A stretch of DNA of 64,000 nt from Fibrobacter sp. UWB2 (lineage in GTDB: Bacteria > Fibrobacterota > Fibrobacteria > Fibrobacterales > Fibrobacteraceae): assembly GCF_002210425.1 (NCBI RefSeq), contig NZ_MWQK01000002.1, forward strand, positions 620,001 through 684,000. Direction: 5' to 3'. Below, piece after piece: positions 1 through 64,000 of the stretch (position 1 is the stretch's first letter; each line of letters begins with the position of its first letter). Under the pieces are notes generated by a model. The model was not told the origin of the DNA, searched no databases, and saw nothing but the letters and a program-made list of their open reading frames with translations. A program made the position numbers and the translations under genes.

Positions 1-1
1 C

Positions 2-631
2 GTGTTCTCTGCCGTGACTCCGGATGCCCAGCGCTCCATGTGGACTTACCTTGGCGCTTCGGACTTCCTCGGTTCGGATGACTTTACTCCGGCTCTCTAT
101 GATGGTGTGGGCCTCCTCTATGCAGAAGGTTATCGCGCATTTAACGGTGAATGCTTCAAGAAGTCGTTTACTCTGGCTCGCAGCCTCGGTGTAGAAACGG
201 CTCTTGACTTTAGCTCGTTCGGCGTTGTCGAAGCTTGCCGCAAATTGTTCGATGAACTTTTCGAAGAAAAGATGATTGATATCATCATCGCTAACGAAGA
301 CGAAGCTTACGCTTATGCAGGCGTCAAGGAAGAAGCTGCCCTCGAAGTCTTGGCCAAGAAGGCTAAGGTTGCGGTCGTGAAGATTGGCAAGCGTGGCGCC
401 TTGATTGCTAAGGATGGCGTGGTGACTCGCGTATCTGCGGGTGCTGCAAAGGCTATTGATACGACGGGTGCCGGTGACCTCTGGGCATCGGGATTCCTCT
501 ATGGTTACATGAACGGCTGGGATATGGAACGCTCGGGCAAGCTCGGTAGCATCGTCTCGAACGAAGTGGTCCAGGTGATGGGCGCCCAGATTCCGGAAGA
601 AGGCTGGCAGCGCATTTACGCCCAGATGTAA
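2..631 (+). CDS. PfkB-family sugar/nucleoside kinase (adenosine kinase-like), 5' truncated
   Basis: The frame is open from the window edge, so the N-terminus is missing and the first codon seen is not the real start. The 209 visible residues end in the PfkB signature DTTGAGDLWASGFLYG, which holds the catalytic Asp of the anion-hole motif (TGAGD). The preceding ANEDEAYAYAG and KIGKRGALIA segments are also typical. The family phosphorylates sugars or nucleosides with ATP in the cytosol. The closing part resembles bacterial adenosine kinase-like members, but the substrate cannot be fixed from this half. The next gene starts 10 bases downstream, so co-transcription is likely. Confidence 0.85.
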   Translation: MFSAVTPDAQRSMWTYLGASDFLGSDDFTPALYDGVGLLYAEGYRAFNGECFKKSFTLARSLGVETALDFSSFGVVEACRKLFDELFEEKMIDIIIANEDEAYAYAGVKEEAALEVLAKKAKVAVVKIGKRGALIAKDGVVTRVSAGAAKAIDTTGAGDLWASGFLYGYMNGWDMERSGKLGSIVSNEVVQVMGAQIPEEGWQRIYAQM

Positions 632-641
632 TTGAGGGTAT

Positions 642-1091
642 ATGGTTTCTGTTGTTCGTTCTTTTGTGAAGTCGTGGACTTTGAGTGCCTTAATCGTGCT
701 TGCTTTTGCAGGTGCTGCAAATGCGGCTGGAAATGCTGCTGAAAAAAGTGATGCCGAAAAGGCTGAACTTGTCGCTGAAATTGCCGTGCGCGATAGCGTG
801 ATGGCGATTCACGACAGCGTCTGCATCGTTGAAAAGAAAGCTCTCCGTTCGGACTTAGAAATCGAAAGAGCCAAGTGCGAAAACTGGGAACAGAGCTATA
901 ACACACTGAAGAAGAACAACGAAACTTGCGCCAAGGCGTTGAGCGTTGCTGTACAGGCAAGTCAGGAACAGGCTGAAAAGCAAAAAGCCAAGGAAAAAGA
1001 AAAGGAAAAGTCTGATGTCGTGATGCAGTCTGCATCTATGGCGGCAAGCTTTGGACTTGGCATGCTTATCATGTGGCTGATTCTGGATTAA
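642..1091 (+). CDS. Small secreted coiled-coil protein with C-terminal membrane segment
   Basis: The 149-residue product has an N-terminal signal peptide (hydrophobic stretch to about residue 28, with AANAAG as likely cleavage region). A charged Glu/Lys-rich coiled-coil follows (about 30-125, including a KAKEKEKEKEK run). A hydrophobic segment (about 130-147, GLGMLIMWLIL) at the very C-terminus could anchor it in a membrane. A GAGGG ribosome site lies just before the ATG. No family is recognised. It sits between the kinase and a secreted beta-propeller gene with gaps of 10 and 19 bases, so it probably belongs to the same transcript. A structural envelope role is only inferred. Confidence 0.7.
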   Translation: MVSVVRSFVKSWTLSALIVLAFAGAANAAGNAAEKSDAEKAELVAEIAVRDSVMAIHDSVCIVEKKALRSDLEIERAKCENWEQSYNTLKKNNETCAKALSVAVQASQEQAEKQKAKEKEKEKSDVVMQSASMAASFGLGMLIMWLILD

Positions 1092-1110
1092 CTTTTTTTG
1101 AGGGATTGAA

Positions 1111-2691
1111 ATGAAAAAAACGACATTTGTCTTGAGCTTGCTTTTGGGCGCAGGTCTTGCAATCGCTAAAAAGTCTGATGTTCCGACGGGACCGTTCCAT
1201 TGGGGAACGACGCTTAAGCAAATTGCTTCAATCCCCATGACCACTGCTGAAATTTCGGCGTTTATGCCCGAAAAGAAGGTGCTGTTTGTCGTTGGCGGAG
1301 AAAATGTTCTCGAAGTGGTTGATTTGGCTGACCCCGCAAATCCGAAAAAGATAAGCGAAATCAAGTTGCCGGGGGGCGCCTCTAGCGTAACGGTCAATGG
1401 AGACCTTGTTGCCGTAAGTCTCTTGAACAATCCCGAATGGAAAATGGGCCATGTGCAGGTGATGCGCTACAACAAGAAACTCGAAGTTCTTGGAAAGCAT
1501 GAACTGTGCTACATGCCCGATATGATTACGTTTACGCCGGATGGTACAAATTTGCTCGTGGCCTGCGAAGGCTCTCCGGACGAGACGTTCTCGGAAGATC
1601 CGGAAGGCGGCATTGGCGTTTTGTCGATTGCAGGCGTGAATGCGTCGGCGAGTGCAGCTGATTTAGCTAGGACTTGGAAAAAGCCGCAAAAGACGGTTGT
1701 CGGATTTGGTGAACTGGATTCGCTTGCATTGATGGCTAAAGGCATCCGTAAGACGGGCGTGAAGAGTTTTGCGCAGTCGCTTGAACCGGAATACATTACG
1801 GTTTCTGGTGATGGAAAGACGGCTTGGGTGAGCTTGCAGGAAAACAATGCAATCGTCAAGTTTGATGTCGAAGCGAAGAAAATCCTGGATGTGTTCCCGC
1901 TCGGTTATGTGGACCATTCCAAGCCGGGATTTGGCCTGGACATCAAGAAGAACAAGAAAATTGAAATCAAGAATTATCCGCTGCGCGGCCTTCGCCAACC
2001 CGATGGAATTTCGGCGTTCAGCGCAGGTGGAAAGACGTTTGTGCTCACGGCGAACGAGGGCGCTCCGGTCAACGATTACAAGGCCTGGACGGATGTGACA
2101 ACTCCGATGATGCTCTTGCAGAATGGTGTCATTGATCCGAGTGTGTTTACGTCGCAAGTGCTTGAAGATGTGAAGAACATCTCCGTGAGCAATTTGGAAC
2201 GCTGCAATGTTGTGCCTGATAAGACCGAAAATGGAATGTGTCCTTACATGTACAGCTTTGGAACGCGCTCGATTAGCATTTTCGATGGCGAAACAGGGCA
2301 CCTGATGTGGGATTCGGGCGACGCTTTTGAACAGATGATGGCCCAGATGGCGCCTGATTACTTTAACTGGAATTCCAAGAAGGGTAAAGTCAAGATGGAT
2401 GCCCGCAGCGAAGATAAGGGCTGCGAACCGGAAAACGTGACAACGGGTGTTGTTGGCGATAAGCGCTATGCATTTGTCGGGCTGGAACGCTCGAGTGTCG
2501 TTGCCGTGTTTGACATTGCGGGCGTTGAAAACGGAAATACGCCGAAGATTGTGGATTATTACTTGAATCCGAAAGATCGCGGCCCTGAAGGCATCTTGTT
2601 TATCCCTGCCGAAAAGAGCCCGAATGGCGAACCGCTTTTAATTGTAGGCTTTGAGTACAGCAAGACTCTTGCTGTATATAGCGTGAAATAG
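1111..2691 (+). CDS. Secreted choice-of-anchor I beta-propeller protein
   Basis: A signal peptide (about residues 1-19, ending AIA) precedes about 500 residues of repeated propeller blades: PDMITFTPDGTNLLVACEG, PEYITVSGDGKTAWVSLQE, PDGISAFSAGGKTFVLTANE, and near the end DRGPEGILFIPAE. This pattern is typical of the choice-of-anchor I family, which is related to the propeller region of some secreted alkaline-phosphatase-like proteins. The protein should act in the periplasm or at the surface. No catalytic site is evident and the ligand is unknown. A GAGGG-like site precedes the ATG. The gene converges with the helicase gene across a short hairpin. Confidence 0.8.
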   Translation: MKKTTFVLSLLLGAGLAIAKKSDVPTGPFHWGTTLKQIASIPMTTAEISAFMPEKKVLFVVGGENVLEVVDLADPANPKKISEIKLPGGASSVTVNGDLVAVSLLNNPEWKMGHVQVMRYNKKLEVLGKHELCYMPDMITFTPDGTNLLVACEGSPDETFSEDPEGGIGVLSIAGVNASASAADLARTWKKPQKTVVGFGELDSLALMAKGIRKTGVKSFAQSLEPEYITVSGDGKTAWVSLQENNAIVKFDVEAKKILDVFPLGYVDHSKPGFGLDIKKNKKIEIKNYPLRGLRQPDGISAFSAGGKTFVLTANEGAPVNDYKAWTDVTTPMMLLQNGVIDPSVFTSQVLEDVKNISVSNLERCNVVPDKTENGMCPYMYSFGTRSISIFDGETGHLMWDSGDAFEQMMAQMAPDYFNWNSKKGKVKMDARSEDKGCEPENVTTGVVGDKRYAFVGLERSSVVAVFDIAGVENGNTPKIVDYYLNPKDRGPEGILFIPAEKSPNGEPLLIVGFEYSKTLAVYSVK

Positions 2692-2698
2692 AACTTAG

Positions 2699-2718
2699 AT
2701 GGCGGTTTGGGTCCGCCA
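2699..2718. terminator. Hairpin between convergent genes
   Basis: A perfect 7-bp stem (ATGGCGG / CCGCCAT) with a 6-base loop lies between two converging stop codons. There is no long T-run on either side, so it may act as a weak bidirectional terminator or only as a transcript end. Confidence 0.35.
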
Positions 2719-2729
2719 TGACGCCATGG

Positions 2730-5363
2730 CTACATTACACTTTCCGGCCACGGGTGCTTTGGATAGCGCCCGCGGAGTTCCTTGCGGACCTCGGCGTAGG
2801 TGTTTTGCCAGAAGCTTGTGAGGTCCCATGTCTTTTGTATCGTGCGGAAGTTCGGTGCGAGAATGTCGTAACGCACTTTGAGCTTGCCGTCGGCGATTTT
2901 ATGCTCGCCGCGGAGTTGCATGAAGTCTTCTATGCGTGCAGAAATCTCAACGAGAACGCCGTCTGCACTTTGTACAATCTTGCCGCTGCTCTGTTCATCG
3001 GCTGTGGCGACCGCTTGGTAACTATAGCGGGCTCGCTTGCCGTTTGGCAGTACGTAATGATCGGGGAATGTCTTTTGCAACCAGGCTAACATCGACTTTC
3101 CGAAGTAATCTTCGACGATGTTGCGGTAGCGGTCTTCGTTGATGTCTCGCAAAAGGAATATGCCATCCGTGAGCTCGTTGAAGATAAGTTCCATATCTTC
3201 TTCGTTGAATTCTGGGAGCCCGTATTCTGGGTAAAGCTTTGCGGCAAGGCGCATCTTGATGAGGAGCGTATGCAAATTTTCTGTGAGGTAGCGGCCACTC
3301 CAGTTTTCTTTTTCGAGCTTGTCGCGCCAAGCTTCGGCGGTGAGCTCTTTGAGTTTTTCGAGAATTTTGGGCGATGCTTCTTGCGGGAGAATTTCTTTAC
3401 GGCTTGTTTCGCGAACGTCGCCGTTGGGGCTTTCGCTTTCGTGAATCTCGACGCCGATAAAGCGTTCTTGACCGCTGCGCCATAAAAGTTCGTAACGAAT
3501 GATATCGCTTTCTCCGCCGAGCAATTCTTTGGGCACGGGCGCGTAAAGGCTCACGCGAAGTTCGGATTTGCTACCGCCACCCGTGCGGAGCATGGAGAGC
3601 GCAAGCAATGCGTAAGGCGGCTCTGACACTTGCAAACGGATGGTGTTGCCGTTGCTCAATTTGTAAACGTTTCCGCTTGGAGTGGCGAGGGCATCCGGGA
3701 ATGCGGCGAGAAGCTGTTGCGCGATGAAATGTGAAGACAGAGCTTCGCTCTTTTTGGGGGAGGGACGAGCGGACGTCTCCTTGAGTGTATCGCGGAAGTC
3801 GCGCAGTTGCTTTAGCGTGAACGAGACTTCTCGCGGAACGTTGATGGCTTTTGAAAGTGTATCGCTTGCAAGCGTGAGCAAGTTGAGCGTATTTTTAGAT
3901 TTCTGTACAAACTCTGTGCCGGAATGAATCCAAGCCATGGCGGCGAGGAGCAAGTCGGGGAGGTCTGCGGCGCAAGTGGCTTTAGCCAAAATCAATGCGA
4001 GCGGAATGTTTGAAATTGGCGTTTGGATGGCGCGCTTGCCAAGTTCTGTGATGCGGCCGTCTTGCAGCATGCCGAATTTCTCGAGCATCGCGGTAGCGAC
4101 TTTTTCGCGCGCTTCTGGAATTGCCGTAGGCAGTTTTATTTGGGATTGCTTCGCCCCTTTGGGGCTCGCAATGACGTCATCATCAATTGTCACCCTGGAG
4201 CCGTTAGGCGATAGGGCCCATGAATCTTCGAGCGCTGCTTTTTGCAATAAAAGTTCCGAGGGCTCGATTTGCAAGACTTCGGGCACGATGCCTTGTGGCA
4301 TGTGCTTCTCGGCATCTTCGGTCCAGAGGCGGATGGCGCAACCGTTCTGTGTACGGCCGCTACGGCCACTGCGCTGGATGGCGTTCTGCAACGAAATCGG
4401 GAGCGTGCGGAGAACGTTCACTTTTTCACTATCATCATATTCACTGACGCGCTCAATGCCGCTATCGACAACGCCTGTGACGTTGGGGACTGTGATAGAC
4501 GTTTCTGCAATGTTGGTCGTAAAGATGACGCGCGGGCGTTCCGTCTCTTCGAAAATGCGGTCTTGCGTTTCGCGGTCTTGACCGCCGTAGAGTTCAAGGA
4601 ACTCGGCGATATTGTCGCCCAGAGCTTCGCTCGCGGCGGTGTGGCATTTGGCAATTTCGGCTTTACCCGGCAAGAATACAAGCGTTGTCTGCCAAACGTT
4701 ATTGCGGTACAAAGTGCGCAATGCACGGACGACTTCGCTTTCGATTCCTTGGCCTGCGCTGATGTTTGTGCCTGCTGCGGGCTTCTGGTGAAGAATTTGT
4801 ACGGGATAAAGCGGATGCCCGAGTTCCAAGCATTTGACGCCGAGCGCTTGTTCCATTTCTTCGCGGTTGAGCTTTGCACTCATGACGGCGATTCTTGGCG
4901 CTTTGATACTTTCACTACCTGAAGTTTGGCTTGCTGCTTGCAATTTGAGCAAGTACGCAAAGAGCAAGTCCATGTCGGCTTTGCGTTCGTGGTATTCATC
5001 GAAGATGACCCATTCCGCATTCATCTTGCCGTGCAGAAGCTCCTGCAAAAAGTTACCGTACGTTTGGAACAAGATTCTCGTAGCGCTAGATTTGCAACTG
5101 TCTTGGCGGAACTGGTAACCGACGGTCTTGCCGCAGGGCTCGTTGTGGAGTTTTGCTGAGTACTGCGCGAGGGCGAGGGCTGCGATGCGTCTCGGTTGCA
5201 ACACGACAATGCGACCGCTAAAGTGATTGCTCAAGAACCACGGGATGTACAAAGACTTACCGCTACCGGTGGGCGCTTCGACGAGCAAGTTGTTCGTCTT
5301 GTTGACTGCGTCTACGAGCTTTTGTTCTTCTTCGGCAATGGCTAAATCTTTGTACGTGCGCAT
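2730..5363 (-). CDS. hrpB: ATP-dependent RNA helicase HrpB-like (DEAH family), with repeat-derived insert
   Basis: The 877 residues match the HrpB layout. Walker A is EAPTGSGKS (residues 29-37), the DEAH box appears as FDEYHER (about 119-125), motif III is MSAKL, and motif VI is QRSGRSGRT. A winged-helix/HA2 region and the HrpB C-terminal domain follow. The protein should be a cytosolic helicase on RNA. HrpB is not essential in other bacteria and its exact target is not settled. Oddity: residues about 383-407 (WALSPNGSRVTIDDDVIASP and onward) are encoded by two palindromes that look like intergenic REP elements, placed just before the conserved LPTAIPEAREK helix. Other low-complexity loops (SARPSPKKSEALSS, SESPNGDVRETS) may have the same origin. 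Confidence 0.9.
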   Translation of the reverse strand: MRTYKDLAIAEEEQKLVDAVNKTNNLLVEAPTGSGKSLYIPWFLSNHFSGRIVVLQPRRIAALALAQYSAKLHNEPCGKTVGYQFRQDSCKSSATRILFQTYGNFLQELLHGKMNAEWVIFDEYHERKADMDLLFAYLLKLQAASQTSGSESIKAPRIAVMSAKLNREEMEQALGVKCLELGHPLYPVQILHQKPAAGTNISAGQGIESEVVRALRTLYRNNVWQTTLVFLPGKAEIAKCHTAASEALGDNIAEFLELYGGQDRETQDRIFEETERPRVIFTTNIAETSITVPNVTGVVDSGIERVSEYDDSEKVNVLRTLPISLQNAIQRSGRSGRTQNGCAIRLWTEDAEKHMPQGIVPEVLQIEPSELLLQKAALEDSWALSPNGSRVTIDDDVIASPKGAKQSQIKLPTAIPEAREKVATAMLEKFGMLQDGRITELGKRAIQTPISNIPLALILAKATCAADLPDLLLAAMAWIHSGTEFVQKSKNTLNLLTLASDTLSKAINVPREVSFTLKQLRDFRDTLKETSARPSPKKSEALSSHFIAQQLLAAFPDALATPSGNVYKLSNGNTIRLQVSEPPYALLALSMLRTGGGSKSELRVSLYAPVPKELLGGESDIIRYELLWRSGQERFIGVEIHESESPNGDVRETSRKEILPQEASPKILEKLKELTAEAWRDKLEKENWSGRYLTENLHTLLIKMRLAAKLYPEYGLPEFNEEDMELIFNELTDGIFLLRDINEDRYRNIVEDYFGKSMLAWLQKTFPDHYVLPNGKRARYSYQAVATADEQSSGKIVQSADGVLVEISARIEDFMQLRGEHKIADGKLKVRYDILAPNFRTIQKTWDLTSFWQNTYAEVRKELRGRYPKHPWPESVM
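4144..4217. repeat. Two REP-like palindromes inside hrpB
   Basis: Bases 4144-4175 form a palindrome with arms ATTGC/GCAAT and GCCCC/GGGGC. Bases 4189-4217 form another with arms CCCT/AGGG and GCC/GGC. They resemble the common intergenic REP type (GATTGCTTCG...CGCAATGAC and GTCACCCT...AGGG). Together they encode about 25 in-frame residues on the opposite strand. Confidence 0.65.
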
Positions 5364-5397
5364 TGTAGATGTTCTCTTTAGGTTTCTTTAAACAACA

Positions 5398-5420
5398 GAC
5401 CCCGGCGCATTGACCGGGGT
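5398..5420 (-). terminator. Rho-independent-type terminator
   Basis: On the minus strand ACCCCGG and CCGGGGT form a perfect 7-bp stem with an 8-base loop, followed by a T-rich tract (CTGTTGTTTAAAG). It lies downstream of the membrane-anchored protein gene at 5485-5949 and before the helicase start. Confidence 0.6.
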
Positions 5421-5440
5421 ATATAAATTAAATCTTTTCG

Positions 5441-5485
5441 CTTCTCTCGTCTCTAGTCTGTGAGCGAAGCGGTCTTTAGTCTGAC
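5441..5485. repeat. CTCGTCT/AGTCT intergenic repeat
   Basis: A run of near-copies of CTCGTCT, CTAGTCT and TTTAGTCTGA flanks a short GAGCGAAGCGG core. A similar CTCGTCTTT tract occurs inside the pseudouridine synthase gene near 15281-15318, so this is a dispersed repeat and not a gene. Confidence 0.5.
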
Positions 5486-5949
5486 TAAGCTTTCGGGTAT
5501 CTCAGCTTTTCGCCGGTAGCTTCATCAATGTAGGGGTGCTTGCCTTCACGGAACTTCTGGTTGATGACCAGGTTCTGGAGTCTTCTGCGGATACCTGCTT
5601 CAGTTTTGCAGAAGAAGAACACGACCTTGTTTGTACCCGGAACCTGGAACACAGCGAGCTTAAACTTCTGCGAAACGGCACGACGGAAAAACTTGATATC
5701 TTCTTTCTTCGGAATCACCTGATCGCTGCCCGGCTTGATTTCGCAAATCATGTCGGCATCGGCGAGCAAAGCCTTGGACTTCTGCTGGAGGGCAAGGAAG
5801 TTCGGTTCGGTGCTCTTGCGGATGTTTTCCATGTTGAACGGGCTTCTGGCTTTCAGGCCCTTGAGCGCACCACGGATAACAAAAAATAAAGCGACGACCA
5901 CGACCAGGATAATCAGGTAGGGCCAGTTGTTTGCTAAAAAGTCTAACAT
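5485..5949 (-). CDS. Membrane-anchored protein of unknown function
   Basis: The start is set by an excellent GAGGTGATT site directly before the ATG at 5949; a frame-open upstream ATG has no such site. The 154-residue product has one N-terminal transmembrane helix (about residues 8-28, WPYLIILVVVVALFFVI). A basic cytosolic-type domain of about 120 residues follows, with KKEDIKFFRRAVSQKFKLAV and a final RYPKA. No family is recognised. It is divergent from the BamA-like gene and ends in its own terminator, so it is probably monocistronic. Confidence 0.75.
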   Translation of the reverse strand: MLDFLANNWPYLIILVVVVALFFVIRGALKGLKARSPFNMENIRKSTEPNFLALQQKSKALLADADMICEIKPGSDQVIPKKEDIKFFRRAVSQKFKLAVFQVPGTNKVVFFFCKTEAGIRRRLQNLVINQKFREGKHPYIDEATGEKLRYPKA

Positions 5950-6035
5950 AATCACCTCAATTTGGTGCCTCAAATATAGCAATTTTTATGAGTTTCGCCA
6001 AAACCGCATGCGAATGCCTTTTGTATCTTTGATTC

Positions 6036-7319
6036 GTGAAATTTTTTGTGAAGACTTTTTTGTTGGCGGGGCTCGTTTCTGCCTTTGCATCTGCAAATGC
6101 CGCAGAGTCGGATTCGCTGCGTGTGGATTCCGACCTGTGCAGCGATGGTGCAAAAATCGAATCGATTGAGTTTGAAGGCCTGGAACATACGAAGCCTCGT
6201 GTGGTGTGGCGCGAACTTACGCACAAGGTTGGGGGCACTTTTTCACAGAAGGCTTTTGAATCGGAGAAGCTTCGCCTCCAAGACTTGGACCTCTTTACGG
6301 ATATTTACGTTTCTTGTAAAAATGGAAACGTCGTTTATAATTTCAAAGAAATCTTCCGTTGGATTCCATCGCCGGATAGCAAGACAACTGACCGCGATGG
6401 TCTTATGCTTGGACTTGCGCTTGCGAACCTGAATGTGCTTGGCGAAGACATTCGTGCCGAAGTGCACTACCGCACGGCTATCGATCCGTTCTTTGAAAAT
6501 AACGAGTATGCCTTTTACGCGAGTTCGCCATATTTGTTTGGCATCCCGCTTGGTTGGAATATTGATTTTACGCGAACCGATAGCTGGGACGATCTCCGTG
6601 AATTCAAGGACGCGAGTTGGTTGTTGAGTTTGGACTTGAATTGGAAATTTGTTCCGCATTATTCGCTTTTAGGAAAGTTGACTTATCGCTATCTTGAAAA
6701 AGGACCTGGCGTGCTACCGGAATTTGGGCTTGGCTTTGCCGTGGACTACCGCGATAGCGAACTCGATACCCGCAAGGGAATTTATTTTGAAAGCGATGTG
6801 ACGCATGTGGGCGTTGGCGGAAAGCGCGGCGAAAATTTTGTCGAATTCTTGGAAGATGCTCGCGCTTACTATTCGATCGGTCGTTTTGTTACGGGGGCAA
6901 CAGCGCTTGTTCGTTTGCGTCCGGGCGATGTAAAGCGCTATGATTATTTCTATCATGGCGGTACAAACTCTTTCCGTGGTCTTAACAGTCCGGATGCGGA
7001 GCATTTGGGCGTTCATGAAATGCTCTTGAATCTTGAAGAGCGTTTTGTGCTGTTGGAACGCCGTTCGGCATCGCTGTGGGGAATTAACTTCTTTTACGGA
7101 ATCCAGCTGGTGGCAGGTTTTGATGCAAGCGTGCTTTGGGACAAGGGGGCTCCTGGTTGGAAAAATTACGAAGGGGCTGTCTATGGTGGTTTGCACATCG
7201 TAATCCCTGCGCTTGACCGAATCCGTTTTGAAGTTGGCTACAGCCCCGATACGGGAAAACCGAAGTTTAGTTGGGGTATCTTGGGCAAAACGACAACGCA
7301 GCGCTGGCGGAGTAGGTAA
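6036..7319 (+). CDS. BamA/TamA-like outer-membrane protein (short POTRA plus beta-barrel)
   Basis: A signal peptide (SAFASANA) leads into one POTRA-like segment (about residues 40-115, IESIEFEGLEHTKPRVVWRE ... LDLFTDIYVSC). A surface-antigen-type barrel follows, with TRKGIYFESDV, YYHGGTNSFRGL and a final strand near GYSPDTGKPKFSWGILGK. The YHGGTNSFRG loop corresponds to the conserved barrel lid motif of the Omp85 family. At 427 residues with one clear POTRA it is much shorter than BamA, so it is probably an accessory Omp85 or TamA-type protein inserting other outer-membrane proteins. The start is GTG; a second GTG 12 bases later also gives a good signal peptide, and neither has a clear ribosome site. 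Confidence 0.8.
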   Translation: MKFFVKTFLLAGLVSAFASANAAESDSLRVDSDLCSDGAKIESIEFEGLEHTKPRVVWRELTHKVGGTFSQKAFESEKLRLQDLDLFTDIYVSCKNGNVVYNFKEIFRWIPSPDSKTTDRDGLMLGLALANLNVLGEDIRAEVHYRTAIDPFFENNEYAFYASSPYLFGIPLGWNIDFTRTDSWDDLREFKDASWLLSLDLNWKFVPHYSLLGKLTYRYLEKGPGVLPEFGLGFAVDYRDSELDTRKGIYFESDVTHVGVGGKRGENFVEFLEDARAYYSIGRFVTGATALVRLRPGDVKRYDYFYHGGTNSFRGLNSPDAEHLGVHEMLLNLEERFVLLERRSASLWGINFFYGIQLVAGFDASVLWDKGAPGWKNYEGAVYGGLHIVIPALDRIRFEVGYSPDTGKPKFSWGILGKTTTQRWRSR

Positions 7320-7438
7320 TTCGGTTTTGAATATACTTTGGTAAAAAAAGACTTTACAATTTCCGAATAAATACTAAATTAGGGATTATATTTGTAATAA
7401 AAAGATAATGAGGCTCAATGTGGGCCGACGGAGAATAA

Positions 7439-8029
7439 ATGGCAATAAACTACTTGGATCTTCCAATTGGACGCAAGTATCCTTACGAAGTGGACTGCGT
7501 CGTGGAAATCGGCAAAGACACGAACTTGAAGTATGAATATGACGAACGCTTGCATGTGTTCCGTCTTGACCGTTGTCTTTTGAGCTCTATGAGCTACCCT
7601 TGCACGTATGGTTTTATCCCGAGCACCAAGGCTGACGATGGTGATGCTTTGGATATGCTCATTTACAGCCCGGCATCTATGATTACGGGTACGGTTTGTA
7701 CGTGCCGCGTGATTGGCGCACTTGACATGACCGATGGTGGCAAAAAGGACTACAAGGTTTTGGGCGTGCCGGTGTTTAACCCGCGTCCGTTCTGCGACAT
7801 TACTGACGTGGACCAGATGTTCCTCCGCATTACGAAGAACTTCTTCCAGAACTACAAGGAACTGGAAGGCAAGGACGTACAAATTGGTGAATGGAAGGAT
7901 GCCGCTTTTGCCCGTGAAAAGGTGATTGCCGCTCACAAGGCCTACTTTCAGAACCAAGTCCAGGTGCCGGAATCCTGCTACCAGGAACCCGAACATGATG
8001 AAAAAATAACGGCTGAGGAGTTGATATAA
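7439..8029 (+). CDS. ppa: Inorganic pyrophosphatase (family I)
   Basis: The soluble PPase signature DDGDALDML provides the metal-binding aspartates, preceded by YPCTYGFIPST and followed by GKKDYKVLGVPV. It hydrolyses pyrophosphate in the cytosol and so drives biosynthetic reactions. The 196 residues match the family. A CGGAGAATAA site precedes the ATG, and a six-codon frame starting at 7418 ends in TAA overlapping that ATG. The last codons and stop fall inside the terminal arm of a dispersed palindromic repeat (8023-8082). Two terminators follow. Confidence 0.92.
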   Translation: MAINYLDLPIGRKYPYEVDCVVEIGKDTNLKYEYDERLHVFRLDRCLLSSMSYPCTYGFIPSTKADDGDALDMLIYSPASMITGTVCTCRVIGALDMTDGGKKDYKVLGVPVFNPRPFCDITDVDQMFLRITKNFFQNYKELEGKDVQIGEWKDAAFAREKVIAAHKAYFQNQVQVPESCYQEPEHDEKITAEELI

Positions 8030-8082
8030 GCCGAGAGTCGCGGGAGACCGCTTGCGGGCTCACATGACCGAGGCGCAATATC
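8023..8082. repeat. Dispersed palindromic element, copy 1
   Basis: GATAT at the left and ATATC at the right form terminal inverted repeats about 60 bases apart. Inside are GTCGCGG, an inner hairpin, and ACATGACCGAG. A second copy with the same order of motifs is at 60873-60937. The left arm supplies the end of the ppa coding sequence. Confidence 0.55.
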
Positions 8083-8085
8083 TAG

Positions 8086-8107
8086 AAAAACAACGAAGTT
8101 GTTTTTT
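8086..8107 (+). terminator. Terminator after ppa (first)
   Basis: AAAAACAAC-GAA-GTTGTTTTT forms a 9-bp hairpin running into a T-rich tail. Confidence 0.6.
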
Positions 8108-8152
8108 ATTTATCTAAAGTCTTGGAATTTGCGCATTATAGAATTTATCTAT

Positions 8153-8188
8153 GGTCCTGCCTGCTTGGCGGGACCATTAAATTTTTTT
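8153..8188 (+). terminator. Terminator after ppa (second)
   Basis: GGTCCTGCC-TGCTT-GGCGGGACC forms a 9-bp stem with one wobble pair, followed after a few bases by ATTTTTTT. Confidence 0.7.
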
Positions 8189-8203
8189 ATCAAAATGTTT
8201 GTT

Positions 8204-8243
8204 TTGTTACAAAATATTTAATATATTATTTTTGTTGTAACAA
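8204..8243. promoter_or_regulatory. Inverted repeat upstream of a small secreted protein gene
   Basis: TTGTTACAA (8204-8212) and TTGTAACAA (8235-8243) are exact reverse complements separated by 22 A/T bases, 20 bases before the next ATG. It could be an operator over the promoter or a leader hairpin; the sequence alone does not decide. Confidence 0.35.
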
Positions 8244-8263
8244 TTAAAGTATAATGAGGTCAT

Positions 8264-8779
8264 ATGAATAAGCTTGTGCTTACTTGCGCCATGTCGTTGA
8301 TGCTCCTTAGCACATCTGCAATGGCTTTGACGATTAACATCAATCCGAAGAAGGAGGAAAAATCTAATACCGTGTCTCCTCCTCCGCCACCTCCGTCTCA
8401 GGTTGTTTCTACAAACACGTCGACGATTACTTGCAGGTTTGCAGAACCGAAGTGCGACCGTCATGACAGAATTCATGCTGAACGTTATAGAAACGATCAG
8501 AAGATGTACAGCCGTGGCGAATGCTATCGTGGCGATAAGGAACGCAAGTTCGATTTCTATTGCGACAATGGTGAAGTCTGGATGCAGATTGATTACCGCC
8601 GTGACCGCGCTGAAGAAATCAAGTGCATGGACCCGAAGCGTCATAAGTTCTATACGGTAAACAGCGTTCGCGAATGCGAAAAGACTCGCCATAACGTCGA
8701 TCGTCCGGATGCGTCGCCGCTGCATAAGCAGAATGTTGACCGTGCTCATGACCGCAATCGTCATGGCTATCGTGACTAA
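8264..8779 (+). CDS. Small secreted protein of unknown function
   Basis: The 171-residue product has a signal peptide (cut near SAMA, residue about 22), a short proline stretch (SPPPPPPSQ, about 45-54), and a charged domain rich in Arg, His, Asp and Cys. The pattern TCRFAEPKC, RGECYRGD, FYCDNGEVWMQIDYR, IKCMD, VRECEKTRH has six regularly placed cysteines, suggesting disulphides outside the cytoplasm. A GAGG site precedes the ATG. No family is recognised. It stands alone between two terminators, so it is likely monocistronic. Confidence 0.75.
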   Translation: MNKLVLTCAMSLMLLSTSAMALTININPKKEEKSNTVSPPPPPPSQVVSTNTSTITCRFAEPKCDRHDRIHAERYRNDQKMYSRGECYRGDKERKFDFYCDNGEVWMQIDYRRDRAEEIKCMDPKRHKFYTVNSVRECEKTRHNVDRPDASPLHKQNVDRAHDRNRHGYRD

Positions 8780-8827
8780 CTTTGCGTAAAAGTTTAGCGA
8801 ACGTCTGCTCGCTTGCTGAAATTAAAA

Positions 8828-8861
8828 AGCCTCTCGCTTAAAGCGGGAGGCTGAATTTTTT
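8828..8861. terminator. Bidirectional terminator
   Basis: AGCCTCTCGCT-TAA-AGCGGGAGGCT forms an 11-bp stem with one wobble pair. It is flanked by an A-run on the left and GAATTTTTTG on the right, so it can serve both the secreted-protein gene and galE. Confidence 0.8.
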
Positions 8862-8871
8862 GTTAAGGAGA

Positions 8872-8896
8872 TTCCCGCTCGGAGGCGGGAATGACA
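8872..8896. repeat. REP-like palindrome (TCCCGCTCGGAGGCGGGA type)
   Basis: TTCCCGC-TCGGAG-GCGGGAA followed by TGACA. Related copies occur at 41516-41542, 52931-52953 and 55038-55064, all between genes. Confidence 0.6.
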
Positions 8897-8904
8897 ATGC
8901 TGGC

Positions 8905-9921
8905 TTAGCCCTTGTAACCCTTGGGGTTGTTCTTTTGCCAGTTCCAAGCGTCGCGGCACATTTCTTCGATGCCGTACTGGGCCTTCCAACCGAGCTCGTC
9001 GAATGCCTTTTGCGGGTTGCAGTAGCAAGTGGCGATGTCGCCTGCGCGACGCGGCTTGATGCTGTACGGAATCTTGACGTTGTTGACTTTTTCGAATGCT
9101 TTTACGACATCGAGCACGGAGTAGCCGTGACCTGTACCCAAGTTATAAATGGCGAGGCCGCACTTGCGTTCGATAGCCTTGAGTGCGCTCACGTGGCCAG
9201 AAGCGAGGTCGCAAACGTGTATGTAGTCGCGGACGCCGGTGCCATCCGGGGTGTCATAGTCGTTGCCGAACACGCCGAGTTCCTTGCGGAGGCCGACTGC
9301 GGTCTGCGTGATGTAAGGCATTAAGTTGTTTGGAATGCCGTTCGGGTCTTCGCCGATGCGTCCGCTCGGGTGTGCACCAATCGGGTTGAAGTAACGGAGC
9401 AAAACGATGTTCCATTCCGGATCAGCCTTTTGCACGTCGCGGAGGACTTCTTCGAGCATGGACTTCGTCTGTCCGTAGGGGTTGGTGCATTGGCCCTTAG
9501 GGCAAGCTTCGGTAATAGGGATTTGAGCCGGGTTACCGTAAACGGTTGCCGAAGAACTGAAAATGAGATTCTTGCAGCCGTGATTACGCATGGCGTGGAG
9601 CAACACGAAAGTGGCGTTCATGTTGTTTTCGTAGTATTCGAGTGGCTTCGCGACGGATTCACCGACAGCCTTGAGACCTGCAAAGTGGATGCAGGCGTCA
9701 AACTTGTTTTCGCTGAAAATCTTGTCCATGGCGGCAGCGTCACGGACATCGGCCTTGACGAACGGAATGGGGGAGCCGACAAGCTCTGCTACGCGGCGGA
9801 GCGATTCATTGCTTGAGTTTACAAGGTTATCGACGACGACAACGGAATGACCTGCTTTGTAGAGTTCGATGATGGTGTGGCTACCGATATAACCTGCGCC
9901 ACCCATAACAGCTATTTTCAT
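8905..9921 (-). CDS. galE: UDP-glucose 4-epimerase
   Basis: The start at 9921 is chosen for its GGAG site and because the Rossmann motif GGAGYIGSH then falls at residues 7-15. SSSATVYG and the catalytic NPYGQTK (Tyr and Lys of the YxxxK pair) follow, with NYFNPIGAHPSG-type and GTGHGYSVLDVV motifs typical of GalE. At 338 residues it is the usual length. It interconverts UDP-glucose and UDP-galactose in the cytosol, feeding surface polysaccharide synthesis. It is divergent from the MscS gene. An in-frame extension further upstream lacks support. Confidence 0.93.
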   Translation of the reverse strand: MKIAVMGGAGYIGSHTIIELYKAGHSVVVVDNLVNSSNESLRRVAELVGSPIPFVKADVRDAAAMDKIFSENKFDACIHFAGLKAVGESVAKPLEYYENNMNATFVLLHAMRNHGCKNLIFSSSATVYGNPAQIPITEACPKGQCTNPYGQTKSMLEEVLRDVQKADPEWNIVLLRYFNPIGAHPSGRIGEDPNGIPNNLMPYITQTAVGLRKELGVFGNDYDTPDGTGVRDYIHVCDLASGHVSALKAIERKCGLAIYNLGTGHGYSVLDVVKAFEKVNNVKIPYSIKPRRAGDIATCYCNPQKAFDELGWKAQYGIEEMCRDAWNWQKNNPKGYKG

Positions 9922-9978
9922 GTCTGCTCCAATGATAAAAGTTCGGTGCATAATATACGAAATTTTTAGATTGTAGGC

Positions 9979-11142
9979 ATGAACGATTACTACCAATTTG
10001 CGATACTTTCTGCAGTTGTTTTGGCTGTTTATGCCTTTTTGTATTTCGTAGTGCATCCGCTTGCGAAATGGATTGCCATAAAGACTCCGAACAAGTTTGA
10101 TGACTTGCTTGTGAAAAAGAAAGTGATTTCTCGTGCGCTCTTTTTTGTGCCGGTTATTATTTTAGTGCAGTCGTTCCCGTATGTGATTGCTAAAGAGCAT
10201 TGGCTTTACGACTTTTGCGAACATATCGGAAATATTTTATTCACGGTAGCGGCGTTCTTGCTCGCGAGTGCGGTGCTCGATGTCATTGAAAGCCTAAATG
10301 AACGCAATGTGAAAATGAAGCTGCGCCCGATGCGTGGCATTTTCCAGGCCATTAAACTTGCAATGTTCTGCGTGGCGACGATTCTGGTGGCATCACAGAT
10401 TGTGAATAAAAGTCCGGTGATTATTTTGTCGACACTTGGTGCCATGGCGACTGTCTTGTTATTGGTTTTCAGGGACTCGATTCTGGGATTGGTCTCTGGA
10501 ATCCAGATAAACTTGTCGGACCTCTTGCGCAAGGGCGACTGGATTGAAATTGAACGCCACCATGCTGATGGCTCGGTCATTGACATTACGCTTACATCTG
10601 TGAAAGTACGTAACTGGGACAATACGGTTTCAGTGATTCCGGCGTACGACTTGATTACCAATTCTTTCCGTAATTGGCGCGGTATGCAGGAATCGGGCGG
10701 TCGCCGCATCAAGCGTTCGCTTTTTATTGACCAGCAGAGCATCCGCTTTTTGACGCCTGAAGAAATTGAAAAGTTCATGAAGATTGATGTGCTGCGCCCG
10801 TACTTGGAACAAAAGCTGGATGAAATCGGTGAAAATTCTGGCGTGTCGGAAAACGTCACTGTGACAAAACTGAATGGTCGCCATTTGACAAACATCGGAA
10901 CGTTCAGGGCTTATTGCACGGCGTATCTCCGCAGCCGTAAGACGATTGCTCAAGACATGACGCTCATGACGCGTCAGCTTGCGCCAACGCCGACGGGGCT
11001 CCCGCTTGAAATCTATGCGTTTGCCAATACGGTGGAATGGATAGAATACGAAAATATTCAGTCCGATATTTTTGATTTTCTGATTGCATCGCTCCCGGAA
11101 TTTGGGCTTTCGCTGTACCAGTATGCAAACCGCGTGCCGTAA
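9979..11142 (+). CDS. MscS-family mechanosensitive channel (YbdG-like)
   Basis: Four to five hydrophobic segments occupy residues 1-180. The MscS pore helix and beta domain follow (LGAMATVLLLVFRDSILGLV, then NLSDLLRKGDWIEIE, VRNWDNTVSVIPAYDLITNS). The C-terminal part includes TGLPLEIYAFANTVEWIEYE, which is characteristic of the YbdG/YnaI branch. It should gate in the inner membrane in response to tension and release small solutes during osmotic downshock. The ATG lacks a strong Shine-Dalgarno sequence. It lies 21 bases upstream of the chorismate mutase gene. Confidence 0.9.
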   Translation: MNDYYQFAILSAVVLAVYAFLYFVVHPLAKWIAIKTPNKFDDLLVKKKVISRALFFVPVIILVQSFPYVIAKEHWLYDFCEHIGNILFTVAAFLLASAVLDVIESLNERNVKMKLRPMRGIFQAIKLAMFCVATILVASQIVNKSPVIILSTLGAMATVLLLVFRDSILGLVSGIQINLSDLLRKGDWIEIERHHADGSVIDITLTSVKVRNWDNTVSVIPAYDLITNSFRNWRGMQESGGRRIKRSLFIDQQSIRFLTPEEIEKFMKIDVLRPYLEQKLDEIGENSGVSENVTVTKLNGRHLTNIGTFRAYCTAYLRSRKTIAQDMTLMTRQLAPTPTGLPLEIYAFANTVEWIEYENIQSDIFDFLIASLPEFGLSLYQYANRVP

Positions 11143-11163
11143 TTTTTTTCTACATTCGTCAAT

Positions 11164-11427
11164 ATGGATATTAATGAATGGCGCATTCGCATTGACGAAC
11201 TTAATGATGAACTGATGTCGCTCCTCAACAAGAGGGCTACATACGCTGCTGAAATTGGGAAAATCAAGAAACAGAAAGGTTTGCCCGTTTTTGATGAAGG
11301 TCGCGAACAGTCTGTCTTGAATTTGGTCGCCGAGAAGGCCGCAAAGGCCGGTGGCCCGCTTTCTCCGGAATCGTTCCAGAATATTTTCCGTGTCATCATG
11401 GAAGAAACTCGCAAGGTGGAAGAATAA
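11164..11427 (+). CDS. Chorismate mutase (AroQ class)
   Basis: The 87 residues form the all-helical AroQ fold: RIRIDELNDELMSLLNKRA carries the active-site Arg and the Lys-Arg pair, KIKKQKGLPVFDEGRE supplies the next charged residues, and a third helix ends with FRVIMEETRKVEE. It rearranges chorismate to prephenate at the branch to Tyr and Phe. Its stop overlaps the ATG of the next gene (TAATG), so translation is coupled with prephenate dehydrogenase, the next enzyme of the pathway. Confidence 0.9.
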   Translation: MDINEWRIRIDELNDELMSLLNKRATYAAEIGKIKKQKGLPVFDEGREQSVLNLVAEKAAKAGGPLSPESFQNIFRVIMEETRKVEE

Positions 11428-12611
11428 TGGTTGCCCGCATTACTATGGTGGGGTTTGGCCTCTTGGCTAGCTCGATTGCTGCGGCCATCAAACAGGCTAA
11501 GCTTCCGACGAAGATTCGTGCTGTGAGTTCTCCTGCAACGCTCAAGCGTGCTCGTGAACTTGAACTTGCCGATGAATTTTTTGAATACGGTGAGACTGAA
11601 AAGTGGGCGAAGGATAGCGACCTGATTTTGCTCTGTGCGCCGATCCTCCACATTTTGAAGATGATTGATGCGCTCGGTAAAGTTTCGTGGGCTGGTGCTA
11701 ATGCTGGCCGAGAAATCTTGGTGAGCGATATCGGTTCGACGAAAGTTGAAATTTGCAAGGCGGGCGTGCGCTTGCCGGCTCCGTTCCGCTTTGTCGGCAG
11801 CCACCCGATGGCGGGTTCCGAAAAACGCACTTGTGAATACAACGATCCTGCGATTTTTGAAAATGCATATTGGTTTGTCTGCCCGCCAGATGGAACGCCT
11901 GAATCTGTTTATGCCCCGCTTCTGGAAATTATCCGCTTTGTGGGCGCAAATCCTGTCGTGTTCCCGCCGGAACATCACGACCGCACGATGGCATGGGTGA
12001 GTCACATGCCGCAGATGCTGAGCTCAACGCTTGCCGGGAACTTGCCGGAACGCTTGCTCAAGCACAACTACCAGCATTTTGCAGGCCGCGCTTTCCGCGA
12101 CATGACGCGCATTGCCGCTTCGGGTTGGGGAATGTGGCACGATATCGCCGTGACGAATCGCGACGAGACAACTCGTGCGCTTTGCGAAGTCCGTGATGGT
12201 CTCGACAAGACGATTGCGGCGATGAACGGGCTCAACGTCGTGAAGGACGGTAAGCCTGCTTCGGGTGATTTTGAAAATGACGAGCATAGCGTGGTTGCGG
12301 ATAATTCGCAGGCGCTTGCCGATATTTTCAAGGCGGGTAACGATGGCCGTGCGAGCTTGTTTGCTCCGGGTCGCAATAACACCAACTCGTTCTACGAAAT
12401 TACGGTCCAGCTCAAGGATAAGCCGGGCGCTCTGTTGAGCGTGATGCAGCCACTTGCCGAAGAAGGCATCAACATTCGCGACATAGAACTCATGAAGGTC
12501 CGCGAAAATGTGGCGGGTACGCTTTTGCTTGCGTTCAAGACTCAAGAAGAAGCGGCACGTGCCGTGAAGACGCTGCAATATTTGGAATACGAAGTTAAAG
12601 AAAGACGTTAA
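11427..12611 (+). CDS. tyrA: Prephenate dehydrogenase with C-terminal ACT domain
   Basis: The N-terminal nucleotide-binding motif is VGFGLLASSIAAAI (residues 8-21). DIGSTK and GSHPMAGSE (catalytic His region, about 125-135) follow, then SHMPQML with the second conserved His, and a helical dimerisation domain. Residues about 318-392 form an ACT domain (YEITVQLKDKPGALLSVMQP) expected to bind tyrosine for feedback control. It oxidises prephenate to 4-hydroxyphenylpyruvate with NAD(P). It is translationally coupled to the chorismate mutase. The hisC gene a few kilobases downstream could supply the transaminase step, which is inference. Confidence 0.93.
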   Translation: MVARITMVGFGLLASSIAAAIKQAKLPTKIRAVSSPATLKRARELELADEFFEYGETEKWAKDSDLILLCAPILHILKMIDALGKVSWAGANAGREILVSDIGSTKVEICKAGVRLPAPFRFVGSHPMAGSEKRTCEYNDPAIFENAYWFVCPPDGTPESVYAPLLEIIRFVGANPVVFPPEHHDRTMAWVSHMPQMLSSTLAGNLPERLLKHNYQHFAGRAFRDMTRIAASGWGMWHDIAVTNRDETTRALCEVRDGLDKTIAAMNGLNVVKDGKPASGDFENDEHSVVADNSQALADIFKAGNDGRASLFAPGRNNTNSFYEITVQLKDKPGALLSVMQPLAEEGINIRDIELMKVRENVAGTLLLAFKTQEEAARAVKTLQYLEYEVKERR

Positions 12612-12630
12612 TTTGCTTAAGGAATAGACG

Positions 12631-13998
12631 ATGGAATTCTTGATGAATCCCGACCGTGAACGGATGAATTTGACGTTGGTGATGGCGCTTTTGGTGAATG
12701 GCCGCACCGTGTTGGAAAATTTTGCGTGGGCAAGTGGTAGTGAAAAGTATGCCGAGGCGCTGAAAGAATTTGGTCTCACTTACGAATTGCAAGGGCATCA
12801 GCTTGTCTTAAATGGCAAGGGGTTCCAGTACTCTATTCCGACCATGCTTCCGTTCAAGTTCAACGAAGCTGATAACGTGATGCTTTGGACGCTCGCGAGC
12901 AAGGACGAAGAACAGCTATACACGTTTGCTGCTGAAGTTGATGATGCGGGCATTGCCCGTGTGAATGCGGCAAAGGAAACGCTCCAGAAGTATTTCAAGA
13001 TTAAGGTGCAAAAGGATGAACCGGCAAAGTTTGTCTTTAACTTTTTGCGCGATGAACTGAACGTCAAGAAGGATTCTCTGGGGAACGTTTCGTCTGTGAT
13101 GCGCAACAGGCTTTTGCTCCGTGCGCTTATCCGCAATGACTATTTGAATTTTGAAGAAAAGTCTACGGTGCATGACCAGTGGACGAAAATGCTCATCTAC
13201 TTTGGTGCGGCTGTGAAATATGAAGGCCGTGGCATGGAACAGTTGAGCGAATTCGAACGCCGCTTGATGATTGCTCAGGGCAAGAAGATTGAACGTACGC
13301 AGTTTACGGAACTTTCGGAGACGAAGGTGATTACCGCGCGTGAATACTATGTGCCGGGTGATACGACGGAAGCGACTGCGTTTGCGGTACTTGCTACTGT
13401 TGGGAATATGCCGAAGGACAACGTCATCAAGCTTTTGAACGTAGACTTGAACAGCAGCCGTGCGGGTGCGCTCACATGCCTCAAACGTATGGGCGCGAAT
13501 GTTGAAACGGTGAGCCGTCGTGAAAAGTATGGTGATGTTTTTGGCGATGTTGAAATCAAGCCGCTTGCTTCTGGAAAACGCTTGCAGGGCCGCCGCTTTA
13601 GCGAAGACGTGATTGCGACTGCGCTCGAAGAATACCCGCTGTTGGCAGTGGCGGCTTGCTATGGCGAAGGCGAAACGATTTTGCGCGTGCCCAAGGAAGT
13701 CCGCAAGGAAATGCGCCCCGTGAATGAATTTTTGGCGGTGAACTTGCGCAAGACGGGTGCCGAAGTTGGCGTGTACGACGATGGCCTTGTGATTCGCGGC
13801 CTTGAAACGATTGTGAACGGTAGCGATTTTGACGGTGGCGATTCGGCGCAGATGGGGCTTGCCTTGAGCGTGTTGTCGCTTGCGCTCCAGAACGATGAAC
13901 TGGTTGAAAATATGGACAAGGTCGAAGCGATGTTCCCGGGTGTTGTCGACAAGCTCAAGAATGTGCTTGTGGCAGAAAATGCCGAGAAGAAGGAATAA
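12631..13998 (+). CDS. EPSP synthase (AroA)-fold protein with degenerate active site
   Basis: The 455 residues align by eye along the EPSP synthase family. LTLVMALLVNGRTVLENFA matches the first inside-out repeat, VPGDTTEATAFAVLATV matches VPGDxSSAAFFLVAA, EEYPLLAVAACYGEGETILR matches the EIPVLAVAA region, and RVPKEVRKEMRP stands where RVKESDR is expected. Key residues differ: the GxKSxSNR phosphate/PEP loop reads DRERMNL, the NAGTAMR loop reads NEADNVM, and the catalytic Asp before IPVLAV is Glu. It is therefore probably not a standard EPSP synthase. It follows tyrA by 19 bases with an AAGGA site, so it is expressed with the aromatic genes. A regulatory or altered-substrate role is possible. 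Confidence 0.75.
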   Translation: MEFLMNPDRERMNLTLVMALLVNGRTVLENFAWASGSEKYAEALKEFGLTYELQGHQLVLNGKGFQYSIPTMLPFKFNEADNVMLWTLASKDEEQLYTFAAEVDDAGIARVNAAKETLQKYFKIKVQKDEPAKFVFNFLRDELNVKKDSLGNVSSVMRNRLLLRALIRNDYLNFEEKSTVHDQWTKMLIYFGAAVKYEGRGMEQLSEFERRLMIAQGKKIERTQFTELSETKVITAREYYVPGDTTEATAFAVLATVGNMPKDNVIKLLNVDLNSSRAGALTCLKRMGANVETVSRREKYGDVFGDVEIKPLASGKRLQGRRFSEDVIATALEEYPLLAVAACYGEGETILRVPKEVRKEMRPVNEFLAVNLRKTGAEVGVYDDGLVIRGLETIVNGSDFDGGDSAQMGLALSVLSLALQNDELVENMDKVEAMFPGVVDKLKNVLVAENAEKKE

Positions 13999-14039
13999 TT
14001 AGGCTACGCTTTGAGTGAACGCGAAGCTTGAGGATGGTT

Positions 14040-14924
14040 ATGGAAAAGTCTTTCAGCAGCATTGGAATTGTCGGGTTCAAGGACAAAAGTGCCGATTTGG
14101 CATGTGCCTTGAAGCAGATTACTTCTTGGGCGCTTGAACACCCGCAGGTGAAATTTTATGCGCTCGATTCCCTCAAGGAACTCGTGAAAAAGCCGATTCG
14201 CGTGGTGAAAGAATCCGCGCTGCAGAAGACCGATTTGCTGCTTGCTATTGGCGGTGACGGCACGGTGCTGACGGCTGCGCATATGGCGCTTGGCCATAAC
14301 ATTCCGATTCTTGGTGTGAATGCCGGGCGCGTGGGATTCTTGGCGGAATCGCGTGTGGAAGGCTTGACCAAGACGCTTGATAGCTTGCTTGCTGGCGACT
14401 TCTCGACTCGCGAACGCATGATGATCGAGGCTGCGGTTTATCACGGCAGAAAGTGCATTGCAAAGCAGACTGTTCTGAATGAAGTCCATGTGCGTGCACA
14501 CGCTCCGGAACGCATGGTGAACGTCAACGTGGCTTATAACGATACTTGCCTGACGGAATACTGGGCGGATTCGATTCTCGTTTCGACGCCGACGGGTTCG
14601 ACTGCATACAACCTTGCTGCTGGTGGCCCGATTATCCACCCTTCGACGCCTGCGGTGGTGCTCACGCCTGTGGCTCCGAGCAGCCTCTCGGTGCGTCCGC
14701 TTGTGCTTTCGCTTACGGATAAAAAATTGCGAATGGCTTCGGCGGTGAATTGCTCGCTCGACCTCGTTTTTGACGGGCGCATCACGCTTGAAATGAAACC
14801 GGATGAATATGTGATGTTGTCTGAAAGTAAGCTTGTGACGACGTTTATTCGTATGCGTCACACGGGATTTGTAGGCGCTCTTCGCGAAAAGCTTGGCTGG
14901 ACGGGGAAGCCGCGTTCTGCTTAA
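14040..14924 (+). CDS. nadK: NAD kinase
   Basis: Residues 71-75 give the GGDGT motif with the catalytic Asp. GVNAGRVGFL, NEVHVRAHAPERM and DSILVSTPTGSTAYNLAAGG follow, all standard for bacterial NAD kinase. It makes NADP from NAD with ATP or polyphosphate in the cytosol. The ATG at 14040 is preferred over an upstream TTG because a GAGG site lies seven bases before it. Its stop TAA overlaps the stop of the converging pseudouridine synthase gene in a shared TTAA. Confidence 0.93.
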   Translation: MEKSFSSIGIVGFKDKSADLACALKQITSWALEHPQVKFYALDSLKELVKKPIRVVKESALQKTDLLLAIGGDGTVLTAAHMALGHNIPILGVNAGRVGFLAESRVEGLTKTLDSLLAGDFSTRERMMIEAAVYHGRKCIAKQTVLNEVHVRAHAPERMVNVNVAYNDTCLTEYWADSILVSTPTGSTAYNLAAGGPIIHPSTPAVVLTPVAPSSLSVRPLVLSLTDKKLRMASAVNCSLDLVFDGRITLEMKPDEYVMLSESKLVTTFIRMRHTGFVGALREKLGWTGKPRSA

Positions 14925-15796
14925 TGCTGCGGGGCGTCAATTTTTTTGATGCAGCCTTGCTTTAAATCGCCCAACTCAAAATTGCAGAACTTGATGCGCA
15001 CAAGGCGCAAAACTTCGTAGCCGAGCTTCGCGAGCATGCGACGAATTTCGCGATTCTTGCCTTCGTCCAAAGTGATTTCTAACCAACAGTTCTTTTCGCC
15101 TGCGCTATAGAGCTTGGCGCTGACGGCGTGCATGAATTCTTCGGGCTCGCCAAAAACGCGGGGTGGGACGTTGAAGCCTGCTTCCATTTGCGAAAGTTCT
15201 TCGGCGGTGGGGTGCCCGTTAACCTGCACTCGGTAGATTTTTGTGTGGGTGGGGCCGCGCGACTCTCGTTCTACGCATTTGTCGTCTCTCGTCTTTCGTC
15301 TCTCGTCTTTCGTCTTTAATAAAGCATCCGCCCATTGCGTATCGTTTGTAAATAGCAAAAGCCCTTCGCTAGCGGCATCGAGCCTGCCGACGGGCGATAT
15401 GTGCGGCACTGGCTTGCCAGGGAACATCTTGGCGTATTGCTCGCGGAAAAGGTCCATGACGGTTGCGCGCCCTTTTTCGTCGCTTGCCGTAGTGACATAG
15501 CCGCGCGGCTTGTTCATCATAAAGTAGACGAACTCGCTTGCCTTTACGGGCTTTCCGTCAACGCAAATTTCATCATTTTCACGGGCGGGAGTGTCCGGAT
15601 CGCGGACAATTTTACCACGCAAAGAAACCCGGCCCTCGCGGACCAGGTTTTCTGCTTGGCTTCTGCTGCAAAAACCGCGCTTAGAAATCACACGGGCAAC
15701 GCCGTGAGCTTTGGCGTTAGTGGCGCCAGACGCGGGCTTTGTGCAGCCTCTTTCCCGGTTTACTTGCCGAGATATGCCTTGATGTTTTCGAGGCAT
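14921..15796 (-). CDS. rRNA pseudouridine synthase, RsuA/RluB family, with low-complexity insert
   Basis: An S4-like RNA-binding segment (ARVISKRGFCSRSQAENLVREGRV, about residues 33-56) leads to the catalytic domain, with FMMNKPRGYVTT, the GRLDAASEGLLLFTND motif containing the catalytic Asp, and the C-terminal EGKNREIRRMLAKLGYEVLRLVR. It converts uridine to pseudouridine in rRNA. A stretch of about 20 residues (TKDERRKTRDDKCVERESR) interrupts the domain between the LLLFTND strand and IYRVQV. It is encoded by a CTCGTCTTT tandem tract resembling an intergenic repeat. The ATG at 15796 lies inside the end of hisC, and about 30 N-terminal residues precede the conserved domain, so a later non-ATG start is possible. 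Confidence 0.88.
   Translation of the reverse strand: MPRKHQGISRQVNRERGCTKPASGATNAKAHGVARVISKRGFCSRSQAENLVREGRVSLRGKIVRDPDTPARENDEICVDGKPVKASEFVYFMMNKPRGYVTTASDEKGRATVMDLFREQYAKMFPGKPVPHISPVGRLDAASEGLLLFTNDTQWADALLKTKDERRKTRDDKCVERESRGPTHTKIYRVQVNGHPTAEELSQMEAGFNVPPRVFGEPEEFMHAVSAKLYSAGEKNCWLEITLDEGKNREIRRMLAKLGYEVLRLVRIKFCNFELGDLKQGCIKKIDAPQH
15281..15318. repeat. CTCGTCTTT tandem tract inside the pseudouridine synthase gene
   Basis: Roughly four alternating units of CTCGTCTTT and CGTCTCTCG lie in frame within the gene and resemble the intergenic repeat at 5441-5485. Confidence 0.55.
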
Positions 15797-16869
15797 TTCT
15801 TGTTCTGAGCTTCGGTACCGACGGTAATGCGGAGCACGTCACCCATAGCCGGCTGCGGACGGATGATGGTGCCCTTGGCCTGCAAGAACTTGAAGGCGTC
15901 CATCGGATCCTTGAATCCGCTGACGGCGATGAAGTTTGCGTGGCTGTCGACGTAGGGGAGGCCCATTTCCTTGAAACCTGCCTTGAGCTGTTCGAGCCCC
16001 TTCTTGTTGAGTTCGCGAACCTTGTTCACGTAATCCTGGTCGTCGATAGCGCCGATGGCAGCTGCCTGAGCGATGCTGTTCACGTTGAACGGTTCACGCA
16101 CGCGGTTGATGAGGGCGACGATTTCCGGACGGGTGATGCAGTAGCCCACGCGCAGCCCTGCAAGACCGTAGATCTTACTGAACGTACGGCAGCAGATGAT
16201 GTTCTTGCCAGCGGCGATGCGGCTGTTGAAATCCGGGACGAGTTCCGGCGTGTCTTCGATAAATTCGGTGTAGGCTTCGTCCATCACGAGAACGCAAGTT
16301 TCCGGGAGGCTGTCGGCGAAGTCCAAAATTTCCTTGGCGGTGAGGTCAGAACCCGTCGGATTGTTCGGGTTAGCGAGGAACACGATGCGGGTCTTTTCGT
16401 TCACGGCGTCGCGCATAGCCTTGAGGTTGTAGTTGTATCCCGGAGCCGGCATGTCAACTTCAACAATCTTGGCGTTCATGGCCATCGTGGCAAGCTTGTA
16501 AACAGCGAAGCTGTGGTTGCCCATGACGGCTTCCGTGCCGGGGCCGAGGAACACCTGGGCAATCATGTCCAAAAGTTCGTTACTGCCGTTACCCACAGCA
16601 ATCTGGTCGCGGTTCACACCGCGGAATTCAGCAATCTTTCCGATGAGGTCGTAAGAACCGCCATCCGGATAGAGGTTCACTTCTTCCAAAGCCTTGCGAG
16701 CTTCGGCCATGCCCTTCGGGCTCGGACCAAACGGGTTTTCGTTGCTGGCGAGCTTGTCGATGTCTTTCGGGTCGAGGCCGAATTCACGAGCGGTGTAGGC
16801 GATGGGTTTGCCGGTCACGTAGAGCGGCTGCTTCAAAATGTGCTGTTGTGCGAGCTGATTGATATCCAT
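15760..16869 (-). CDS. hisC: Histidinol-phosphate aminotransferase (class I/II PLP enzyme)
   Basis: The 369 residues show LASNENPFGPSP, NLYPDGGSYDL, VGNGSNELLD, FLANPNNPTG, DEAYTEF and TFSKIYGLAGLRVGY with the PLP-binding Lys, all standard for HisC. It transaminates imidazole-acetol phosphate in histidine synthesis; members of this family often also act on aromatic keto acids. With tyrA nearby and no other aminotransferase in view, a dual role in tyrosine and phenylalanine synthesis is possible. The downstream pseudouridine synthase frame overlaps its last 37 bases. Confidence 0.9.
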   Translation of the reverse strand: MDINQLAQQHILKQPLYVTGKPIAYTAREFGLDPKDIDKLASNENPFGPSPKGMAEARKALEEVNLYPDGGSYDLIGKIAEFRGVNRDQIAVGNGSNELLDMIAQVFLGPGTEAVMGNHSFAVYKLATMAMNAKIVEVDMPAPGYNYNLKAMRDAVNEKTRIVFLANPNNPTGSDLTAKEILDFADSLPETCVLVMDEAYTEFIEDTPELVPDFNSRIAAGKNIICCRTFSKIYGLAGLRVGYCITRPEIVALINRVREPFNVNSIAQAAAIGAIDDQDYVNKVRELNKKGLEQLKAGFKEMGLPYVDSHANFIAVSGFKDPMDAFKFLQAKGTIIRPQPAMGDVLRITVGTEAQNKKCLENIKAYLGK

Positions 16870-16945
16870 AGTTGTTATTTGCTAGTTATAGTTATTGATT
16901 ATTTGTAATCCGTAAGGAATAATAGCAATTTTTTATATTAGGGTT

Positions 16946-17326
16946 ATGACGAAATCTATCGTTTTTAGCGTTGTCGCATCGTTAGAAGCTCTTGCCATTG
17001 TAATTGGTTTGAGTTTTAAATGTGATGGCTTGTTTTTCCCGCTTTTGGGATTCTCGTTTTTAATTTGGGCTTTCTCTCGAATAATGCGGTTTAATTCGTC
17101 TTTAAATGTTTATTTCTTATTTTCCCTATTTGTTCCAATTGCATGGTTGGTTTTCGATGTGCTTCCTCGGATGATTCAGTCTGATGGTGGTGTTTGGGAT
17201 AATGCTACCTTTTTGTTGTTTTGCCCGTGCATAGGTATAGCCACTTGGATTGAAGTTGTTCTAAATAGGTTTATTCATAAAACGCCGTTAATCATTCAGT
17301 GGCCGTCAATGAGCGAAAAAGAATAA
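16946..17326 (+). CDS. Small polytopic membrane protein of unknown function
   Basis: The 126 residues contain about four hydrophobic segments (near 5-22, 24-45, 50-73, 85-107), with a short polar tail. Codon use is AT-rich compared with the neighbouring housekeeping genes. No family is recognised. It is separated by 11 bases from the next gene, an equally AT-rich secreted protein, so the two probably form a small transcript acquired or evolving independently of the surroundings. Confidence 0.65.
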   Translation: MTKSIVFSVVASLEALAIVIGLSFKCDGLFFPLLGFSFLIWAFSRIMRFNSSLNVYFLFSLFVPIAWLVFDVLPRMIQSDGGVWDNATFLLFCPCIGIATWIEVVLNRFIHKTPLIIQWPSMSEKE

Positions 17327-17337
17327 GGCTTTGAAAT

Positions 17338-17838
17338 ATGAAATACTGCCGTCTGTCGTTCTTAATCATTCTCGTTCTTGTATTATTCTGCGAAGTTCCA
17401 CTTTTTGCATCTTCCAATTGCTCGCAAAAGTCCTGTTGCAAGTGGAATACAAAGCTGGGTCAAGCTTTTGACAAATATGAAAAAAACGTTTATGGTCAAT
17501 ATGAAGCTGATGATGCCGATATTCTTTTGCCGTTAGGGTATCAGAAAATGAATTGCATTCTCGATTCCATTATAAAAAAGGAAAAGTACGATTATAATCT
17601 AAATCATTTACTGTGGATGACTTTTGTCCCTGATACCGTGTTTTTCTTGTCTCCCGCTAGCTTAAAATATTTGGTTGAGAATAAAAACGTAAAGCTTAAA
17701 AATGCGGGCCGAATGTTGGTGAACGAAAAAATGAAGAAGAAATATTCAATAGACAAAAAAGTATTATGTGAAAATAAAACGACAAAGGATTTTATTGAAT
17801 ATCTTATTTACGACAATAAGCCCTGTGCCAGTGAATGA
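17338..17838 (+). CDS. Small secreted protein of unknown function
   Basis: A signal peptide (about residues 1-25, ending LFASS) precedes a Lys- and Asn-rich domain with five or six cysteines (NCSQKSCCKWN, NCILD, VLCENK, PCASE). The DNA is AT-rich with many AAA codons. A weak site precedes the ATG. No family is recognised. The pairing with the membrane protein just upstream is the only context clue. Confidence 0.65.
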   Translation: MKYCRLSFLIILVLVLFCEVPLFASSNCSQKSCCKWNTKLGQAFDKYEKNVYGQYEADDADILLPLGYQKMNCILDSIIKKEKYDYNLNHLLWMTFVPDTVFFLSPASLKYLVENKNVKLKNAGRMLVNEKMKKKYSIDKKVLCENKTTKDFIEYLIYDNKPCASE

Positions 17839-17954
17839 ATCTTGTGCGATTTAGCGTTTCTTGACAAAATGTCTAGAAATTTAATTCGGAATTGCGCCCT
17901 ATAATGGCTTTGGGAATGTAGATTATATATTGGTAAAATAAGGAATTTTTTGAG

Positions 17955-19643
17955 ATGTTTGAAGCTTCGAATCGAATTTTAGCGGTGCTGTGCGGACTTG
18001 CTGTTTGTGCGTCTGCTGCGGTAGATCAGTGCAAGCCGATTGGTTGGGTGACTCGTTCGGGCCGTACGTCGACCGAATTTAATGTGACCGGTGGCGGAAA
18101 CTCGACTCCCATTACCGTAAAAACATTTGCTGATTTGCAAAAGTACGCGAAGGATTCTTCTCCGCGTGTGATTTACATTGATGGTACGCTTGGCGATGGC
18201 TGGAGCGGAACATCGGGCAGTCGCCTGAATATCACCGCATCGAACAAGACGATTATCGGACTCAAGCCGGGAACGCTTTTGAAAGCTCCCATCCACATCA
18301 CGAGCAAGGCTTCGAACATCATCATCCGCAATATCGTGATTCAGGGTCCAGGCAGCAATGCAGACCAGGCGTGGGACAATCTCACGATTGAAGGTGAATC
18401 GAAGAACATCTGGATTGACCACTGCGAATTTTGGGATGGTCAAGATGGCAACGCTGACGTGGTGAAAGGTTCTGATAACGTAACATTCACATGGTGCATT
18501 TTTGGCTACAAGAAAAAGAGTACGCACAACTTATCTAACCTCATTGGCAGTTCCGATAACGAGCCCGTGAGCGAAGGCAAATTGAATGTGACTTACATGT
18601 TCAACTGGTGGAAGGCTGCAAACCAGCGCAAACCTCGCTGCCGCTATGGTAATGTGCATGTGGTGAACAACCTTTTTACGGGTGACGCTAGCATCACGAA
18701 TGGTACGGATGTGCTTGGTGTTGCTGCAGGGCATATGTGCAGAGTGCGCACCGAACGCAATGTGTTCATCAACGAAAATAATCCGATTTATACAGGTGTT
18801 GCAAATGGCACGGGCGTGAATGAAGTTATAGACAACATTTTCACAAACTGCTCAGGCAATACGAAGGGAACGGGGACTTCTTTTACACCGCCGTATGAAT
18901 ACACGAGCTTTATGCTCAAGGCGAGCGAAGTTGAAGCTGCCGTGAAGGCGAATGCGGGCGCTACGCTCAAGAGTCCGACGGAATGTGATGCTAATTATGT
19001 GGAACCGGAACCGCCGACACCTGATAAACAGTACCAGACCGAAACGGGTACGGTTACAGGTGGTGTTTCTGAAAGTAGCAATGGCGGGTACCACGGTGAT
19101 GGCTATGTGAATTTCGATAAGGGCGGCGATGTCGTCGTGAACGTGAAAGTCGATACGGCTGGTCAATACAAATTCGATATCGATTTCGCGAACGGCTCTA
19201 GCGAAGCACGCTCTCTTGCGGTTTCTGCTGGTTTAGATACGGCAACGACATCTTTCAAGACAACTGGTGGCTGGACTGTCTGGGAAACGGCTAAGGTCTT
19301 GGTGAATCTTGCTGCAGGCGAAAATGCAGTGAAGTTTGCAACCGTTGGCGGTAATGATGGCCCGAACATCGACCAGTTCGATGTCACGCTCGTAAAGGCT
19401 GCGGAAAAAGATTCGACGGAAAAGCCGACGTCGATTCACACGAAAACAGCTGCTGTGGTTGAGCCGAGCGTTTATCGCGTTAGCATTTTCGATACGAAGG
19501 GTGCTTTAGTGCGTCGTATGAATGTGGAATCCGCAAAAGTCGGCGATGTCGCTTGGATGACCCGTGGCCTGCCTGCTGGCTTGTATGTGATGCAGCTGAA
19601 GAGCGCAAATACGGAACGCCGCAAGTTTATTGCCGTGAAGTAA
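17955..19643 (+). CDS. Secreted pectate lyase (PL1) with CBM-like and C-terminal sorting domains
   Basis: A signal peptide (residues about 1-21) is followed by a PL1 parallel beta-helix (about 40-340) with the family landmarks WIDHCEFWDG, DVVKGSDNVTFTWC, and RKPRCRYGNVHVVNN, which carries the catalytic Arg region. A proline linker (EPEPPTPDKQ) leads to a jelly-roll carbohydrate-binding region of CBM6/35 type (about 360-480, ending NIDQFDVTLV). A C-terminal domain of about 70 residues (YRVSIFDTKGALVRR ... GLPAGLYVMQLK) resembles type IX-like sorting domains. It should cleave pectate by beta-elimination outside the cell. An AAGGA site precedes the ATG. Confidence 0.92.
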   Translation: MFEASNRILAVLCGLAVCASAAVDQCKPIGWVTRSGRTSTEFNVTGGGNSTPITVKTFADLQKYAKDSSPRVIYIDGTLGDGWSGTSGSRLNITASNKTIIGLKPGTLLKAPIHITSKASNIIIRNIVIQGPGSNADQAWDNLTIEGESKNIWIDHCEFWDGQDGNADVVKGSDNVTFTWCIFGYKKKSTHNLSNLIGSSDNEPVSEGKLNVTYMFNWWKAANQRKPRCRYGNVHVVNNLFTGDASITNGTDVLGVAAGHMCRVRTERNVFINENNPIYTGVANGTGVNEVIDNIFTNCSGNTKGTGTSFTPPYEYTSFMLKASEVEAAVKANAGATLKSPTECDANYVEPEPPTPDKQYQTETGTVTGGVSESSNGGYHGDGYVNFDKGGDVVVNVKVDTAGQYKFDIDFANGSSEARSLAVSAGLDTATTSFKTTGGWTVWETAKVLVNLAAGENAVKFATVGGNDGPNIDQFDVTLVKAAEKDSTEKPTSIHTKTAAVVEPSVYRVSIFDTKGALVRRMNVESAKVGDVAWMTRGLPAGLYVMQLKSANTERRKFIAVK

Positions 19644-19646
19644 TAC

Positions 19647-19665
19647 TTTTAAAGATTCTTTAAAA
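19647..19665. terminator. A/T-rich inverted repeat between convergent genes
   Basis: TTTTAAAG-ATT-CTTTAAAA is a perfect 8-bp inverted repeat spanning the gap between the pectate lyase and arginase-fold gene ends. With no GC in the stem it is at best a weak terminator. Confidence 0.3.
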
Positions 19666-20521
19666 ACACAACAAGTTCGCGATTCAGCTCGCTATTGAGC
19701 GAATCAGCCTCTTGAACGGTGTGGTGCTCGTCGCCTTCGAAATCGTGGGCGCGTTCGCCGCAGATGTCGATACCAAGAATTTTGCGACCTGAGGCAAGTG
19801 TCGTGATGCAATCTTTGAGGGCGTCAAGCATAAGCGAGCCTTGGTCCCAATTGGTTACAGCATAGGATGGCGAGAGTGCGTCCTTGTCGATGGAAATGTA
19901 GAGATTAGACGAGAAAACGTTCACAGAATCGCTGCAGATTATAGACGGGAGTGTGCTGAGTTCGCTTTCTTTGATGAACGTAACCTTCTCTAAAATATTT
20001 GCTTCCCCGGATTGCGAAAGCTCTTCGCGGACGGTTTCAACGAGTTCGTCTTTGACACCGATGATGATGACGCTTTGAATAAACTTGTTGTTATCGAGGA
20101 CTTCTTTGACCCAACCGCCACAACTTAAGATTCCGCCAAATCGGGGCGGTTGCATGTCGGGATGATGGTCGAATACGATGAGCGTGAATGGTTCCTGGAC
20201 TCTATCGGTCCAGAGCTTGCTCATGTAATGGTAATTGCCGTTGTCAAAGAAGTGAATACTTGGTTGCGGCGCAATGTCGTTTGTGGAATTGTCGCGATTC
20301 TCGATAATGCGGTTGCATTCACTTTTGCTGTTGCTTTCAGCGTTATCAATCAATTCGTTGATTTCCTTGATGGCGTCATCATCACAGTAGCAGTCGGTTC
20401 CTACGATTTTCGTGCAGTCGAGCCAACGAACATTCTTGCTTGTTCCTGCGGCGGTGCGCAGTTTTTGCATAAAGGCTTGCTCGGCATAAATGCCCGTGAA
20501 ATCTTGAACCGTAATCATCAT
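19649..20521 (-). CDS. Arginase/agmatinase-fold protein
   Basis: In the 290 residues the ureohydrolase metal-site motifs are visible: IVFDHHPDMQPP stands for the DAHxD motif, SIDKDALSPSYA for the SxDxDxxDPxxxP region, and GIDICGERAHD follows near the end. HFFDNGNYHYMS carries another conserved segment. The spacing fits the arginase superfamily but the motifs diverge, so the substrate is unclear; arginine, agmatine or formiminoglutamate are all possible. It is a cytosolic enzyme. The ribosome site is weak. It is divergent from guanine deaminase. Confidence 0.7.
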   Translation of the reverse strand: MMITVQDFTGIYAEQAFMQKLRTAAGTSKNVRWLDCTKIVGTDCYCDDDAIKEINELIDNAESNSKSECNRIIENRDNSTNDIAPQPSIHFFDNGNYHYMSKLWTDRVQEPFTLIVFDHHPDMQPPRFGGILSCGGWVKEVLDNNKFIQSVIIIGVKDELVETVREELSQSGEANILEKVTFIKESELSTLPSIICSDSVNVFSSNLYISIDKDALSPSYAVTNWDQGSLMLDALKDCITTLASGRKILGIDICGERAHDFEGDEHHTVQEADSLNSELNRELVVFLKNL

Positions 20522-20613
20522 GATTCAAAAATAGCTAAGATGGGGCTACGACGAGCGCTTTTTATTGTTTTTCCTTGAGTTTTTGATTATTTTAATGAGG
20601 TCAAGGAGTTTTT

Positions 20614-21108
20614 ATGCAAGAAGAATTGAAGAATATTACGGACGAAGACAAGCGTTTTATGCAGATGGCAATTCAGTTGTCCGTTGAAAATGTTGATAAT
20701 GGTGGTGGTCCGTTTGGCGCTGTGATTGTCAAGGATGGCGAGGTTGTGGCTACGGGTGCAAATCGCGTTGTGCCGAATAACGACCCGACGGCTCATGCTG
20801 AGGTGACTGCAATTCGCAATGCTTGCGCAAAACTCGGAACGTTCATGCTGGATGGCTGTACCGTTTACACGAGCTGTGAACCTTGTCCGATGTGCCTGAG
20901 CGCTTTGTATTGGGCTCGAGTCAAACGCATCTGCTACGCCAATACAAAAGCCGATGCCGCGGCCATCGAATTCGACGATTCTTTTATCTATGACCAACTC
21001 GATTTGCCGTACGAAAAACGTGCTATCAAGTGTGATCATTTTATGCGAAACGAAGCGCTCGTCGCGTTCAAAAAGTGGGCGACAAAGACGGACAAAACCC
21101 GTTATTAA
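20614..21108 (+). CDS. guaD: Guanine deaminase (cytidine deaminase-fold)
   Basis: The zinc site is HAEVTAIRNAC followed by TSCEPCPMCLSALYWA. The downstream FDDSFIYDQLDLPYEKR segment closely resembles Bacillus GuaD and not tRNA adenosine deaminase TadA. At 164 residues it is the usual length. It deaminates guanine to xanthine in purine salvage, which fits a cell scavenging rumen nucleobases. A weak AAGGAG-like site precedes the ATG. It converges closely with the radical SAM gene. Confidence 0.88.
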   Translation: MQEELKNITDEDKRFMQMAIQLSVENVDNGGGPFGAVIVKDGEVVATGANRVVPNNDPTAHAEVTAIRNACAKLGTFMLDGCTVYTSCEPCPMCLSALYWARVKRICYANTKADAAAIEFDDSFIYDQLDLPYEKRAIKCDHFMRNEALVAFKKWATKTDKTRY

Positions 21109-21119
21109 TTTGAATTCGC

Positions 21120-21992
21120 TTATTTAAATCGTTTGCAAAAATTGCAAGTTTGACAAAAAGGGTGGCGTAGTTCATGCTGCACGAACCCTTCTTTTATATT
21201 TAGCGCCATTGGGCTATTGATGATTTCGTCAAGGCTTTGTTCACCGATGTGACCGAGCGTAATTTGTCCGCTGTGGTCAAGGCAACAGGCGACAACGCGC
21301 CCATCGTGGAGGATTGCTATGTGCGTGTCAAGCGCACGGCATGTGCCCGCGACGATTTCCTCACTCGTCCTCTCGCTTAGACTTGGCCATTCAAATCTTG
21401 TGTCTTCGTGCAGATAAACTCGTCCGGTGATGTTGAAACTTTTGTGGCGGCTGCAAAAATGCCCTGGTGTAACCTCAACGCCAAAAGTTTCGTGGATACG
21501 TTTAAGCATGTAGCTGTTCCACGAGGAGGCTTCGTCGGCGCCGACGTTCCATAAGCGTAAATTGATGTAGAGATCGGGGCGCTCAACAATAGCGAGAGTG
21601 CAAAAATCTAGGGCGTTTTGCAAATGTCGTTCCGCGGTTTCTCGGGGGAGTTCCGCGTAGGCATGCGTCGAAAAGTTGACTTGGCGAACGGCGGGCGAGG
21701 CTAGAATTTGGCGACCTGTACGTTCAATCGTTGTGCCGTTTGTCGTGAGCGTGAGCCTTAATGGCGTTTGTTCTAACTTTTTGAGGTAATGCGCAAAGCC
21801 GGGGTGGAGCGTGGGTTCACCGAGAACATGAAAGTAGACGTTTGTTGCGCCGATTTCTTGCGCGCCAGCGATGCAATCTTCGAACAGCTTGGAATCCATG
21901 AACGTGCGGCTCGCAGGCTCTTTGCCACAGGGGCAAAAGCTACAATGCAAATTGCAAACGTTCGTGATTTCGATGTAGACGCTGTTAATCAT
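21120..21992 (-). CDS. Radical SAM protein with C-terminal SPASM-like cysteines
   Basis: The radical SAM cluster motif CNLHCSFC lies at residues 13-20. HVLGEPTLHPGF is the following GGEP-like segment. The C-terminal part has CRALDTH, VACCLDHSG and a CQTCNFCKRFK ending, the pattern of extra Fe-S cluster (SPASM-like) sites. Families of this type modify peptides or act as maturases, but no partner substrate peptide is visible next to it. The start at 21992 places the motif at the normal distance; an upstream in-frame extension would overlap dus and is rejected. It may be the last gene of the TM2-rdgB-dus transcript. Confidence 0.8.
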   Translation of the reverse strand: MINSVYIEITNVCNLHCSFCPCGKEPASRTFMDSKLFEDCIAGAQEIGATNVYFHVLGEPTLHPGFAHYLKKLEQTPLRLTLTTNGTTIERTGRQILASPAVRQVNFSTHAYAELPRETAERHLQNALDFCTLAIVERPDLYINLRLWNVGADEASSWNSYMLKRIHETFGVEVTPGHFCSRHKSFNITGRVYLHEDTRFEWPSLSERTSEEIVAGTCRALDTHIAILHDGRVVACCLDHSGQITLGHIGEQSLDEIINSPMALNIKEGFVQHELRHPFCQTCNFCKRFK

Positions 21993-22036
21993 TGGAAAAA
22001 TTATGGATCCTATCGCTACGCTCCAGGATGACGTTT

Positions 22037-23002
22037 TCAAGGAAGATGCGATGTTATCTCGATGATTGCTGCTTGGTATTCGCTGAGCTTGCCTGCTTTC
22101 TTGATTTTCTTGAAAATCTTTTTGGGAATACTTGGTTCGAGGTATTCCCAAAAACTTTGTATGTGCGAGAGAATTTGGCTGTCGCCTTGGTACGTTTTGC
22201 AAGCGTGGTCGAATATGACCTGGTGCATTTGGAAAAGCTTGCTGAGAAAATCCTGCGGGTCGGCGCAGTTTATATCGCGCAATTCCTTGTAATCCGCGGC
22301 CATACTTGGTCTCGCAAGCATTCCTCGTCCAATCATCACGCCTGCAAGCTTCGGGTAGCGTCGTTCTATTTCACAGATTTGCGAAACGCTTGTGATGTCG
22401 CCGTTATAAACGAGCGGATGGCGACATTCTGCATAAAATTTTTCGAACGACTTGAAGTCTATTGCGCCTTTGTACTGCTGTTTGCCGAGTCTTGGGTGGA
22501 GCGTGATTTGCGAGAGCGGTGCTTCGTTTAGAATCGGGAGGAGAGCAAAGGCTTCGTTGGGGGAGTCTTGCCCAAGGCGCATCTTGACGGAAAATTTTAC
22601 CGGTGTGGCTTTGATTTCGTCCATAATTGCTTGGACTGCTTGAATGTCGCTTAAAAGCCCGGCGCCGCGATGACGGTTGACTTGCATCGGGAAGGGGCAT
22701 CCCATGTTGAAGTCGATTTCAGTGTAGCCTTTGGCGATTAGCGCGTTTGCGAGGATTTTAAATTCATCGACGCTGTTCGCGATAATCTGCGGAATCTCGC
22801 GCGCATTCCCCTCGCGTGCATTTCTTTCGCGTGCATTCCCATCAAACGAATTTAAATCTCGCAAATCTTTTTCGCGCGGTTTCCCGTTTTCAATTCGCAA
22901 GAAAGGTGCGTAATAAGCATCAACACCACCAAAGATTTCTGCGTGGGCTCTGCGATAGATTCCCGTCGTGTAACCTTGTAGCGGTGCGAATAGAATTTTC
23001 AA
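22037..23002 (-). CDS. dus: tRNA-dihydrouridine synthase with pentapeptide-repeat insert
   Basis: FAPLQGYTTGIYRRA is the FMN-binding start, DFNMGCPFP contains the catalytic Cys, and VKMRLG and YNGDI follow. It reduces uridines in the tRNA D-loop with NADPH and FMN. Between RDLNSF and PQIIANS a run of about 15 residues, GNARERNAREGNARE, is encoded by three 15-bp units (22796-22840). The unit is absent from usual Dus proteins and lies on an expected surface loop. The start is two bases after the rdgB stop, so the genes are coupled. Confidence 0.9.
   Translation of the reverse strand: MKILFAPLQGYTTGIYRRAHAEIFGGVDAYYAPFLRIENGKPREKDLRDLNSFDGNARERNAREGNAREIPQIIANSVDEFKILANALIAKGYTEIDFNMGCPFPMQVNRHRGAGLLSDIQAVQAIMDEIKATPVKFSVKMRLGQDSPNEAFALLPILNEAPLSQITLHPRLGKQQYKGAIDFKSFEKFYAECRHPLVYNGDITSVSQICEIERRYPKLAGVMIGRGMLARPSMAADYKELRDINCADPQDFLSKLFQMHQVIFDHACKTYQGDSQILSHIQSFWEYLEPSIPKKIFKKIKKAGKLSEYQAAIIEITSHLP
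22796..22840. repeat. 15-bp tandem repeat inside dus
   Basis: Three 15-bp units of the type CTCGCGTGCATTCCC (minus strand GGGAATGCACGCGAG) encode the GNARE pentapeptide repeat. The 15-bp length keeps the frame open. Confidence 0.7.
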
Positions 23003-23004
23003 TT

Positions 23005-23631
23005 TTATTTCCCGAGCGCTTTCTTCAAAGCCCTAATGGCGTTTCCGCGATGGCTGATGACCTTCTTTTCTTCAAGTTCCATTTGCGCGAACGTTCTCGT
23101 TTCACCATCCGGAACAAAAAGCGGATCGTAGCCAAAGCCCATGTCGCCAACAGGAGCGTGGTTGATTTCGCCGCGGCATTCGCCTTCGAAAATAATCGGC
23201 TTGCTGATGACAAATTCACCTTGTTCGTTCTTGGTCACGGTCTGGTACGAAAGAGCGCAGAAGTAACGAGCCTTGCGGTCTCCGATGCCTTCGAGCTTTT
23301 GCATCAACTTGACGTTGTTGGCTTCGTCATCGCCGTGCTTGCCGCAATAGCGGGCGCTGTAAATGCCCGGTTCGCCGTTCAAAGCGAAAACTTCAAGGCC
23401 GGAGTCATCGGCGAGAACTGTTGCTTCGATGTTGCGCTTGGCGAGCCATTGAGCCGTTGTATTCGACTTGATGATGGCGTTTTCGGCAAAGGAATTTCCG
23501 TCTTCAACGATGTCTTCGTCAAAACCGATGTCTTTCAAAGTCTTGAATTCGTAATGGTCTGTGCCCAAAATATGGGCGAAGTCTCTAATTTTTCCGGCAC
23601 TACCGGTTGCAATAACAAAAAGGTGTTTCAT
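23005..23631 (-). CDS. rdgB: XTP/dITP diphosphatase (RdgB/HAM1 family)
   Basis: The N-terminus VIATGSAGKIRDF is the Ham1 start motif, with Ser in place of the usual Asn. LADDSGLEVFALNGEPGIYSARYCG is the substrate and metal site, and GFGYDPLFVP plus KVISHRGNAIRAL close the fold. At 208 residues it is typical. It hydrolyses non-canonical purine triphosphates in the cytosol and so prevents their entry into DNA. It is seven bases from the TM2 gene and two from dus. Confidence 0.92.
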   Translation of the reverse strand: MKHLFVIATGSAGKIRDFAHILGTDHYEFKTLKDIGFDEDIVEDGNSFAENAIIKSNTTAQWLAKRNIEATVLADDSGLEVFALNGEPGIYSARYCGKHGDDEANNVKLMQKLEGIGDRKARYFCALSYQTVTKNEQGEFVISKPIIFEGECRGEINHAPVGDMGFGYDPLFVPDGETRTFAQMELEEKKVISHRGNAIRALKKALGK

Positions 23632-23638
23632 AGTTGAA

Positions 23639-23830
23639 TTAGTAATGTTCCGGTTTCATGACGATCAAGATGGCGTCAACGACAACGCCTACGCCAAAGA
23701 GACCTGCGGTGCAAAGCCACAGAATGCCAGTCCAGATTTTTCCTTCGTAAAAACGGTGCAGACCCAGGTATCCGAGAAGGATACAGAGGGCGAGTGCAAT
23801 CCACTTGTTGTGTTCACCAGTAGCGGGCAT
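23639..23830 (-). CDS. Small TM2-domain membrane protein
   Basis: An AAGGAG site exactly seven bases before the ATG at 23830 defines a 63-residue product. It has two hydrophobic helices joined by the TM2 motif GYLGLHRFYEGK. TM2 proteins are common small inner-membrane proteins of unsettled function. It is the first gene of the run with rdgB and dus. A longer in-frame reading upstream has no ribosome site. Confidence 0.85.
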   Translation of the reverse strand: MPATGEHNKWIALALCILLGYLGLHRFYEGKIWTGILWLCTAGLFGVGVVVDAILIVMKPEHY

Positions 23831-23918
23831 AAAGACTCCTTTTTTAACGATATATAATTTAGAAAATTCATAGCCCCACATCCGTACTTATATTTTTATT
23901 ATAATTCCTTACGTGAAA

Positions 23919-25871
23919 ATGAAAAAATTATCTCTTTCCTTATTGAGTCTCGCAGGGCTTTCTGCGGGCATGTTCCTTGCGGCATCCTGTGCTGCTCCGT
24001 CTGTCAATCCTTCCGTGCAGGCTAATGAAGCTGCTCCGACGATTCACGTCCCGGTTTATGCGGCTCCTGTGACCGTCTTCGAAATGCGCGTGCTCGACAG
24101 GGATAAGCAAGTCCGCGTCGTCGAAAAGCCGACGTTTGCCGCTCTTGATTTTGCGGCGTACTTTGCAAACCCGATCCGCATGGCGGGCATGGATGAAAAG
24201 CCTGAAAATTACACGGGCAAGATGGCAAATGCAAAGCTTGAGGAATTCCCGTTCCCGATGCTCGACTCGATTTCGGATTATGAGCCTGCCGCGGTTGCCG
24301 GTGTAGCCCCGATTGCGTGGGAACCGTTTGCGAAGATCCTTTACGCGCAGACTGGTGATGATGCTCTTGCAAAAGCCTTGAATGAAGTCGAGGCGGTCAA
24401 GTGGAATGAACCCGATGTGTTCCGCGCTTTCCAGACGGTAAGCCGTTTGTGGGGTGTGCCTGGAACTGGTGAAAATCAGGGAAAGATTGAATGGTGGGCC
24501 GAAGTCATGCCTGCCGTTTGGACTGGCCGTACTCCGTTCTACGGTAAGCTCAAGGTCGTTTCGGGTGGTGAATCTCTCGAAGTCTTGAACTACTACATGA
24601 CGGCCGAGATGAACAATGAAGAGGCGATGAACTGGGCCCGTACGCTTTCGTCTTATTGGTACCCGACTTTGAATACCGATTTGGAACAACATACTCCGGG
24701 CGCTATTTGGGAAAACTCGAGTGCAAACCGCCCGTTTGCGGTGATGCGCGGAAACCCGATGGGAAGTCCCATGTGGGTTGCTTTTGAAGTTCCGGCGTTC
24801 CGTTTGACGGATGAACAGTTGCGTGCCGCTGCTGTTGCCGATTCTTTGGCTGCTGCGGGTGAAGTGGTGCCGGTGAACCGCACGCTTGATACGAGTTCTT
24901 ATGCTCGCCTGGAAACGCTTGCCGCTATGGAAAATAGCTGCCCTGCAACGCCTGCGACAAAGAAGTTCCGCGAAGCCTTGAAGAAAAAGCTTGCCAAGCT
25001 CCCGAAGGAACAGAATGCCTGGGCTGATAACGGAATGCTCTGGTTCCGCCGTAATGCAAACTACCTCGTTGCTGATAAAATTAGCGGTCAGGATAGCCTC
25101 CACAATCCGCTCCCGAGAATGATTGAACTCAAGCAGTACCTGGATTCCATGAACGTTCAGCTTCTTGTGATTCCTGTTCCTGTGAAAGAAGAAATCTATG
25201 CAGACAAGCTTGTAAAGGGAACACCTGCAGACTTGTGCGTGAACGTGAACGGCCGTGAGTTTATCCGCGAAATGCTCGCTGCCGGGATTGATGTGCTCGA
25301 CCTTTACCCGTCTCTGATGGCGGCCCGCAGTGGCGATGACGCTCCGCATTACAGCTACCAGCGCTACGATACGCACTGGGCTTTGCCGGGCATGCTTGCC
25401 GCAATGGAACAGCTCGCTTCTCGCGTGACGCAGTACAGTTGGTATGCCGATGCCAATCCGCAGCCGGGTAGCCTCGTGATGAAGGATACGGTTGTGCTCC
25501 GCGAAGGGGACTTGGTGGCTCATTTGCCGGATAAGGAAAAGTCCAAGTATGCCGCAGATACTCTTGCGGGCATGAAAATCTACAAGGGCGACAAGCCGTA
25601 CAAGGGTGGCAAAAATGCTCCGATCCTCTTGATGGGAGATTCTTTCACGGGTGTGTTTGAATCTGTGGACCAGAAGAGTGGTGGCCCGGGTTCCTTGCTT
25701 GCTTATGCAACAGGTCTCGATGTACAGGTGCTTACGAGCTGGGGCGGAGGCCCTGGCGTTCGTGCTCGCCTCAAGAAGATGAAAAAGGACATGTTGAGCA
25801 AGCGCCTCGTGATTTACATGATGACCGCTCGCGACTACTGGCAAAGCCCGATGGAATGGGACGGCCTGTAG
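23919..25871 (+). CDS. AlgJ/AlgX-like SGNH lipoprotein
   Basis: A lipobox (AASC, Cys near residue 24) indicates a lipoprotein. After about 370 residues without recognised domains comes an AlgJ/AlgX-type SGNH domain: LLVIPVPVKEEIYADKL, DVLDLYPSLMAARS, the DTHW motif at residues 484-487, and GDSF with the nucleophile Ser at 573-576. In alginate and related systems this fold O-acetylates polysaccharide in the periplasm, usually with an MBOAT partner, which is not seen here. The ATG at 23919 is preferred, but a GTG six bases upstream is equally possible; neither has a clear ribosome site. It begins the envelope cluster that runs to 39.9 kb. Confidence 0.8.
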   Translation: MKKLSLSLLSLAGLSAGMFLAASCAAPSVNPSVQANEAAPTIHVPVYAAPVTVFEMRVLDRDKQVRVVEKPTFAALDFAAYFANPIRMAGMDEKPENYTGKMANAKLEEFPFPMLDSISDYEPAAVAGVAPIAWEPFAKILYAQTGDDALAKALNEVEAVKWNEPDVFRAFQTVSRLWGVPGTGENQGKIEWWAEVMPAVWTGRTPFYGKLKVVSGGESLEVLNYYMTAEMNNEEAMNWARTLSSYWYPTLNTDLEQHTPGAIWENSSANRPFAVMRGNPMGSPMWVAFEVPAFRLTDEQLRAAAVADSLAAAGEVVPVNRTLDTSSYARLETLAAMENSCPATPATKKFREALKKKLAKLPKEQNAWADNGMLWFRRNANYLVADKISGQDSLHNPLPRMIELKQYLDSMNVQLLVIPVPVKEEIYADKLVKGTPADLCVNVNGREFIREMLAAGIDVLDLYPSLMAARSGDDAPHYSYQRYDTHWALPGMLAAMEQLASRVTQYSWYADANPQPGSLVMKDTVVLREGDLVAHLPDKEKSKYAADTLAGMKIYKGDKPYKGGKNAPILLMGDSFTGVFESVDQKSGGPGSLLAYATGLDVQVLTSWGGGPGVRARLKKMKKDMLSKRLVIYMMTARDYWQSPMEWDGL

Positions 25872-25887
25872 CGTCTTCGGCGCATTT

Positions 25888-26610
25888 ATGCTTGCGCGAA
25901 TTTTTTGGCCTTTGTTCTTCGCGACGCTCGTGATTGCACTCCCGTTTCTGCTTTGGAACGGGAAAAGCGAATCCATGAGCTATCGCGAGATGGCGTGCGT
26001 TTTTGAAGAACGCGCGCCGGGTTGCCTTGATTCCATTAGCGACTGGCATGCGGGACTTGCTTACTTTGATAGTAACGTTGCAACGACTCACGATACTTTG
26101 CAATCCTTAAAGAATCTGCTTTGGCAATTCTGGAACATTGAATTTGCAGGGGCGGGCGAGGCGGCTGTTGCAAAAGAATCGGTGCTCCCGCTCCGCGTTC
26201 TTGCAAACAAAAAATCCGGTTGTATGGGGCTTTCTTGGCTTGCGCTTATGGTGGCCGAAGCGCGAGACTTGCATCTTGACGCCATTCTTCTCCCGGGGCA
26301 TGTCTTTTTGCGTTACGGCTCTTCGGACAGTTCCGTGAACTTGGAACCGAATCGTCGTGGTTTTACCTATACCGATGAAGAATATCGTGAAAAGTACCAA
26401 AAAGGCACTTGGACTGGCCTCGAATTTAAACCGCTTGAATCGCGACAGTTCATCGGGCTTGCTGCGTTTGATATCGGCAATTTGTACCTCGAAAACGACA
26501 TTCCGCGTGCGCTCACGTGGTACCGCATGGCCGAAGAATTCTTCCCGGAATATCCGGGAATTGAGGCAAATCAATCCATTGCGAAAAATAGATTGCCAAA
26601 TCCATTCTGA
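25888..26610 (+). CDS. Membrane-anchored SirB1/transglutaminase-like protein
   Basis: The 240 residues begin with one hydrophobic segment (about 5-23). The central part has SGCMGLSWLALMVAEA and LLPGHVFLRYGSSDSSVNLE. This Cys and His arrangement matches the SirB1/transglutaminase-like family, and a TPR-like helical segment (FDIGNLYLENDIPRALTWYR) closes it. It follows the SGNH lipoprotein by 16 bases, so both are probably co-expressed in the envelope. Whether it is a protease, amidase or non-catalytic adaptor cannot be told; the Cys-His pair is present. Confidence 0.65.
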   Translation: MLARIFWPLFFATLVIALPFLLWNGKSESMSYREMACVFEERAPGCLDSISDWHAGLAYFDSNVATTHDTLQSLKNLLWQFWNIEFAGAGEAAVAKESVLPLRVLANKKSGCMGLSWLALMVAEARDLHLDAILLPGHVFLRYGSSDSSVNLEPNRRGFTYTDEEYREKYQKGTWTGLEFKPLESRQFIGLAAFDIGNLYLENDIPRALTWYRMAEEFFPEYPGIEANQSIAKNRLPNPF

Positions 26611-26677
26611 TTACTTATTTTAATTGATGAATCGCTGTTTTAAAGGGGAAAACGGCTAGAGAACGAGTGGTTTGGGC

Positions 26678-26697
26678 TAGCTTAAAAAGCTATTTTT
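26678..26697 (+). terminator. Short hairpin plus T-run before the tandem lipoprotein array
   Basis: TAGCT-TAAAA-AGCTA-TTTTT lies directly before the AGGAG ribosome site of the first array gene. The 5-bp stem is weak; it could separate the array from the two genes upstream or act as a leader element. Confidence 0.3.
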
Positions 26698-26705
26698 AGG
26701 AGAAA

Positions 26706-29552
26706 ATGTCGAAGTCCTTTGCTCATACTTTCTTCTTTGGAAAGGTACTCTTTTTAGTACCGTTTTTGCTCGTTTTCTTTGGTTGTGATACATTTTTTGG
26801 AGAACACGTCTGGCTGAATGCCCCTGTCGAAGCGGACAACGCCCATGACGGACTGATTCTCATCAAGGCTTCGAAGGTAAAAAATTCGAGTGGCGGAACT
26901 CTTTCGTACTTGGGTACGTATGCGTCGTCAGCCAAGGCGAGCGAACGTCCGCAATTACGCGCCGCTTTGAATTATGATTTTTCCATGGGCATGCACGAGG
27001 TCACCTGTGCCGAGTTCAAAAGCATCATGGGGACTACTTTTGACGAACGTTGCAATGGCGAAGATTCGGATCTTTTGCCGGTGACCAAGGTGACTTATTA
27101 CGATGCCGTCCTTTATTCCAACGAACGGAGCAAGCGCGAAGGCTATGACACGTCGTACTCGTACACATTAACGACGTTTGATGGCAATGGAAACTGTATT
27201 TCGATGGAAGGCCTTGTGTTCCATCCGGAAGTTGATGCTTATCGTTTGCCGACCGAAGCGGAGTGGCTCATGGCGGCTGACCGTGACTGGAACCCGTCTG
27301 GGGAATGGAATGCGCAAAATTCTGGGTTCGAACCGAAAAATGTCTGCTCGTATCCTCGCCTTCACGGGGAGTTTTGCGATATGGGCGGTAACGTCAAGGA
27401 ATGGGTCTCGGACTGGCTTGGCTATTTCAAGGATACGACGATTACAAATTATGTCGGTGGGCCCGATGGGGGCGTCCTTGGCGAGCGCGTCATCAAGGGC
27501 GGCAGCTATCGCAACGAACCTTCTGCCATTAAGCTTTATAGTCGTGGCGATGTGTATGTCGTGACCTCTGCCGCAAAGTCTGAATATTTGGGTTTCCGCA
27601 TTGCGTTTGGAAAAATTCCGGGGGCTGTGTGGATGGGGCGCGATGGCAAGGCTCGTGATAGCCGAATCATTCCGATGGCGAGTGCGACAAACATCAAGAA
27701 CGCTTTTGATACGTACCGCACCATGCTCGTTTTCCGAAACGATGTCACGGGCAATTTGGCGTATGTCGATTACGTCAACGGGACTCTTTCCGTTACCGAA
27801 ATTTCGGATTCGATAGATTCGTACCATCCCGATATTTCACCGGATGGAAGGCTTGTGGTTTTCTGCACTGGTATGGAAGGCGTTTCTGGAAAGTCCGAGG
27901 CGTATATCCGTTCGCTTTCGACAAGTAACACAAAGCCCTTGAAAGTCAAGGCCGATGGAAACGTCTCGATTCCGCGTTGGCGCGTGCTCGAAAATGGCGA
28001 TACGGCGATTGTCTATGTGTCCGATGCCGGAAATAACAAAGATGATGGCGAGTTCAAGTCCAAGAGCACATGGATGGTGACGTACGGCAATGGCCGATTT
28101 GGTACGCCTCAGAAACTTTTTGATGGTGCTTACCATGGCGGAATTTCGGATGATTATAAGCTTGCTGTGACCGGAGCGCGCTTGTTGCGTGCTCGAGTGG
28201 CTCCTGCAGGGGGGACGCTTGCGAATGCGCGCGATACCGTCTGGTACAATGGCGAACAGGCTTGCAATGTGTCGCTTGCGACGGATGGCTCCAAACGTGT
28301 GGCTTTCCTCGATTTTGGCGGCAAAACCGGTGCCGATTTTGTGGGGGAAAGCTACGGAACGCATGAACGTTTGTTGATTGCCGATAGCACTGGTAAACTG
28401 ATTAAGGCGATTGCCGCTCCGGTTGGCTATAGCTTTGACCATGCAGAATGGGCGTTGAACTATGTGAGCCCGGACCCGGATGGTGGCCTGATTGTGGCGA
28501 CCCTTACGAATGCCAATGGAGCCCATACAAAAGTAGTCCTTGTGAATGTGGGGGATGGCTCTATTCTGGATTTGGTCGAGGGCGATGAACTTTGGCATCC
28601 GAGTATCTGGCGTAAAAAGATTTATGTGCCAGAAACGGATAAGCTGGACCCCGATAGCGCAGGCGTTTACTTGCGTCCCTCCGATAAGTGGGAATCCGTC
28701 ATTATGCGCTATAAGATGGAACTCCTCTGGAAATACCGCGATTCTGCGAATGTGGTCATTCTGGGGTCTTCGAGGCCGATGTTTGGCGTGACTCCGCTTG
28801 GTTTCAATAAAAAGTTCTTTGCCGTGAATTTTGGTCAAACTCCGAATTCCATATACATGTCGAGAGATTACTTGGACCATTACATCTTCAATCACATGAA
28901 GAACCTCAAGTACATTGTGGTTTCGCTGGACATTGATTTTTGGCACAAGGTAGATGGCCCGTACGGGGATAACTTCTTCTATACCGATTTCAGAAATTAC
29001 CCTGGGTACATTTATGATGAAAACCATGATTTCTGGAAAGACGGCTACCCGGAAGGCTTGCTTGAATTTACGGAAAACTCGGTAGGCTCATCGGATGAAC
29101 GCTATTACATGAAGGATCGTGGACGCTATTCGAATGCCAATTGCGGTTCCTGGCGCGAAGAGCCCGAAATCGAACAGGACAGTCTTTACCTGGATGAACA
29201 CAGAAATTTGATTGACGATAGCAAGGATGCGCTCCTGACTATTATCAAGGAAGCCGCAAAACGCGATATCCGCGTGGTGGGTCTCATTTTCCCGCAAAGC
29301 CCGGCGTATGCAGAAACGGGTGCCTTTGGCCGCTATGGACTCCGTCGTAGTTCTGCGGAAAAGCTGATTAACGAGCTTAAGTCCTTGAATAAGGAATATC
29401 CGAATTTTGTTGTGATGGATGAAAATAAAATGGGGAAGCATGACTATACCGATATGATGGCTGTAGATGAAGACCATCTCTGCTATGGCGGTAGCGTTGT
29501 TTTGACTTCTAGACTGAATGATCTCTTGTTGTCCTGGGAGGCAAAAAAATGA
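26706..29552 (+). CDS. Lipoprotein, FGE-fold + PD40 beta-propeller + SGNH-like (TIGR02171-type), paralog 1
   Basis: The lipobox Cys is at residue 27 (VFFGC). Residues about 50-300 are an FGE/sulfatase-modifying-factor fold: GMHEVTCAEFKSI, YRLPTEAEWLMAA, CDMGGNVKEWVSDWLG and a closing GGSYRNEP...LGFR. The paired catalytic Cys of true FGE are missing. About 320-640 is a PD40/TolB-like propeller (YHPDISPDGRLVVFCTG, IPRWRVLENGDTAIVYV). About 675-945 is SGNH-like with GSSR (about 686-689) and a late DEDHL. I believe this is the Fibrobacter paralogous family TIGR02171, function unknown. AGGAG precedes the ATG, and its end overlaps the next start by four bases. Confidence 0.8.
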   Translation: MSKSFAHTFFFGKVLFLVPFLLVFFGCDTFFGEHVWLNAPVEADNAHDGLILIKASKVKNSSGGTLSYLGTYASSAKASERPQLRAALNYDFSMGMHEVTCAEFKSIMGTTFDERCNGEDSDLLPVTKVTYYDAVLYSNERSKREGYDTSYSYTLTTFDGNGNCISMEGLVFHPEVDAYRLPTEAEWLMAADRDWNPSGEWNAQNSGFEPKNVCSYPRLHGEFCDMGGNVKEWVSDWLGYFKDTTITNYVGGPDGGVLGERVIKGGSYRNEPSAIKLYSRGDVYVVTSAAKSEYLGFRIAFGKIPGAVWMGRDGKARDSRIIPMASATNIKNAFDTYRTMLVFRNDVTGNLAYVDYVNGTLSVTEISDSIDSYHPDISPDGRLVVFCTGMEGVSGKSEAYIRSLSTSNTKPLKVKADGNVSIPRWRVLENGDTAIVYVSDAGNNKDDGEFKSKSTWMVTYGNGRFGTPQKLFDGAYHGGISDDYKLAVTGARLLRARVAPAGGTLANARDTVWYNGEQACNVSLATDGSKRVAFLDFGGKTGADFVGESYGTHERLLIADSTGKLIKAIAAPVGYSFDHAEWALNYVSPDPDGGLIVATLTNANGAHTKVVLVNVGDGSILDLVEGDELWHPSIWRKKIYVPETDKLDPDSAGVYLRPSDKWESVIMRYKMELLWKYRDSANVVILGSSRPMFGVTPLGFNKKFFAVNFGQTPNSIYMSRDYLDHYIFNHMKNLKYIVVSLDIDFWHKVDGPYGDNFFYTDFRNYPGYIYDENHDFWKDGYPEGLLEFTENSVGSSDERYYMKDRGRYSNANCGSWREEPEIEQDSLYLDEHRNLIDDSKDALLTIIKEAAKRDIRVVGLIFPQSPAYAETGAFGRYGLRRSSAEKLINELKSLNKEYPNFVVMDENKMGKHDYTDMMAVDEDHLCYGGSVVLTSRLNDLLLSWEAKK

Positions 29553-32299
29553 AACGAGAAGCCTTTGCAAATATCGGGTTCCTTGCATTTTTTGCGTTGA
29601 CTCTAGCGCTTTTGAATTCGTGTACCGATCACAACAGTTCTCTTTCTTCGGGAGAACCTTCGCCTGTCGATTCGGATATTGAAGGTTTTGCCTTCGTAAA
29701 GGCTAGTGGTCGGTCGGCACTTTTGGGGACTAATTTGAATAGTGCCCGCAAGAGCGATACGCCCCAGATGGAAGCTTATTTTACGTATGACTTTTACATA
29801 GGCGAGCATGAGGTTACCTGTGGTGAGTACCACGCCTTGCGCAAGGAGGCTGGTGCCAAGTGCGATGGCATATATGGTAACAAAAGTCCCATCACGAACG
29901 TGACTTTTTATGATGCAGTCCTTTATGCCAATGCCAAAAGCAAGAGCGAAAACCTTGATACCGTTTATACGTACACTAGCGCTTCTTTTGATGCGTCCGG
30001 CAGTTGCGACAACTTGACGGGACTCATCTTCCATGAAACTGTGAAGGGGTATCGTTTGCCGACGGAAGCCGAATGGGTCTATGTGGCAAGCAAGGGCTGG
30101 GATCCTGAAAAGGGCTGGAATAGCGTCAATTCGGATTATACGTTCCATGATGTGGCGACATCTCCGGCGAACCCTCTTGGCGTTTACGACATGGCTGGTA
30201 ACGTCCTTGAATGGGTAAATGACTGGATGACTTATTTCCAGAAAGAGGCGGTGACTAATTTTGTCGGCGGTGCCGATGAAGGTAGCCTTGGTGAACGCGT
30301 TGTCAAGGGGGGCAGTTACAGGAATGAACCTTTGGCGATAACCTTGTACAACCGTGGCGATGTCTATACGGTGACTGGCTCAAGCAAGGGCGATTATCTT
30401 GGGTTTAGGCTTGCTTTAGGTGAAATTCCCAACGCTTCTTGGCTTGACGAAAACGGCTCTGTCAAGGAATCTGTCGTGAAGTCGCAGATAGCCATTTTCG
30501 AAATGAAACACTTGACGGGAACGTTTGAATCCAAGCTTGTATTCCGCAATGACATATCGAGCAATTTGTCCTTTATTGATTTTGGAAGTGGCGTTATTTC
30601 CGTTGTCGAAATCGACAATACGGAGAAGGCTTATCACCCCGATATCTCACCAGATGGCAAGCGCGTGGCGTATAGCACGAGCATTGAAGGTTTGGGTGGA
30701 GTATCTAGCGTTTATGTGCGCAACCTGGATGCAACGGGTTCGGACCTTGTCAAGCTGGATGTTGAAAATGCCGCTATCCCGCGCTGGAAACTTTTGGAAA
30801 ATGGCGATACGGCGATTGTCTATGTGACTAGTTCCGCAAATAACAAGGACGATGAAGCATTTGCGGCTACGAGCACATGGCAGGTGCCTTTTAACAATGG
30901 CAAGTTTGGCAAGCCCAAAAAGCTCTTTGATGGCGCTTATCATGGCGGCGTGAGTGCGACAAAGCAACTCGCTGTTTCTGGCGCGAGACTTTTGCGTGCT
31001 CGAGTTGCCCCGAGCGGGAAAACGGTTCTTAATGGAATCGATACCGTCTGGTATGGCGGTGAACAGGCTTGTAATGTGTCTTTGGCTAATGACGGTAGCG
31101 ATAGAACGGCCTTCCTCGATTTTGGTGGCAAGACGGGTGCAGAATTTGTAGGCCAGTCTTACCGCACGCATGAACGCCTCTTGATTGCTGATGCGAAGGG
31201 AAAACTCATACAGAGTGTTGCAGCTCCGAAGGGTTATACCTTTGACCATACGGAATGGGTGCTGGGTGGCTCTAATTACGTTGTTGCAACGCTTGCCAAT
31301 GCCAGTGGCGCCCATCAGAAAATCGTATTGATTAACTTGTCCGATAGCACGGTGACAACTCTTGCCGAAGGCGATGAACTCTGGCATCCGTGCCTGTGGC
31401 ATTCTAAAAACCTCTATAACAGCAAGGAACTTGATACCGATAGCGCAGGCGTCTATTATTTGTCCAGTGCCTATTATAGCGCTTTGGAACTTCGTGTGAA
31501 AATGCAGCGATTCTGGGAAAATCGCGATGAAATTACAGCCGTCGCCCTGGGCTCTTCGCGCACGATGTTCGCCTTGCACGACAAGGATGTCGAATCGCAC
31601 CACTTGCTCAATATGGCCTATTCCGCGGGGCAAATTACGGGAATGGGGTATTTGTTTGTCAACTATGTGCTGAACCATCTCAAGAATTTGAAGGTCCTGG
31701 TGCTTGAACTTTCTCCGGACTTCTTATGGTATGACGGCTTTTCGACATGGATAAATATTATATACAATAAGGTCCCGGGCTTCAAGTACGACGAAAACCA
31801 CAATTTCTGGGTTGATGGCTTGCCGGAACATTTTGTCGACGCCGTAAAGGTGACCCCGCGCCCGGAAACGGCGCTTCAGCATCCTTATACGCTAGAAGAT
31901 TTCTTGCTTCCGGATGCTACATGGGGGTATCCGGTATTGCTGAGAGATTCCACGGAGGCTGAATTTGATTCTCCGGTCTACAAGGAAAATTTTGAGTGCT
32001 TTAAGTATGTGATAAAAATAGCTCGTCAGAAGGGGCTCAAGGTCGTTGTGACAATCCTACCGCAGAATCCTGCATACGCAGAGACGGGCTCGTTTGGCGT
32101 TTATGGTCCAAGAAAGAGTATTGCCAAGGATGTTATTGATTCCATAAAGGCAATGGATGTTATATTTTTTGATGAATACAAGTTCGGAGCTCATGACTAT
32201 ACGGACGAGATGGCGTATAACGTTGACCACTTGAGTACATCAGGTGCAAAACAGTACACCCATAGACTTGATTCGTTATTGTCGACTTTAAAAAAGTAG
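29549..32299 (+). CDS. Lipoprotein, FGE-fold + PD40 beta-propeller + SGNH-like (TIGR02171-type), paralog 2
   Basis: The lipobox Cys is residue 25 (LLNSC). The domain order repeats that of the upstream gene: GEHEVTCGEYHAL, YRLPTEAEWVYVA, YDMAGNVLEWVNDWM, GGSYRNEPLAI, then YHPDISPDGKRVAYSTS, and an SGNH-like end with GSSRTMF (about residue 667) and NVDHLS (about 891). Compared with paralog 1 the C-terminal half is more divergent than the propeller. Its ATG overlaps the previous stop (ATGA), with GGGAGG as ribosome site inside the upstream gene, so the two are translationally coupled. Confidence 0.8.
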   Translation: MKREAFANIGFLAFFALTLALLNSCTDHNSSLSSGEPSPVDSDIEGFAFVKASGRSALLGTNLNSARKSDTPQMEAYFTYDFYIGEHEVTCGEYHALRKEAGAKCDGIYGNKSPITNVTFYDAVLYANAKSKSENLDTVYTYTSASFDASGSCDNLTGLIFHETVKGYRLPTEAEWVYVASKGWDPEKGWNSVNSDYTFHDVATSPANPLGVYDMAGNVLEWVNDWMTYFQKEAVTNFVGGADEGSLGERVVKGGSYRNEPLAITLYNRGDVYTVTGSSKGDYLGFRLALGEIPNASWLDENGSVKESVVKSQIAIFEMKHLTGTFESKLVFRNDISSNLSFIDFGSGVISVVEIDNTEKAYHPDISPDGKRVAYSTSIEGLGGVSSVYVRNLDATGSDLVKLDVENAAIPRWKLLENGDTAIVYVTSSANNKDDEAFAATSTWQVPFNNGKFGKPKKLFDGAYHGGVSATKQLAVSGARLLRARVAPSGKTVLNGIDTVWYGGEQACNVSLANDGSDRTAFLDFGGKTGAEFVGQSYRTHERLLIADAKGKLIQSVAAPKGYTFDHTEWVLGGSNYVVATLANASGAHQKIVLINLSDSTVTTLAEGDELWHPCLWHSKNLYNSKELDTDSAGVYYLSSAYYSALELRVKMQRFWENRDEITAVALGSSRTMFALHDKDVESHHLLNMAYSAGQITGMGYLFVNYVLNHLKNLKVLVLELSPDFLWYDGFSTWINIIYNKVPGFKYDENHNFWVDGLPEHFVDAVKVTPRPETALQHPYTLEDFLLPDATWGYPVLLRDSTEAEFDSPVYKENFECFKYVIKIARQKGLKVVVTILPQNPAYAETGSFGVYGPRKSIAKDVIDSIKAMDVIFFDEYKFGAHDYTDEMAYNVDHLSTSGAKQYTHRLDSLLSTLKK

Positions 32300-32324
32300 A
32301 TTATAAGGTATAAGGGGAGCAAAT

Positions 32325-35081
32325 ATGAGATATCTTTTAATTGCTTTATCGGCGCTTTTATATGCATGTACTGATTCTAACAGTACAACGGGATTTAACG
32401 AAGATGCTGTGAATACAGCTGAAGATTCCCTTTCGGGTATGATCCGTGTTTCTGGAAATGCCGTGGCTCACTTGGGAACAAATGACGCTACGGCAAAGTC
32501 TACGGAACGCCCGCAAATGGATGTCCTGTTGACCTATGATTTTTCGATTGGAAAAAATGAGGTGACTTGTGGAGACTTCAATGCCTTGATGAAACCGGCA
32601 ACGGGGCTCAAGGTGAAGTGCATTACGAATATGTATCCGGCAACGGATGTGACTTATTACGATGCGGTGCTTTTCGCGAACGAACGTAGCAAGTCCGAGG
32701 GGCGCGATACCGCCTATACGTATATCGCGACTCAGTTTGATGATGGAAAACATTGTACGAACTTGGATGGTTTTGCCTTCCACCCCGAAGTCGATGGTTA
32801 CCGTTTGCCGACCGAAGCCGAATGGTCTCTTGTGGCGAAGGCAGCTTGGAACGCTGGTGGCTGGACTGCCGAGAATTCGGACTATCAGCTCCATGAAGTT
32901 TGCGGCAAGTTTGATAAGAATACGAAAGTCTGCGATATGCTCGGTAACGCCATGGAATGGGTGAACGATTGGTATGGCGGATTTTTGGATACGACTTTGA
33001 CAAACTATGTGGGGTCTCCGGATGCGGGCATGTTTGGAATGCGCGTGGTCAAGGGCGGTAGCTATAGGAATGCGTTAAATTCAATCCATCTCTACAATCG
33101 TGGCGACGTGTACCCAGTAACTTGCTCGAGCCATGTGGACTATGTCGGGTTCCGCCTGGCTTATGGCTCTATTCCTGATGCGGTGTGGCTTGGCTCTAAT
33201 GGAAAGCCGGCAACAAGCCGCGTTGTATCGCTTGCCAATTCTACAGTCATTCGTTCTCAGACGGGGACATATAAAGTGAAGCTTGCTTTCCGTGACGACC
33301 TTACGGGAAATCTGGCTTATATTGATTACTCGAGCGGCGCTTCGGTTGTAAATGAAATTGTGGATAACATCCCCGTGTACCACCCTGAAATATCACCTGA
33401 TGGGAAAAAGGTTGCGTTCTGCACGAATATTGAAGGCCTTTCAGGAAAGTCTGAAGTTTATGTGCGCGACTTGAATACCTCGGGATCAAACCTCGTGAAA
33501 CTCGATGTCGAAAGTGCCGCAATCCCGCGCTGGCGTGTGCTCGAAAACGGTGATACTGTGATTGTGTATGTGACGGAAGCGGGCAATAACAAGGATGAAG
33601 CTTCATTCAAGACCGCGTCTACGTGGCAGGTCAAGTTTGCAGATGGCAAGTTTGGCAAACCTGAAAAACTTTTTGATGGCGCTTATCACGGTGGTGTCAG
33701 CGAAGACAATCGCCTTGCCGTTACAGGGGCGAGAATCCTGCGTGCACGTATCGCAAAGCCGGGTTCTACAGTTATGACTGATGCGGTTGACACGGTTTGG
33801 TACAAGTATAATGACGAGGCGGAACAGGCCTGCAATGCCTCGCTTGCAAAGGATAGCAGTAAGCGTACCTTGTTCCTCGATTTTGGCGGCAAGACTGGTC
33901 AGAGCTTTGCTGAAACGAGTTACATGACGCATGAACGCTTGCTTGTCGTGGATTCGACGGGAACGCTTGTCCAGTCGGTGGCGGCACCGAGCGGATTTAC
34001 ATTTGACCATAGCGAATGGGCGTTTGGCGCCCGTAACATTGCCGTTGCAACGTTGACAAACATAAATGGTGCGCATTCAAAGATTGTGCTGCTTAATTTG
34101 TCGAAAGATCAGCAAATCGAACTCGCTGAAGGTGATGAACTTTGGCACCCGAATCTGTGGGTGAAAAAGGATTTTGACCTGGATGACGACTTGATGCTCA
34201 ATCTCGATAGTGCAGGCGTGTACTTTAGAGAAGGGCAAGACTGGGCGCACATTTCGATGGGCTACAAGATGTCGCTTTTGTGGAAGTACAGAAACGATGT
34301 CGAAATCCTGTGCGTCGGTAGCTCGAGAACCGAAAATAGTGTGATGGTCACGTCGATTACATCTGGTTTTGCTCTGAACACTGGGCATTCGGGTAACGAC
34401 ATGAACGCCTCGCTTTATGTTGCCGAAAACTATGGCCTCAACCATTTGAAAAAACTGAAGAGCATCGTGGTATCCCTGGATTTGGACCTTTGGCACAACT
34501 CCATGGAATATACGGAAATCCTGATTGCGACGACACCGGGATTTGTGTACGATGCTAGCCATGGATTCTGGACTTCTGGATTGCCGGATGGCTTCTTGGA
34601 AGCGGTTGAGCTTTCTTCGCAGTATTCCGATGTGGCAAGGACGATTTATGAACCTACACGTGGATTCTTTAGCGATGTGGGCTCGGGCTGGGGGAATGCT
34701 TCTGTGGAACTTGACTCTAACTGGCATGGCGATGTCGGCATGCAAAAGATTGAATGGAACATCAAGCGCTTGAAGGACTTCATTATCAAAACGGAACCTT
34801 TGGGCGTGAATATCGTTGGCGTCATTTTCCCGCAGAATCCGGGGTACCGCAATACCGGTTCTTGGGGCCGTTACGGACCGAGACGCTCTGTGGCCAAGGA
34901 TATCATGGATTCCCTCAGCAAGTTCCAGAAACAGTATCCGCATTTCCATGTGCTAGACGAAAATAAGAGTGGATATCATGACTATGAGGATGACTGTGCG
35001 GTAAATACGGACCATCTGAGTTTAATTGGTGCGGCCAAAGTCACGGGGCGTATTGATTCACTACTGAAAACGCTGAAGTGA
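32325..35081 (+). CDS. Lipoprotein, FGE-fold + PD40 beta-propeller + SGNH-like (TIGR02171-type), paralog 3
   Basis: The lipobox Cys is residue 15 (LLYAC), giving the shortest leader of the four. GKNEVTCGDFNAL, YRLPTEAEWSLVA, CDMLGNAMEWVNDWY (GNA in place of GNV) and GGSYRNALNSI mark the FGE-fold. YHPEISPDGKKVAFCTN begins the propeller, and GSSRTENSV (about residue 664) with NTDHLS (about 895) marks the SGNH-like domain. AAGGGGAGC precedes the ATG 25 bases after the previous stop. The family role is unknown; all four presumably sit in the outer envelope as lipoproteins. Confidence 0.8.
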   Translation: MRYLLIALSALLYACTDSNSTTGFNEDAVNTAEDSLSGMIRVSGNAVAHLGTNDATAKSTERPQMDVLLTYDFSIGKNEVTCGDFNALMKPATGLKVKCITNMYPATDVTYYDAVLFANERSKSEGRDTAYTYIATQFDDGKHCTNLDGFAFHPEVDGYRLPTEAEWSLVAKAAWNAGGWTAENSDYQLHEVCGKFDKNTKVCDMLGNAMEWVNDWYGGFLDTTLTNYVGSPDAGMFGMRVVKGGSYRNALNSIHLYNRGDVYPVTCSSHVDYVGFRLAYGSIPDAVWLGSNGKPATSRVVSLANSTVIRSQTGTYKVKLAFRDDLTGNLAYIDYSSGASVVNEIVDNIPVYHPEISPDGKKVAFCTNIEGLSGKSEVYVRDLNTSGSNLVKLDVESAAIPRWRVLENGDTVIVYVTEAGNNKDEASFKTASTWQVKFADGKFGKPEKLFDGAYHGGVSEDNRLAVTGARILRARIAKPGSTVMTDAVDTVWYKYNDEAEQACNASLAKDSSKRTLFLDFGGKTGQSFAETSYMTHERLLVVDSTGTLVQSVAAPSGFTFDHSEWAFGARNIAVATLTNINGAHSKIVLLNLSKDQQIELAEGDELWHPNLWVKKDFDLDDDLMLNLDSAGVYFREGQDWAHISMGYKMSLLWKYRNDVEILCVGSSRTENSVMVTSITSGFALNTGHSGNDMNASLYVAENYGLNHLKKLKSIVVSLDLDLWHNSMEYTEILIATTPGFVYDASHGFWTSGLPDGFLEAVELSSQYSDVARTIYEPTRGFFSDVGSGWGNASVELDSNWHGDVGMQKIEWNIKRLKDFIIKTEPLGVNIVGVIFPQNPGYRNTGSWGRYGPRRSVAKDIMDSLSKFQKQYPHFHVLDENKSGYHDYEDDCAVNTDHLSLIGAAKVTGRIDSLLKTLK

Positions 35082-35144
35082 TAACGGATTTGGTACTTTT
35101 TGGGATGATGGAAAGTTTGTATATTAGTTCCAAGGAATCGTATT

Positions 35145-38081
35145 ATGAAAATTTTTGGAATGAGTAAAGCTTTAGTCTTGGGTGTTACAGCCTTATCCGT
35201 AACTTTCCTCGAATCCTGTTCGGATTCTCCGACGCAGACTGAAATGGGTTCGTCCCTTGTCTGCTCATCGTCCGAAAACTGCCGTGATGTTTCTTTGCAG
35301 GATGGTTTTGCTCTGATCAAGTCTTCTGGAAAGTATACGGAACTAGGGACGAATGTCAAGTCCGCTCCGCAAAAAGAACGCCCCCAGATGGATGTCAAGT
35401 TTGCATACGATTTCCAGCTTGGCAAGCACGAAGTCACCTGTGGTGAATTCAACGATGTGATGGGTAAAGATAGCCACCTTAAGTTGGAGTGCTCGAACAA
35501 AAATTTACCTGCCGTCAACGTGACGTTCTACGATGCCGTTCTCTTTGCCAATGCCAAAAGCAAAAAGGCAGGGCTAGATTCGGCCTATAGCTATACTTCT
35601 GCAGAATTCAATAAAAGTGGCAATTGCGTCCTTCTGGAAGGTTTCAAGTTTGATCCGAATGTCGATGCGTTCCGTTTGCCGACCGAAGCCGAATGGGTTT
35701 TTGCGGCAGGGATTTCTTCGAATGCTGAAAACAGCTGGAATGCCGGAAATTCCGATTTCAAGGCTCACGAAGTCTGTGGCAAAAAAGATGAAAACGGACT
35801 TTGCGATTTGTTCGGCAACGTGACGGAATGGGTGAACGACTGGCTTGGGAGTTTCCGCGATACGACAATTACAGATTACGTGGGTGCCACGAATGGTGGT
35901 AGCCTTGGCGAACGCGTCATCAAGGGCGGTAGCTTCAGGAGTGAAACTTCTGCAATTACCCTGTATGCACGTGGCGATGTCTATACGGTTACGGGAGCGA
36001 GTTCTTCGGAATATCTCGGCTTCCGTCTGGCGTATGGCAAAATAAGCAATCCGGTTTGGCTTGATGCTTCGGGCGATGTCGTGGCATCGAACATTTCTAT
36101 TGTGACCTCTTCGAAAAAAATCTCGTCGTTTTTTGGAATTTCACGTTCTAAGCTTGCGTTCCGTAACGATGTGACGGGAAACTTGGCTTATGTTGATTTT
36201 TCAAGGGTTTCTCCAACGGTTGTTGAAATCAAGGATTCGCTCAGTGTTTATCATCCCGATATTTCGCCAAATGGCAAGCGCGTGGCTTTCTGCACGGGGC
36301 AGGAGGGCATTAGCGGTAATTCTGCAATCTACGTCCGCAATTTGGATGCAGACGGGAGCTCACTTGTAAAGCTTGACGTGAAGTCGGCGGCGATTCCGCG
36401 CTGGCGCGTGCTCGAAAATGGCGATACCGTGATTGTGTACGTGACGGATGCTGGCAACAACAAGGACGAATCTACTTTCAAGGCTGCGTCTACATGGCAG
36501 GTGAAGTTTGCAGATGGCAAGTTTGGCGAACCATCCAAACTCTTCGATGGCGCTTATCATGGTGGTATTAGCTCCGATGAAGCGTTGACGGTCTCTGGCG
36601 CTCGCTTGCTCCGCGCCCGTGTTGCCGCAAAGGAATCGACGGTAAAGTCGAAGGCCGAAGATGTTGTCTGGTATGGTAACGAACAGGCTTGCAATGCTTC
36701 GCTCAACAAGACGACCAAGCGTACGCTGTTCCTTGATTTTGGTGACGAAACGGGAATCAAGTTTGTCGGTTCCAAATACCGCACGCATGAACGCTTGCTG
36801 ATTGCCGATAGCGATGGCAAGCTGGTTTCTTCTGTCGGGGCTCCTGCGGGTTATACGTTCGACCATAGCGAATGGGTTCTGAATGACGAAAAAATGGCCG
36901 TTGCCACCCTTACAAATGCTGATGGCGCTCATCAGAAGATTGTTCTTGTGGACACGAAGGATAATTCTGTGACGGATATTGTCGAAGGTGATGAACTTTG
37001 GCATCCGTGTTTCTGGACGCCGTCGGATAAGTCCCAGATTGCATCGGATTGGGACGCTGATAGCGTTGGCCACTACGTGTCTGCGGCAAACCAAACGAAT
37101 TACCTGCTTTCGCACAAGATGTCAATGTTCTGGAACCTGAAGGACTCTGTCGAAGTCGTTGGCCTTGGCAATTCTCACTTGTGGGCAGGTTTTGCGGCTC
37201 CCGAAATGAGCAAGCCTGCAATGAACATGGGCGTTGTGCCGTGTGATATGCACTGCATGCATTACCTCTTTAAAAATTATGTCTTGAACCATTGCCCGAA
37301 GGTGAAATATGTTGTCTTGAGCCTTGATATCGACCTGTGGTACAATATCGACCCGCGTACTGATATCAATGCGGGCATGGGTGGCGCAGCGGGCTTTGTG
37401 TATGACCAAAGTCATGAATTCTACCCGGAAGGCGTCGATGCTAACTTTGTAAAGCTGGTCATGGATAACGCTACGGACGATGCCGGTGAAATCATTGAGG
37501 CGCGTGGTTGGCATGCCGCCACGGAAAATCTCGGCTGGACGGACGAAAATGGTGTTTCCGTCATGAGCGGAGATTCAACCTGGAGCGATTGCCTGTTCAA
37601 CAAGAACCTTGCCAATTGCCTTGTGGATATGGACCAGAATACGTGCCTTTCCAATTACACGATGGATGTGTGCGTGCCGGATACGAACTTGAACATGTGC
37701 CTTGCGAAGTCTGATTTGAACCAGTGCTTGGCTATTTTCTCGGGCGATGTGGACAAGCTCAAGGACTTGGTGCGCTTGGCCAAGGAAAACGACATTACGG
37801 TGATTGGCGTGATGTTCCCGATTAGCCCGTATTACAAGACTACCGGAACTTATGGACGTCACGGTATGCGCCGCAGCCACGCAAAGGCTTTGATCGAAGA
37901 GATTGAAACGTGGGCCGAAGGCAAGTCGAACTTTGTCATCATGAACGAGAATAACTTTGGTGACCACGATTACGCATCCTCTATGGCAAATGATTCTGAC
38001 CATTTGAACAAGGACGGCGCTAAGAAAGTCACGGCTCGCATTGACGAGTTGATAAAGTCGCTGGAAGCCAAGTCCAAGTAA
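35145..38081 (+). CDS. Lipoprotein, FGE-fold + propeller + SGNH-like, paralog 4, with period-9 cysteine insert
   Basis: The lipobox Cys is residue 25 (FLESC). GKHEVTCGEFNDV, FRLPTEAEWVFAA, CDLFGNVTEWVNDWL and GGSFRSETSAI define the FGE-fold; YHPDISPNGKRVAFCTG begins the propeller. The SGNH-like block differs: GNSHLWAG (about 673) replaces GSSR, while DSDHLN (about 951) is kept. Residues 816-861 are an insert with Cys at 816, 825, 834, 843, 852 and 861, exactly nine apart, with units like CLAKSDLNQ. At 978 residues it is the longest paralog. AAGGA precedes the ATG, and the 63-base gap may hold its own promoter. Confidence 0.8.
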   Translation: MKIFGMSKALVLGVTALSVTFLESCSDSPTQTEMGSSLVCSSSENCRDVSLQDGFALIKSSGKYTELGTNVKSAPQKERPQMDVKFAYDFQLGKHEVTCGEFNDVMGKDSHLKLECSNKNLPAVNVTFYDAVLFANAKSKKAGLDSAYSYTSAEFNKSGNCVLLEGFKFDPNVDAFRLPTEAEWVFAAGISSNAENSWNAGNSDFKAHEVCGKKDENGLCDLFGNVTEWVNDWLGSFRDTTITDYVGATNGGSLGERVIKGGSFRSETSAITLYARGDVYTVTGASSSEYLGFRLAYGKISNPVWLDASGDVVASNISIVTSSKKISSFFGISRSKLAFRNDVTGNLAYVDFSRVSPTVVEIKDSLSVYHPDISPNGKRVAFCTGQEGISGNSAIYVRNLDADGSSLVKLDVKSAAIPRWRVLENGDTVIVYVTDAGNNKDESTFKAASTWQVKFADGKFGEPSKLFDGAYHGGISSDEALTVSGARLLRARVAAKESTVKSKAEDVVWYGNEQACNASLNKTTKRTLFLDFGDETGIKFVGSKYRTHERLLIADSDGKLVSSVGAPAGYTFDHSEWVLNDEKMAVATLTNADGAHQKIVLVDTKDNSVTDIVEGDELWHPCFWTPSDKSQIASDWDADSVGHYVSAANQTNYLLSHKMSMFWNLKDSVEVVGLGNSHLWAGFAAPEMSKPAMNMGVVPCDMHCMHYLFKNYVLNHCPKVKYVVLSLDIDLWYNIDPRTDINAGMGGAAGFVYDQSHEFYPEGVDANFVKLVMDNATDDAGEIIEARGWHAATENLGWTDENGVSVMSGDSTWSDCLFNKNLANCLVDMDQNTCLSNYTMDVCVPDTNLNMCLAKSDLNQCLAIFSGDVDKLKDLVRLAKENDITVIGVMFPISPYYKTTGTYGRHGMRRSHAKALIEEIETWAEGKSNFVIMNENNFGDHDYASSMANDSDHLNKDGAKKVTARIDELIKSLEAKSK

Positions 38082-38100
38082 ATTCTAGAGCAGGTCGTTT

Positions 38101-39894
38101 ATGTTTTTGCCTCTGATATTGATCCCTATCGCGGTTGCGCTCTTTGCGATTTTTCCGCTGACAGATACCGATATCTGGTGGCATTTAGCGTGTGCGCGTG
38201 AATGGGTGACGACATGGACTCCTGTGCGCGAGCCTGTCGTGAACGTGCATCAGTATTTTCAACAGACTGTAGCGCTTGTTTATGATATTGGTGGCGCTCC
38301 GCTGTTGGTCGCGTTTAAGGCTATCCTTTGGGGCATTGTCTTTGTGCTGTTCTTGTTGCCCTCGATGCTCTCCCCAAATTTGAATAACGAAAACGCCGTT
38401 GATTCTCGTGGCGATATTTCTCCGGTAACGTTTGCGGGGATTGCGGTCCTTCTCTTTATTTTCCGCTACCAATTTGAAATGCGTCCAGTGCTTTTAAGCA
38501 TGCTGTTCCTCGGCATTTATTGGAACGTGTTGCCTTGGCTCTTTTTCGGTTGGCGCGAACGTAATGTGGAGCGTAGCTCGATATCCAAGAAATTTCATCA
38601 TGTGCTGCACCTGACGTTCCATGATGTGACGAAACTGTTTAAGTTTCTAGGTGTGCTTCTAATCCTTTTTATCCAGTGGATTTGGTGCAAATGCCAGGGG
38701 CTGTATATTCTGGGATTGGTCTTGGCATTTGGCTTTTTCTCGTACAGTCTCTGGTTCCGGCGTTGGGTGCGATTCGGAAAGGTAAGGCAATGGAATGGGG
38801 TACGAATCCCGCTTAGGACGATTGCATGGCAGATTCTCTTTGTGATTCTCCTTTTTGCAATGCCGTTCTTCCACCATGATGGTTTGGACTTGCTTCCTTA
38901 TCCGTTTGAGTTGCTGGATCGTTTGCTTGGCCTTTCTCCTTCGGCAATTATTTTTTCGAATGAAATTGCGGAGAACCGTTCGCCGATTACGCTTTTGCTA
39001 AACGGTGAAAATGTGTTGCAGTCCGCCTTGATGCTTGTGCTTTGTGTGGCTGGGATTGTTCTTGCTGCGGTCCGTTGGTATTTGCAACCTTCGCCTGACG
39101 CTTCGTGGCAATTGTCGTGGCAGACGAATGAACGTGTCGAGGCTATTTTTAATCGCAGGATGCTCCCGTCCTGGCTATTTATCACTGCGATTCTCGCTCT
39201 TGTTGCCGAACGCAACTTTGTTCTGTTTTTGCCGATTTTTGTGGCCATTGTTGTGCATTTTTCGATGCGGCCGTCGAGTTCAAACGTGAAACTCAAGAAT
39301 ACAAAATTGAAAATCAAAAATACAAGTATAAAGCTCAAGAACCGTCTTGCTGAAAAGTCGCGAAAGCTTGGCTCTAAGCTAAAGCTTAAAGGGAAACTGG
39401 CTCAAAAAACGCGCAATTTGAGCCATACGTTGAGCCCGCTTTTGACGTCGGAATTTTTGCTTGCGGCTGTTGTTTTGGCTTTTGTATTTGGACACTGGAG
39501 CAAGTCGCTTTCGGCTTACGATTCTATGGTGGCCTACCAGCGTGTGCCTGTGGGGGCCGCGCATTGGATGATGGAAAATCCGCATCCGGGCAGGTTGTTT
39601 AACGATGACCGTGCGGGAGGCTATTTGGCTTTTATGAACCCGCTCGATTCGATATACATCGATGGGCGTTTTATCTTGAAAACGGCAGATTTCTTTGAAC
39701 GTTATCTGGCCTATGCGAATATGCCTCGGCTCTTTTTGGTGGATGCCGATTCGCAGGATATCGACCGTGTTGTGCTCCCGCTTCGCTATTATGCAAGGTG
39801 GGATAAATTGCTTGCAACGCTTGATTCTAGCGAAAAATGGCACGTTGCGTACCGCGACTCCCTTTTTGTCGTGATGGACCGCACATTGCGCTAA
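38101..39894 (+). CDS. Polytopic GT-C-like membrane protein
   Basis: The 597 residues hold about ten hydrophobic segments. The N-terminal TDTDIWWHLACAREW and the C-terminal HPGRLFNDDRAGGYLAF ... IYIDGRFI are landmarks of large membrane proteins related to GT-C/PMT-type glycosyltransferases. The acidic TDTD loop after the first helix is where such enzymes bind metal or lipid-linked sugar. Between the last two helices lies a cytosolic-type Lys-rich stretch with repeated KLKN and KIKN units (about residues 395-440). It starts 19 bases after paralog 4, so it is probably co-transcribed. A role in glycan assembly is inferred. Confidence 0.65.
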   Translation: MFLPLILIPIAVALFAIFPLTDTDIWWHLACAREWVTTWTPVREPVVNVHQYFQQTVALVYDIGGAPLLVAFKAILWGIVFVLFLLPSMLSPNLNNENAVDSRGDISPVTFAGIAVLLFIFRYQFEMRPVLLSMLFLGIYWNVLPWLFFGWRERNVERSSISKKFHHVLHLTFHDVTKLFKFLGVLLILFIQWIWCKCQGLYILGLVLAFGFFSYSLWFRRWVRFGKVRQWNGVRIPLRTIAWQILFVILLFAMPFFHHDGLDLLPYPFELLDRLLGLSPSAIIFSNEIAENRSPITLLLNGENVLQSALMLVLCVAGIVLAAVRWYLQPSPDASWQLSWQTNERVEAIFNRRMLPSWLFITAILALVAERNFVLFLPIFVAIVVHFSMRPSSSNVKLKNTKLKIKNTSIKLKNRLAEKSRKLGSKLKLKGKLAQKTRNLSHTLSPLLTSEFLLAAVVLAFVFGHWSKSLSAYDSMVAYQRVPVGAAHWMMENPHPGRLFNDDRAGGYLAFMNPLDSIYIDGRFILKTADFFERYLAYANMPRLFLVDADSQDIDRVVLPLRYYARWDKLLATLDSSEKWHVAYRDSLFVVMDRTLR

Positions 39895-39901
39895 ATCGTA
39901 A

Positions 39902-39925
39902 GACTAAAAAAATTTAAATTTAGTC
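39902..39925. promoter_or_regulatory. A/T-rich inverted repeat before the GH8 gene
   Basis: GACTAAA (39902-39908) and TTTAGTC (39919-39925) are exact reverse complements ten A/T bases apart, between the membrane-protein stop and the cellulase start. It may be a weak terminator or an operator. Confidence 0.35.
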
Positions 39926-39982
39926 GCTAATAATTTATTTTTAGATAGATTTAACGGCCCTGTGTGGGCATTGGAGTTGTGT

Positions 39983-41431
39983 ATGAATCGTTTGGTGAAA
40001 ATGGGTCTTGCCGGCCTGTTCGCTTTTGGACTTGCCCAGGCTAAGGTGAACTTCCCGTTCCCGCAAATGTCCGATTACGGTGGAAATGCGACGCTTTTGA
40101 GCGACAAGGCCAAGGCTTCCGAAGAATTGAAGTCCCAGTTTGCTTACTGGATGAAGGCCATGTACAACGAACAGGGCGATGTTGCCGGTGTTCGTTCCGA
40201 TCCGGGTTCCGATACGTATTTCTCGGAAGGTGTCGGCTACGGCATGCTCCTGATGGTCTACTTTAGTGACAATACGACGAGCTATCAGCCGCAATTCGAC
40301 AAAATTTGGAACTTCTACAAGAAGATGATGAACGAAAACGGCTTCATGATTTGGAAGGTCGGTAACCTTTCTCAGTCGTGGGATGCCGGTAACGGTGCCG
40401 CTCTCGATGGCGATATCGATGCTGCCGCCGCTCTCGTGATGGCTTACTACCAGTTTGGCGATGAAAAGTACAAGGAAGACGCCAAGAAGCTCATCCAGTC
40501 CATGAAAAAGTCCGAATTCGAATCGAACGGCTTGCATTTGCCGGGCGACAAGTGGGGCGATGCGGGTTACAACCGCAAGAATCCGGGTTACTTTGATCCG
40601 GCCTACATGCCTGTCTTTGCCATGATCGATACCGAAAATGCTGAATTCTGGAGCAAAACCGCTTACGAAGCCAACATGAGCCTTTACGAAGCAAGTGCTT
40701 CTGACGCTCCGTCGACGGGCCTCATTGATGACTGGACCGACAAGAACGGCAAGAGCGAAGACGACTATTACAGCTACGACGCTTCTCGCGCTCCGTGGCG
40801 TAATGCGAAGGCCGTCTGCTGGCATGGCGATCAGCGCGCACTCGCACTCGACAAGAAAATGGCTGAATTTGTCTCTACCGTCAGTGCTGCAAGTATGAGT
40901 GGCCCTGTGATGAGAAAGTCCGGTAGCCTCGGTAACGATCACAACAGCACGTTCGTGACCTCTCTCATGACTTCGCTTATCTCTGATGCAAAGTACCAGG
41001 CTAAACTTGATGAATACTGGAAAGAGGCGGTTGCTCTCGGTGACGAAAACTACTTCAACCAGTCTCTCAAGCTTTTGAATGGTTTGCTCGTTTCGGGTAA
41101 CATGCCGAACCTCGCCGCAGCTACTCCGACTCAGCCGACTTCTTCGAGCTCTGTGACTCCGGAGTCTAGCTCCAGCGATGCTACGATTGCCTTGCCGACT
41201 CTTGCAACGAAATCTCCGAAGATGACCCTTTCTGGCAGGACTCTCCAGATTGCCGCCAATGGCAATGTCCGCGTAGATTTGATTTCTATGACGGGTAGCG
41301 TGTTGAAGTCTTTCGACAATCATGCCAATGGTTCTTTGAATGTTTCGCTGAAGTCTGTCCCGAACGGTCTCTATGTCGTTCGCGTGAAAAATGCTGGCGT
41401 CACGAGCCTCAAGAAAATCAAACTCGACTAA
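39983..41431 (+). CDS. Secreted endoglucanase, GH8, with C-terminal sorting-type domain
   Basis: The start at 39983 has a GGAG site; a longer frame upstream adds no plausible leader. A signal peptide (to about residue 20, AQA) precedes the GH8 barrel with YFSEGVGYGM (general-acid Glu82) and ALDGDIDAAAAL (Asp142-146), then the DDYYSYDASRAPWR region. A Ser-rich linker (SSSSVTPESSSSD) and a C-terminal domain (VDLISMTGSVLK ... VPNGLYVVRVK) follow. It should cut beta-1,4-glucan outside the cell. It lies next to the Ser-rich modular protein, which is consistent with a cellulose-related neighbourhood. Confidence 0.92.
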   Translation: MNRLVKMGLAGLFAFGLAQAKVNFPFPQMSDYGGNATLLSDKAKASEELKSQFAYWMKAMYNEQGDVAGVRSDPGSDTYFSEGVGYGMLLMVYFSDNTTSYQPQFDKIWNFYKKMMNENGFMIWKVGNLSQSWDAGNGAALDGDIDAAAALVMAYYQFGDEKYKEDAKKLIQSMKKSEFESNGLHLPGDKWGDAGYNRKNPGYFDPAYMPVFAMIDTENAEFWSKTAYEANMSLYEASASDAPSTGLIDDWTDKNGKSEDDYYSYDASRAPWRNAKAVCWHGDQRALALDKKMAEFVSTVSAASMSGPVMRKSGSLGNDHNSTFVTSLMTSLISDAKYQAKLDEYWKEAVALGDENYFNQSLKLLNGLLVSGNMPNLAAATPTQPTSSSSVTPESSSSDATIALPTLATKSPKMTLSGRTLQIAANGNVRVDLISMTGSVLKSFDNHANGSLNVSLKSVPNGLYVVRVKNAGVTSLKKIKLD

Positions 41432-41473
41432 AAGCTAAAACAGCGAAGCCCGCTTCTGCGGAAAAACTTTAAA

Positions 41474-41506
41474 AGTCCGGGAATTGTGAATTCTCGGGCT
41501 TTCTTG
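41474..41506 (+). terminator. Terminator after the GH8 gene
   Basis: CCGGGAATT-GTG-AATTCTCGG forms a 9-bp stem with one mispair or wobble, followed by GCTTTCTTGTTTT. Confidence 0.65.
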
Positions 41507-41835
41507 TTTTACGTTGTCATCCCCGCGAAGGCGGGGATCTCCTTTTATTGTTTAGTGTTAAGACGAATTAATGCGGTTTTTAACGAACTAATTTGAACAA
41601 TCTTTATGTGTAAATATTTGTTTGCTTTTTTGCGTATAATTGATGACAACTAAACGAAATTTGCTACTGTCAAATGGTAAAAATAAAATTACAAAATATG
41701 TGATATTGCTCAAATTTTAAAAATTTAAGCGTTTTATCCATAATATATATAATTTTTGTATGTTTGAAATTATTTTGTATGATTCATTTACTAAATTTGT
41801 ACGACCTTAAAAATAAACTAAAAAAGGTCATATAA
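41507..41835. other. Long A/T-rich intergenic leader
   Basis: After a REP-like palindrome (41516-41542, CCCCGC-GAAG-GCGGGG) about 290 bases of very A/T-rich DNA precede the Ser-rich gene. TATAAT at 41635-41640 is one of several promoter-like hexamers, but no matching -35 at the right distance was found. No open frame of coding character was seen. It probably holds the promoter and a long 5' leader. Confidence 0.5.
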
Positions 41836-44067
41836 ATGAAAACAACCAAAATAACAACCCTCGTCTTGGGCGTAGCCTCTGCAATGGCTTTTGCTCAGGA
41901 TGGCTCTGCCTGCATTCCGTTTGTCAACGGTTCTGGTGATTATGACAAGCATTGTTATAATTCCGGCCTCCTCGAAATGGAAGAAGGCAAGTGCTACACC
42001 TTCAATCCGGATCGCATTGATGCAAATCCTGTTCCGCAGTGGGTCAATAACATTGCCTCTCAGAGCTGGTGGTGGATTGAAACTCCTTGCATCGAAGAAG
42101 TTTCTAGCTCCAGTGTAGAACCGGAATCTTCTAGCTCCAGCGAAGAATCTTCCAGCTCTGTTGAAGAATCTAGCTCTAGCGAAGAACCGCTCTCCAGCTC
42201 TAGTGAAGAACCGGTTTCTAGCTCCAGCGAAGAACCGGAATCTTCTAGCTCTGAAGAAGTCTCCAGCTCTAGCGAAGAACCGGCCTCCAGCTCCAGCGAA
42301 ATCATCGTTGCTTCTAAGTGCGAAGAATTCGTTCGCGGCTCTGGCAACTACACGACGGACAAGTGCTACAACGCTGGCCTTGCAGACATGGAAGAAGGCA
42401 AGTGCTACAAGTTGAAGGACGATCGCGCTAATGACGTTAAGGGTCAGCAGTGGATCAACGACCGCGCCAACGATAGTTGGTGGTGGGAAGAAACTTCCTG
42501 CGGTGAAGTTGTTGAATCCAGCTCCAGCGAAGAATCTTCTAGCTCTGAAGAAGTCTCTAGCTCTAGCGAAGAATCTTCCAGCTCTGAAGAATCTAGCTCC
42601 AGCGAAGAATCTTCCAGCTCCGAAGAATCCAGCTCCAGCGAAGAATCTTCTAGCTCCGAAGAAGTTTCTAGCTCCAGCGAAGAATCCTCCAGCTCTGTTG
42701 AAGAATCTAGCTCTAGCCAGGAAGTCGTTCTCGTCGAACGTTGCATTAAGTACAACAAGAAGATCACTGCTGAAAATGTAGCTGATCATTGCTATAACAA
42801 GGGCTTGTCTAAGATGGAACCGGAAACTTGCTATGCCATTAATCCGGAATTAAGTCCTTATGAAGGATATAGCACGAATGTTACCAAGACTAAGAAAGTT
42901 GGAAAGAAAAAGATTAATTGGTGGCTCGAAACTCCGTGCTACGAAGAAATCATCGTCTCTAGCTCTAGCGTCGAAGAATCTTCTAGCTCTGTCGAAGAAT
43001 CTAGCTCCAGTGTTGAAGAATCTTCTAGCTCTGTCGAAGAATCCTCCAGCTCTGAAGAAGTTTCTAGCTCCAGCGAAGAAGAATCCTCCAGCTCTGTTGA
43101 AGAATCCAGCTCCAGCGAAGAAGAATCCTCCAGCTCTGTTGAAGAATCTAGCTCCAGCGAAGTTGTCGTTTCCAAGTGCGAAGAATTCGTTCGCGGTGCA
43201 GGCAACTACACGACGGACAAGTGCTACAACGCTGGCCTTGCCGACATGGAAGAAGGCAAGTGCTACAAGTTGAAGGACGACCGCGCTAACGACGTTAAGG
43301 GTCAGCAGTGGATCAACGACCGCGCCAACGATAGCTGGTGGTGGGAAGAAACGGAATGCGGCGAAGTCGTCGTTTCCAGCTCTAGCGAAGAATCCTCTAG
43401 CTCCGAAGAAGTCTCTAGCTCCAGCGAAGAATCCTCCAGCTCCGAAGAAGTCTCCAGCTCCAGCGAAGAATCTTCTAGCTCTGAAGAATCCAGCTCTAGC
43501 GAAGAATCCTCTAGCTCTTCTGAACCGGAATCCAGCTCTAGCGAAATCGTCGTCACCAAGTGCGTCGAATTCGTGAACGGCTCTGGTGATTACAATGGCA
43601 AGTGCTTCAACGCTGGTCTCAATGAAATGGCTGAAGGCAAGTGCTATGCTCTGAACCCGGATCGTGGCCAGGTTAATGACATTTGGATCAACAACCGTGC
43701 TGTTGATACCTACTGGTGGTCCGAAGTTTCTTGCGCAGACGAACCGGAAATTATTATTCTCAAGGAACCGGTTCCGGAACCGAAGAAGGTTATCGGTCGC
43801 GACAATGGCACGACCGCTCTCGCCACGGCTGTTGAAGCCAAGGCTAGCATGGCTGTTGCCAACAACATGTTGAGCATCGCAACGACCTCCAACGGCACGA
43901 AGTCCGTGAAGATCTTTAGCGTTCGCGGCGACATGCTCCTCTCTGAAACATTCTCCGGTGCTGCAAAGACCGTTGACATGGCTCAGTTTGCTGGCAAGGG
44001 CGCTGTGATTGTTCGCCTCGTTGAAGGCCGCAAGGTCCTCGCTACGAAGCGCATTGCAGTCCGCTAA
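41836..44067 (+). CDS. Secreted Ser-rich modular protein with five Cys4/WWW modules
   Basis: A signal peptide (to about residue 21) is followed by five modules of about 60 residues near 26-89, 162-223, 302-369, 448-508 and 576-633. Each has four cysteines in the order C..C..C..C, a MEEGKCY-type centre and an aromatic WWW or YWW run before the last Cys. Linkers are Ser/Glu (SSSSEESSSS). A C-terminal domain (VKIFSVRGDMLLSE ... RIAVR) resembles those on the pectate lyase and GH8. Modules 2 and 4 are nearly identical in DNA. The aromatic clusters suggest carbohydrate binding or adhesion, which is inferred. AAAGG precedes the ATG, and a strong terminator follows. Confidence 0.85.
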   Translation: MKTTKITTLVLGVASAMAFAQDGSACIPFVNGSGDYDKHCYNSGLLEMEEGKCYTFNPDRIDANPVPQWVNNIASQSWWWIETPCIEEVSSSSVEPESSSSSEESSSSVEESSSSEEPLSSSSEEPVSSSSEEPESSSSEEVSSSSEEPASSSSEIIVASKCEEFVRGSGNYTTDKCYNAGLADMEEGKCYKLKDDRANDVKGQQWINDRANDSWWWEETSCGEVVESSSSEESSSSEEVSSSSEESSSSEESSSSEESSSSEESSSSEESSSSEEVSSSSEESSSSVEESSSSQEVVLVERCIKYNKKITAENVADHCYNKGLSKMEPETCYAINPELSPYEGYSTNVTKTKKVGKKKINWWLETPCYEEIIVSSSSVEESSSSVEESSSSVEESSSSVEESSSSEEVSSSSEEESSSSVEESSSSEEESSSSVEESSSSEVVVSKCEEFVRGAGNYTTDKCYNAGLADMEEGKCYKLKDDRANDVKGQQWINDRANDSWWWEETECGEVVVSSSSEESSSSEEVSSSSEESSSSEEVSSSSEESSSSEESSSSEESSSSSEPESSSSEIVVTKCVEFVNGSGDYNGKCFNAGLNEMAEGKCYALNPDRGQVNDIWINNRAVDTYWWSEVSCADEPEIIILKEPVPEPKKVIGRDNGTTALATAVEAKASMAVANNMLSIATTSNGTKSVKIFSVRGDMLLSETFSGAAKTVDMAQFAGKGAVIVRLVEGRKVLATKRIAVR

Positions 44068-44099
44068 TTCGCTAACGATTTAATGTCAAAGTGAAAAAG

Positions 44100-44127
44100 G
44101 GCTTCCTCGAAAGAGGAAGCCTTTTTT
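44100..44127 (+). terminator. Strong terminator
   Basis: GGCTTCCTC-GAAA-GAGGAAGCC followed by TTTTTT: a perfect 9-bp stem with a tetraloop, ending the Ser-rich gene. Confidence 0.9.
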
Positions 44128-44144
44128 GTTGCAAATGCAAAAAA

Positions 44145-44206
44145 GGAATCCCGTCGGGGGTTCCTCTTCTAATGTTTAGATCCTTCGACTTCGCTCAGGA
44201 TGACAC
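44145..44206. repeat. Two REP-like palindromes
   Basis: GGAATCCCG-TC-GGGGGTTCC (44145-44164) is followed by GATCCTTCGACTTCGCTCAG and GATGACA (44179-44206). The latter is the common GTCATCCTGAGC/GAAGGATC type, also present near 48808, 52251 and 52590. Confidence 0.65.
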
Positions 44207-44216
44207 TGCTTACTGG

Positions 44217-47200
44217 CTAGCGATTAACGTTTACTTTATTTGCACGTTCGAGTTCGCGAGCGTTGATGATAAGCATCTGCAAGCGGTTTTCAATGTTGGC
44301 GAAGCTGGTATCTGGATCGTAGTCCAAGCTCAGGATTTGCACGTGCGGGCAACGTTCCTTCACTGCCTTCGTGAGGCCACGGCCACTGATGTGGTTGGCG
44401 AGGCAGGCGAACGGCTGCACAATGATGAAGCTGTTGATGCCGTGCTTCGAGTTGTAAAGGATTTCTGCCGGGATGAGCCAGCCTTCACCCGTGTTGTACG
44501 TCGGGTCGATAATACCGTCGATGTAGTTCACGAGTTCAAAGCAGTCGGCGTGGTGTTCGTAGAGCTTGAACGACTGCATAACCTTATTGGCTGTTGCTGC
44601 GGCGTGTTCAAAGAGCTTTGATGTGACGCTACCTTCGAGGCGGTCTGCAATCGGATTGGCCGAGAAACCGCGCTTGATCTTTTCGGCGCGCACAACTTCG
44701 TCGACGCGGAAGAAGTCCATCATGCCCGGGAGGTAAACTTCCATGCCGTTGTCCATGAGGTAGTCTTCGACATGTCCGTTTGCGCTCGGGTGGTAGTTCA
44801 TGAGGATTTCGCCAAGCACGGCAACGCGCGGCTTGCGGATGCCCTTCTGGCGGGCTTCCGTGATTTCGACCTTGTTGAATTCGTCGATGCACTGGCGCAG
44901 CATTTCGACAAGGCGCTTGGCAGAGCCGAGTTCCGTTTTCTTGAGGGTGGCTGCGGTCTTCATCAGTTCCGGCATCCACTTGCTGTAAATCTTCTTGGAA
45001 TCGCCCTTGTTGATTTCGTAGGGGCGGAGTGCACGGTATGCCGTTTCGATGGCGTCCATGAATGCAAGGCCCCAGAGCGTATGGAGGCGGAAGTCGAGCC
45101 CGAGCTGGAATCCCGGATGCATGCCTTTATAGTCGATGCCGGTCGTGATGATGGAAACGTCCTTGTAACCCGCTTCGTCAAGAGCTTTACGGCCAAGCAC
45201 GGAGTACTGCACAGCGCGGCAGTTTTCGCAGTTCTTGGCAAGGCACATTGAAACTTCGGTCTGCGGAACGTTCGGGTGTTCTTCGAGCCACTTGAGGCAT
45301 TCGCCGATGTTGATCTGGCACGGGAAGCAAATGTCGTTGTGCACGTACTTCTTGCCGAGTTCAATAGCGCGTTTGTCTGCAACCGGGAGGTAATCCGAGA
45401 GGTAACCCTTGCCCTGGATGTAGCTACTGGCGAGGATTGCAAATGCAGGGGAAAGGTTCGGCGTCAAGATGATACGCTTGTTCTTGTCGCTTGCCACGTA
45501 CGGCGTGTGGAACTGCGGTTCGTTCGAAATCGGCTTTTCCGGGAGGTTTGCCGCACGGCGGGCCTTCACGGTTTCGATAAAGCTCTTGATGCGGATGCCG
45601 ACCGGGCCTCTTGCGTCGCCTTCGTCGAGCTTGAGCATGAGCATTTCCTTGTTGGAATCGCGGTGCATCATGCGCATCATTTCGTCGGTCAAGACGGAGT
45701 CGTGTCCGCAACCGAAGCTCACGATCTGGGCAAGTTCAACATGCGGGTCTCTCGAAGCAATCATCGTTGCACCGAGCATGCGCAAGTGGAACGTGTTCTT
45801 GATTTCTACGCGGGTGTGGCTCGGAACGTCCTGGTCGTATACGCCCGGGAGCGATTCGGTGGTGAGCACCGGAATGCCCATTGCGGTAAAGTGGCTTGCG
45901 ATGTTGTGGTTGATGAGCAAGTCGGCATGGTAGGGGCGGCCTGCAATCACAACGGCAAAGCTGTCGTTTGCCTTCACTTCGTCGAGAATCTTTTGGCCTT
46001 CTTCGAGGAGCGTGGTGCGGTAGTTGTTGAGTGCCTTTTCGCCTTCCGTGACGGCTTTGTCCAAAATCTTCTTATCGATGTTCCAGTTGTCGTGGAACCA
46101 GTCAATCGTCTGGCTTCTGCGGAGCTTCGTGTTTGCCCAGTGGAAAATCGGCTGGTCCATCGGAATGCCGTAATTCTTTTCGGGTTCGTCCGTGTTCTGG
46201 CAAATGTTCGGGTAGCCTTGCACGACCGGGCAGACCGTCGTTGCGTTAAACTTGGTGTGGTCACTTGGGAGCGAAATCATCATCGGGAAGAAGATGCGGT
46301 CGACCTTCTTTTCGATGAGGCTGAGCACGTGACCGTGGACGAGCTTGGCGGGGAAGCAGACCGTGTCGCTGGGCACGCTGTGGAGACCAGCTTCGAACAT
46401 CTTGTAGTCGCTCTGACGGCTTACAACAACGGTGTAACCGAGGGCGGTGAAGAATGCTTTCCAGTAGGGGAGGCTGTTCCAGAATTCGAGTACGCGCGGG
46501 ATACCGATGGTCTTTCCGTTCTGCGGCAAGAGAATCTGCGGAGCGTAGTCCTTGACCAAAAGCTGGTTCGTGCGCTTGATCATGTCCGGCACGGCCTGCA
46601 TCTTCTTGTTGATTTCGGCGATGAGCTTCTTCGTTGCCGGATCGTTCGGGTCGGCGGTGACTTCGCCGCGTTCGCAACGGTTGCCCGTCACAAAGCTCTG
46701 GCCATCGCTAAAGGTCACGATGGTGCGGGAACAATGGTTGGTGCAGTACTGGCAGAGCTGACCCGGCTGGTTGTGCCAGCTGAAGGTGCGCATGGCTTCG
46801 AGGCCGATAAACTTACTTTGCACGTTCGGGTCTGCGGCACGCTTTTCTTCCATGAACTTCTTCGTGAGGAGAGCGATACCGATAGCGCCCATTTCGCCCG
46901 GGCGTTCCGGACGGATGGCCTTGAGGCCCGTATATTGTTCGAAGGCGCGGAGAACGGCGTTGTTCTTGAACGTACCGCCCTGCACCACGACCTTCTTGCC
47001 GAGGGTGTTCAGGTTGCGGATGCGGATGACCTTCGTGAAAACGTTGTTGATGATGGAACGGCAGATACCCGCGATGATGTCTTCGGGCTGCTTGCCATCG
47101 CGTTGTTCCGTGATGATGGAACTGTTCATGAACACGGTGCAGCGGCTGCCGAGCTGAGACGGACTCTTGGAGTTGAATGCGAGTTCCGCAATCTTTTCCA

Positions 47201-48662
47201 TCGGGATGCCGAGGCTGCGGGCGTACGTTTCGATGAATGAACCGCAACCCGAGGAGCAGGCTTCGTTGAGGATGATGCCCGTGACGACACCGTCTTGCAC
47301 GGAGATGGCCTTCATGTCCTGACCGCCGATGTCCAAGATGAACGAAACATCGGGGCAGAGGCGCTGGGCTGCGTTTGCGTGGGCGACGGTTTCCACCGTG
47401 TGGTAGTCCGCGTGGACGGCCTTTGCAAAGAGCTGTTCGCCGTAACCGGTTGTACCCACGCCCAAGATGTTGAGCTTCACGCCGTATTCTTCGTAGCGGT
47501 CGGCGAGGTCCACCATGGCGCGCTTCAAGACGGCGAGCGGTTCACCGTCGTTACTCGCGTAGAAGCCGTCGATGACCTTTTCGTTTTCGTCGATGAGCAC
47601 GAACTTCGTGGTGGTAGAACCTGCGTCGATGCCGAGGTAGGCGTTGATGGTCGTGCCGGAAGGCGGCTGCGGGTAATGGTTGTCCGCCATCTTGTGTTCT
47701 TCGAGGAACAGCTTGTATTCTGCTTCGCTCTGGAAGAAGAGGTCGGAGGCAGCCTTTGCCTTGTTCTCGGCCTGGCGGATTTCGTTGAAGTGAACGAGCG
47801 CGTCGAGAGAACCCTCTTCGCGGTACATGCATTCCTGGTTTGCGAACATGGAACCGTTAGCGAGAGCGGCGCCCATGGCCACAAGCACTTCGGAATGTTC
47901 CGGAACAATCGCCTGTTCGTCGGAGATGCCCAAGCGTTCCTTGAATGCCTTCACGAGAGTCGGGTTAAATGTGAGCGGGCCTCCTTCAAAAATGACAGGC
48001 GGCTTGATTTCCATGCCCTGGGCAAGGCCACCGATGGTCTGCTTCGCGATGGCGTGGAAACTCGAAAGGGCGATATCTTCTTTGGCGATGCCGTTGTTGA
48101 GCATCGGCTGGATGTCCGTCTTGGCGAACACGCCGCAACGGCCCGAGATTTCATAGACTTTTTGGCCACGCTTGGCGTAGCTTTCGAATACTTCTGTCTT
48201 GATGCGGAGGAGTTCCGCGACCTGGTCGATAAATGCACCTGTACCGCCGGCGCACACACCGTTCATGCGCATGTCGGAGGCGATGAGCTTACCGGTGGTC
48301 TTGTCCTTTTCGAAGAACACAACCTTGGCATCCTGACCGCCGAGTTCGATGGCGACCCTGGAATCGGGGTAGGTGGCACGCACCGCAAGTGCGTTTGCGA
48401 CTACTTCTTGCACAAAGAAGGCGTGAGTGGCCTCGGCGAACGGCTGACCGCCGCTACCGCAGAACGTGACCCTGAAGTTCTTGCCCGGGAAAAGGGCATG
48501 GGCTTCGCGCAGGACCTCGTAGACCTTTTTCGCCTGCATGGCGTTATGACGCTGATATGTATAGTGTAAAAGCTTAGATGTCTCGGGATCGACTACAGCA
48601 ATTTTCACAGTGGTGGAGCCTACGTCGACACCCACCCATAAATCGTTCATAGAAGTATTCAT
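44217..48662 (-). CDS. Double BadF/HgdC-type activase fused to 2-hydroxyacyl-CoA-dehydratase-like regions
   Basis: Two ASKHA ATPase domains occur in tandem: VGVDVGSTTVKIAVVD with NGVCAGGTGAF and SGRCGVFAKTD (residues about 8-260), and LGIDAGSTTTKFVLID with NEACSSGCGSF and GSRCTVFMNSS (about 340-600). Each keeps both cysteines that hold the bridging [4Fe-4S] cluster of HgdC. DUF2229-type and HgdB-like regions follow, with CQYCTNHC, CFPCQINIGECL and CLAKNCENC. The family uses ATP to inject low-potential electrons into dehydratases or double-cubane reductases. The target is unknown, because no dehydratase subunit lies nearby. At 1481 residues it is large but matches similar proteins in anaerobes. 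The ATG at 48650 is an alternative start. Confidence 0.88.
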   Translation of the reverse strand: MNTSMNDLWVGVDVGSTTVKIAVVDPETSKLLHYTYQRHNAMQAKKVYEVLREAHALFPGKNFRVTFCGSGGQPFAEATHAFFVQEVVANALAVRATYPDSRVAIELGGQDAKVVFFEKDKTTGKLIASDMRMNGVCAGGTGAFIDQVAELLRIKTEVFESYAKRGQKVYEISGRCGVFAKTDIQPMLNNGIAKEDIALSSFHAIAKQTIGGLAQGMEIKPPVIFEGGPLTFNPTLVKAFKERLGISDEQAIVPEHSEVLVAMGAALANGSMFANQECMYREEGSLDALVHFNEIRQAENKAKAASDLFFQSEAEYKLFLEEHKMADNHYPQPPSGTTINAYLGIDAGSTTTKFVLIDENEKVIDGFYASNDGEPLAVLKRAMVDLADRYEEYGVKLNILGVGTTGYGEQLFAKAVHADYHTVETVAHANAAQRLCPDVSFILDIGGQDMKAISVQDGVVTGIILNEACSSGCGSFIETYARSLGIPMEKIAELAFNSKSPSQLGSRCTVFMNSSIITEQRDGKQPEDIIAGICRSIINNVFTKVIRIRNLNTLGKKVVVQGGTFKNNAVLRAFEQYTGLKAIRPERPGEMGAIGIALLTKKFMEEKRAADPNVQSKFIGLEAMRTFSWHNQPGQLCQYCTNHCSRTIVTFSDGQSFVTGNRCERGEVTADPNDPATKKLIAEINKKMQAVPDMIKRTNQLLVKDYAPQILLPQNGKTIGIPRVLEFWNSLPYWKAFFTALGYTVVVSRQSDYKMFEAGLHSVPSDTVCFPAKLVHGHVLSLIEKKVDRIFFPMMISLPSDHTKFNATTVCPVVQGYPNICQNTDEPEKNYGIPMDQPIFHWANTKLRRSQTIDWFHDNWNIDKKILDKAVTEGEKALNNYRTTLLEEGQKILDEVKANDSFAVVIAGRPYHADLLINHNIASHFTAMGIPVLTTESLPGVYDQDVPSHTRVEIKNTFHLRMLGATMIASRDPHVELAQIVSFGCGHDSVLTDEMMRMMHRDSNKEMLMLKLDEGDARGPVGIRIKSFIETVKARRAANLPEKPISNEPQFHTPYVASDKNKRIILTPNLSPAFAILASSYIQGKGYLSDYLPVADKRAIELGKKYVHNDICFPCQINIGECLKWLEEHPNVPQTEVSMCLAKNCENCRAVQYSVLGRKALDEAGYKDVSIITTGIDYKGMHPGFQLGLDFRLHTLWGLAFMDAIETAYRALRPYEINKGDSKKIYSKWMPELMKTAATLKKTELGSAKRLVEMLRQCIDEFNKVEITEARQKGIRKPRVAVLGEILMNYHPSANGHVEDYLMDNGMEVYLPGMMDFFRVDEVVRAEKIKRGFSANPIADRLEGSVTSKLFEHAAATANKVMQSFKLYEHHADCFELVNYIDGIIDPTYNTGEGWLIPAEILYNSKHGINSFIIVQPFACLANHISGRGLTKAVKERCPHVQILSLDYDPDTSFANIENRLQMLIINARELERANKVNVNR

Positions 48663-48791
48663 AGTGAAGCCAAATTTAGTTTTTTTTCATTATTTGAAAA
48701 TGTTTTTTGGCGTTTAAGGCGATAAAACGCGCAATTTGGCGAATTTTGGGTAATTGCTCGCATGAGTAGTACACGAAATGCGGCGCAACTG

Positions 48792-48835
48792 CGTCATCCT
48801 CAATCTTGTCATCCTGACGCGAAGCGGAAGGATCC
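48792..48835. repeat. REP-like palindrome
   Basis: GTCATCCTCAATCTT followed by GTCATCCTGACGCGAAGCGG and AAGGATCC; a relative of the copies at 44179 and 52251. It lies between the divergent activase and FGE-like genes. Confidence 0.6.
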
Positions 48836-48878
48836 AGCGGAGTTCTTTAAAACGCCTGAATTTTGTATATTCAACTGT

Positions 48879-50297
48879 ATGAAAAAAATTTTGTTGTTCC
48901 TAACGATATGCGTTACGTTTGCGAATGCTCAATTCTATTACGACAAGCATGGAGAAAGTCGCGGTGCGTATAAGGACAGCTTGGAGTATTCAAAGCTTGT
49001 TGGGCTTGCAAAAAGATTTCGTGGTCCGATATTGGTGAAAAAGCCGGTTGATGGTGTCAAGCCGAGAAAAAATTTGGAAAAGATTCCTGAAAATAAAATC
49101 CAAAGAACATTTAATGTAAATCGCGATACTTTGAACAAAGAAAAGTGGCTCGAAGTCGAAAAGAACGAAATCGTTAAAATTTGTGTTGATGCGCCTGTTG
49201 TCGCGTGGGAAACATCGTTAAAGGCGATTATATCTAGCGATTTGTGCCTGACATTCGAAACACCGACGCTTGTTGGAGTTGAAACCATTAATGTGTATTT
49301 CCTTGACTCGGATAGTTCGAAGAAAATCAATTTAGCTGTCGGTATGAAGTATCTTGATTTCAAAAACGAAGAAGTTCTGTTAGGATTTAATCGATACTCC
49401 GAAAAAGAATTACAGATGCAAGGGTTTTGCAATACAGAGGAGAACGGAACAATAGCTTGTGGTCCCAAAAATGAGGATCCAGAAAGGCTTGTTTCCATTA
49501 CTGGTACATACTTAGTCGATAAATATCCTGTTACAAACTGCGAATTTACACAACTGATGTGGGATGATAGTCTTCTTGATTATAAGTGGCAAAACAGAAA
49601 AAGGGCTTCTACACGTAATGGAAACTGCATAACTCAAGACACGGCCGCAAATACTGTATCTCTATTTTGGGCTATGGAATATGCCAACGTGCGCAGTATT
49701 CGTGAAGGTCTAAAGCCTTATTATATATTTTCTCCTGTAGAATATGCAGAAAGAGAAAGTATTTTATCGGCTCGACAACGTATTATTAAACAATATGTTC
49801 TCGGATATATTCAAGTTTCTGACGACAGTACCTCGAACGGTTATAGACTTCCATATTACAATGAATGGATGATGCTTGCTCGTGGTGGCGACAAAAAGAA
49901 TAAGGCCCCTTGGGGAGATTCTTCGGGCTCTTTTGAAAAAACAAAAAAATACGCTAGATTTAAAACAAAAATGGTTTCCTTTGAAACAGAACCCGTTGGC
50001 CAACTGATGCCCAATGGATACGGATTATACGATATGTTTGGTCTCGCTCAAGAGCATGTTCTTTTTGAATACGATTTGTTTGAAGGAAACTTGGGGTTTG
50101 CGTCTTGTTTGAAGGGCGGAGATTATCACGTTTCTCTAGAAGATGGGTTCGACGATACCGTAAGTCCTTATTGGAAATGGATAAACTACGGATATTACGA
50201 ACCTGGTCATCCAGGTAATGGAGCGGGTTTCCGCCTCATCCGCAACATCGGCAATAATGCCAAATGGACCAAAATTAAAACAGTTGGCAAAGAGTAG
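48879..50297 (+). CDS. Secreted FGE-fold (SUMF1-like) protein
   Basis: The ATG at 48879 begins a clear signal peptide (KKILLFLTICVTFANAQ); the upstream in-frame extension is translated repeat sequence and is rejected. The C-terminal half is an FGE/SUMF1 fold: YLVDKYPVTNCEFTQLM, NGYRLPYYNEWMMLARGG, YGLYDMFGLAQEHVLFE, LKGGDYHVSLEDG and a closing GAGFRLIRNIG. The GGDYH segment lacks the catalytic Cys pair of FGE. The first half (about 150 residues) has no recognised domain. DNA is AT-rich. It is 39 bases upstream of an AlgJ-like SGNH gene, mirroring the domain order of the 26-38 kb fusion proteins. Confidence 0.75.
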   Translation: MKKILLFLTICVTFANAQFYYDKHGESRGAYKDSLEYSKLVGLAKRFRGPILVKKPVDGVKPRKNLEKIPENKIQRTFNVNRDTLNKEKWLEVEKNEIVKICVDAPVVAWETSLKAIISSDLCLTFETPTLVGVETINVYFLDSDSSKKINLAVGMKYLDFKNEEVLLGFNRYSEKELQMQGFCNTEENGTIACGPKNEDPERLVSITGTYLVDKYPVTNCEFTQLMWDDSLLDYKWQNRKRASTRNGNCITQDTAANTVSLFWAMEYANVRSIREGLKPYYIFSPVEYAERESILSARQRIIKQYVLGYIQVSDDSTSNGYRLPYYNEWMMLARGGDKKNKAPWGDSSGSFEKTKKYARFKTKMVSFETEPVGQLMPNGYGLYDMFGLAQEHVLFEYDLFEGNLGFASCLKGGDYHVSLEDGFDDTVSPYWKWINYGYYEPGHPGNGAGFRLIRNIGNNAKWTKIKTVGKE

Positions 50298-50336
50298 TGA
50301 CCTGCCGCTAAGCAACAAAATACTATCTTATTTCTC

Positions 50337-52199
50337 GTGAATAAGAAATATTTAATATCCGTTATTGTATTTTCAGTCCTTTTGCTGGTCCCGTTTGGCG
50401 TGCAGGCGGTTGCCGACTTGCGTGGCGAAAAGCGCTTCCAGCCGTTTGACATTTTCAAGGATGTGGTTTACACTCCGATTGTGCGCGAGAAAAAGGTCGC
50501 TGCGGCTGCGGACTCGCTCGATGTGAAGTGGCGTGCGGCGCGAGAGGCTATTGCTGCGGGTGCTGAGGTGGCCGATGCTTTGGAGCCTGTGACGTCTTCG
50601 CTTTCGGACTTGGAAGCGGCGGTGCTTTCGGTGAATACGTATGCCGAACTTGATACATCTGAAGCTCGTTACAAGAGCCTCAAGTTGGCGGATACGCTCC
50701 TCTCGAAGTTGGAGGATGAACCGGAATCGTTCCCGCAGGCGGATTCTTGCATCAAGTCACTCGTGGCTGACCTTGGACATGTGTCGCTGTGGCGTGCTTT
50801 CTTGGATGTGAAGCATTACGGCGTGTGGACGAGCCGTTATTTGCGTGCTTTTGAAAATAAGATTGATGACGAGAGCGCTATTGTGTTGGCTCTGCGTCCC
50901 AAGTACCAACTTGCAGTGTGGAACCTCTTTAGCGATCCGGGCGAGAAGGTGGTACTCGGCGCTGCTGGCGATTGCATCGGCAAGTCGTGCGGCAGGGAAA
51001 ATGCCAAGCCCGAAGACAAGTGGCTTTTCTACCGCCAGGATGTGGAATTCCTGGTGCAGCCGTCTCCGCTTGATGTGCGTAGTGCCAAGCTCGACAATCC
51101 AGTGAAAGCGATTGAAAAGTTCCGCGACCAGCTCAAGGCGAAAGGCGTGGAACTCTTGGTGGTGATTACGCCGGGCAAACCGAGCATCTATACCGAACGT
51201 TTGACGGGGCGCGATTCTCGCGTAGATGGTGCTGGAAATGCTGCCGCAGTCGGGAATGCCGACTTTGGAAACGCCGCCGGGCTCCAGTCGCATGGCAAGA
51301 AGATTCTTGATTCCCTCACGCGTGCTGGCTTTAACACAGTGGATTTGTACACTCCGCTTTTGGCGGCGAAGTCTCGCGATTCCGTTGAAGGTGCGCTTTA
51401 CCTGAACGACGATACGCACTGGACTCCGCGCGGTGCTGAACTTGCGGCGGGTGAAATTGCGGCTGCCGTAAATCGTTTGGAATCCGAGGGTAAAATTAAG
51501 TTGAAAAAACTCCAGAAGCATGAGGATGGTAGTTATCCTTTGAGTTTTGTAACAAAGGATTCCGTTGCAGACCGTATGGGCGACGTGGGCGAGATGAGTG
51601 GGCTTAACAAGTTCAATGTGTTCAAGGTACAGAAAGTGACAGGCCATGTCGTAATGCAGCAGAATATAGAAGAAAGAATTGATATGGCTCAGAGTAGTGC
51701 TAATTGTTTGGATTCGTTAAAGAGAGAATGCCCTAAAGGAGATGATTCTTGTTTTAGAGTAAAAAGAAATCCGTGTGATGAAGAAGATATGGCTTGTGTA
51801 CGGGCTTTGACGAAAAGTTGTCCTAAGGGGAGTGCTTTTGATTCTTGCTATTATACTAGATTGAATCCATGCGAGGAAAATGATTCGCTTTATTACGACA
51901 CCACAATCACTCCATTCAAAGACGATTTCCGCAAGTCCGAAATTTTGATTCTCGGTGACAGCTTCAGCCGTATTTACCAGACCGATTCGCCGGTGAACGC
52001 CGGATGGATTGCGCACTTCGCGAAGAACATGAACCGCCCGGTCGCATCCATCGTAAGTGACGGCGGCGCCTCGACGCTTGTCCGTGAAAAGCTTGCCCGC
52101 AAGGCGAGTGTGCTCAAGGGCAAAAAGCTCCTCATTTGGGAATTCGTGGAACGTGACCTCCGCTTCGGCGCTGAAGGCTGGAAAGATGTGGAATTTTAA
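50337..52199 (+). CDS. AlgJ/AlgX-like SGNH protein with cysteine-rich insert
   Basis: A GTG start gives an N-terminal membrane anchor or signal (about residues 5-24). Residues about 235-620 are the SGNH domain: LLVVITPGKPSIYTERL, NTVDLYTPLLAAKS, DTHW at 359-362 and GDSF at 540-543. Between them residues 457-512 form an AT-rich insert with eight cysteines spaced 7-9 residues apart in two copies (ECPKG...DSC...NPC). A second oddity is GNAAAVGNADFGNAAG (51234-51281), a 15-bp-type repeat like that in dus. The family acetylates polysaccharides in the periplasm. It is paired with the FGE-like gene upstream. Confidence 0.82.
   Translation: MNKKYLISVIVFSVLLLVPFGVQAVADLRGEKRFQPFDIFKDVVYTPIVREKKVAAAADSLDVKWRAAREAIAAGAEVADALEPVTSSLSDLEAAVLSVNTYAELDTSEARYKSLKLADTLLSKLEDEPESFPQADSCIKSLVADLGHVSLWRAFLDVKHYGVWTSRYLRAFENKIDDESAIVLALRPKYQLAVWNLFSDPGEKVVLGAAGDCIGKSCGRENAKPEDKWLFYRQDVEFLVQPSPLDVRSAKLDNPVKAIEKFRDQLKAKGVELLVVITPGKPSIYTERLTGRDSRVDGAGNAAAVGNADFGNAAGLQSHGKKILDSLTRAGFNTVDLYTPLLAAKSRDSVEGALYLNDDTHWTPRGAELAAGEIAAAVNRLESEGKIKLKKLQKHEDGSYPLSFVTKDSVADRMGDVGEMSGLNKFNVFKVQKVTGHVVMQQNIEERIDMAQSSANCLDSLKRECPKGDDSCFRVKRNPCDEEDMACVRALTKSCPKGSAFDSCYYTRLNPCEENDSLYYDTTITPFKDDFRKSEILILGDSFSRIYQTDSPVNAGWIAHFAKNMNRPVASIVSDGGASTLVREKLARKASVLKGKKLLIWEFVERDLRFGAEGWKDVEF
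51234..51281. repeat. GNA-type microrepeat inside the AlgJ-like gene
   Basis: Three related units (GGAAATGCTGCC, GGGAATGCCGAC, GGAAACGCCGCC), 15 to 18 bases apart, encode GNAAAV-GNADF-GNAAG. Confidence 0.5.
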
Positions 52200-52250
52200 A
52201 AATCGGGCGTTGGGATTAAGATGTTGTTGAATATCGAATCTATGCTTTGT

Positions 52251-52287
52251 GTCATCCTGAGCGGAATGTAATGGAGTCGAAGGATCT
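52251..52287. repeat. REP-like palindrome, left of the GIY-YIG gene
   Basis: GTCATCCTGAGCGGA ... GGAGTCGAAGGATC, an extended version of the GTCATCCTGAGC/GAAGGATC type. Confidence 0.65.
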
Positions 52288-52299
52288 ATAATTTTAAGT

Positions 52300-52590
52300 A
52301 TGCCAAATAGTTATTATACATATATGATGACAAATCAAAGTAATACAACTCTTTATGTAGGTGTTACAAATGATATAAGTCGCCGCGCTTTAGAGCATAT
52401 TGAAGGTTGTGGAGCTACTTTTACTTCAAGATATAAGATTAATAAGTTGATTTACTTTGAACGATATACGGAAATTACAGATGCAATAAAACGTGAAAAA
52501 CAGTTGAAAGGCTGGCGGCGAGAGAAAAAGGAGATCCTCATTATGCAGATGAATCCTTTATGGAAGGATCTTTTGCAGGATGACTCTTAG
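52300..52590 (+). CDS. GIY-YIG endonuclease domain protein
   Basis: The 96 residues carry YTYMM ... TLYVGVT as the GIY-YIG motif, the catalytic Arg (ISRRALEH), a conserved His, and Glu in YFERYTEITDAIKREKQLK. The ending NPLWKDL is typical of the small stand-alone subfamily. It should nick DNA, but the target is unknown. REP-like palindromes lie immediately on both sides (52251-52287 and 52590-52630), and its own 3' end reads GGATCTTTTGCAGGATGAC, another partial copy. AT-rich DNA sets it apart from its neighbours. Confidence 0.85.
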   Translation: MPNSYYTYMMTNQSNTTLYVGVTNDISRRALEHIEGCGATFTSRYKINKLIYFERYTEITDAIKREKQLKGWRREKKEILIMQMNPLWKDLLQDDS

Positions 52591-52630
52591 ATTCTTCGAC
52601 TACGGGCTACGCCCTTCGCTCAGAATGACA
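52590..52630. repeat. REP-like palindrome, right of the GIY-YIG gene
   Basis: GATTCTTCGACTACGGGCTA followed by CGCCCTTCGCTCAGAATGAC, the inverse orientation of the left copy with an inner CGGGC/GCCC hairpin. Confidence 0.6.
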
Positions 52631-52684
52631 CTGTTTGCTTCATTTCTAATTATTAACTATTGACCTTTAACTAGTGACTAAGAT

Positions 52685-52921
52685 ATGCCAAGACATGGAA
52701 CCCCGACGCCGGGACAGGCGATCCTCGAAGGAATTGAATGGCTTAAAATCGACAAGCCGGAATTTGCACGTAGGGTAGGCGTTTCTGTAGAAATGCTCGA
52801 CCAGCTGATTGCGGGTGAAATCAGCATCTCGACCGAGATGGCGAATGCGCTTGAATCCGTGACGGGTAGCCCCGCCGCCTATTGGAAAATGCTCGAACGA
52901 AAAAGCCGCGCTTCTCGATAA
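52685..52921 (+). CDS. Solitary HigA-like XRE-family protein
   Basis: The 78 residues match HigA-type antitoxins: PGQAILEGIEWLKIDKPEFA, the helix-turn-helix RRVGVSVEMLDQLIAGEISI, and STEMANALESVTGSPAAYWK. No HigB-like toxin frame is found on either side, so it may be an orphan antitoxin or a plain regulator. A TAACTATTGACCTTTAACTA stretch upstream looks like another dispersed intergenic repeat. No clear ribosome site was seen. Confidence 0.75.
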   Translation: MPRHGTPTPGQAILEGIEWLKIDKPEFARRVGVSVEMLDQLIAGEISISTEMANALESVTGSPAAYWKMLERKSRASR

Positions 52922-52930
52922 ATGGGAGAT

Positions 52931-52953
52931 GCCCGCTCGGAGGCGGGCATGAC
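52931..52953. repeat. REP-like palindrome
   Basis: GCCCGC-TCGGAG-GCGGGC followed by ATGACA, same family as 8872-8896. Confidence 0.6.
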
Positions 52954-52999
52954 AAATTAGAGTAGTTTTGCCTGACTATATAATTATTATACTTGCGAT

Positions 53000-54328
53000 A
53001 TGAATATTAAAGATGCCGTTTCTTTTATGTGTGACCTCGCCAAGGGCGAAGCCGAACAGTTTGATGTCATCGCTTCTAACACCCATTCCGAAGGCTTGTC
53101 CGTCTTCCAGGGCCAGGTGCAGAATACCGAAATCTCGGATTCCGTAGGTCTCGGTGTCCGCGTCATCAAGGATGGCCGTCCGGGTTACGCGCATACAGAA
53201 CGCCTCACCGACGAAGCCTTGCACCAGACGCTCAAGGACGCTCTTTGTCACACGCAGTGGACTGAAAAAATCGACATTACGCTCCCACAGGCCGTTGAAC
53301 TCCCGAAGGGCGAACCGAATTACAATCCGGCGCTTGAATCGCTCGACCTTGCGATGATGAAGGACTTCTGCATAGAGCTTGAAAAGGCGACTTTTGCAAA
53401 GTCTAAGGAAATCGAAAATATCCCGTACCTCGGTGGCGATATCGAAAAGGATTATTCCATCGTCGCAAACAACACGGGACTTTTCTACGAAGCCCGCTCG
53501 AACTGCGCTTCTGCGGGTGCCGGTGCAGTCGCAAGCCGGGGTGGCGTCAAGAAGCTTGGCAACTTTGTCAAGAATGGCCGCGACTGGAACGAATTTTCTG
53601 TCGATGAAATTGCAAGCAAGACAGCCGAATATGCAACGGAACTTTTTGGCGCCCAAAAAATCGAGAGCGGCAAGATTCCTGTGATTCTTTCGGAACGCAT
53701 TTCCGCACGTTTCCTCGGCATGTACAGCCAGCCGTTCTTCGCCGAAACGATGCAGAAGGGCCAGTCCCGTCTCGACGGCAAGGAAGGCGAAAAAATTGCA
53801 AGTGACGTGTTCTCGTTGTGGAACGATCCGACAGGCGAAATGTTTGAACACAAGTTCTATTTCGATTCTGAAGGTTGCCTCACGAAGCGCGTGAAGGTCG
53901 TCGAAAACGGCGTCTTCAATTCGGCGCTTTACAACCTTGAAACGGCTGCCAAGGCGGGCCGCGAAACGACAGGCAATGGCGCTCGCAGCTTCGGTAGCAA
54001 GATGTCCACGAGTTTCTACAACATGCTCGTGCCGCCTGGAAGCATGACGACCATGGAACTTTTGAAGCTCTTCCCGAAGTGCTTGCTCGTTGTACGCCTA
54101 GAAGGCAATTCCGGCTGCAATTCCGTGAGCGGTGAACTCAGCATCGGGGCGCACGGTTTCTGGTGCGAGAACGGGACTATTAAACATCCGGTCGATGGCG
54201 TGACGCTCAGCGGCAATTACTTCGACATCATCAAGAACATCGTGGCGGTCGGCAACGAATACCGCGATCCGTTTGCAAGCTACAAAGTGCCCGCACTTGC
54301 CATCAGTGAGTTGAGCGTGAGCGCCTAA
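53000..54328 (+). CDS. pmbA: PmbA/TldE subunit of the TldD-PmbA metalloprotease
   Basis: The 442 residues show the TldD/PmbA layout: EGLSVFQGQVQNTEIS near the N-terminus, LGVRVIKDGRPGYAHTERL, IPVILSERISARFLGMYS, and the C-terminal FYNMLVPPGSMTTMEL with NSVSGELSIGAHGFWCENG. It lacks the HExxxH zinc motif, as expected for the PmbA/TldE partner. With TldD, which is not in the window, it degrades small unfolded peptides or antitoxins. TATAAT at 52978-52983 is close to the start, and no clear ribosome site is seen. Confidence 0.9.
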   Translation: MNIKDAVSFMCDLAKGEAEQFDVIASNTHSEGLSVFQGQVQNTEISDSVGLGVRVIKDGRPGYAHTERLTDEALHQTLKDALCHTQWTEKIDITLPQAVELPKGEPNYNPALESLDLAMMKDFCIELEKATFAKSKEIENIPYLGGDIEKDYSIVANNTGLFYEARSNCASAGAGAVASRGGVKKLGNFVKNGRDWNEFSVDEIASKTAEYATELFGAQKIESGKIPVILSERISARFLGMYSQPFFAETMQKGQSRLDGKEGEKIASDVFSLWNDPTGEMFEHKFYFDSEGCLTKRVKVVENGVFNSALYNLETAAKAGRETTGNGARSFGSKMSTSFYNMLVPPGSMTTMELLKLFPKCLLVVRLEGNSGCNSVSGELSIGAHGFWCENGTIKHPVDGVTLSGNYFDIIKNIVAVGNEYRDPFASYKVPALAISELSVSA

Positions 54329-54379
54329 TTTTTCTAAATTTGCGGTGAAAATTTTAACAATCAACCTATGAGGTTATAA

Positions 54380-54976
54380 ATGTCTCAGATTTCTGCAGTT
54401 CTTATCTTCGGTGCTCCGGGTTCTGGCAAGGGCACTGTGGGCGCAAAGCTCGCCGCTACGACCGCTCTCAAGCACCTCTCCACGGGCGACATCTTCCGTG
54501 GCATCGCTCCGTCTAGCGAATCCGGCAAGCTCCTTGCTTCTTACTCCAGCAAGGGTCTCCTCGTCCCGGACGAAGCTACCGTTGAAATCTTCGGCCGCTT
54601 TGTTGAAGGCCTCGTGAACACGAACAAGCTCAACCCGGAAAAGGACACCCTCCTCCTCGATGGTATTCCTCGCACGGTTGCTCAGGTCGATCTCATCAAG
54701 CCGATCGTCGATGTGAAGCACATCTTCGTTCTCGACATCAAGGACGAAGCTACTATCGTTGCTCGCCTCCTCAACCGCGCCAAGATCGAAGGCCGTAAGG
54801 ACGACGCTGACGAAAACGTCATCAAGAACCGTCTCAAGGTTTACAAGGAATCCACCGCTAAGGTTCTCGAAAAGTACGATCCGAAGATCATCAGCCACAT
54901 CGTTGGCGACAACACTCCGGACGAAGTCTTCCTCGACGTGCTCAAGGCATACGTGGACTTCACGAAGAACGCTTAA
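54380..54976 (+). CDS. adk: Adenylate kinase, short-LID type
   Basis: The P-loop is GAPGSGKGTVG (residues 11-21), STGDIFRG binds AMP, and DGIPRTVAQ carries the conserved Arg. RLLNRAKIEGRKDDADENV is a short LID, without the long zinc-binding or beta-hairpin insert of E. coli Adk. At 198 residues it is at the short end. It interconverts ATP, ADP and AMP in the cytosol. Val in place of Gln in the P-loop (GKGTV) is unusual, so a UMP/CMP-kinase-like specificity is a remote alternative. GAGG precedes the ATG, and a strong terminator follows. Confidence 0.88.
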   Translation: MSQISAVLIFGAPGSGKGTVGAKLAATTALKHLSTGDIFRGIAPSSESGKLLASYSSKGLLVPDEATVEIFGRFVEGLVNTNKLNPEKDTLLLDGIPRTVAQVDLIKPIVDVKHIFVLDIKDEATIVARLLNRAKIEGRKDDADENVIKNRLKVYKESTAKVLEKYDPKIISHIVGDNTPDEVFLDVLKAYVDFTKNA

Positions 54977-55003
54977 TTCGTTCGCTGAACTTTATTCAGA
55001 ATG

Positions 55004-55033
55004 CACCTTGCCCCGCGGCAGGGTGTTTTTTTT
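55004..55033 (+). terminator. Terminator after adk
   Basis: CACCTTGCC-CCGC-GGCAGGGTG (9-bp stem, one wobble) followed by TTTTTTTT. Confidence 0.88.
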
Positions 55034-55171
55034 GAACTGTCATGCCCGCCACCGAGCGGGCATCCCCTCTTTTGCATGTCATTCCCGACTTGATCTCTTT
55101 GATCACTTAGTGCTTTAGCACTTATGTGAGCATGATCCGCGTATGGGGAGGGAATCGCCTTCTTGTATCGC
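55034..55171. repeat. REP-like palindromes in the adk-regulator gap
   Basis: GTCATGCCCGC-CACC-GAGCGGGCAT (55038-55064) is the inverse orientation of the 8872 type. Further on, GTCATTCCCGAC and GGGAATCGCC (about 55078-55160) flank a segment with an inner AGTGCTTTAGCACT hairpin. No gene is seen here. Confidence 0.5.
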
Positions 55172-55252
55172 AAAACACTATGCTGTGTCATATACGAAAA
55201 ATCTTTAAATTTGATATTGAATTTTAACTAAAAACACATATTTTGTGTCATA
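55172..55252. promoter_or_regulatory. Duplicated operator-like site upstream of the TIGR02147-type gene
   Basis: AAAACAC-n5-TGTGTCATA (55172-55192) and AAAACAC-n6-TGTGTCATA (55231-55252) are two copies of an imperfect inverted repeat (ACAC/GTGT) about 59 bases apart. The nearer one ends 31 bases before the ATG, where a promoter would be expected. A site bound by the encoded regulator itself is the simplest reading. Confidence 0.5.
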
Positions 55253-55282
55253 AAAACCTGTAAATAGGGTATATTTGGTAAC

Positions 55283-56116
55283 ATGAAACCGATAACAGAA
55301 TATAAAGATTACCATCCCTTGATCAAGGATTTTTACGAAGCGCAAAAGCGGACTTCGTATTTCTCCTGGCGGGAATTCGCGAAACTCGCGGGGTTCTCTT
55401 CACCGACTTACTTGCGACTTGTGAGCGAAGGCAAGAGCAACTTGAGCCGAGTGTCTATGAACCGCATGATTTCGGCAATGGGGCTTGCGGGCTATGAAGC
55501 GAACTACTTCATTGCGCTCGTCAATTTTTGCAATGCCAAGGACGATGAAGCTAAAAAGCCGTATTGGAAAGAAATGCGCCAGATTGCGCTTGAATTTAAA
55601 GTACGCGTCGTCGATAAGGAGGCTGTTGAATATTTCGATGGTTGGAAAAATCAGGTCGTTCGCGAACTTGCACCGATGATGAATGGGGCCACCCCAGGGC
55701 AGATGGCGAAAACATGCTGCAACGAAATCTCCGCTGCCGATGTCAGCAAGTCGCTAGAGTTCCTGACGAAAGCGGGGTTCCTAAAAAAAGGCGAGGACGG
55801 CTCGTATCGACAGACCGAAAAGAACGTGACTGCGTCAAAGGAAGGCATGGCCTATGCCGTACACTCGATGCAACGCCAAATGTTGCGACTTGCCAGTGAA
55901 TCTATTGAACGCTTTGAACCGCAAGAGCGCAGCGTGTCGAGCGTGACCCTTACGGTCAATCGCGAAAGTTACGAACGTATTGCACAAGAAATCGATGCGT
56001 TCCGCAAAAAGATTGCCGCAATGGCATCGGAAACAGAAGATGCCGATCAAATCTATCATTTGAATATGCAACTGTTCCCGCTAACTTGGAAATTAAATAA
56101 AGATGAGGTGGCTTAG
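55283..56116 (+). CDS. TIGR02147-type regulator (DUF4423)
   Basis: The 277 residues begin with a helix-turn-helix-like region (FSWREFAKLAGFSSPTYLRL, about 28-47) followed by NLSRVSMNRMISAMGL. A second winged region comes at about 130-175 (DVSKSLEFLTKAGFLKKGEDGSY) and RQTEKNVTASKEGM. This arrangement is the large Fibrobacter paralogous family TIGR02147, taken as transcription regulators. It lies one base before the lipoprotein gene at 56118, so the three genes to 58753 are probably one operon it controls. A duplicated operator-like site lies upstream. Confidence 0.82.
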   Translation: MKPITEYKDYHPLIKDFYEAQKRTSYFSWREFAKLAGFSSPTYLRLVSEGKSNLSRVSMNRMISAMGLAGYEANYFIALVNFCNAKDDEAKKPYWKEMRQIALEFKVRVVDKEAVEYFDGWKNQVVRELAPMMNGATPGQMAKTCCNEISAADVSKSLEFLTKAGFLKKGEDGSYRQTEKNVTASKEGMAYAVHSMQRQMLRLASESIERFEPQERSVSSVTLTVNRESYERIAQEIDAFRKKIAAMASETEDADQIYHLNMQLFPLTWKLNKDEVA

Positions 56117-56117
56117 T

Positions 56118-57422
56118 ATGAAAAAGCTTTATAGTTTGTTTACTCTCGGTGCTCTTTTATTTGTCGCATGCTCCGAAAATGCATTGCCGGTTTCGGGCTC
56201 GACGAGTGTCCCGAATATGGAAAATAATTTAATGCCGAAAACACCTGTGCTGTGCAGCGTGATGGGCATGACGGACTCCCTAGAAGCCGTGGAAAAAGGA
56301 TGTATATGGTCACCTACAATGTGGAACCGCACATCGGGATACCGTGCACGCACTGGTGTTGATAACGGGACAAATACTTCGGGTATTTGGACTTGGCATG
56401 TAGATCAGGGTGTTTATAATAATATTCGGTTTGAATGGCCTGGTGTCGCTACGGACCAATATGATTCAATGGCGCTTGCCGATGTTATAGACAAATGTGG
56501 TGGTAGCTTGTGCGGAAAGGTTATTCGTGAACCGAATGAAGATAAAATAGATTCCGCAATGAAATATATTGAGGATGATGGCCGTGCTTATGTAGAATTT
56601 TATTTTGCGGGGAAAGATTCTTTGGGAAATGTCGGAGAAATCGATGCCCGCGCTATGCATGGAATTTGTGTGGAATATTCGGGAGATATTTCTGTGGAAC
56701 TAATACCTAGTGATTCTATTACTAATTTAAATAAAATATCTACTCATTTGGGGATCCGTACAAATTTGTTTAATCCTGAAAATCTTCTGTCTAAAAGTAT
56801 AAAGACGTGTAATGTTTTTGGGGGATTTGGAATTTACACATCTGGTGAAATGGATTGGTCTAAAGTTGTGCCAATAAAGGATGTGCTCGCTCATTTAAAG
56901 GGTATTCGCATCATATTCAACTATAATGAAGAAAATACAGACTTTGATATTATAAGTATTGATTGGTATGATATAACTAAAATTCCAATGACGGATGCTC
57001 ATCCTTCTGATGAAACATGTGAACCGATTTACGTGGATGCATCTTACTGTGATTGCGAGTTTACTACGGAAGACAGAGCTCTTGACGTGGCTACGACTGA
57101 GGCAAGATTCCAACTCGAGAGATGGAAAAATAATGCTGAAAATGATAATGTCCTTTCTGATTTAACGAAAGAATGTTTAGATAATGCCCTTGATAGCCTG
57201 GATAGTTTACGTGAGATAAGACGGAGTTATGCATTTGGTCGTCTACCTTGTGACGATCCTCATCCTCTTGCATTTGCGTGCGCTGATGGATCTCATAGTA
57301 CCACGATCGAGTTTTATGAAAAATACGGGGAATATATGGATAAGATTGAAAAACCGATTGAAGAAAAAATGATTGCATCTGCTGATTCTCTCTTTAACTA
57401 TTGCATGTCGTTAAAAGACTGA
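56118..57422 (+). CDS. Lipoprotein with predicted beta-sandwich, tandem copy 1
   Basis: GAGGTGG precedes the ATG at 56118; the lipobox is FVAC (Cys about residue 17). The next 434 residues include SGIWTWHVDQGVYNN, SMALADVIDKCGG, AYVEFYFAGKD, GICVEYSGD and a late FDIISIDWYDI. That order resembles a jelly-roll, galactose-binding-like domain found in many Fibrobacter secreted proteins, but I cannot name it firmly. The last 100 residues are Cys-containing helices (CDCEF, ECLDNAL, PCDDPHPL). Function unknown, surface-exposed by inference. The downstream gene is a close paralog. Confidence 0.75.
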   Translation: MKKLYSLFTLGALLFVACSENALPVSGSTSVPNMENNLMPKTPVLCSVMGMTDSLEAVEKGCIWSPTMWNRTSGYRARTGVDNGTNTSGIWTWHVDQGVYNNIRFEWPGVATDQYDSMALADVIDKCGGSLCGKVIREPNEDKIDSAMKYIEDDGRAYVEFYFAGKDSLGNVGEIDARAMHGICVEYSGDISVELIPSDSITNLNKISTHLGIRTNLFNPENLLSKSIKTCNVFGGFGIYTSGEMDWSKVVPIKDVLAHLKGIRIIFNYNEENTDFDIISIDWYDITKIPMTDAHPSDETCEPIYVDASYCDCEFTTEDRALDVATTEARFQLERWKNNAENDNVLSDLTKECLDNALDSLDSLREIRRSYAFGRLPCDDPHPLAFACADGSHSTTIEFYEKYGEYMDKIEKPIEEKMIASADSLFNYCMSLKD

Positions 57423-57439
57423 TCTGCAGGAGGCATCGT

Positions 57440-58753
57440 ATGAAAAAGCTTTATAGTTTGTTTGCTCTCGGGGCTGTTTTGTTTGCCGCATGCTCCGACA
57501 ATGCTTCGCAGATTTCGGGCTCGACGAGTGTCCCGAATATGGAAAATAATTTAATGCCGAACACGCCTGTGCTGTGCAGTGTAATGGGCGTGACGGATTC
57601 ACTGGAAGCCATTGAAAAAGGTTGCATTTGGTCGCCTGAAATGTGGAGCCGTACATCGGGATACCGCGTTCGCACTGGTTACGATAACGGGACGAATACT
57701 TCGGGTATTTGGACATGGCATGTAGAACAGGGATATTATAACAGTGTTAGCATTGATTGGCCTGGAACAGCTACAGCAGAATATGATTCGATGGCACTTG
57801 CCGATGTTATAGACAAGTGTGGTGGTAGCTTATGCGGAAAGGTCGTATATGAACCGATTGAAAATAAAGTTGATTCCGCTGCAGCGTATGTCAAATCAAA
57901 TGGTCGTGCTTATGTTGAATTCTATTTTGCAGGGAAGGATGCTTCGGGCAATGTAGAAGACGCGGATGTTAGCGTCATGCAGGGAATTTGTGTTGAATAT
58001 TCGGGGAATGTTGCTAAACTGGAACTTTTACCCAATGATTCAATTGCTGACTTACTTAATGTCTTTAGTTATACAGTCTCGTTGCGTCCTCCCGTGGATA
58101 AAGATGATGATTCTTTGTCTGAAAGTAAAGAATTGTGTTTCCCTTGGAATCAATTTGGATTAACTGCATCTTTAGCTGGTTATGAAAAAATGCCCAAATG
58201 GGTATTCGTTCCAATTGAAAATGTTGTCGCCCATTTAAAAGGAGTGCGTTTCTACTTCCACTTTAGTGAGACAAATACAAACTTTAATATTATAAGTATT
58301 GGTCGGTACCATTTGGCTAATTCTCCAACGACGAATCTTCATCCTGTCAATGAAACGTGTGCACCGATTGCGGTGCTCGAAACCTTCTGTGAGTGCGACT
58401 ACTCAGAAGAAAAAGCTTTTTCACATATTGCGTTTTGGAACTATTTGAATTTTGCGGACAAAAAATACAATGCGGAAAATGATTCTGTACCACTGTCTGA
58501 TTCATCGAAAAAATGTCTAAAAAGTACCCTTGATAGCTTGAGCGCTTTGCATGCAGAGAAATCAGCAGATGACGTTTCACGTCCTTGTGACAATCCTCAA
58601 CCTCTAAGGTTTAGATGTGCCGATGGAACTGAAAGCGAATCGCTTGAGTATGCAGAAATACAAGAGGAATTTAGTAAGATGGTAGAATCGCTTGGTGGAG
58701 TGGCGACGGCTACGGATTCTCTCTTTAACTATTGCATGTCGTTAAATAATTGA
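57440..58753 (+). CDS. Lipoprotein with predicted beta-sandwich, tandem copy 2
   Basis: An AGGAGG site sets the ATG at 57440. The first 30 residues (MKKLYSLFALG...FAACSDN) are nearly identical to the previous gene. TPVLCSVMGVTDSLEA, WTWHVEQGYYNS, DVIDKCGGSLCGK and AYVEFYFAGKD are also kept, while the region after residue 200 is more divergent. It is a tandem duplicate, 17 bases after its paralog, in the same probable operon with the TIGR02147-type regulator. Function unknown. Confidence 0.75.
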   Translation: MKKLYSLFALGAVLFAACSDNASQISGSTSVPNMENNLMPNTPVLCSVMGVTDSLEAIEKGCIWSPEMWSRTSGYRVRTGYDNGTNTSGIWTWHVEQGYYNSVSIDWPGTATAEYDSMALADVIDKCGGSLCGKVVYEPIENKVDSAAAYVKSNGRAYVEFYFAGKDASGNVEDADVSVMQGICVEYSGNVAKLELLPNDSIADLLNVFSYTVSLRPPVDKDDDSLSESKELCFPWNQFGLTASLAGYEKMPKWVFVPIENVVAHLKGVRFYFHFSETNTNFNIISIGRYHLANSPTTNLHPVNETCAPIAVLETFCECDYSEEKAFSHIAFWNYLNFADKKYNAENDSVPLSDSSKKCLKSTLDSLSALHAEKSADDVSRPCDNPQPLRFRCADGTESESLEYAEIQEEFSKMVESLGGVATATDSLFNYCMSLNN

Positions 58754-58790
58754 ATTGTAATTGAATCATAAAAACGAGTTGGAGTGAAAT

Positions 58791-59669
58791 ATGAAGGTTT
58801 CTAAAATTGCTTATGCCATGTTGGTGGCTGTAACGTTGACTGCTTGCTCGGATGTCGGTGATTCGGTGACGGATCCTGCCTTGAGTGAACAAGATAATCG
58901 CGTAGCTCTTGACAATATCACGGTCGAAGGCCATGCCTCGCATCTATCTGCATCGACCGCAACAAATTCAACGATGTTGCGACGTGTGGCGGATGCGGGT
59001 ACCATGGTAAGGATGGCGGAACTGGATTCCGTTACCTTGGATACAACAGGAGTGGTGTTCTATAGCCGCTGCGATGGCTCTACAGGTGAGTTTGCGTTTG
59101 ACCATGTCTCACTTCGTGGCCCGTATGTGAAAATTGAAATCGCTCCGTATGCAGAAAGCGAATCATGGCAATGGAATGGCGACTGGTCCTTTGATATGTT
59201 TGATCAGGAAAAAGACCGTTTTGTGGCGACGTATGGTGTGATTGTCGATTTGAGAAAAACGAGAACTGTCGATATAAATGCGATGACATTTTTGGAAACT
59301 TTTCGTTTGCACCGTTTAGTCCGCTTGGGCTACAGTTTGGTCGATGCCAAAGAACGTGCCGATAAAGAAATCATGAGTGCCGTTGGACTTTCTGGCGAAA
59401 CGTTCGATTTTGACAAAAGAGAATATGTTCGTAATCAAGACCACCAAATTGTCAATAACCTGCTAGAGAATTTGATTGTTGAATGGTCGTCCTATGCATC
59501 GCCATTGCAGGTTGCAAATGCCTTTGGCAATAAGGGCTCGCTTTCAACGAATACTCCGATTAGGGAATTCTTTGTTGATGAACTAAACGTGTGGAAACGA
59601 CAAAAATCTAATAGCGATAGCGCCATTGATTTTATAAAAAGGTTTATAGAGGCTCTTCAAGAAAAATAA
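58791..59669 (+). CDS. Lipoprotein of unknown function
   Basis: The leader ends in the lipobox LTAC (Cys about residue 19). The 292 residues have a mixed fold: a beta-rich part (about 60-140, with VSLRGPYVKIEIAPYAESES) and a helical C-terminal part (TFLETFRLHRLVRLGYSLVD, EYVRNQDHQIVNNLLENL). GGAG precedes the ATG. It follows the lipoprotein pair by 37 bases and may be part of that operon, ending at a shared bidirectional terminator. Confidence 0.7.
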   Translation: MKVSKIAYAMLVAVTLTACSDVGDSVTDPALSEQDNRVALDNITVEGHASHLSASTATNSTMLRRVADAGTMVRMAELDSVTLDTTGVVFYSRCDGSTGEFAFDHVSLRGPYVKIEIAPYAESESWQWNGDWSFDMFDQEKDRFVATYGVIVDLRKTRTVDINAMTFLETFRLHRLVRLGYSLVDAKERADKEIMSAVGLSGETFDFDKREYVRNQDHQIVNNLLENLIVEWSSYASPLQVANAFGNKGSLSTNTPIREFFVDELNVWKRQKSNSDSAIDFIKRFIEALQEK

Positions 59670-59691
59670 AATCGATAGGAGGAATAAAAAA

Positions 59692-59718
59692 GCGGCCGGA
59701 GAAATCCGGTCGCTTTTT
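59692..59718. terminator. Bidirectional terminator
   Basis: GCGGCCGGA-GAAA-TCCGGTCGC with an A-run on the left and TTTTT on the right: a 9-bp stem with one wobble, ending the lipoprotein operon and leuB from opposite sides. Confidence 0.85.
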
Positions 59719-59745
59719 GCGCTGTGGTGCGCTTTGTCGCAAAGA

Positions 59746-62111
<2,366 letters not shown>

Positions 62112-62120
62112 TATTTGATT

Positions 62121-63395
62121 TTACCGTGCAATCCGCACTTGCTTTACGATGCCGTTCTTCACGGAGCGGAGCATGTAGATGCCTTGGGCCTTGATGTCGC
62201 GGGTGTTCTGGAGTGTCGAGACGGCCTCGTCCATGGTGTAGGCGCGCAGGCGGCCGAGGCGCACTCCGTTTACGTCAAAGACGTCGTATGCCTGGAGGGT
62301 ATTCGCTTGCAGGTGGAGGCCGCTACCGATTGCAATCGTGGAATCGCCAATAGTCGAATCCTTCGCAGTAGTATCTTCCTGAAAATTGAAATACTCCTTG
62401 AGCCAGGTCATTGCCGGGCGGTCTATGCCATCCCTGATAATGCCGGAACACCCTTGTTCCCTTGCGTTGCAAGATGCCCATGTCTTGCCGTAGATATAGC
62501 CCCAAAGGGTAATGCCAGCAATATGCTCCTCTTCCATGAAGAGGGAGATTTGTTCTGAATAGCATCTTTTCTGAATTTCATCGTCCAAAGTCGCAATATC
62601 GTATTCGGTAATGAACAATGGAATCTGCGTACTGTCTATAATTTCTTGTAGGTATTTTTTTAGGATATTGAAGTTGAGACAGTTTGTCGGGCTGGAGCCC
62701 GTAGCCATTAAATCATGTCCTTGCATTCCGTAGCCATCGACTGGCGCACCGTTCTTTTTGATGGTATTGATAAGATTTATTCCGACATCTCTTTGCCATT
62801 GGAACGTATTGTAGTCGTTGTAAATGAGGATCGCCTTGGGCCAGCGCTCGCGAGCCATCTTGAAGGCCGTAGTGACGAAATTGTAGTCGCCATCGTTGTC
62901 ACCGCCTAGGGCATCGATAAAGAGATTGCCTCTACCGAATCCAGAGTGGTACTGGTTTGTCGCTGATCGGCCAGCCTCGGTTACCACATCGATCATTTCT
63001 AGGTCGGGGTAATGTTCCGCGACGGCATCAAACCAGGCGGTAATGGCATCCTTGGTTTCTTCAACATTAAGTTGACTGACCCAACCTGGGTAGCGTGAGC
63101 CCCATACGAGTGTGTTGAACTTGAATAGGACTCCGTTCTCTTTTGCCCAGTTGTAAATGGCATCGCACTTGGAAAAGTCGAATTCGCCACGAGTCGCTTC
63201 GATTTGGACCCACAGGCATTCGAATTCAGGGGTAATCTGGTTCCAGTATTTCGCGAAATCAGACGGAACTTCGCCATCAATCGGAATGTTGCCGACGAAC
63301 TTTGCGGCACCGTCGGCAAGGCCGAGGGCTGAAACGCTACTCACTGCCACGCCCCAAAGGGCTAAAAACGCAATTTTTAAGGTTCTAGAACACAT
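62121..63395 (-). CDS. Secreted GH10 xylanase-like enzyme with C-terminal sorting-type domain
   Basis: A signal peptide (ending SVSALG, about residue 25) precedes a GH10 barrel: NTLVWGSRYPGWV, DVVTEAG with the acid/base Glu, IYNDYN, VDGYGMQGHD, and FITEYDIA with the nucleophile Glu. WGYIYGKTW closes the barrel. Deviations from standard GH10 are Gly for His in the VWH motif and Thr for Asn before the acid/base Glu. A C-terminal domain (YDVFDVNGVRLGR ... GIYMLRSVKNG) matches that on the other secreted enzymes. It should act on xylan or a related glycan outside the cell. It is divergent from the CE4 gene. Confidence 0.9.
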   Translation of the reverse strand: MCSRTLKIAFLALWGVAVSSVSALGLADGAAKFVGNIPIDGEVPSDFAKYWNQITPEFECLWVQIEATRGEFDFSKCDAIYNWAKENGVLFKFNTLVWGSRYPGWVSQLNVEETKDAITAWFDAVAEHYPDLEMIDVVTEAGRSATNQYHSGFGRGNLFIDALGGDNDGDYNFVTTAFKMARERWPKAILIYNDYNTFQWQRDVGINLINTIKKNGAPVDGYGMQGHDLMATGSSPTNCLNFNILKKYLQEIIDSTQIPLFITEYDIATLDDEIQKRCYSEQISLFMEEEHIAGITLWGYIYGKTWASCNAREQGCSGIIRDGIDRPAMTWLKEYFNFQEDTTAKDSTIGDSTIAIGSGLHLQANTLQAYDVFDVNGVRLGRLRAYTMDEAVSTLQNTRDIKAQGIYMLRSVKNGIVKQVRIAR

Positions 63396-63522
63396 AATTT
63401 ACCAATATAAACATACTTTCACTTTGCGGATAAATGTCCAATGAGGCGATGTTTACCATTGACAAAACGTCTACAATCTACGGTCATGAACTATATTTAT
63501 TGATATTTAATGGATTAGAATT

Positions 63523-64000
63523 ATGAAAATATTTTTTCTGAAACGAGCAATGCGTGCCGCGGTTGTGGCGAGCTCTGTTTCCCTTAGTTTGGCAGGACTT
63601 TGTATGGCAGAAACTCCTATAAAAACCATTCCTTGGAACGGCTATGTCGGGGCTGTAAGTTTTACCTTCGATGATGCTTACGCAAACCAGGTGGAAAATC
63701 TTAAACCGATTCTAGATGACCTGCCGGATGTCCACGTGACGTTTTTCCTGACGAGCATGGGGAATGGCTTGACGCAGAATGCCGCGGGTTTTGCCGCGCT
63801 TGCGAAAGCGGGGAATGAGATTGGGAACCATACCCAGTCGCATCCGCATTTGACCGGAGCCAGCGATAGCGAACTTGAAGAAGAAATCGTCAAGTTTGCA
63901 AATACAATTGAAAGTACGCTTGCTGAGGAGGGCGCCGATGTGAAGGTGACTTCTCTTGCGACTCCGTTCTGCGAAAACAATGACAAAATCAAAAGCGTGA
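63523..64000 (+). CDS. Polysaccharide deacetylase (CE4/NodB), 3' truncated
   Basis: The ATG at 63523 begins a leader (to about LCMA, residue 29) and the frame stays open to the window end, so the C-terminus is missing. SFTFDDAY is NodB motif 1 with the catalytic and metal Asp, and GNHTQSHPHL is motif 2 with the metal-binding His pair. The family removes acetyl groups from xylan, chitin or peptidoglycan. The divergent GH10 neighbour makes xylan the likeliest substrate by context. Confidence 0.87.
   Translation, partial: MKIFFLKRAMRAAVVASSVSLSLAGLCMAETPIKTIPWNGYVGAVSFTFDDAYANQVENLKPILDDLPDVHVTFFLTSMGNGLTQNAAGFAALAKAGNEIGNHTQSHPHLTGASDSELEEEIVKFANTIESTLAEEGADVKVTSLATPFCENNDKIKSV

Follow-up and report, generated by a model that had tools for sequence, protein, structure and literature searches.

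EPSP synthase (AroA), the target of glyphosate, is among the best-studied enzymes. In another fold family, catalysis has been lost and a binding role kept by Rcl1, an inactive relative of RNA 3'-phosphate cyclase that acts in eukaryotic ribosome maturation. Our literature search turned up neither a report of a dead EPSP synthase that is conserved nor, within the portions of text available to it, one of a demonstrated second role of this enzyme. Linkage of the EPSP synthase gene with tyrA was described earlier in the order hisHb > tyrA > aroF, and the accessible part of the same article reports for Pseudomonas syringae a dead tyrA-aroF remnant together with an acquired aroF (PMC1173090). Its authors suggest that the remnant might in future become a regulatory domain.

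An aroA-like gene also follows tyrA in the window described here, i.e. the whole stretch of 64,000 nucleotides analysed from Fibrobacter sp. UWB2. The gene cluster lies on the forward strand and begins with genes for a type II chorismate mutase (AroQ; 11164–11427) and a prephenate dehydrogenase TyrA with an ACT domain (11427–12611), both recognized as open reading frames (ORFs) with profile matches. The ORF under study (12631–13998, forward strand) begins 19 bases after the tyrA stop with an ATG preceded by AAGGAA, and encodes 455 amino acids plus a stop; it thus stands right after chorismate mutase and TyrA, where the first-pass annotation had placed it. A TyrA-AroA gene fusion was rejected, the two being separate ORFs. 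Next comes an NAD kinase gene (14028–14924, forward strand), which is listed with a TTG start at 14028 and has ATGs at 14034 and 14040. A terminator-like stem-loop covers its end (14912–14937, forward strand), such sites being no commoner in this region than in shuffled sequences. Near the tyrA cluster, on the opposite strand, a HisC-type aminotransferase is encoded (15760–16869); tyrA and hisC adjoin in many bacteria. Elsewhere in the window, a large ORF (17955–19643) appears by eye to encode a secreted, pectate-lyase-like protein with a C-terminal sorting-type tail.

The ORF listing, Pfam and NCBIfam profiles, an AlphaFold2 model and a residue comparison were used to characterize the product of 12631–13998. 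To judge by its sequence, it is a pseudoenzyme derived from EPSP synthase in which the fold is retained at full length and the active site is lost. The Pfam EPSP_synthase profile gives 73.2 bits (cut-off 22.8) and the NCBIfam aroA model TIGR01356 gives 95.7 bits, far under the equivalog cut-off of 287.25; plain sequence searches returned weak matches that were good only over residues 209–445 or so. The AlphaFold2 model, computed from an alignment of the window protein with 22 of 24 related-locus proteins, has a mean pLDDT of 79.5 and the two-domain EPSP-synthase fold. Among known structures it matches EPSP synthases best, and these fill all of the best 20 Foldseek places; VIA-align paired 393 residues with EPSP synthase 3rmt_B over model residues 1–452 (Z 29.2; rmsd 3.6). 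The AroA fold that had been claimed from the letters alone is therefore borne out.

As active-site positions of EPSP synthase we take K22, S23, R27, N94, G96, R124, Q171, D313, K340, E341, R344, H385 and R386 (E. coli numbering). None of these 13 residues is kept by the window protein, and all 13 are kept by the other AroA of the same genome. The place of the K-S-x-S-N-R loop is taken by RERMNL (residues 9–14; 12655–12672, forward strand), with R, E and L for K22, S23 and R27. Residues 77–83 (12859–12879, forward strand), which correspond in position to the NAGTAMR loop, lack the motif, in a pairing that depends on the alignment, and codon 333 (13627–13629, forward strand) specifies Glu where the catalytic Asp313 stands. 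That both loops and the catalytic Asp are altered, as had been noticed at first reading, is confirmed by these comparisons, in which residue pairing is alignment-dependent in the N-terminal half and firm in the C-terminal half (D313, K340-E341-R344, H385-R386). Among 25 positions listed for 41 family members of the phylum, only the equivalent of Asp242 is nearly always kept (40/41); the catalytic set is kept in 25 canonical AroAs of Fibrobacterota.

A canonical aroA, which the first-pass annotation had proposed to seek elsewhere in the genome, was found complete on contig C5 (TIGR01356, 436.8 bits). The genome (15 contigs, 99.99% complete) has three EPSP-synthase-family genes, encoding this AroA, a MurA (contig C2) and the dead copy. 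Thus, 12631–13998 was rejected as the functional sole AroA, and a recent duplication of the genome's own AroA was rejected because the two fall in different clades. All trees reported here come from 'quick' searches and contain long branches. In a tree of 102 rows, from which two duplicates (L124, L170) and two partial sequences (L177, L178) were left out, the 46 members of the dead-copy family from Fibrobacterota form one group (SH-aLRT 96). This group nests among AroAs of the PGDKSISHR type from other phyla (98); the outside AroAs were drawn from 30 genomes picked non-randomly among the best family-profile matches. The working AroAs of Fibrobacterota make up two further clades, one in class Fibrobacteria and one, of the SKSHTIR type, in the remaining classes; that of the window genome is closest to gammaproteobacterial AroA structures. 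The difference by class points to at least two acquisitions (L001 and L058–L081). Outside Fibrobacterota, TyrA stands directly beside AroA in at least 12 of 30 loci. Because the dead copy groups with these often tyrA-linked AroAs of other phyla and not with the working AroAs of its own phylum, it looks like an old resident aroA that was displaced by acquired ones rather than a copy.

At E<=1e-50, a limit set after viewing the match list, the family profile matches in 155 of 167 Fibrobacterota genomes. Five of the 12 genomes without such a match belong to family f7 (G077, G078, G083, G097, G111) and seven are under 90% complete (G015, G038, G096, G101, G110, G152, G162), G110 having a piece at a contig end. 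Within the genus Fibrobacter, matches are present in 59 of 61 genomes, none with an internal stop, and the gene is under strong purifying selection, with a median dN/dS of 0.045 (75 pairs) next to 0.054 for TyrA (76) and 0.039 for NAD kinase (82). The absence of internal stops and the low dN/dS led us to reject a recent or decaying pseudogene; a Fibrobacter-only oddity was likewise rejected, as relatives occur across the phylum. Of the earlier description as a dead paralog, the first word stands, for a protein kept by selection, and the second does not if it means that the protein arose by a recent duplication of the AroA found elsewhere in the genome.

The neighbourhood is conserved as well. 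Of 73 loci examined in Fibrobacterota, 68 have TyrA directly upstream (three others are contig ends, and L103 and L114 are without it) and 49 have chorismate mutase nearby. NAD kinase is directly downstream in 69 (one contig end, three without), a count composed of 65 loci with NAD kinase no more than 350 bases from the profile match and four (L036, L125–L127) in which the match ends early; in L125–L127 the dead-copy and NAD kinase ORFs either overlap or are at most 20 bases apart. In G078 and G083, both of family f7, tyrA adjoins NAD kinase with nothing between, so that the dead-copy gene was either lost there or never present, and its lack in this family implies that it is not universally essential. 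G076 has the gene between chorismate mutase and NAD kinase without TyrA at that place, and a whole-genome domain search found no PDH_C-type TyrA in this genome (the control was positive in 12 of 14). Chorismate synthase is present in all eight Fibrobacterota genomes tested. Family members of genus g26 (L125–L127) are shortened to about 370 amino acids, with much of the N-terminal domain missing, and those of genus g5 (L089–L092, L094) have an extra, mostly low-complexity stretch of about 100 residues in the first half. A plasmid search returned 22 records, all below 60% identity; among the best five of the 22, the genes are AroA genes where annotated.

All 46 aligned family members carry about 25 extra, basic-rich residues that follow the final helix of domain 1 and lie next to the interdomain hinge. 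In the window protein, alignment and pN/pS place this lineage-specific insertion and its flanks at residues 199–238 (13225–13344, forward strand), with ELxRR...K in many members. With pN 0 and pS 0.30 over 66 close-relative pairs, these residues are among the most constrained stretches; pLDDT is below 50 at residues 200–207 and 219–236 of the model. Insertion-bearing AroAs also occur in a second phylum, that of G175, as intact, half-decayed and fully dead copies. The segment comprises 29–51 residues in 59 rows (35 in the window protein) versus 10–13 in other AroAs. Decay among the insertion rows is graded, 11 of them keeping 12–13 of the 13 active-site residues, four keeping 6–9 and 44 keeping 0–3, and each of the 21 sampled AroA rows without insertion keeps 13/13 (the fragment L180 was set aside from these counts). 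The insertions of both phyla share their place, a similar length and a basic make-up; their sequences are divergent. When the insertion columns were left out of tree building, two changes were needed for the insertion and four for the loss of catalysis; the node uniting every insertion row has a support of 77.8, which is not strong. A single loss of catalysis was rejected at p-AU 0.036, a weak result for a group named after the tree had been seen. In this same, second tree, which has 81 rows and includes second-phylum members, the Fibrobacterota rows are not one clade (two changes). Conserved positions of the dead proteins are Arg211 in the insertion (37/45), Arg352 (44/45), Gly380 (41/45) and Gly385 (45/45), Arg352 and Gly380 being less conserved in AroAs that lack the insertion. 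These four residues lend loose support to a binding surface on the insertion and domain 2.

In the second phylum, some family match is present in 116 of 132 genomes, and our sample covers 40 loci from 37 genomes plus G175 and G323. Most intact copies are located in a shikimate operon composed of arginyl-tRNA synthetase, DAHP synthase, sometimes TyrA, and then AroE, AroK and AroB. Dead copies follow arginyl-tRNA synthetase and usually precede a MatE transporter. Since the genes flanking the family change from one phylum to the other (tyrA and NAD kinase versus arginyl-tRNA synthetase and MatE), synteny names no partner. Chorismate synthase was sought by profile in 39 second-phylum genomes; many genomes are multi-contig, and absence is judged from profile matches. 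All 14 control genomes gave a positive result both in this search and in that for the AroA family. Apart from G500 (12/13 residues, genome 84% complete, chorismate synthase not found), all ten genomes with a complete insertion-AroA have chorismate synthase, and it was detected in none of the four with half-decayed copies. For the 24 genomes with dead copies, the result was positive in eight, a sub-threshold trace in one (G469) and negative in 15, ten of which are at least 90% complete and one of which (G478, 98%) is a single contig. No AroA above the cut-off was found in any of these 15. Among the eight with chorismate synthase, five have an AroA over the cut-off, G393 has a contig-end fragment, and G391 and G484 have none. 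Where the pathway is not detectable, the dead copies persist under constraint that is weaker than that on arginyl-tRNA synthetase (dN/dS 0.12 and 0.14 versus about 0.05; two pairs from two pathway-less genera).

Further members of the fold family came to light in these searches. G172, a genome of another phylum (82% complete) in which chorismate synthase was not found, has a contig-end AroA fragment (L180 / L183:1-762) with the decayed motifs EELT, RMPASDR and DYRIA and without the full insertion. A third, divergent EPSP-synthase-family gene (L182:3399-4664; 84.7 bits) lies in G293 beside a gene with a start that looks TatC-like by eye, and G182 has a weak third frame of the family (L181:4155-5348; 53.6 bits).

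The dead AroA-like protein probably does another job than EPSP synthesis. We cautiously favour a model in which an EPSP synthase with the insertion served a further purpose that did not depend on the pathway, and in which catalysis was given up after an aroA of other descent had replaced it or the pathway itself had disappeared. In such an ancient bifunctional lineage, the shikimate-independent role of the hinge insertion would have outlived catalysis several times, in two phyla, including bacteria that make no chorismate. The ancestor would have been an EPSP synthase with an inserted basic segment beside the interdomain hinge, combining EPSP synthesis in the cleft with a shikimate-independent binding function, and the insertion and domain 2 would form a surface on which a macromolecule or a different enzyme docks. 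Unrelated aroA genes would have assumed catalysis in Fibrobacterota; in the second phylum, another aroA might have taken over or the pathway might have been lost. The cleft would then have decayed, with the fold, the insertion and domain 2 retained. We infer that the second function is older than the loss of catalysis and acts through the insertion. The docking surface is conjectural, as residues 219–236 are poorly modelled, and the dead proteins of the two phyla may have diverged in function.

A regulatory or scaffolding role, already considered in the first-pass annotation, would make the protein a subunit of the aromatic pathway that adjusts tyrosine synthesis by binding to TyrA or chorismate mutase. 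The tight packing of the genes, the upstream TyrA in 68 of 73 loci and the nearby chorismate mutase in 49 are compatible with this role, and it has been suggested that a regulatory domain could arise from an aroA remnant linked to tyrA (PMC1173090, accessible part). However, working AroAs are also commonly tyrA-linked, so that the linkage may be mere inheritance. Moreover, the role cannot be the whole story because G076, whose genome gave no PDH_C match, still keeps the gene, flanked by chorismate mutase and NAD kinase, and because the second phylum retains family members in genomes where chorismate synthase was not detected. We regard it as unlikely in general, if possible for TyrA in Fibrobacterota. 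It is very unlikely that the protein is an accessory factor of NAD kinase, even though this is the next gene downstream in 69 of 73 loci, including that of G076 without TyrA: family f7 has NAD kinase without the dead AroA, and the second-phylum members adjoin arginyl-tRNA synthetase and MatE, NAD kinase not being among the matched neighbours. Possible as it may be in Fibrobacterota, a role with either partner fails to explain the second phylum.

Retention of the fold and of the Asp242 equivalent could speak for an enzyme that uses the old cleft for a different reaction or substrate. Yet the residues contacting PEP and shikimate are gone, with replacements that differ by lineage, and the protein of genus g26, of only about 370 amino acids, has a short N-terminal domain; we consider such an enzyme very unlikely. 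The specific proposal of an enolpyruvyl transferase for another substrate is unsupported since the PEP-contact residues, which we take to be K22, R124, R344, H385 and R386, are lost too. It seems quite unlikely, finally, that the dead AroAs of the two phyla arose separately and that their insertions are not homologous. The divergent insertion sequences, the long branches and the joining support of 77.8 would fit separate origins, but the insertions agree in place and basic make-up, are similar in length, are absent from 21 of 21 other sampled AroAs, and require just two changes on a tree built without their columns.

Since a single lineage offers natural proteins that are intact, half-decayed or dead, the proposed order of events, second function first and catalysis lost later, can be tested on them. 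For annotation, a PF00275 match beside tyrA is no proof of an EPSP synthase, and counting dead copies would wrongly credit the shikimate step to bacteria that are probably unable to make chorismate. In acid-tolerant strains, chorismate mutase Fisuc_2558 and TyrA Fisuc_2559 are up about twofold according to the accessible part of the report (PMC5442110). By gene order, Fisuc_2560 would be the dead AroA; it does not figure in the main text of that report, as far as accessible. The same article notes that in 2017 genetic tools for Fibrobacter were lacking.

Compared with known systems, the window protein shares with EPSP synthase AroA (TIGR01356, PF00275; 3rmt, 3slh, 1g6s) the full-length fold, the tyrA-aroA order and the Asp242-type PGD loop. 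It differs in having none of the 13 active-site residues, a score of 95.7 bits against a cut-off of 287.25, and the extra insertion. MurA (TIGR01072) belongs to the same fold family (VIA-align Z about 23–24), but MurA identity was rejected, as a search with the window protein gave no hit to MurA models at E<=1, and the genome has its own MurA. In the bifunctional TyrA/AroA protein PRK14806 (NF011381) the two activities are likewise associated, whereas the window genes are separate, the score is 94.6 bits against a cut-off of 902, and the active site is dead. Rcl1 resembles the window protein as a fold relative without catalysis whose binding role was kept, yet it belongs to another family and is eukaryotic. 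As far as the accessible text of PMC1173090 goes, the TyrA-AroF (AroA) remnant of P. syringae is alike in that a tyrA-linked aroA lost catalysis and an aroA of other origin was acquired. That remnant, however, is a truncated fusion domain of one lineage, whereas the window protein is free and its family mostly full-length, conserved across the phylum, equipped with the insertion and represented by relatives where the pathway is not detectable.

Follow-up and report, generated by a model that had tools for sequence, protein, structure and literature searches.

TIGR02171 lipoproteins of Fibrobacter as probable multi-domain SGNH members of an MBOAT-SGNH-type O-acylation system

Among the closest described counterparts of the locus reported here are the MBOAT-SGNH systems PatA/PatB, DltB/X/D, AlgI/J/X and WssHIFG; for PatA/PatB and DltB/X/D, the role of the FxYxxF motif as a shuttle and the hand-over from MBOAT to SGNH protein are established (PMC12148441). 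A window of 64,000 nucleotides of the Fibrobacter sp. UWB2 genome (NZ_MWQK01000002.1:620001-684000), that is, the whole stretch of DNA that was analysed, contains four tandem genes of the lipoprotein family TIGR02171. The Ser and His of the SGNH domain and the C-terminal FxYxxF of the MBOAT are common to the known systems and to the SGNH domain and candidate MBOAT considered here, and AlgJ/AlgX-like partners are also shared, being encoded in one gene row with the MBOAT in related genera. However, in TIGR02171 proteins the SGNH domain is fused behind an FGE fold and a TolB-like propeller in a lipoprotein, and it occurs in 6-10 versions per Fibrobacter genome, often distant from the MBOAT. We consider it probable that the TIGR02171 proteins, as SGNH members with several domains, take part in the O-acylation of an envelope polymer by a system of the MBOAT-SGNH type. 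The family as such was already known. As far as the literature was searched, its proposed functional role and the exchange of modules described below are new, and no paper was found that mentions TIGR02171 or the combination of the three domains.

A sequence-only reading of the window had reported four tandem open reading frames with a three-part build at positions 26706-38081. These proved to be real and to encode an FGE fold, a propeller and a C-terminal SGNH domain:

26706-29552, plus strand: W1, TIGR02171 lipoprotein 1, 948 aa (TIGR02171 1170.9 bits; Pfam FGE E 3.4e-24)
29549-32299, plus strand: W2, TIGR02171 lipoprotein 2, 916 aa (TIGR02171 1425 bits)
32325-35081, plus strand: W3, TIGR02171 lipoprotein 3, 918 aa (TIGR02171 1462.6 bits; full-length AF2 model)
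35145-38081, plus strand: W4, TIGR02171 lipoprotein 4, 978 aa, GNSH variant (TIGR02171 1142.1 bits)

In a profile search, NCBIfam TIGR02171 (Fb_sc_TIGR02171) covered all four proteins nearly end to end, and the curated cut-off for the full profile, 544.35 bits, was exceeded two- to threefold, while the sole domain firmly seen by Pfam was FGE-sulfatase (E 1e-22 to 1e-28). The reading frames of W1 and W2 share 4 nt (29549-29552), and the genes that follow are spaced at 25, 63 and 19 nt. A consensus scan found no terminator-like sites between the cluster genes. As had been claimed, a lipobox Cys ends the signal peptide in all four proteins, with an imperfect lipobox (FFGC) in W1, and it is also present in nearly all relatives. 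The motifs proposed for the C-terminus needed some correction: GSSR does not extend to W4, which has GNSH, and the DxDHL end reads DEDHL, NVDHL, NTDHL and DSDHL in W1-W4, so that its first Asp is not general. With pairwise identities of 44-49% overall, a likeness far beyond chance, the four proteins are, judging from their sequences, old paralogues. W1 holds the first position among them, and its orthologues occupy the same place in other species.

The UWB2 genome contains eight full-length copies, namely W1-W4, two on contig C6 and two on contig C4, and additionally one stand-alone C-terminal SGNH domain. One of its members, at C6:129764-132493 (L046 8752-11496), is divergent, with the motifs GSSM and NPNHV, and is retained as one unlinked orthologue in each of four other genomes (G101, G104, G105 and G136). 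The family name carries no function or domain reading, in agreement with the earlier statement that none had been assigned. The accompanying claim that the family is limited to Fibrobacter did not hold, as 86 of the 168 Fibrobacterota genomes had members scoring over the cut-off, and several families of this phylum have an SGNH domain of the TIGR02171 type. Searches with patterns drawn from the FGE domain found no TIGR02171 outside Fibrobacterota, and the most distant relatives are solitary genes. In a member of the Chitinispirillaceae, a TIGR02171-like gene is directly followed by one whose 801-aa product ends in a canonical GDSL domain (L069 4515-6920), so that two SGNH genes stand in tandem there.

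The first of the three domains has the FGE fold:

26892-27605, plus strand: FGE-fold domain of W1
29717-30415, plus strand: FGE-fold domain of W2
32436-33161, plus strand: FGE-fold domain of W3, residues 38-279 (Pfam PF03781)
35340-36032, plus strand: FGE-fold domain of W4

The domains of W1, W2 and W4 are equivalents of that of W3. A profile of ten members matched TvpA of Treponema best (2y3c, E 5.5e-30), followed by human FGE and PorK/GldK; the fold and the motifs RLPTEAEW, GNVxEW, GGSY and GFR are common to these proteins and TIGR02171. The segment GGSYMCHRSYC of human FGE aligns with GGSYRNETSAIK, a stretch without Cys, and the FGE cysteine pair (human Cys336/Cys341, GGSYxCxxxxC) is absent from all 66 members of the set. 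On the known mechanism, its absence from every member excludes formylglycine chemistry, and the assignment of the domain as a formylglycine-generating enzyme or sulfatase activator was therefore rejected; unlike that enzyme, the domain is also built into a lipoprotein. The TvpA match raised the idea of a diversity-generating retroelement target, but the GGSY...GFR segment is conserved rather than hypervariable. Elsewhere in the window, the gene directly upstream of the AlgJ-like one (50337) encodes a secreted protein with an FGE-sulfatase domain (48762-50297, Pfam E 3.2e-20); when set against G104, the earliest start codon in the open reading frame of this protein seems to lie too far upstream.

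The second domain is a propeller:

33222-34190, plus strand: TolB-like beta-propeller of W3, residues 300-622, with equivalents in W1, W2 and W4

Pfam PD40 matched it below threshold only. The full-length AF2 model of W3 is modest (pLDDT 72.6, pTM 0.49), with a poor FGE part and a better propeller, for which the top PDB match was TolB (1crz, Foldseek E 8.8e-11, 328 columns). The sequence profile against TolB (4r40, E 9.7e-6) agrees with the fold match, making TolB the best fold and profile match of the TIGR02171 propeller; however, TIGR02171 proteins do not have the N-terminal domain of TolB, and the window locus is not tol-pal. A build like that of S9 peptidases, with a propeller over a hydrolase, is not claimed: prolyl oligopeptidases were listed by Foldseek over about 700 columns, but with a TM of about 0.2 and an rmsd of about 26 A.

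The C-terminal part had been read as SGNH-like, and structure prediction with a fold search bore this out:

28638-29549, plus strand: SGNH domain of W1, residues 645-948, Ser689, His924 (AF2 and fold search)
31400-32296, plus strand: SGNH domain of W2 (alignment; profile search of own genome)
34167-35078, plus strand: SGNH domain of W3, Ser667, His897 (alignment)
36981-38078, plus strand: SGNH domain of W4, GNSH type with insert (alignment; profile search of own genome)

Modelled alone, the W1 C-terminus gave an AF2 pLDDT of 82 and a pTM of 0.87, and Foldseek matched it at probability 1.00 to PAF acetylhydrolase (3dt8, E 3.5e-5), GDSL acylhydrolases and PatB (7tjb), with 4iyj and 4ppy also among the fold matches. 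Of 12 PDB matches at E <= 0.001, 11 were SGNH enzymes or acylhydrolases and one was a designed scaffold; no sequence match of the domain to a solved structure was found. Ser667 and His897 (W3 numbering), together with Gly665 and Asn685, are invariant in 68 of 68 aligned members and likewise in a further, overlapping set of 66. Ser667 follows strand 661-664 as the first residue of helix 667-672, which is the place of the block I nucleophile, and His897 precedes the last helix (900-917), which is the place of block V; the W1 and W3 models agree in setting the Ser of GSS where strand 1 ends and the invariant His immediately ahead of the final helix. Three residues upstream of the His, the Asp of block V is not conserved (Asn in 43, Asp in 24 and Ser in 1 of the 68), and no conserved block II Gly or block III Asn was found at the places expected from motif spacing. 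Ser-His dyads are known in CE2 (PMC9487903), and SGNH transferases and AlgX likewise deviate from the canonical SGNH blocks (PMC9487903, PMC12148441); the deviations are thus compatible with a transferase rather than proof of one.

The degenerate oxyanion motifs could also be taken to mean that the SGNH domain is catalytically dead and forms, together with the FGE fold and the propeller, a carbohydrate- or protein-binding surface receptor for adhesion or sensing, the copies of which differ in ligand. The Cys-less FGE fold, resembling those of the ligand-binding TvpA and PorK/GldK, and the TolB-like propeller would suit such a receptor. Nevertheless, binding folds have no need of an invariant Ser and His, and both residues are retained throughout the two overlapping sets despite a paralogue identity of 31-39% in the SGNH domain; we regard this account as quite unlikely.

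The four genes are part of a conserved cluster, the remaining members of which, together with a related gene downstream, are the following:

23913-25871, plus strand: AlgX-like protein with permuted SGNH motifs, DTHW at 486 and GDSF at 575 (Pfam ALGX E 7.1e-18)
25888-26610, plus strand: transglutaminase-like (SirB1-type) protein, a cluster member (Pfam Transglut_core2 E 1.2e-9; cluster conservation)
38101-39894, plus strand: multi-pass membrane protein containing LTDTDIWWHLA; its place right behind the TIGR02171 genes is conserved
39962-41431, plus strand: GH8 glycoside hydrolase with a T9SS tail (Pfam GH8 E 5.2e-27; in 6 of the compared regions)
41472-41538, plus strand: two terminator-like hairpins, which would end the cluster (consensus scan only)
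50337-52199, plus strand: second AlgX/AlgJ-like protein, DTHW at 359 and GDSF at 540 (Pfam ALGX E 7.6e-25)

The AlgX-like gene is the first of the cluster, and its product also matched AlgJ (4o8v, E 1.3e-3). In nine Fibrobacter regions, the gene order is AlgX-like, transglutaminase-like, 2-5 TIGR02171 genes and the multi-pass membrane protein, often followed by GH8, and the cluster order was also found in another genus (G144). No Pfam family was recognised in the membrane protein, even though it is kept with the cluster across genera. GH8, the last gene ahead of the hairpins, is perhaps a passenger. Both AlgX-like proteins of the window belong to PF16822 and have the AlgJ/AlgX motifs DxHW and GDSF, and relatives of the second directly follow the MBOAT in other genera (L194 and L195, with 69-70% identity in the C-terminal portion). 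In AlgX, a circular permutation places DxH ahead of GDS, whereas the TIGR02171 SGNH domain has the canonical Ser ... His order and does not match PF16822; homology between this domain and the AlgX-like neighbour was rejected, no similarity being detected by BLAST or hhalign (probability 0.1%). The window also contains, on the minus strand at 44217-48662, a 1481-aa open reading frame that starts like a CoA-dehydratase activator (WVGVDVGSTTVKIAVVD) and is 99% conserved in G104.

The neighbouring GH8, or a GH5 cellulase in other species, and the top fold matches to esterases and acylhydrolases would fit a second alternative, in which the SGNH domains are esterases stripping acetyl or other acyl groups either from the acylated polymer of the cell itself or from polysaccharides of plants, for instance acetylated xylan, while the FGE fold and the propeller would bind glycans. 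The first case would resemble Ape1, which removes acyl groups beside PatA/PatB. Fibrobacter is rich in xylan acetyl esterases (PMC3079729), an abundance that also favours this second alternative. However, the Gly of block II, the Asn of block III and the Asp of DxxH, which typify classical hydrolases, are not conserved, T9SS tails are found on the glycoside hydrolases and on none of the TIGR02171 lipoproteins, the AlgX/MBOAT context is biosynthetic, and an SGNH protein coupled to an MBOAT in G154 is of the TIGR02171 type. An esterase function for the family as a whole therefore appears unlikely.

This coupling in G154 is the most direct link of TIGR02171 to an MBOAT: the MBOAT gene, the product of which ends in FIYFQF, overlaps by about 30 nt the gene of a 328-aa stand-alone SGNH protein, and a full TIGR02171 gene lies near the pair on the opposite strand. 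The 328-aa protein matches both the TIGR02171 SGNH profile (E 2e-12) and DUF1574 (PF07611, E 2.5e-6), thereby tying the TIGR02171 domain to the GSS-type SGNH proteins, although the window SGNH domains gave no direct match to DUF1574 in Pfam. The UWB2 genome encodes two MBOATs, both ending in FxYxxF. One of them, at C1:543 kb, ends in NPFLYFQF and is located on another contig than the cluster, with no recognised SGNH gene adjoining. In G044 and G146, which belong to two other genera, its orthologue heads the row MBOAT(FxYxxF)-AlgJ-like-AlgX-like-transglutaminase-like-membrane protein, with a TIGR02171 gene 2.8 kb beyond this row in G044, and in at least nine Fibrobacter species an MBOAT of this type is found within about 8-10 kb of the cluster. 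The other MBOAT (L162 5348-10817, C1:573 kb) ends in FIYFQF, follows two GDSL-type proteins and is a separate MBOAT-SGNH locus; MBOATs of its type occur also in genomes without TIGR02171.

Of 80 Fibrobacter genomes, 65 have both the SGNH domain and the MBOAT of the C1:543 kb type, 14 have neither and 1 is discordant. According to the SMC protein tree, the absences within Fibrobacter represent one or two events, and a Fisher p-value among these 80 genomes consequently means little; what counts is that one clade has lost the three components, TIGR02171-SGNH, AlgX-like protein and MBOAT, together. All three are present in genera g3, g5, g6, g7, g8 and g10 and none in g2, g4 and g9, with g11 as the exception. 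Outside the family, some MBOAT was found in 20 of 21 SGNH-bearing genomes versus 14 of 35 others (p 4e-5, with kinship ignored). The dependence on an MBOAT is not absolute, since G015 (97% complete) has a TIGR02171-like protein without one; in G150, the MBOAT and AlgX orthologues are absent. Altogether, TIGR02171, the AlgX-like gene and the MBOAT are mostly present, or lost, as a set. Inside the clade that lost the system, G065 (genus g1) has TIGR02171 matches in which the SGNH part scores only weakly, and no MBOAT or AlgX orthologue, which may reflect contamination, re-acquisition or decay.

The SGNH domain evolves separately from the FGE-propeller chassis. Among the window copies, variation is greatest in this domain, with pairwise identities of 31-39% versus 50-62% in the other domains (FGE 50-56%, propeller 56-62%). 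Copies 3 and 4 of G104 are 83-87% identical in the chassis and 38% in SGNH, with a sharp drop near residue 600, while G104 copy 3 is 98% identical in SGNH to its counterpart in G130 and 89-91% in the chassis, the fourfold-site identity of these two being 0.93 in SGNH against 0.64-0.69 in the chassis. In AU tests, the SGNH domain rejected two groupings of the chassis tree with log-likelihood losses of 310 (p 1.6e-5) and 183 (p 1e-76), where the size of the loss weighs more than the p-values because the groups were picked after the identities were known. A tree built from nine genomes (66 SGNH domains) shows types that are shared between species and mostly represented once per genome. No recent gene conversion was detected among W1-W4, the longest exact matches being 24-30 nt. 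The stand-alone domain of UWB2 is a 338-aa SGNH lipoprotein encoded on C1 between SurE and SpoU genes (L050 9663-10679, minus strand); at the SurE/SpoU site, G062 (L164) carries two full-length TIGR02171 copies, the SGNH end of one of which is 53% identical to it. Given this site and identity, the chassis was probably lost there and the SGNH domain kept.

Several divergent copies with a variable SGNH end might be expected of antigenic or phage-receptor variants under diversifying selection, and antigenic variation had been proposed for the tandem. Yet W1-W4 have same-order orthologues in another species, G101, with 68-93% identity in every domain, and the conservation of SGNH types across species indicates a kept repertoire; we consider diversification of this kind very improbable. 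Differing donor or acceptor specificities are favoured instead, and what varies from copy to copy is chiefly the SGNH domain rather than the propeller.

We thus return to O-acylation, a reading that rests on the separate selection of the SGNH end, its intact Ser and His, and partners that are acyltransferase genes. The earlier suggestion of acyl transfer or removal on a surface polymer is upheld to the extent that the genomic context indicates acyl-group chemistry on an envelope polymer and that neither the Ser of GSS nor the late His varies among the aligned members. In the scheme that we infer for the donor, the acceptor, the catalysis and its direction, the MBOAT, whose gene lies elsewhere in the genome, would first attach an acyl group to the Tyr in its FLYFQF shuttle at the C-terminus. 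From there, AlgJ/AlgX-like proteins and the SGNH domains of TIGR02171 would accept it on Ser and hand it to different acceptor positions or polymers, the target being presumably a surface or periplasmic polysaccharide; some copies may instead remove the acyl group. The FGE fold and the TolB-like propeller would act as a conserved, probably non-catalytic chassis holding or gating the SGNH domain at the membrane. With SGNH domains swapped on this chassis, each species could keep about 6-10 acceptor specificities. One could tentatively go further and propose a modular acylation kit, in which one MBOAT donor serves genome-wide the 6-10 SGNH heads recombined on a constant FGE-propeller chassis.

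TIGR02171 is a multi-copy lipoprotein family in a major group of rumen cellulose degraders, and the acylation link would give it a first function, a biochemical test, a donor gene and candidate active-site residues. If correct, it would also reveal a new build for such systems, with an FGE fold, a TolB-like propeller and an SGNH domain in one lipoprotein, and a diversification of acyl placement through exchange of the SGNH domain alone. Should the kit model hold true, a cellulose degrader could write several acyl patterns onto its surface polymers.
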